Made by a program: the position numbers and the translations under genes. A stretch of 21,427 bases of DNA from Acidobacteriaceae bacterium (lineage in GTDB: Bacteria; Acidobacteriota; Terriglobia; Terriglobales; Acidobacteriaceae). The stretch covers positions 1-21,427 of the forward strand of contig JASHYS010000104.1 in assembly GCA_030042915.1 (NCBI GenBank). The letters run 5' to 3'. Positions 1-21,427 of this stretch are shown piece by piece. Under the pieces are notes generated by a model, which saw nothing but the letters and a program-made list of their open reading frames with translations, had not been told where the DNA came from and made no database searches. Each line of letters opens with the position of its first letter. The first letter of the stretch is position 1.

Positions 1-1
1 A

Positions 2-1576
2 CGGAATGGCCAGCAGGGCCAGCGGAGTTCGACTGATTCCAGTTCCCAGTCGTCGCCGTCAAAATCGCAGCAAAATTCTGCGTCGCAGGGCAGCTCCGTC
101 GGCCAGAGTGGTTCGCAAAGCCGAGAGGCCGATGCCCAGGCTTCGAGTGCGGCCTCAGACCAGAACGGCGACGAGCGCGTGCAGCAAGCGCTCAGCCGCT
201 TGCAACAAGCGACCGAGATGATGCGGCGTAATGGCGCATCACAGCAGAATTCCGATTCGGCGCGCCAGGCTGCGGATCGCCTGCAAGACGCAGCGAGTCT
301 CTTGGCTGGCACGCAGCAGCAGCTTGCTTCGGACAAGCTGGGCTCGCTGGCGCGCGAGGCTGCCCGCCTCACGCAGGAGGAGCGCAACCAGGCCGAACGC
401 ATTGATAAGCTCGCCAACCAGCAGAATGATTCATCCTCTGCCGCGTCAAGTTCCGGCGATGCAAAATCTGCCGGCTCCGATTCGGCCGACTCGGGCACTC
501 CCGATCTTCAAGCCATGATGGCGCGCCTTCGCCAACGTGACCAGCTTGCTGAGGAGCGGCAGCAGCTTAGCGACGATTTATCGAAGCTCCAGAAAAACGT
601 ACGCGACGCGGCGCGGGAAATGGCTCCCAATCAACCTGCTGCGTCGCAGAAGCTGCGCGATGCACTTACTGAGATGGACCAATCGGATCTCGACAATCAT
701 GTGCAGCGAACGGCCGACTGGCTGCGTAGCGGAATCAATCCCAATTCCAATGGCACCGAAGGCGAGATCGCGCAGGGGCTCGCCAAGCTGAGCCAGCAAC
801 TGCAGCAGGCAGAGAGCGCGATGGGTCAGGCCAAACCGGGTGAACGCGGCGCAGGTCAGAACGGCGCAACGCCCGGCGACCAATCGGCCGCCCTCGATCA
901 AGTGGAACGGCTGCGCAGCCAGCTCGAAGCCATGGCGCAAGCGCAAGGCGCCAACGGCCGCACCAATCAACCCGGAACGGATCGAAACGGTCAGAATGGA
1001 CAAAGATCGAACCAACCACCAAGCAATAATGGCGCACTGAGCCGCAATGGCCAGCGCGCGGGCGATGGCGCGCAATTCGCCCCCGGCTCTCGCAACCAAA
1101 ACAGCGTAGCGGGCGACGGATTCAGCGGTGACACGCGCTATGGTGGAGGCGGCAGAGACGGCACGGTTTGGGGCAATTTCGACACCGGCAATAACACACC
1201 GCGCTCCCGCGGCCGGCAGCAACCTGCGCCAAGCGACGCCTCAGGCAATTCTGCCGACACGGAACGCACTTTCGAGCAGGGGCTCCGCGAGCTGAACCAG
1301 CTGCGCCAAATGGTTCGCGACGACCCTCAGGCCGCAAAAGACGTGGCTGATCTTACGCGGCAGATGCAGCACCTCGACCCGAGCCGTTTTCCCGGAAACC
1401 CTGCGATGGTGGAGCAGATGCACCAGGAGATTCTCAGCTCGGTGGACAAGCTTGAGCTTCAGCTCCAGCACAACGGCGCCTCGTCCGGCGCTCGCGCGGG
1501 CAAACCCGATGCCGTTCCCGAGGGATATCAGGACGCCGTCGCAGATTACTATCGCCGCCTCAGCAAGAATCCTTAG
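2..1576 (+). CDS. Gln-rich coiled-coil protein, C-terminal part (DUF4175-like), cut by the window start
   Basis: The frame is open from base 2 with no stop, so the gene begins outside the window; 524 residues are visible and the apparent GTG start at 179 is internal. Residues ~1-60 are Ser/Gln-rich linker. Residues ~60-270 are charged, Gln-rich and helical, probably coiled coil, with the landmark RTADWLRSGINPNSNGTEGE. Residues ~280-415 are low-complexity Gly/Asn/Gln/Arg sequence. A more conserved tail from ~423 has FEQGLRELNQLRQMV and ends near VPEGYQDAVADYYRRLSKNP. This layout resembles the C-terminal part of large acidobacterial DUF4175-family proteins, whose N-terminus carries transmembrane helices (not visible here). 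The function of the family is unknown. The family assignment comes from memory of that pattern. That it is a real gene is strongly supported by length and composition. Confidence 0.75.
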   Translation, partial: RNGQQGQRSSTDSSSQSSPSKSQQNSASQGSSVGQSGSQSREADAQASSAASDQNGDERVQQALSRLQQATEMMRRNGASQQNSDSARQAADRLQDAASLLAGTQQQLASDKLGSLAREAARLTQEERNQAERIDKLANQQNDSSSAASSSGDAKSAGSDSADSGTPDLQAMMARLRQRDQLAEERQQLSDDLSKLQKNVRDAAREMAPNQPAASQKLRDALTEMDQSDLDNHVQRTADWLRSGINPNSNGTEGEIAQGLAKLSQQLQQAESAMGQAKPGERGAGQNGATPGDQSAALDQVERLRSQLEAMAQAQGANGRTNQPGTDRNGQNGQRSNQPPSNNGALSRNGQRAGDGAQFAPGSRNQNSVAGDGFSGDTRYGGGGRDGTVWGNFDTGNNTPRSRGRQQPAPSDASGNSADTERTFEQGLRELNQLRQMVRDDPQAAKDVADLTRQMQHLDPSRFPGNPAMVEQMHQEILSSVDKLELQLQHNGASSGARAGKPDAVPEGYQDAVADYYRRLSKNP

Positions 1577-1655
1577 AACCGGTACTCTCGCGCGCCGCTC
1601 GCGGTAATTTCGAACAACGCGATGCAATGCAAGAAGCTGATGGCGGGATGCTGAC

Positions 1656-1672
1656 ACGGGCAAATTGCCCGT
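1656..1672. repeat. Perfect 8-bp inverted repeat
   Basis: ACGGGCAA and TTGCCCGT flank a single central A, giving a perfect dyad that could form a 7-bp stem with a 3-base loop. It lies about 80 bases after the upstream stop. There is no following T-run, so a classical intrinsic terminator is not supported. It could be an operator or an RNA hairpin in the leader of the small membrane protein. Confidence 0.4.
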
Positions 1673-1773
1673 AAGACCAGACTGCCGGACAACAGGAACA
1701 GACCTGAACACATCAGATAGTAAGAGGAGTCGCCGCGGCTTCAGCCGTCCAGGACTCCGCCGAACCATGAATC

Positions 1774-1779
1774 AAGGGG
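1774..1779 (+). promoter_or_regulatory. Ribosome binding site deciding the start at 1788
   Basis: AAGGGG lies 8 bases before the ATG at 1788. It favours that start over the in-frame ATGs at 1665 and 1767, which would add non-conserved basic sequence before the DUF883-like domain. Confidence 0.5.
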
Positions 1780-1787
1780 CGAATCAT

Positions 1788-2054
1788 ATGGCAGTGGACC
1801 TACACGAACAGCAGGCAACGATCGATGACATTTCCCGCGAGGTCTCCCGCATCAAGTCAATCGTGAGCGATGCCGTGGACGACGGCGTTCAATCGGCGCT
1901 TCGCGCCATAAAGCAGGGGCGGGATGCTGCTGAGGACGCTGTCCACGATGCCAGTTACGCAATCAAACGAAACCCTTTTCAAGCAGTCGGCATCCTGCTC
2001 GCAGCTGGCGTTATCATTGGCACCCTGGTTACTCTCGCGTTGCGGCGTAATTAA
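1788..2054 (+). CDS. DUF883/ElaB/YqjD-type membrane-anchored protein
   Basis: The product has 88 residues. An amphipathic N-terminal part, residues ~1-60, is rich in Asp, Ile and Arg with heptad-like spacing (ISREVSRIKSIVSDAV). It is followed by NPFQAVGILLAAGVIIGTLV, a single transmembrane helix near residues 62-84 with small-residue packing (AAGVIIG), and an LRRN end. This is the standard layout of the ElaB/YqjD/DUF883 family: a long cytoplasmic helix, a Pro-containing turn and a C-terminal inner-membrane anchor with basic final residues. Enterobacterial members associate with ribosomes in stationary phase; whether that applies here is unknown. The ATG at 1788 is chosen for its Shine-Dalgarno and fit to family length. 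It stands alone, with gaps of over 200 bases on both sides. Confidence 0.8.
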   Translation: MAVDLHEQQATIDDISREVSRIKSIVSDAVDDGVQSALRAIKQGRDAAEDAVHDASYAIKRNPFQAVGILLAAGVIIGTLVTLALRRN

Positions 2055-2471
2055 CCTCCCAGCCCCTCAGAGCGTGGCGCGCGGGCTGAATCTCAGGCTC
2101 GCGATTGTTCCCCGTGCAGGCATCAAGACGCCCGTGCCCAGTCGGATTCGCCGCCTCAGAAAAACCTGCCGCTGTTGCCGCGTCGAATCTGCTCCGTGGC
2201 GCGCCGGTTCCGGTTTCATCCCCTAAGAAATCCATCTACAATCTCCGTCATTCAGCCGCTTCAGGTGCGGATGAGGACTCTGTGTCGCCATGCATGGAAC
2301 GCGAATTAGTTTGGCGGAGCTGAGAGGGCGGTAACTTGCAGGGTTATGGCCAGAAATAACTTGCAAACAATCGATTGCCCTGCTATAAATGTTAGCCGCG
2401 ATCACATCTTCCGGTTGGAAACTGTTCTTGAGAACACCGATTTCAGGGGAATGCAACTTCTGGGGGGAACG
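2055..2471. other. Intergenic region holding the GH30 promoter and leader
   Basis: These 417 bases lie before the GH30 start. The first 300 bases show no convincing gene: short open frames exist but lack ribosome sites and recognisable protein character. The last part holds a sigma70-like promoter (2361-2389) and an untranslated leader of roughly 75 bases. Confidence 0.6.
2361..2389 (+). promoter_or_regulatory. Sigma70-like promoter for the GH30 gene
   Basis: TTGCAA (2361-2366) and TATAAA (2384-2389) are separated by exactly 17 bases, close to the housekeeping consensus. Transcription would start near 2396, which supports translation from 2472 and excludes the upstream in-frame ATG at 2346. 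The spacer contains the perfect palindrome CAATCGATTG (2368-2377), placed where a repressor would compete with RNA polymerase. No regulator is encoded next to it. Confidence 0.6.
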
Positions 2472-3962
2472 ATGCCAAACGCAAGCCGCAGGGACTTCCT
2501 CAAACTCGCTGCGTCCGTTGGTGGCGCAGTGGCCGCAAAAGAGGCGAAATCGCTGTACGCAGAATCGCAGACCGCTCCCGGCCCGGTGCAAGCCTGGAGA
2601 ACGAGCTCACAAGAAAAATTCACACCCGTTCAGTCGCTGCCTGTATGGGAAATGGGCGAGGAGTTGTCGCCGCTGGCGATTTATCTCGAGCCCGACTCGA
2701 CGTGTCAGGAGATTCTCGGGTTCGGCGGAGCGTTCACTGACGCCTCGAGCTACCTGATGCACCAGATGGACCCGGATGCACGGCACGCACTTTTGGCGGA
2801 TCTTTATGGGCCATCCGGGTTGCGCCTTTCGGTGGGGCGGAGCTGTATCGGAACGAGTGACTTTTCGACGAAGATGTACAGTTACGACGACACTCCCGAG
2901 CCCGACCCGGAATTGAATCATTTCAGCATCGAACAGGACCTGGCCTGGATCGTGCCGACAATACGAGAAGCGCAGCAGATCAATCCCGATCTCTATTTGT
3001 TCTCCTGCGTCTGGAGCCCGCCAGGATGGATGAAGAGCGGGGGATCGATGCTCGGCGGCTGCATGAAGGAACGCTGGTTTGATGCCCACGCCCAGTATTT
3101 CGTCAAGTTTCTTCAGGCTTACGCCGACGCCGGGGTCAAGGTTGCAGCGATTACCGTAAATAACGAGGTGGACACAGATCAGGACGGACATTTTCCGGCC
3201 ACCATTTGGGCCCAGCAACATGAAATGGTTTTTGTTGCGCTTCATCTGGGACCTGCGCTCGAAAAAGCGTCACTGGCGACAAAGATCTGGATCCTCGATC
3301 ACAACTACAACTTATGGGGCCGCGTGGCCGATGAACTCAGCAACCCGCAGGTAGCCAAGTATGTGGACGGCGTTGCCTGGCACTCTTATGCGGGGACACC
3401 CGACGCAATGTCGCGGATTCACGAGATGTTCCCCGATAAGCACATGTATTTCACCGAAGGGGGACCGCCGGCTCATCTCTTCGGTCCGTACGAACCGCAT
3501 CACCAGGACCAGCAGCCGCGGCCCGTTCCTCCTCCGTACGGAACAGATTGGGCCAGATGGTCCAGTTCTTTTACGGGTATGCTCCGGAACTGGGCCAGGT
3601 GCATCTGCGTCTGGAATCTGCTGCTGGATGAAAACGGGCGCCCCGACATCACTATTCCGCCCCGTCCCATGCGCCGTGGAGGACTTGTCTCAATCGACTC
3701 GAAAACCAAAGCACTCACCTACAGCGGGAACTACTATGCGTTTCCTCACTACTCAAAACTCATGCAAAGAGGGGCGCGCGTTTTCGCAACCTCAGGAGAA
3801 CTATCCGGCATTGACCACGTGGCGGCCGAGAACCCTGACAAGAGCCGCGTGCTGGTGCTGACCAACAGCAACAACGCAGGGAAACAGGTGGACTGCAGAC
3901 TCGGAGATCGGGTTCTCAGGGTCGCATTGCCGTCGGACTCAATTACATCGTTTGTTTGGTAA
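2472..3962 (+). CDS. Tat-exported GH30 glycoside hydrolase (glucosylceramidase/beta-1,6-glucanase type)
   Basis: The product has 496 residues. MPNASRRDFLKLAASVGG is a twin-arginine signal, so export of a folded enzyme is expected. The ATG at 2472 has a G-rich ribosome site 4 bases upstream and puts the Arg pair near the N-terminus; earlier in-frame ATGs precede or overlap the promoter. The mature part shows GH30 hallmarks: FGGAFTDAS near residue 80, SPPGWMKSGG near 180, the acid/base region TVNNEVD with Glu232 (family members usually read QNEP), and the nucleophile region MYFTEGG with Glu329. The C-terminus is the small beta domain that wraps back on the barrel. GH30 retaining enzymes act on beta-glucosidic linkages such as glucosylceramide or beta-1,6-glucan; the substrate here cannot be read from sequence. 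Length is normal for the family and both catalytic Glu residues are present. Confidence 0.88.
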   Translation: MPNASRRDFLKLAASVGGAVAAKEAKSLYAESQTAPGPVQAWRTSSQEKFTPVQSLPVWEMGEELSPLAIYLEPDSTCQEILGFGGAFTDASSYLMHQMDPDARHALLADLYGPSGLRLSVGRSCIGTSDFSTKMYSYDDTPEPDPELNHFSIEQDLAWIVPTIREAQQINPDLYLFSCVWSPPGWMKSGGSMLGGCMKERWFDAHAQYFVKFLQAYADAGVKVAAITVNNEVDTDQDGHFPATIWAQQHEMVFVALHLGPALEKASLATKIWILDHNYNLWGRVADELSNPQVAKYVDGVAWHSYAGTPDAMSRIHEMFPDKHMYFTEGGPPAHLFGPYEPHHQDQQPRPVPPPYGTDWARWSSSFTGMLRNWARCICVWNLLLDENGRPDITIPPRPMRRGGLVSIDSKTKALTYSGNYYAFPHYSKLMQRGARVFATSGELSGIDHVAAENPDKSRVLVLTNSNNAGKQVDCRLGDRVLRVALPSDSITSFVW

Positions 3963-4106
3963 GTGGTTATGACCTTGATCGTGATGCGGTAGAACGGAAA
4001 TACGGATCAAAGAGCAGCAAACAGAGGGTCGTGAACAATTTTGGTATCCCTCACAAGCCAGGGTTACACGCCGGCAGTCTATCAATCAACGGCAACAACG
4101 GGAAAA

Positions 4107-7100
4107 ATGATGGTGCGGATTGGAATCTACCCGGCGACGGCAGCGATCGCCCTCATGATCGGCACGACATCATTGTTTTCGCAGGCACCGGCTGCGACGG
4201 AGCAACCAAGTCTGCAACCTGGAAGTGACGCGGTTTCGCTGGACCTGGCAGTTCGCGACCGGCACAAGAAGCCGGTTCTCGATCTAAAGCCGGAGCAAGT
4301 CACGGTTGCCGACAATGGCAAGCCCGCCAGGCTGACCGAGCTGCACCTGGTGAATGGAGACCGGCAGAATGAGCCGCTGATCACCCTGCTTTTTGACCGT
4401 CCGGGGATGGCGGACAGCGAAAGGGTATCAGAAGACTCGCTTTTCGCCGCCTCCGCTTCGACCGCGCGCGAAACAGCGAGAAAACTGCGCAGATCGGCGT
4501 CGAATTTTCTGAAATCGCTTCCGGCCGGCGATTTTCGTTTTGCCGTCGCAGACGTGTGGGGGCGGTTGCAGATTCAACAGGAAGATAGCGCCAGCCGCAA
4601 GGCGACTGAAGAATCAGTTCTGGCCGCGGTTCAGCCCGGGGTTTATGGAACCAAGATCGAGGCAAATTCGCTCGAGCGGCGCCTGATGCAGGCAGCAAAG
4701 ACGGGGCGGGACGCTTCCGGGGTTGCGAGCGTGCGCGAACGCGCTCTGGCTCGCGCGATGAATACCGCGCTCGAGAATTCGAGCCACATTGCCAGGGATC
4801 AGCACCTGTCTGTTTCGCAGGCATGCCTGCTTGCCTTGGTTGAGGCACAGCAATCGCTCCCGGGGCGCAAGGCGATTGTCTATTTCACCTCAATTGCGCG
4901 AGGGGGCAGCGACCCGTACTACAGATTGGACAGCGATAATCACGCCAAGGACGGATTCAAGTCGATCGTGGGCGCGGCCAATCGCGCCGGCTTGAGCATC
5001 TATGTTGTTCTCACCGACGAGTTGCTGGATCCGAGGGATAGCGACCTGATGGCCGGCGAGAGCTCGGCAGACCAGGTTGGCGGGCTGCGCCAAATGAATT
5101 CCGGCCCGTTGGCTCCGCTCTCTGAGGAGGCGGCCATAACGCAAAACCTTAATTGGGATTTGCAGGTGGGTGCGAAATCAGTGACGAAAACCACACTCAT
5201 GGCGCAAGAAAACATGACCATGCTCGCTACCGAGACCGGAGGCGATGTACTGAACGGCAGCGGACGCATGACCGGTCAGTTAAAGGAAATGGCCGGGAGC
5301 CTGACGACTTATTACGAGGCATCCTTTGTTCCCGGGGCAGGCGCGCTGGACGGGACCTATCACACAACCGCATTCAAGACCTCGCGCAAGGGGCTGAGCA
5401 TGCGCGCGCCCACAGCCTACCTGGCAATGCCGCCGGGTGCGGAAATCGCCGACCCCCCTCAACCGTTCGAAATGCCGTTGATGGCCTTACTCAACCGCCC
5501 GCAACCTCCCGGAGATGTGGAATACCGCGCCCGGGTGATGGAGATGGAACATGCGGGCGAGGGCAACGTAGATTTGCTAGCGCTGGAGATACCGGTAAGC
5601 GGACTCGAGGTTCGCGCGGATACGAGCACGCATCTGAGTTCGGCGCATATTTCGGTTCTCGCCACCGTGGTTGACAGCTCGGGCACGCAGATGGAGCGAT
5701 TCAGCGAGGACATTGCGCGCCGCTGGTCGTCAGACAGGAACTCCGAGACCGCGCCGGCATTCATTTCGTTCGAGCGCAGTTTTGCGGCGCCGCCCGGCAT
5801 TTACGTTCTTGAAACGGCCATATTGGACAACAACAGCGGCAAAGCCGCGGCGAAGCGGCAGAACTTCGAAGTTGTCGCTGCGCGGCCTGAGCCCGGGCTG
5901 AGCGACTTGATGGTGGTGCGTGGAATCGAGCCGGCGGAAAATACGGCTGCCGAACCAGATCTGTTGTGGCGGGGTGAGCGGCGAGTGCTCCCAAACCTAT
6001 ACGGGGAATTGCCGGCGGGCACTCACACCATGTCGATTTTTTTTCTTGCGCACACTGACCCGAAATCGCAGGCGGCGGCGACCGTCAAGCTGGAGGTTCT
6101 GCACGATGGGGCGCCGCTCAAGGGCGGCCCGCTGACCTCGACCTTAAAGGCCGACGGCGGATTTTCGCCCGTTATGGTGAGTTTCTCGATCAGCTCGGCC
6201 GCGGATGGAAAGTACGAGGTGCGGGCAACCTTGACTCAGGGCGAAAAATCCGCAGAGAAATCTGCCGAATTTGTTTTGAGGGGAGAGGGTGGGCGCCAGG
6301 TGGCGATTGGGGGAGCCGCCCCAACGCCGGATGCACTGATTGCCGTCGATTTGCCCGGGCTGGCAGCAGCCCAGCAGACCGCCGATCACCCGGCGCAGGA
6401 AAGACTCGACCGGATTCTTGCCGACGCGCGCAAGAACGCTCTCGACTACGGGGACGCGCTGCCCAACCTGATCTGCCAGCAGACGACACAACGCTACGAT
6501 GCGAAGGGCAACGGGGACTGGTTGTTCAAGGACACGATTGTAGAATTGCTGACCTACGTCAACCACAAAGAGGCTAGGATTCTGATCGGCGGCGAAAGGG
6601 TAGGAGAGTTGTCGAAGACGAGAGTCAGCTCGACCGGCGAATTCGGCGAGGCGTTGACCAATATCTTCAAACCGGAATCGAAGGCGATATTTGTCTGGAA
6701 GGAGACGAGCACACTGCGGGGCGAGCCGGCGGAGGTTTTCGACTATCGTGTTGAGCAGCAGAACTCAGTCTTTGTGTTGAACGCGCTTCCCGAGGCCGTA
6801 GCCAATGTGGCATACCATGGCCGAATCTACATCGATCAGGCTACGCATGGGGTGAAGAGCTTCACGATCATTACGGATGAGCAGCCGAAGAGATTTCCCA
6901 TTCGCAAGGTGGCTATCCGTGTGGACTACGACTACGTGGCTATCAACAACCACGACTATCTTCTTCCGGTAAGCGCGCAACTGGTCACGAAGGCGAGCGG
7001 GACGATGGGGGATGTGCTTAGACGCAACGATCTCACATTCAGCAATTTCCGTAGATTCGGATCCACGGCGCGGATTCTCGGCGCGGATACAGGGGAGGAT

Positions 7101-7109
7101 CCGCGGTAA
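4107..7109 (+). CDS. VWFA-related acidobacterial secreted protein
   Basis: The product has 1000 residues. A signal peptide covers ~1-30 (hydrophobic core IYPATAAIALMIG). Next comes the VWFA-related unit common in Acidobacteria: VSLDLAVRDRHKKPVLDLKP (a short Ig-like lead strand), LITLLFDRPG near Asp97 at the usual metal site, LPGRKAIVYFTS, TETGGDVLNGSG, and the closing YYEASF and GLSMRAPTAYLA. The canonical DxSxS metal site is replaced by DRPGM, so Mg2+-dependent ligand binding is doubtful. The middle third is beta-rich. Residues ~766-985 form another module often seen in acidobacterial proteins (LPNLICQQTTQRY to LTFSNFRRF). ATGs at 4107 and 4110 are both possible; a weak GGGA site fits either. 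The precise role is unknown; an envelope-associated or secreted binding protein is the inference. It follows the GH30 gene by 144 bases. Confidence 0.85.
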   Translation: MMVRIGIYPATAAIALMIGTTSLFSQAPAATEQPSLQPGSDAVSLDLAVRDRHKKPVLDLKPEQVTVADNGKPARLTELHLVNGDRQNEPLITLLFDRPGMADSERVSEDSLFAASASTARETARKLRRSASNFLKSLPAGDFRFAVADVWGRLQIQQEDSASRKATEESVLAAVQPGVYGTKIEANSLERRLMQAAKTGRDASGVASVRERALARAMNTALENSSHIARDQHLSVSQACLLALVEAQQSLPGRKAIVYFTSIARGGSDPYYRLDSDNHAKDGFKSIVGAANRAGLSIYVVLTDELLDPRDSDLMAGESSADQVGGLRQMNSGPLAPLSEEAAITQNLNWDLQVGAKSVTKTTLMAQENMTMLATETGGDVLNGSGRMTGQLKEMAGSLTTYYEASFVPGAGALDGTYHTTAFKTSRKGLSMRAPTAYLAMPPGAEIADPPQPFEMPLMALLNRPQPPGDVEYRARVMEMEHAGEGNVDLLALEIPVSGLEVRADTSTHLSSAHISVLATVVDSSGTQMERFSEDIARRWSSDRNSETAPAFISFERSFAAPPGIYVLETAILDNNSGKAAAKRQNFEVVAARPEPGLSDLMVVRGIEPAENTAAEPDLLWRGERRVLPNLYGELPAGTHTMSIFFLAHTDPKSQAAATVKLEVLHDGAPLKGGPLTSTLKADGGFSPVMVSFSISSAADGKYEVRATLTQGEKSAEKSAEFVLRGEGGRQVAIGGAAPTPDALIAVDLPGLAAAQQTADHPAQERLDRILADARKNALDYGDALPNLICQQTTQRYDAKGNGDWLFKDTIVELLTYVNHKEARILIGGERVGELSKTRVSSTGEFGEALTNIFKPESKAIFVWKETSTLRGEPAEVFDYRVEQQNSVFVLNALPEAVANVAYHGRIYIDQATHGVKSFTIITDEQPKRFPIRKVAIRVDYDYVAINNHDYLLPVSAQLVTKASGTMGDVLRRNDLTFSNFRRFGSTARILGADTGEDPR

Positions 7110-7120
7110 AGCAAGGCTCC

Positions 7121-7149
7121 GCCGCAATTATTGATGTGGCGGTTGCGGC
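7121..7149. terminator. Possible hairpin between convergent genes
   Basis: GCCGCAA (7121-7127) and TTGCGGC (7143-7149) make a perfect 7-bp stem with a 15-base loop in the short gap between two convergent genes. The position suits a shared bidirectional terminator, but neither side has a good T-run, so this is tentative. Confidence 0.3.
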
Positions 7150-7188
7150 ACAGTTGTAAAAGACAGTGCCCGTTCCAAAACTCTCCTT

Positions 7189-10100
7189 CTAGTGCGATTT
7201 CCCCGTTACCGTCTGATTCGCCGACTGCGGTCCGGGCAACGGAGCCTGTTTGGGCACAGGCACACGTGCATCGCGGGCAAAATACCATCGTGCCGCAATG
7301 GAGAAGGTGTTCACCAGCAGACTCTGGTTGCTCACTTGGTTTGCGTAGAAGAACGCGGAGTAGGTTGGCGCGAACGAGAGGTTTCCAATTGACGGCAGCA
7401 CCAGCGACACGTTCAGCGGAATGGCATATTCGGTCTGCGTAGGCAATTCGGCTGCCGGCGGCCGTCCGAAATAATAATCCCCCTGTGAATCCGTTACTAG
7501 GCTGATCTGCTTCTGCCCGCCGGCCTTGCCATAAATATGGTTTTGGAGATGGAGGTCCCAATAGTAGCCGGGCGTATGCAGGGTCTGCACGAAAGGCTTG
7601 CCGACGACGGTTGTTGTGTCGTTAAGCGTAAGCACGATGGCCGGAGTCCCATAGAGTGCGCTGCCGAAGCAGGTTTGTAGTGTGATCTTCGCGAAGACGG
7701 GGCAGGTTTTTTGCTTGGGCCCGGTCGACGTGGTCGTCTGCAGCGTCAGAGACGACAGGTTGCCATTCGATATGTTGAATTCCATGCCCGTCTCAAAGTA
7801 GCTTCCAACCGTGGGCAGGAATCTGGTGGCGAATTTGGAGTGGCCCTGCCCAAACTCCTCCCTGAAACCGGCGCGATCGGTCCATGCGCTGATGCGTGGA
7901 AGTTGGACGGTGAGCTCGCCGGAAGGCACTTGGCCAGACGAGTACGTAAGGAACAAATAGGGTGTATCGATTTCAAGCTGATATTGATGCGGCGTGAAAA
8001 CCAACAGGCTCCGTGGCAGCGTTTGCACGCCACGCACAGCGTCTGCCCCGGCACCGCCGCCGAGACGCACCTGCAGGAAGGCGCCTTCAGTGAGATTATT
8101 CAACGGATAGGTCGCGTTGATAGGTTTGCCCGTCAAATTGCCGATGACTGCCCGGTCGTAGGAAAAGGCGCTCTGTTCCCCAACGGAGAACGGCGGAAAC
8201 CGCTTCGACTCGCCTGGTCCCGGACTGGAAACATTGGCCAAAATGCGGCTGCCCATTTCCAGGTCGAGAGACTGCTGGTTGGGCGCCGTGGCACGCGCGT
8301 CAGACACGCCCTGGAAGTACGAAGCCACAAACTGATTTCCTCCCACTGCCTCGCGTGAATTGAAGCTGGCGATCACCTTGGCAAAATCAACCTGATAGAG
8401 CCCCCTCTGCTGGAACCTTTCGTTATCCGCCGTGATAACCGTTTCCACTGGCTTCACTGTCTCGCTGGTTCCATTGAACAGATCCATCGCCAGGCTGGGT
8501 TGAGCTTCGCCCTGAGCCGTCAGATTATTTTGCAGGAAATGGGACAGCGGATTGCTGACGAATCTCTCCGTTACCTTGTGCATGTTCGTCGGCAGTGCTT
8601 GCAGCGTTCCGTAAATAGCCTTGTCCTGCGCCAATTGGTCGGTTGTCAACAGCCAGTAGTAAGCATCGTCGCTAATCGGTGTCCCGTCGATGCAATAAGT
8701 TGGCTGCCCGCCCGATGCTCCTTTGCAATGGGGATCGACGGGAATCCAAAGCGGCTCGTCGTTCTGGCTCACCTGGGTTAAATTGCTAAGGCTCGACTGC
8801 ACAATGCCATACGAAATCAACCACTGCCCTGTGGGGCCGGTATCGGCCAGCTGAGCCTGCTGTGCCATGTTGCTTTGCGATAAGCCGAGCATCTGTTCCA
8901 GTTCTTTTCCCGTTACCGCGACATATTCCAGGTAGTCGCCCTTCCAGAAGATGCGATCGAGGGCCGAGCGCAGCTCGCAAAGCTGGAATCTTTCCTGGTT
9001 GGTCTTCTCGTCCTTGCCCTCCTGGGTCTTCTCCCCGGCGCACATCTGGTAGTCGGTGTATCCTTTGCCGATCGCATCCAGTTCCACATCCCGGCTCTGC
9101 AGCAGAACCACGTCGGGCTTGGGCGGCGACGATTTCTGCAGGTCACGCAGAAGCGCAAACTCGGCTTTCTGCTTGCTTTCCAAGTCCTGTCCCATTCCGG
9201 TCTGCGACGAGGCGTTCTGAACCGTCGCGGAAGGGTTGGGCTGCTCGGCTGCAGCATTCTTGAGCGTCTCTACCAATTTGTAAAGGAGAGAGATGGTCGT
9301 GTCGGACTCACCGACGTCAGGAATCTTGAAATTGTCATCGCGCTGATTCGCCAGCGTAAAGCTGTTGTCGGCTTCAGTGCTCAGCGTCAGCAGCGAGACT
9401 GCTCCCGGATAGCTGCCGGTCTGGGAAGAGTAGCTGGTGCGCGGAGTCACCACAGGAGCCGGGTGGGAGGCTTGTGCCCCATCCTGAGCCTGATAAGTGA
9501 GCGTGATGTGCGGCGTGCCGTAGCCCGACTCGATTTCGCTCAGCACTACATCCACCTGTTGACTCGCATTGGCCAGCTTGAGTTGCTCCCTGACGCGTTC
9601 CGAGAGAATCTCTGCCTCGGTGTGAGGCATTTGCGCCATCACTACGACACGCTCGAAGGGTTTTTCCTCGAGCAATCTCGCGCCGCGGACAATGGCCTCG
9701 GTTGCCTCCATGGGATCCGCGACCAGAACTTGCTGCTCGCCGCCGGATTTGCCGGCTTTTCTGCGATCGCCGCAGGTTGAAAAGTCACTCGCGTCACTGG
9801 GCTTACCGGCAATACACAAATCAAGATTGGTCTCCGACACCGCCTTCATGGTGTCTTCGCCGACAACTCCGACAATCAAGATATGGCTGCCGTCTCCCGC
9901 GTCCGCCACGGTGTAGCCAACATCCTTCTCTTCATGAGCAATGGTGCGAAGCAAGCCATTGATGGCCGCGATTCTTGCCTCTTCGCTGAGCAGAAAGCAG
10001 GCGCCTGGGCTGGGTGTCCCGTTGTCAACGGTACATGGACCGGGTTTGCTGCTGTCTTGCAGGCTCTCGCCCAAGCTGCCGAGAATTTCGACCATTCGCT

Positions 10101-11361
10101 TGGCGTAGATGCACAAATCCGCTGCGTTGGCCTTGTCGACGTCACTGTCAAAGGCTGCGCCGGATTGGCAGGCCGGTAATCCGGAAAAAGCCTTCTCCAG
10201 ACCGTTCACCATATCCAAAGTGAGGTCCGGACTGCCGCTCTCACGCGTCCCCATCCCAAATTTACCCGGCAAAGTCGGAAGCTCGTTCTTCTTCGAAGAG
10301 TCAGGCGATGTCCATGCCTGGGGCGAACCCCATGCCGACTGCATGATGGCAATCTCGTCGCTCACCAGTGCATTCCGTCCCGCCACTTTTCCAGCGGCTG
10401 ACATCGATGTCCCGGTAGCCAGTTCACGAATCGCCTGCAATGCCGTGGTGCTCCTGCTGAGCCGGTCAAGGCGGTTGAGCCAGTCGAACGGCTCCGGCTC
10501 ATTGCCATCGCAGCGAAACTCCTCCCGCGCAAATGGATTCTTGCTGAACAGGAGCGGGCACTGCCCACTACCCCCGTTCGCACCGCCGGCGGAGTCACCT
10601 TCTTCTGCGCCCTTAGCCTTCATCGAAATGCGGAGGTTGGCGCCGAGCATATAAAGCTGGTTTTCCGGATTGCTGATGAGTTTCCGCTCTGCCGGGGCAT
10701 CTGCTTTACGTTGCTGCAAAACTTCTTCCCATGCACACTTCTGCACGTCCTCGTCTTTGCTCTTACCCGGGACGACATTCTTGCATTGATCCGAAATCTT
10801 AACCGTCGAGGGAGCCGCATTCAGGTCAGCATGCGATACCTGCGAGACCAGCACAGCTGCTTCTCGCAGCCAGCGCGCCGTGTACATAAAGTCCTGGCTT
10901 CCTGGAACTACCGCCCGAAAGCCCGCATGCATGAGGAAGTTAAGCACGTTGTCGCACTGCGCCTCATTGGGAACGCGATCGTCATCCTTATATAAGCTTT
11001 CCGGCCGTCCCTCGCCGCTGGGCGTTTGCTTGGGCGGCTGATCACAGGGCTTTGCGCCCTCCAATTGCAGCGATGCGCCGAACTCCGGCCCGAAGTTGTC
11101 ACCCATCCCCAGCAGCAACCTGCTGGAATCCAGTTGGCGAACCTTGAGGAAGCTCTGTACGGGAGGCAGGACCGCGTTCGTCGAGTCCTCGCCGTACTCC
11201 ATCCGGTAAAAGCCCATCAGGCTCCCTGTGTAATCGATCTTTATCTCAGATGCCTGCGCCTGGTTCGTCTGCCCATGGACGACGCAAACATAGAAAGGTG
11301 ATAGTGCCAACACCAGGGACACAACTGGGAGATAACGGCAGAGCGATTGAGCTGCGCGCAT
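7189..11361 (-). CDS. Large exported protein with a degenerate 5'-nucleotidase (UshA-like) scaffold and beta-rich C-terminus
   Basis: The product has 1390 residues with a signal peptide (~1-30, core LPVVSLVLALSPFYVCVV). The scaffold follows UshA-type 5'-nucleotidases: IKIDYTGSLMGFYR (41-53) stands where the DxH metal motif should be; LLLGMGDNF (82-90) keeps GDNF; AGFRAVVPGSQDF (146-158) replaces GNHEF with GSQDF; VVVMAQMPHTEAE (572-583) and VDVVLSEIESGYG (603-615) replace the HxG and GGHxH stretches. A C-terminal nucleotidase-like domain follows, with WKGDYLEYVAVTGKELEQML (806-825) and YYWLLTTDQLA (901-911). Large Gly/Ser/Cys-containing insertions (~190-540) separate the parts. Residues ~1120-1365 are alternating beta strands ending IAARWYF, reminiscent of an outer-membrane barrel or beta-sandwich. 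About 18 Cys occur in near pairs in the mature chain, suggesting disulfides. The start is fixed by GGAGGA upstream. Most metal ligands appear lost, so catalysis is doubtful. Confidence 0.75.
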   Translation of the reverse strand: MRAAQSLCRYLPVVSLVLALSPFYVCVVHGQTNQAQASEIKIDYTGSLMGFYRMEYGEDSTNAVLPPVQSFLKVRQLDSSRLLLGMGDNFGPEFGASLQLEGAKPCDQPPKQTPSGEGRPESLYKDDDRVPNEAQCDNVLNFLMHAGFRAVVPGSQDFMYTARWLREAAVLVSQVSHADLNAAPSTVKISDQCKNVVPGKSKDEDVQKCAWEEVLQQRKADAPAERKLISNPENQLYMLGANLRISMKAKGAEEGDSAGGANGGSGQCPLLFSKNPFAREEFRCDGNEPEPFDWLNRLDRLSRSTTALQAIRELATGTSMSAAGKVAGRNALVSDEIAIMQSAWGSPQAWTSPDSSKKNELPTLPGKFGMGTRESGSPDLTLDMVNGLEKAFSGLPACQSGAAFDSDVDKANAADLCIYAKRMVEILGSLGESLQDSSKPGPCTVDNGTPSPGACFLLSEEARIAAINGLLRTIAHEEKDVGYTVADAGDGSHILIVGVVGEDTMKAVSETNLDLCIAGKPSDASDFSTCGDRRKAGKSGGEQQVLVADPMEATEAIVRGARLLEEKPFERVVVMAQMPHTEAEILSERVREQLKLANASQQVDVVLSEIESGYGTPHITLTYQAQDGAQASHPAPVVTPRTSYSSQTGSYPGAVSLLTLSTEADNSFTLANQRDDNFKIPDVGESDTTISLLYKLVETLKNAAAEQPNPSATVQNASSQTGMGQDLESKQKAEFALLRDLQKSSPPKPDVVLLQSRDVELDAIGKGYTDYQMCAGEKTQEGKDEKTNQERFQLCELRSALDRIFWKGDYLEYVAVTGKELEQMLGLSQSNMAQQAQLADTGPTGQWLISYGIVQSSLSNLTQVSQNDEPLWIPVDPHCKGASGGQPTYCIDGTPISDDAYYWLLTTDQLAQDKAIYGTLQALPTNMHKVTERFVSNPLSHFLQNNLTAQGEAQPSLAMDLFNGTSETVKPVETVITADNERFQQRGLYQVDFAKVIASFNSREAVGGNQFVASYFQGVSDARATAPNQQSLDLEMGSRILANVSSPGPGESKRFPPFSVGEQSAFSYDRAVIGNLTGKPINATYPLNNLTEGAFLQVRLGGGAGADAVRGVQTLPRSLLVFTPHQYQLEIDTPYLFLTYSSGQVPSGELTVQLPRISAWTDRAGFREEFGQGHSKFATRFLPTVGSYFETGMEFNISNGNLSSLTLQTTTSTGPKQKTCPVFAKITLQTCFGSALYGTPAIVLTLNDTTTVVGKPFVQTLHTPGYYWDLHLQNHIYGKAGGQKQISLVTDSQGDYYFGRPPAAELPTQTEYAIPLNVSLVLPSIGNLSFAPTYSAFFYANQVSNQSLLVNTFSIAARWYFARDARVPVPKQAPLPGPQSANQTVTGKSH

Positions 11362-11365
11362 AGAT

Positions 11366-11371
11366 TCCTCC
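11366..11371 (-). promoter_or_regulatory. Shine-Dalgarno fixing the 11361 start
   Basis: GGAGGA on the minus strand lies 4 bases before the ATG at 11361. It selects this start over in-frame codons further upstream, which would overlap the preceding gene, and it places the signal peptide at the N-terminus. Confidence 0.65.
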
Positions 11372-11425
11372 GTCGGGGGGATGGAAGTTAATTTGACTCC
11401 ATCATCCTTGAATGTAAAGGCCGCG

Positions 11426-13561
11426 TCAATCGTTTTCAGGTGCCGGGCTAACGTCGAGTGCGACTTCAGCCTTCCTTGCCCATCCATTGGCCTGCTCAGT
11501 CACCGCGGGACGCTCTTCCGGCTCGTTTGCTTTGGCCTTTCTTCGCGGCCCGAGCTCGGGTGGCAGCTCATTCGAAATCAGCCAAACGCTCCGCGATGGC
11601 AATTTCAAGGCACGCCCGGCCGCGCGAATCGCGTCGGGGTTGTCAAGATCGACGATCAGATTGTAGTGCGCAGGCTGCGCATCGGCGATCGCCTGATCGA
11701 CCTCTTTTGTCGCCTCGGCCAGCCACTCGCCGTAGAGGCGGATGGCCCGCACCGGGCGCAGTTCGATACCCACCTCCGCCATGATCTGCGGAAGTTTGGC
11801 CACTTCTTGCCGGTTGTAATCCTTATTTCCTGGCGCCAACTCCTTTTTATTGTCCGCCGAGTCGGTCCAGTCGTACAGGCTGGGGTCGTCTCGCCATGCC
11901 GAACGAGGCCTATTCTCAGCCAGGCGCCGCTCGATAGAGTAGCGGCGGTGCTCGAGCCTTGCCAGCCTCTCAATTTGGTCATCGCTCAGCCTGGCCACGG
12001 TTGGCGAAGCGACCTCCTCAAGGTGCATTCCCGCCAGTTCCATCAGTATCGGCGTGTGGTCCGCGCGCCAACGGTTCGACATCTTATAGAACTGAGGCAA
12101 TTCATCCCACGGCACGGCCGCCTGGGGATTCTTGGTGGACCGTTTCAGATAGTCGGCGTGAAGCGCCTGCGCAAACTCATCCAGCTTCGACCCGAGCAAA
12201 ACATCCGGGCTGAGCGTTTCTTCCAGCGTTCCAAAAATCTCGACCCGTCCGCTGAAGTTGGACATTTTCTCCATTTCGCGCACCAGCTTACCCAACTGGC
12301 GGTAATACTCGAGACGCACGTAAATCGGTACGTAGAGATGGTTATTGCGGTCGAGCAGCGAGCGCACATCCAGCGCGGTGCTCAGAGTCACCTGGTCGTC
12401 GCCCATGGCCACCACAATACCCAGCAGCCGCCCTGCTTCCTCCAGCTTGGGCTCAACGATCCGCGTCAGGTCCGGAGACCACTCCGAGACCGATGCCGTG
12501 ACGAACTCCACCGACGCCAGGTCCAGAGCTGCGGGATCGGTGACCGTAAAGCGCGTTTTTGCCTCCTCGGCCTTCTCGTCGAAAACCAGGATCTTCAGTG
12601 TCCTCCCAAGCGCCACCGGGTACGCTCGGATCAGATGTAGTGCGATCTCGCGGCCGTAGGCACCGAAGCCAATCAGAACGAAGGTTTGCGCCTCAAACTC
12701 CGGGCGGGGCGGCAGGTGCAAGCGCTTGATGAGCATACGCGCCGCGTCAGTGAACGGGTTGAAGAGACGCAGATCGATGTTGGCCAGGCCCTCAGCGCGC
12801 CTTTCGCTGGCTGTCACCCTCCTGCGCATCCAGTCACTGCGCACTTGCGCCAATACACGAATTCTGCCGGATCCTAGATCGGCGGCATTAGCATTCATGG
12901 AATTGATCTGCAGAGCAATATCCAGGTTCTCGCCGTCCGAGCCGGTGGTGATCACCGCAGTTTGCGCCCGCCGGATGCCCGCCGCGAGCAGGACCTCGGG
13001 ATTCTTGGCGTCGCCTTGCACCAGCGGAACTCCGCTTTTTTCGCAGGTTGCGGCGCCGGACGAATTATCCTTGAGATCGACGGCGACAACGTGTTGACCC
13101 GACGTGCGCAGATTCTGAATCACCTGCATGCCCACATCCCCGATGCCACAGACGACGGTGTGATTCGACTTGCGCCGCGCCAGAGCTGTGCGAAGATTCT
13201 TTCTGACTCCGACGAGGAACACCGTCCCAGCTCCGAAGAGCGCTATGCCCGGGACCAGGAATTGTGCAGCGATCAGTTGCCAGGGAGCTTCGCCGGGTTG
13301 ATAGAGATCGTAAAACCGGATGAGTCCGACGGCGCTGAAAACGCACTTCCAGAATTCCAGCCACGGAGAGGGATTTTCCGTCCGCCAAGGCGGCGGAGTC
13401 TTCTTGAATTCCTGATATTGGTATTCTCTTAGGAATTTGCTGTTCGGGGCGCCAGGCTCGGGGCTGAAATCATTCCCCGCCCGGGCGAATCCCCACAAAC
13501 CGAGCCCGATGGAGACAAATGCGCCTGCGATGATCCATTTGACTCGAGAATGCTTGCCCAT
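11426..13561 (-). CDS. Membrane protein with two TrkA-N (RCK) domains and a RyR-type C-terminal region
   Basis: The product has 711 residues. Helix one is VKWIIAGAFVSIGLGLWGFA (8-27). A second membrane region (~69-118) contains FWKCVFSAVGLIRFY and then a helix around AAQFLVPGIALFGAG. No TVGYG potassium filter is present. The first Rossmann domain begins at VVCGIGDVGMQVIQ (136-149) with Asp162 after strand two, the usual sign of dinucleotide binding. The second begins FVLIGFGAYGREIALHL (294-310). The tail (~480-600) matches prokaryotic RyR repeats: VPWDELPQFYKMSNR (483-497), LARLEHRRYSIERRLAENR (533-551) and ELAPGNKDYNRQEV (574-587). A small alpha/beta tail closes the protein. RCK domains gate channels on nucleotide binding; RyR domains in bacteria accompany nucleotide-centred signalling proteins. 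The stop of the upstream SLOG gene is 32 bases away, so they are co-transcribed. The ATG at 13561 is preferred over an upstream start that would overlap that gene. Confidence 0.85.
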   Translation of the reverse strand: MGKHSRVKWIIAGAFVSIGLGLWGFARAGNDFSPEPGAPNSKFLREYQYQEFKKTPPPWRTENPSPWLEFWKCVFSAVGLIRFYDLYQPGEAPWQLIAAQFLVPGIALFGAGTVFLVGVRKNLRTALARRKSNHTVVCGIGDVGMQVIQNLRTSGQHVVAVDLKDNSSGAATCEKSGVPLVQGDAKNPEVLLAAGIRRAQTAVITTGSDGENLDIALQINSMNANAADLGSGRIRVLAQVRSDWMRRRVTASERRAEGLANIDLRLFNPFTDAARMLIKRLHLPPRPEFEAQTFVLIGFGAYGREIALHLIRAYPVALGRTLKILVFDEKAEEAKTRFTVTDPAALDLASVEFVTASVSEWSPDLTRIVEPKLEEAGRLLGIVVAMGDDQVTLSTALDVRSLLDRNNHLYVPIYVRLEYYRQLGKLVREMEKMSNFSGRVEIFGTLEETLSPDVLLGSKLDEFAQALHADYLKRSTKNPQAAVPWDELPQFYKMSNRWRADHTPILMELAGMHLEEVASPTVARLSDDQIERLARLEHRRYSIERRLAENRPRSAWRDDPSLYDWTDSADNKKELAPGNKDYNRQEVAKLPQIMAEVGIELRPVRAIRLYGEWLAEATKEVDQAIADAQPAHYNLIVDLDNPDAIRAAGRALKLPSRSVWLISNELPPELGPRRKAKANEPEERPAVTEQANGWARKAEVALDVSPAPEND

Positions 13562-13562
13562 A

Positions 13563-13569
13563 CTCCTCC
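13563..13569 (-). promoter_or_regulatory. Ribosome binding site for the TrkA-N/RyR gene
   Basis: GGAGGAG on the minus strand is almost adjacent to the ATG at 13561. The spacing is shorter than usual but the match is full. It sits in the 32-base gap after the SLOG gene and supports separate initiation within one transcript. Confidence 0.5.
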
Positions 13570-13593
13570 ACGAACTGCCCCGGCCACACCCGA

Positions 13594-15456
13594 TCAGCCG
13601 GGAAGGTTCAACTTCCGGTAGCGAAAGACGAAGCTCCAATCCATGGTTTCAGAAATCATGGTACCCGCAATGCGTTGCGCCGCTCGGCACAAGGCCGCTG
13701 AGCCCTCGGGCACGCTTTTGATCGCCTCATCGAGATCATTGGCGCGGAGAGACTGCAGCACCTCTTCCATAGTCGCCGATCGATCAGCACTGCGCGCAAA
13801 TTCCCCTTGATTGGCGATGGCATAAAATGCCGCACCCAAAGCCGGCGGAACGACAGCCAGCACCACCAGCCACGACACCAGCCATGGCGACTCTTGCCTG
13901 CTGCTGGGCAGCAGGTGCGCAACGCACGCCAGCAGCGTGACCACGAACAGGCTGGTCCCGATGAGGTGCACGCGATGGCTGAGTCTGTGCATGATCTTGT
14001 GGTTGGCTTTGTGGTAGTCAATCTGCCCAGCCAGGATGTGATCGATCATTTCCCCTATCGCCAGCAGATAGCCGGGTTTCGCATTGCCGGGCGCTAATCC
14101 AATATCGCGGGCAATTATTCGAAACATGCCGTCCACCCATGATCGGTGCGGGTCAGAGCCAACGTGGGCGGGAGGACGTGGTGAAGGCAGGGGGCACCCC
14201 AGCGGAGCCAGGTAACAGTATTGCCGAAGAAGCTCTGCTAATTGCCTGTAGTTAAGCCAGCGCTCATGCCAGTGTCTTCGCTGCCCATGAAACGTAATCG
14301 ACAAAATCGCTACAATTAACCCCAATTCCAACCATGTCGGAATTTTGTACCGGACTTCGATGCGGAACGAATAACGGAGAATGTAGCCGATGATCGGCAC
14401 CAGCACTGCGCATGCGCTCAGCAGGCTTGTTCCCATGGAAGTACTGCGCAGCAGTCCCGCATAATTCACCGACAAACCGTCGGCCCACGCATAATGCGGG
14501 CAGAGTTTGTCCAACAGATAGTGGTGCGTTGCTTCCGGCAAGTCGGGCTTAGTCGGGATCGTGCTCTCCCAATCGCTGCGCGCCGTCGGCTCGAAATCCC
14601 TTACCCGCCACGACCCCCTGCGAAACTTGCCGCGGGCGATTAGATCGCGAAAGATGCGAAAGATTCGCCCGGCGTCGAATCTTGGCTGCTTCTCAGCGAA
14701 ATATGCATGGCTCAACACAAGAGACTCCTCGTCTTCGCCGGTGATTTGCGTGAACCGGGAGGCAAGTACTTCGCCCAGCATTTTCAGTGGGTATTGCTTT
14801 CGCTGCCCATTTTCGTCCGTTACGAGGATGTGCGGCTCCATAGCTTCAGCAGCGTGCAACCACACCACCGGTACGTTCTGCGCGATCGCCTCGTCGATCA
14901 TCTGCGTGGTCCCGCCTCGCCCTGCTGCGGGCTTCCCATCCCAGACAGCGATCAGGAAATCGGATTGCTCGATCACCATCCGGCCCACGTTCTCATACGC
15001 GGCTTCTTCCTCGTCGCGCCGCCCGTCAGCTTCGAAAACCGCAGACGCCCTCGCCAGCAGCGCAAAAAACTCTTCGCGCGACCCCTCGCTGGCAAAATCG
15101 CGGCTGTACTCATCGGCATCGAACGGCAGCGGGCATTGCAAATCAGCGCCCATGGCCAGCCCCACCTGGGCCACAATCCGGTCTGAACCCTCCGCGATCG
15201 GCGAAATGATGCGCAGCAGCGGCGGTCCCGGCGCGTGCAGTAATGGGTCGTGCGCGCGAGCAGCCAGCGTGGCAATGGCTTTCAGAGCCTCCTCGCACTG
15301 CTGTGGCAAATCGGCGGCGACCTCGGGCGACAGCCGGTTGGGTCGATGGCCCGTCACCCCGACTTGCACTACCTGGCGTGGCCGCGGCGGCGAGCTGGAT
15401 GGGTGGATTGCCATGGCGCGCTGATTCGAGGATGCTCCCAATTCTGCGTTGAGCAT
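13594..15456 (-). CDS. SLOG-domain sensor fused to two SLATT-like transmembrane pairs
   Basis: The product has 620 residues from the ATG at 15456; the ATG at 15414 (606 residues) is equally possible, as neither has a good ribosome site. A SLOG (LOG/DprA-like Rossmann) domain spans ~28-205: VVQVGVTGHRPNRL (29-42), SPIAEGSDRIVAQVGLAMGA (85-104), LPFDADEYSRDF (110-121), and SDFLIAVWDGKPAAGRGGTT (165-184), the last being the phosphate-binding GGT turn. After a linker comes HYAWADGLSVNYAGLLRSTS (321-340), TM1 (~346-362), TM2 (~375-390), a helix WLNYRQLAELLRQY (400-413), and then a second pair, TM3 (~497-516) and TM4 (~525-547), and a helical tail. The ADxLA..Y....RS and YRxLAExLR signatures fit SLATT-type membrane effectors, which are predicted to form pores when a SLOG or nucleotidyltransferase partner senses a nucleotide. 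It heads the operon with the TrkA-N/RyR gene. The role is inferred from domains only. Confidence 0.8.
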   Translation of the reverse strand: MLNAELGASSNQRAMAIHPSSSPPRPRQVVQVGVTGHRPNRLSPEVAADLPQQCEEALKAIATLAARAHDPLLHAPGPPLLRIISPIAEGSDRIVAQVGLAMGADLQCPLPFDADEYSRDFASEGSREEFFALLARASAVFEADGRRDEEEAAYENVGRMVIEQSDFLIAVWDGKPAAGRGGTTQMIDEAIAQNVPVVWLHAAEAMEPHILVTDENGQRKQYPLKMLGEVLASRFTQITGEDEESLVLSHAYFAEKQPRFDAGRIFRIFRDLIARGKFRRGSWRVRDFEPTARSDWESTIPTKPDLPEATHHYLLDKLCPHYAWADGLSVNYAGLLRSTSMGTSLLSACAVLVPIIGYILRYSFRIEVRYKIPTWLELGLIVAILSITFHGQRRHWHERWLNYRQLAELLRQYCYLAPLGCPLPSPRPPAHVGSDPHRSWVDGMFRIIARDIGLAPGNAKPGYLLAIGEMIDHILAGQIDYHKANHKIMHRLSHRVHLIGTSLFVVTLLACVAHLLPSSRQESPWLVSWLVVLAVVPPALGAAFYAIANQGEFARSADRSATMEEVLQSLRANDLDEAIKSVPEGSAALCRAAQRIAGTMISETMDWSFVFRYRKLNLPG

Positions 15457-15492
15457 ATCACGCCATAACTTGCGGCCTGTTGGCTGGTTAGA

Positions 15493-15504
15493 GCCCGATC
15501 GGGC
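15493..15504. promoter_or_regulatory. 12-bp perfect palindrome in the SLOG gene leader
   Basis: GCCCGATCGGGC is self-complementary over its whole length and lies 37 bases before the ATG at 15456, inside the only sizeable gap in front of the SLOG-led operon. It could be an operator or a hairpin in the leader. A chance occurrence is possible in G+C-rich DNA. Confidence 0.35.
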
Positions 15505-15575
15505 ACGAACTTTCTTCACCGGAAGGCTCAAGTGAACCCGCGCCCGCCGCAGTCGAAATAATATCCGGAATTCGG

Positions 15576-15599
15576 AAAAAACCGTGCGCACTTTTGCGC
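15576..15599 (-). terminator. Weak intrinsic-terminator-like hairpin after the malic enzyme gene
   Basis: On the minus strand GCGCA, a 4-base loop and TGCGC are followed after 4 bases by a run of six T. The stem is only 5 bp, so termination may be partial. It begins 35 bases past the malic enzyme stop and before the palindrome and start of the SLOG gene, which fits a boundary between two transcription units. Confidence 0.35.
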
Positions 15600-15633
15600 T
15601 GAATGCCGAATGCAGAGGAAGGGCGCGCAAACA

Positions 15634-17337
15634 CTACGGCGTATGCTCGTACTGCTCATAAACCGGCTCCCAGATGTTCGCGTCAAGCTCGCGTAAGAGC
15701 TCTTCTTCGTCCGCAATCTGTGCTTCGCCGTCTCGAATCGCCTGCTTTCCCACCGCCTCACCGATCAGGCGGCCCAGGCACCGCGCCTCGGAAATCGGCG
15801 GCAAGAGGCTCGCATCCTTGTCGGTTTGCGTGGGCAGATGGCGGATCAACTCTGCCGCCGCAGCCTTCACCATGGCGTCAGTCACAAATCTCGCCTTTGA
15901 GGCGACGATTCCCAGGGCAAGCCCGGGGAAGGTGTAGGAATTATTTGTCTGAGCAATACGAATCTTCTTCCCGCCGGCGTCGACCAACCCGAACGGGCTC
16001 CCCGTTCCGACGAGCGCTCTGCCCTCCGTCCAGTTCATCAGGTCCCGAGGCGTCGCTTCGCTGCGCGATGTGGGATTCGAAAGTGGAAAGATGACGGGCC
16101 GCTTGGTGTGCTTTGCCATTTCGCGCACCACTTGTTCACTGAAGGCTCCGCCTTGCCCCGACACTCCGATCAATACCGTCGGCTTCACATTACGCACGAC
16201 GTCCAGTAATCCGATTTCTCCGCTGGGTTGCCTCCAGCCCCGCACTTCCTCTTCCCTGCGCGCATACGGCAACTGCGAGGCATCTACGTCCTTCCGCTCT
16301 GAAGTAATCAGGCCGTTCACATCGATCGCATAAAAGCAGCCGCGCGCCTGCAGCAGTGAGACACCTTGCTCCCCGATCAATTGCGTAAGCAGATTCGCAA
16401 TGCCCAGCCCGGCACTGCCGAAGCCGAAAACAACAATTCTCTGCTGCTCCAGCGGAATTCCGGTCACGTTGATCGCCGAAATCAGCGTTGCCGTCGTCAC
16501 CGCTGCCGTCCCTTGAATGTCGTCGTTGAACGTGCACAACTGGTTCCGGTATTTGGCCAGGAAACGCGCAGCGTTGGCTCCGGCAAAGTCCTCCCATTGC
16601 AACAGGACGTGCGGCCAGCGCGCCTTTACGGCACTCACAAACATATCGACGAAATCGTCATACTCCAGCCCGCGGATGCGGTGATGCCTCCAGCCAATAT
16701 AGATGGGATTTTTCCGCCTCTCCTCGTTATCAGTGCCCACGTCGAGCAGGATCGGCAGGCAATTCTCCGGGTGAATGCCTCCCAATGCGGTATAGAGCGC
16801 CATTTTGCCGATAGGAATGCCCATCCCTCCCGCTCCCTGATCGCCCAGTCCCAGAATGCGCTCCCCGTCACTGACCACAATGCATTTCACACTGTCGTAG
16901 CGCGAGTGGTTCAGAATCTGCGTAATGCGCTCCTTGTTCGGATAGCTGAGGAAGAGCCCTCGCGGTTTTCTCCAGATTTCGCTGAATCGCTGGCACCCTT
17001 CACCGACGGTCGGTGTATACACGAGCGGCAGCAATTTTTCCACATTGCGCACCACCAGCGCGTAAAACAGCGTCTCGTTGCTGTCCTGCAGGTCGCGCAG
17101 AAAATCGTACTTGCCGAGCGCAGTCGGAACTTCATCCAGCGCCTGCATGCGGCGCTCAAGTTGCTCTTCGAGTGTCCCCACATGAGGAGGCAACAACCCG
17201 TGCAGGCTGAAGGTGTCGCGTTCATGATGCGTGAAGGCAGTACCTTTATTCAGGCGCGGGGAATTGAGCAGGTGAAATCCTGACAAGGAAACCTTGCGCA
17301 CTGTTTCGCCGGGTGGAGGTTGCACTGGAGTCGTCAT
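15634..17337 (-). CDS. maeA: NAD-dependent malic enzyme (malate to pyruvate plus CO2)
   Basis: The product has 567 residues, full length for the large-subunit malic enzyme class (E. coli MaeA, animal ME). Family signatures in order: YTPTVGEGCQRFSEIWRKPR with catalytic Tyr107; ILGLGDQGAGGMGIPIGKMA with Lys178; a WEDF segment with metal ligands Glu249 and Asp250; FNDDIQGTAAVTTATL with Asp273; the NAD-binding VVFGFGSAGLGIANLL (302-317); FPLSNPTSRSEATP; and NNSYTFPGLALGIVASKARF. All key residues are intact. It oxidatively decarboxylates (S)-malate to pyruvate, feeding gluconeogenesis, acetyl-CoA or NAD(P)H supply. NAD preference is inferred from class membership. No strong Shine-Dalgarno precedes the ATG. 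The gene starts 70 bases after the end of the kinase/pyrophosphorylase frame and may be read from the same transcript; the functional link is unclear. Confidence 0.95.
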   Translation of the reverse strand: MTTPVQPPPGETVRKVSLSGFHLLNSPRLNKGTAFTHHERDTFSLHGLLPPHVGTLEEQLERRMQALDEVPTALGKYDFLRDLQDSNETLFYALVVRNVEKLLPLVYTPTVGEGCQRFSEIWRKPRGLFLSYPNKERITQILNHSRYDSVKCIVVSDGERILGLGDQGAGGMGIPIGKMALYTALGGIHPENCLPILLDVGTDNEERRKNPIYIGWRHHRIRGLEYDDFVDMFVSAVKARWPHVLLQWEDFAGANAARFLAKYRNQLCTFNDDIQGTAAVTTATLISAINVTGIPLEQQRIVVFGFGSAGLGIANLLTQLIGEQGVSLLQARGCFYAIDVNGLITSERKDVDASQLPYARREEEVRGWRQPSGEIGLLDVVRNVKPTVLIGVSGQGGAFSEQVVREMAKHTKRPVIFPLSNPTSRSEATPRDLMNWTEGRALVGTGSPFGLVDAGGKKIRIAQTNNSYTFPGLALGIVASKARFVTDAMVKAAAAELIRHLPTQTDKDASLLPPISEARCLGRLIGEAVGKQAIRDGEAQIADEEELLRELDANIWEPVYEQYEHTP

Positions 17338-17407
17338 ATTTCACACGCACGTGGCGAGAATAACATCGGCAACCACCCGCAGGAGCCGATTCTTCGCTCA
17401 TCACGCT

Positions 17408-19402
17408 CTAAAACTCGCACAAGCTGGTCACGAAGTCCGCAGAGCCGTCGCGAAGCCAGGCATCCAGTTGCGCGGGTTCCTTCAGTTGCTGGCCGCGCAT
17501 GCGCGGCACAATCACGTACTCGCACGCCATTTGCGGGAGGGCCGTCATATCGCCCCACAGCTTTTCAAACTGTGCCACCGGATAGATGTCTTCCTGCCCC
17601 TTGCCCCACCGTTTCTTCACATCTTTGAGCGTGATGTAGGTCGGCATGCGGGCGGCCATGGCGCGGACGGCCGCGGCAACCTTGTCTTGATTCGCCAGGT
17701 CGTCCCTGCTCAACGAAAAGACGCGAAGCAGTGCATCGATGTCGATCCAAAATGTATTGGAGTTGTAATAGGAAAGCCGGAACTCTGTCTCTTCTGAAGG
17801 AAATGCCAGCCCTTCCACAAGACGCATGCGCCCGTCAACGCACGCCAGTCCGCCGCCGCGGTCCTCGACACGGCGCGTCACGACTTCCACCGTCATCGCC
17901 GCCTTGCGTGCTATGTGCCATCCCAGGATGCCGGGATTGAGATCGGTTCCCACCGTGTCTATGTTGTGAACCATGAGGTGCCGTAGCTGGGGCCGCGCAT
18001 CGAGCAGCCTTTTCAGCACGCCGCTGCGCAGAAGGTTCGGCACCTCGAACCAATGTCCTACCGGGTGCAGGCATTGCAAGGGAAGATTATCGGTGTAGTC
18101 GCTGGCCTCACCCGCTTGCTGCGCCCAAGCAATCAGCGCAGCACGCACACTGTCGCGCACCTTTTGCGCCTGGGAGTCAAGCAGCTGCTGCGGCGTTTCT
18201 TCCCATGCAAAATGAAGGTCCCGCACTGTAGGGATCAATCGCAAACCAACACTCTGCCCCGGCGAAAGGTAAAGTGGCCCTGGATATCCGTAATTTCGTT
18301 CACGGCGAAGATGCTCATCGATGGTCCCATGCGTGAGATAACTCGTGGTAATGACATGGGGCACGGTACAGCCGAAGAGCCGTCCGATGCGCCGGCTCTT
18401 TGCCAGATGCACCTCGAGGAAGGTGCGATGTGTTCCCGTCAGGCGGCAGAAAGGGCTAAGCGCTTTCACCACACCCGCGCCTCTCGTCCAGCGGCTACCC
18501 ACACCTCCGCTCAGCGTAACGACCGCTAAGGCTCCGCTTGCCAGCGCAGTTTCTCCCAGCGAACGGTACTTTGCATCGACCCCCTGTCTTGCATCAAGAA
18601 GCTTGTCCGCTGCCGCATCTTCAATTTGCATCAGCGCGGGAAGCCGGTTCTGGGCAAGCCCGATATGACCGGCGCGCAGCTCTGCCCGTATGCGTTCATG
18701 CTGAATCCGATCGAAGCCATTCTGCGTCAGCAAGGAATCCAGTGAGTCGCCGTGCTCCTCGTCGTGATCGCCGCGCGGCAGCAGCCGATCAAGAAGGCCC
18801 CGGCTTCGGTCGCGCGCGCCTGGAACGTCATGGCAGAGAGCGCTGAATCGCTCCAGGTCAGCGCGCTCACAGGCCGACAGCAGACGCTGATCTTTCCTCA
18901 GCATGGCAGGCAGCACGATGTTGTAGTAGCCATCGGGCAAAATCGCAGCGCTGCCGGTTTTGAGCTCTGCGAACGTCCCGCGTTCATTGATGCTGAAGTC
19001 GTAAACAACCGGTTCCATGGCAAAGGCAATGCCACTGGAGAGCCTGCCGCTCACTTCCTTCATCACGGCTTGCAGACGGATTTGCGCTTCCGCCTTGCGT
19101 CGGGGATCGAAAATGAAACCCATTCCACCGCCCGACATGCCTCCCAGCATCCAGAATCCCCAGAAAGCATCTCCGAAGATCCCGCGCACCTCTCTGATAA
19201 GAGTCTCAGTATAAAAATTGCTCGCCCAGGGAATGATGGTTTGAATTGGCCCATCGAAGTTCCTTTGCGTCGCGTTGCCGACTGCACGCACATCCCCTTT
19301 GCGCAGATCCGCGAGAATTTCGTCCAGAATCGTAGATGCCGTCTGGCGAGCGGTCCATTCGGCATCGCAGCGAAGCAGGATGGCGAGCGGTCCATTCGGC
19401 AT
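17408..19402 (-). CDS. C-terminal fragment of a GHMP kinase/UDPGP pyrophosphorylase fusion (frameshifted gene)
   Basis: The frame encodes 664 residues from an in-frame ATG created inside the 37-bp duplication, with no obvious ribosome site, so it may not be translated alone. The first ~150 residues complete the GHMP kinase and include motif 3, [19 protein letters not shown] helical linker follows. From about residue 295 comes a UDPGP-type nucleotidyltransferase, with [20 protein letters not shown] as the nucleotide-binding Gly-rich loop and [19 protein letters not shown] as the sugar/metal loop. UDPGP enzymes join UTP and a sugar-1-phosphate to form a UDP-sugar and pyrophosphate. In the restored protein this half covers residues ~456-1107. 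The sugar is unknown; UDP-sugar or UDP-HexNAc pyrophosphorylase activity is a reasonable expectation. Sequence character and composition match the neighbours, so the break seems recent. Confidence 0.8.
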
Positions 19403-20768
19403 CGCAGCGAAGCAGGTATCTCTCGGTCACCATCTCCAGAATGGGTCCAACATCCTGTGCCATTCCGCCGTGCACGAGAACGAGGCTTTCCTGCAGTCGC
19501 CGGCGGGTCTCTTCGCTGACTTCGGCCTCGGTGAGAGTGCGGTGATTGGGCAGCAATCTGCCACGGCTGATGCCGAATTCAGGATCGCCCTCGCCTGCCT
19601 GCACTCCTTGGATGAGTTTGACTCCCGGCCACACGCCTCCTGAGTCCTGCCATCCGCCCCCTGACCCTCCCAACCACTCACCGAGAATGGCGCGCGCCGC
19701 CACAACGCGGCGCTCCGCCTCAGTCAAACAGCCCGCGAGGCATGAAGTCTGGCCAGTCGCGCGCATGCACACAGTAATCAGCGATGCGAGCAATGTAGTA
19801 GAAACCGCCAGCCGCGAACCCTTGGGGATATTGTTCACTTTGCTGACAATCTCAATACCAGCGCCGCTCCCCTGCATTAACTGAGCAAGCAAATCGGCAA
19901 GCGGATGGCCTGAGCCTTCCAATCCGGGCGGCACAATACCCGAAGCGATCACAGCTGCCTTGAGCAATCCAAGATAATCGCGGCCAAAGTCAAAAAGCTC
20001 TCGCAGGCCGCTGATTTCCGTGGTCGCATCCAGATCTACGCTCACCAGGCGGATGATGGGGCGATCGATGACGCGCAGATGGGCTTCGACCGGCGGTCTC
20101 GGTCCATGCACACTCGCTCCATGAATCGCGAGGTCGATAGAGACATTGAGCACGCGCGCCATTTCAGGTAGATCCATGCCCAGAAAAAAAATGTCGCTCC
20201 AGCCACTGTGGCTGAGGTCCATCCGCACAGGCGTGGATTCATGCAGAATCGGATAGGGATCTCCGGGGCCTCGCCTGAGCAGCTCTTTGCGCAAGCGAAG
20301 CGGGTAATCGGCTGGGTGCCCGCTGCGAAACATCCACTGATTGCCGCGCACCGAGCGCACGCTGCGCCTTACCTGGTCGGCAAGCGTCTGGAAGGCGAGC
20401 CCGCGATAAGCCGATGAAAGCGCGCTCGAGAGTCCGTCGCTCGGCCCCTCGGCGGTCTGAGCCGCCAGGAAGATTGCAATGGCCTCTTCATATCGCCGGC
20501 TCAGCAATTTCTCGTAACCGGCAAAGGGTATCAGCGCTCTGCCGATTCCAATCTCCCGCTTGGCCGGCAGATGAAAACGGTGAATCGCATGGAGAAAAAA
20601 AAGTGCTCGAACCCGCTCGTAGAGGTTTTCACTGGAGCGCCTAAGCCCTTCGAGTTGCGATGCTTCCGCCAGCAGCTCGGCCGCGGTAGCGTCGCGGCAA
20701 TATGCGTCGAGAGAGCGGTTACGCAACTCAGGATCAGCGGCCTTGATGATTTTCCAAAGTCCGCTCAC
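19206..20768 (-). CDS. N-terminal fragment of a GHMP sugar kinase/UDPGP fusion, truncated by frameshift
   Basis: Translation probably begins at the GTG at 20768, two bases after the GalU-like stop and 7 bases after GAAAGAGG. The frame runs on upstream, but that part overlaps the other gene and reads like a shadow. Residues ~1-140 are helical. [15 protein letters not shown] (178-192) is the N-terminal GHMP signature seen in fucokinases and heptose kinases. [18 protein letters not shown] (312-329) is the ATP-binding motif 2 region, and [17 protein letters not shown] (366-382) resembles the Gly-rich fucokinase loop. The true sequence ends at about residue 462; the last ~58 residues are out of frame because of the 37-bp duplication, so motif 3 and the pyrophosphorylase half are lost. 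As written, this product should be inactive. Anomeric phosphorylation of a sugar is the expected role of the intact enzyme. Confidence 0.75.
19344..19416. repeat. 37-bp-period direct tandem duplication causing a frameshift
   Basis: Bases 19344-19379 and 19381-19416 are identical over 36 bases, separated by one A. The period of 37 is not a multiple of three and shifts the minus-strand reading frame by one. Removing one period joins [15 protein letters not shown] directly to [14 protein letters not shown] and gives an open frame of exactly 1108 codons from 20768 to 17408. Confidence 0.95.
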
Positions 20769-20770
20769 GC

Positions 20771-21427
20771 TCAGGCCTCTTTCGCAGACAACATCTCGCG
20801 AACAGCCAAAACATTGAGCAGCTGATTGAGAACTTCGTCGCGGTCCTGCCCGCTCAGTGCCAGGGCCAGTTGTGCGGTAAACAGGCCATATTTCACTCCT
20901 ACATCGAAACGCTGCCCTGCCTGAACCATGGCCAGATATTGCTCGCGCTGTGCCAGCACGGCAAGCGCGGAAGAAAGACTTGGCCGCGCCGCTGGTGACT
21001 CCGACAAAAATGCAGAGAGAATTTCGAAGACCGCCGGCGTGAGCACGTGCATCCCATAAAAACAAAGGTATTGGCCACCGCGCAGGCCGGGAACAATCAG
21101 GCTCTGCTCGGCTTCGGTCGGTGACGGCTTCTCCAGGACCGTATCCACACGATAGAAGCCCGGCTTGCCCGGCAACGGCTGCCCTCCGACAGTGCCGTAA
21201 AAAGGCAACAGAGCTTCTCGCGTCACCTGCACGGCCGAGATAGCACACCCTTCAACCGATGCCGCTTCCACCAGCCGCTTTGCGGCTCCGCTCGATTCCG
21301 CACCAACGTAAATATGATCGCCAACGAAATGGAGAAACGGCTCGTCCTTGACGAAACTCTGGGCGCACGCCACAGCATGCGCATAGCCTCGCGCTTCCTT
21401 CTGTTGCACAAAGGTCAGGTGCGCTCC
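20771..21427 (-). CDS. GalU-like nucleotidyltransferase, N-terminus beyond the window end
   Basis: The frame is open to the last base; 218 C-terminal residues are visible, so the GTG at 21409 is not the real start. The visible part begins at [19 protein letters not shown], the strand and loop after the nucleotide site of GalU-type enzymes. [10 protein letters not shown] corresponds to the metal-binding Asp region, and [16 protein letters not shown] is the characteristic VEKP segment, followed by [15 protein letters not shown] and a C-terminal RFDVGVKYG strand. GalU enzymes make UDP-glucose from UTP and glucose-1-phosphate; here the end of the protein departs from classical GalU (no GEIQLTDA), so the sugar may differ. 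The stop is 2 bases before the GTG of the kinase/pyrophosphorylase gene, so translation of the two is probably coupled. Confidence 0.75.
20776..20782 (-). promoter_or_regulatory. Ribosome binding site for the GTG start at 20768
   Basis: AAAGAGG on the minus strand lies inside the last codons of the GalU-like gene, 7 bases before GTG. It supports a GTG start and translational coupling of the two genes. Confidence 0.45.

Follow-up and report, generated by a model that had tools for sequence, protein, structure and literature searches.

What does a cassette do that couples channel-like membrane parts to SLOG and RyR, two domains with relatives that bind alarm molecules made from NAD? Three genes forming such a cassette lie together in the window (the whole stretch of 21,427 nucleotides analysed here), and our analysis suggests that this cassette of some soil acidobacteria may act as a bacterial switch for immunity or stress that has so far gone uncharacterised. 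Our best explanation, to which we give a probability of roughly one half, is a Thoeris-like signalling system acting at the membrane by the full mechanism set out below. The first-pass annotation had described a two-gene module; both genes stand, but it had overlooked a third gene, the link to TIR genes and the combination of 2TM with tandem RCKs. The features are as follows.

Whole cassette, minus strand: three-gene SLOG-SLATT plus RCK-RyR cassette (P0002, P0001, P0003)
13594..15456, minus: P0002, SLOG-SLATT protein, 620 aa
15414, minus: alternative start of P0002 (Met15), about where many aligned relatives begin
14737..15375, minus: SLOG Rossmann domain of P0002, about residues 28-240, with conserved GVTGHR, SPxAEGxDR, WDG and GRGGT
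14209..14520, minus: SLATT_1/DUF4231 region of P0002 with the first membrane-helix pair, residues 313-416
13813..13965, minus: second membrane-helix pair of P0002, residues 498-548
11426..13561, minus: P0001, 2TM, tandem RCK (TrkA-N) and RyR protein, 711 aa
13172..13558, minus: membrane part of P0001, with TM1, pore-helix-like segment (66-80), filter-position loop and TM2 (94-130)
12713..13171, minus: RCK1/TrkA-N of P0001, residues 131-283
12176..12685, minus: RCK2 of P0001, residues 293-462, by fold only
11762..12124, minus: RyR (R12-type) domain of P0001, residues 480-600
7189..11361, minus: P0003, third gene, 1390 aa, with a signal-peptide-like N-terminus and a possible degenerate 5'-nucleotidase-like region
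15586..15599, minus: terminator-like hairpin between the malic enzyme gene and P0002, by consensus match only

The hairpin upstream of P0002 would make the cassette a separate unit; consensus matching found 13 such hairpins in the region against 9.2 expected. The flanking genes that carry names are metabolic, and a scan of 11 window ORFs turned up neither a conflict gene nor a TIR gene.

A SLOG-SLATT protein beside an RCK-RyR protein

Structure comparison gives P0002 a Rossmannoid SLOG fold, placing it in the SLOG superfamily, and the structural matches include the SLOG domain of ThsA with 3'cADPR and the regulatory region of TRPM2/TRPM4. SLATT_1 and DUF4231 both match in 19/19 family members at E 0.01 or better, from a family sample of 18 of 120 listed homologues (284 were found); window P0002 alone scores 25.0 versus 24.7 bits for DUF4231 and falls below the cut-off for SLATT_1. 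The SLOG and SLATT calls first made by eye on P0002 thus hold, as do its four membrane helices, which form the two pairs listed above; for the second pair, the model has long helices at residues 461-515 and 524-551. The larger alignment took in 113 of 120 rows, and the family compared with PDB sequences gave chance-level matches or none.

P0001 has two RCK units per chain, in agreement with the two TrkA-N domains originally read there, the first by Pfam and the second by fold over residues 133-462. Its best folds are KtrA, TrkA, GsuK and MthK. The alignments to GsuK and MthK begin within the 2TM part, whose secondary structure comes from a model with pLDDT 50-83 there. Among the fold matches that include a TM part, GsuK is the nearest channel, and NAD- and ADP-bound entries exist for it. 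At the position of the K+ channel TVGYG filter the family has a conserved loop, S-S/A-I/V-G-L-x-R; the only TVGYG pattern match in 86 family rows lies away from the filter region, at residue 27 of P0037, and this absence rules out a canonical K+ channel. At least 107 other homologues were found with the 7993 best candidates scored, and the alignments hold 15 of these 107 in a small set and 85 in a large one.

The RyR domain (PF02026), the same receptor domain as in the animal calcium channel, is matched in 8/16 P0001 family members at E 0.01 or better, and the family profile gave 1.2e-7 against a RyR1 chimera; the Pfam scan does not detect it in window P0001 on its own. Where RyR-type repeats had been annotated there is one domain, so that the RyR call survives and two repeats are ruled out. 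According to a preprint, phage RyDEP cleaves 2'/3'cADPR and six of eight homologues assayed bind these molecules (PMC13232231). His538 and Tyr541 of P0001 align with RyDEP His75 and Trp78, and Asp559 and Asn583 with His100 and Asp117: of the four ligand residues, one is identical (His), one conservative (Trp to Tyr) and two are changed. The GWxYGP stretch of other members is also missing. Across 97 family and locus rows, the His75 position is His in 81 and the Trp78 position aromatic in 94; where RyDEP has the catalytic Asp117, 65 rows have Asn, 23 Glu and 5 Asp, which counts against cleavage by most P0001-type members. Window P0001 keeps the His of the His75/Asp117 dyad but has Asn583 in place of the Asp, and so lacks the catalytic dyad of a RyDEP-type glycosidase.

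These counts bear on a reading in which the two genes would be antagonists, P0002 being the effector and the RyR of P0001 an off-switch that soaks up or destroys the signal. Such a role would resemble that of phage RyDEP, which degrades cADPR, and of two homologues that sequester it (PMC13232231, preprint), and stand-alone RyR ORFs do lie upstream of TM-RCK genes in two loci (L012 and L014). The Asp117 position speaks against it, however, and a membrane channel-like protein is an odd location for a sponge; we consider this reading quite unlikely.

Gene association and the link to TIR

Is the pair found side by side elsewhere? P0001-type and P0002-type genes are paired across phyla, beyond acidobacteria: in the side-by-side survey that the first-pass annotation had called for, a SLOG gene adjoins the P0001-type gene in 14/18 loci, in both gene orders. 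Ten of these adjacent genes carry SLATT, and four, from actinobacterial loci, have SLOG alone. Because 15/18 genomes hold a single P0002-family match each, and in 14 that match is the adjacent gene, gene density does not account for the adjacency and chance is ruled out.

The three-gene unit is patchy, being complete in 7/80 species of one genus. An order-wide search with three candidates scored per genome found full-length P0001 in at least 4/298 sampled genomes and any match in 107/298, mostly other TrkA-N proteins. Would such a distribution suit ion or osmotic homeostasis, with P0001 an RCK-gated channel set by the NAD(H)/ADP energy state, P0002 a nucleotide-sensing regulator, and no immune role? 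The best folds of P0001 and the metabolic flanks are consistent with this, as is the absence of TIR from the locus in 5/8 acidobacterial relatives (L001-L008). Homeostasis genes, however, are mostly widespread, TVGYG is missing, and TIR and DUF4062 are enriched as described next, so that we regard a purely homeostatic role as unlikely.

TIR genes occur in 5/18 loci against 0.315 expected, and DUF4062 genes in 4/18 against 0.035, in a test that presumes both to be evenly spread; with related loci counted once, P is 3e-4 and 6e-4, respectively, over few independent lineages. The sample is 18 of 20 loci (L019 and L020 were dropped as partial), and the genome of L016, with its DUF4062 gene on a separate contig, was scored as a miss. 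An enrichment of conflict genes nearby, akin to the defence-island check that had been proposed, appears among the relatives; Thoeris would require a TIR (ThsB) gene beside ThsA, and the 11 window ORFs scanned include none. In L003 and L004 the best PADLOC match of the TIR proteins is ThsB (E 7.3e-20 and 3.5e-20), and these proteins have a membrane-type hydrophobic segment and then a further part. PADLOC has no model for the SLOG-SLATT and RCK-RyR pair and returned nothing matching it.

Relatives of P0001 were absent from the viral contigs searched, those of P0002 from the phage records and those of P0003 from the plasmids. The plasmid search gave distant relatives only, of P0001 in two Sinorhizobium records and of P0002 in two Caballeronia records and one Novosphingobium record; the Caballeronia order is SLOG-SLATT, TIR, and an nSTAND1 gene annotated as WD40.

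The third gene

Full-length P0003 and the pair co-occur in the same seven genomes, on the same contigs, in the one genus surveyed. Pfam gives P0003 a weak 5'-nucleotidase signal (5_nucleotid_C; E 0.14, best member 0.039, 5/8 members at E 1 or better), and hhalign against two nucleotidases is likewise weak (E 0.045, probability 1.2). The metal-ligand motifs of 5'-nucleotidases are GNHE and GHxH, and neither is visible by eye in the P0003 alignments (31/99 rows); with these scores, an active 5'-nucleotidase is unsupported. The family matched PDB sequences at chance level or not at all, and the searches run on it returned no described function. One listing took in 78/120 P0002 rows and 98/99 P0003 rows.

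One could suppose that P0003 detects or captures nucleotides outside the cell and that the pair relays this inward, the defence association being secondary. The co-occurrence in seven genomes, the weak nucleotidase signal, and the L003 and L004 TIR proteins with their hydrophobic segment would fit; the nucleotidase homology is unproven, however, and P0003 relatives were absent from the proteobacterial and actinobacterial loci examined. We consider this account quite unlikely.

A Thoeris-like reading and known systems

In the Thoeris-like reading, a TIR enzyme would turn NAD into an ADP-ribose-type signal, either 2'/3'cADPR or a related molecule. Some relatives encode the enzyme within the cassette; in others its gene may lie at another place in the genome. 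P0002 would bind the signal through its SLOG, and the SLATT helices would open or cluster. P0001 would be a channel-like subunit of two TM helices whose gating ring is made of tandem RCKs; its RyR would read the same signal as SLOG, and its RCKs NAD(H) or ADP. Together the two proteins would alter membrane permeability and so stop growth of the threatened cell, with P0003 an envelope-facing partner in the acidobacterial form. Of this, our analysis shows the domains and folds (for the signal receptor, the SLOG fold), the gene association in several phyla and the enrichment of TIR and DUF4062, while the ligand, conduction by either pore, the trigger and the part played by P0003 are inferred. This reading draws on the SLOG fold with its ThsA match, SLATT in every member, the RyR homology and RyDEP ligand binding (PMC13232231), and moreover on SLOG adjacency, the enrichments, the ThsB-like TIRs, the Caballeronia gene order and the GsuK nucleotide entries. 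Against it stand the lack of TIR in the window ORFs and in most acidobacterial loci, the metabolic flanks, the partly changed RyR ligand residues with GWxYGP missing, the assumptions of the enrichment test, the lack of a PADLOC model, and searches that met viral contigs without P0001 relatives, phage records without P0002 ones, and plasmids with no P0003 and only distant P0001 and P0002 relatives.

The first-pass annotation had proposed that the pair handles a nucleotide ligand and opens a pore, perhaps in phage defence or stress. Its nucleotide part is strengthened by phage RyR binding of 2'/3'cADPR (PMC13232231, preprint) and by the conflict genes enriched nearby; pore opening and phage defence we still only infer, given the PADLOC result, the 11 ORFs and the non-canonical filter loop. 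Tentatively, and with considerable doubt, one may go further: a bacterial immune ion-channel system with two independent receptors for one NAD-derived signal, in which SLOG would gate a SLATT pore and RyR R12 the tandem-RCK channel, a cellular rather than phage RyR would be the cADPR receptor, and the arrangement might be of the ancestor type from which animal RyR and TRPM2 channels have their nucleotide control.

It is an old dispute whether cADPR controls animal RyR channels at all and, if so, by what means. The 2026 preprint (PMC13232231) raises this as well. If the RyR on a bacterial RCK channel answers TIR products, the question would become testable in a small protein, immune signalling would gain an RCK-gated channel effector class, Thoeris-like systems would gain a SLOG-SLATT branch, and the P0003 family would get a first handle.

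Like Thoeris, the cassette has SLOG fused to an effector part, a ThsB-like TIR partner in some loci (PADLOC) and a membrane effector, as described for TM-macro ThsA in PMC11204291; it differs in having SLATT rather than SIR2, an extra RCK/RyR gene and P0003, and no TIR among the window ORFs scanned. It shares domain families with the SLOG/SLATT conflict systems of Burroughs, Aravind and colleagues, and PMC9503650 and PMC7159879 predict SLATT to be a membrane effector under the control of nucleotides or ADPr. Neither RyR nor TrkA is mentioned in the main text of the papers from this field that were searched; a 2015 survey outside that scope may list the architecture. The 2TM layout is that of GsuK, MthK, Slo and CASTOR-DMI1 channels, with tandem RCK units as in GsuK, Slo and CASTOR, the last a Ca2+ channel also without TVGYG according to PMC6697748; unlike these, the cassette has a RyR domain, a different conserved filter loop with Arg82 and an adjoining SLOG gene. 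What links it to TRPM2, whose ADPR-bound entries are among the structural matches, is that a membrane channel there bears a regulatory region resembling SLOG, a likeness limited to the SLOG fold and excluding the membrane part. RyDEP and animal RyR Repeat12 belong to one domain family with the cassette RyR, which largely retains the His75 and Trp78 positions; it differs from RyDEP in lying within a cellular membrane protein and in having mostly Asn or Glu for Asp117.

As a separate observation, weak RyR-like stretches occur in 59 phage records.

Pairing of SLOG and RCK/RyR genes

The window carries a cassette of three genes:

7189-11361, minus strand: P0003, third gene, 1390 aa, starting 64 bases beyond the end of P0001
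11426-13561, minus strand: P0001, two transmembrane helices with tandem RCK (TrkA-N) domains and RyR, 711 aa
13594-15456, minus strand: P0002, SLOG-SLATT protein, 620 aa

In 18 of the 20 related loci found (L001-L018), most of the RCK part is present together with RyR homology, which is fused to the RCK protein except in L012, where it forms its own ORF. The first-pass annotation had proposed surveying whether the SLOG and RCK/RyR genes lie side by side in other acidobacteria; a SLOG-domain gene adjoins the RCK/RyR gene in 14 of these 18 loci, acidobacterial and other. This neighbour is SLOG-SLATT in ten loci, among them the alphaproteobacterial L009 and two from Nitrosomonas (L015, L018) with reversed gene order. 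Because four actinobacterial loci (L011, L013, L016, L017) have SLOG alone, without SLATT, the wider core is SLOG plus RCK/RyR, with SLATT optional. No SLOG gene is adjacent in L005, L010, L012 and L014; genome G010 has a weak match (E 3.7e-6) on a different contig. In two Hydrogenedentota loci, L012 (345-656) and L014 (9138-9548), separate RyR-type ORFs lie immediately upstream of TM-RCK genes. L019 encodes an ATPase-like protein, similar to those of L025 and L026 described below, whose AAA and RyR matches fall below threshold; its gene adjoins one for a TM-RCK protein and one with a caspase domain. A Sinorhizobium plasmid (L041) carries two adenylate/guanylate cyclase genes close to a distant P0001 relative whose RyR match is below threshold.

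Distribution and possible allele exchange of the cassette

Among 80 species of the genus of relative G001 examined for the three gene types, P0001 occurs in 8 genomes and full-length P0002 and P0003 types in 7 each; all three coincide in the same 7, each trio on one contig. G005 has P0001 alone, without the other two types, and G114 a distant P0003 without the P0001/P0002 pair. Any P0002-type match is present in 21 of the 80, the additional ones being partial or weaker. Full-length P0001 occurs in at least 4 of 298 genomes of an order-wide sample (three candidates per genome scored), and the three families apparently stand together on nine public contigs. As far as the available flanks extend, the eight cassette loci sit in three contexts that have no flanking genes in common:

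Context 1: window and L007
Context 2: L001-L004 (L002 on one side only)
Context 3: L006 and L008

At 17408-21409 of the window, a UDPGP/nucleotidyltransferase-type stretch is split among several overlapping ORFs, possibly by a frameshift or assembly error; its L007 counterpart is a single 1110-aa ORF (1991-5323) matching two window ORFs.

We compared dS in 28 locus pairs, most too divergent to be informative. Between the window and syntenic L007, dS is 0.94 (0.80-1.15) for P0001 (11426-13561) versus 0.40 for P0002, 0.46 for P0003, 0.33 for malic enzyme and 0.31 for UDPGP. The outlier is P0002 in L001 versus L004 (1.12, 0.93-1.39; others 0.54-0.58) and P0003 in L002 versus L004 (1.26; others 0.64-0.66), while L006 versus L008 has no single-gene jump. 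It seems from these comparisons that divergent alleles replaced single cassette genes, one each time, a pattern that would seem to resemble gene sets facing shifting outside pressure. The single-gene excess may instead reflect faster divergence, not allele replacement.

Conflict genes near the pair

TIR_2 genes occur in 5 of 18 loci (L002, L003, L004, L009, L018), where genome counts predict 0.315; for DUF4062 genes the figures are 4 loci (L011, L013, L017, L018) and 0.035. Presuming even gene spread, with rounded genome sizes and incomplete genomes, the Poisson probabilities are 2e-5 for TIR_2 and 6e-8 for DUF4062; counting related loci only once raises them to 3e-4 and 6e-4. In the window, the 11 ORFs scanned include no TIR, DUF4062 or other such conflict genes; near the cassette, a malic enzyme, a GH30 glycosidase, and UDPGP and nucleotidyltransferase-like ORFs could be recognised. 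Two TIR genes lie within the cassette itself:

L003 7789-9441, opposite strand: TIR gene between P0001 and P0003
L004 12116-13552, opposite strand: TIR gene between P0001 and P0003

L001, which has the same upstream flank, has no TIR gene there. Both TIR proteins have a membrane-type segment followed by differing C-terminal parts (BNR-type repeats in L003), and their best PADLOC match is ThsB. The L018 pair is surrounded by SIR2-TIR, nSTAND1, CHASE2 and DUF4062 genes, and on a Caballeronia plasmid a SLOG-SLATT gene is followed by TIR and nSTAND1 genes.

Candidate function and the RyR pocket

TIR, SLOG and RyR families have been linked experimentally elsewhere to cADPR-type signals (PMC11204291, PMC13232231). 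Here SLOG and RyR belong to the cassette, TIR lies next door in some relatives, and two membrane parts of the cassette are channel-like. Because of these three domains and two membrane parts, we give about even odds to the cassette acting as a Thoeris-like membrane effector unit, and favour less that it would serve ion homeostasis, that RyR would be an off-switch, or that outside nucleotides would be sensed. The window differs from Thoeris proper in that its scanned ORFs include no TIR gene. The domain families are already known; their arrangement was not found in searches of openly licensed papers, which did not cover the 2015 survey of these domains.

P0003 has a signal-peptide-like N-terminus, and we read its C-terminus as a putative outer-membrane barrel. 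A 5'-nucleotidase relationship is only hinted at, by Pfam 5_nucleotid_C (E 0.14; best 0.039) and by hhalign against two nucleotidases (28 columns, E 0.045, probability 1.2).

RyDEP, a phage RyR-domain protein cleaving 2'/3'cADPR, has ligand residues His75, Trp78, His100 and Asp117 (PMC13232231, a May 2026 preprint). We aligned it to 86 P0001-family rows and 11 locus stretches and counted over those 97, without RyDEP. His occupies the His75 position in 81 (His538 in the window), an aromatic residue the Trp78 position in 94 (Tyr541) and His the His100 position in 12 (Asp559). Since the Asp117 position is Asn in 65, Glu in 23 and Asp in 5 (window Asn583), the cleavage dyad is altered in most rows, which would suit a binder better than an enzyme in this family, although Glu might still function in cleavage. 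The window copy has also lost part of the ligand pocket, so ligand binding cannot be assumed for it. In other genomes of the order, proteins at L025 (1432-3384) and L026 (40-1977) match the RyR part of the P0001 alignment, preceded by what appears by eye to be an AAA ATPase region.
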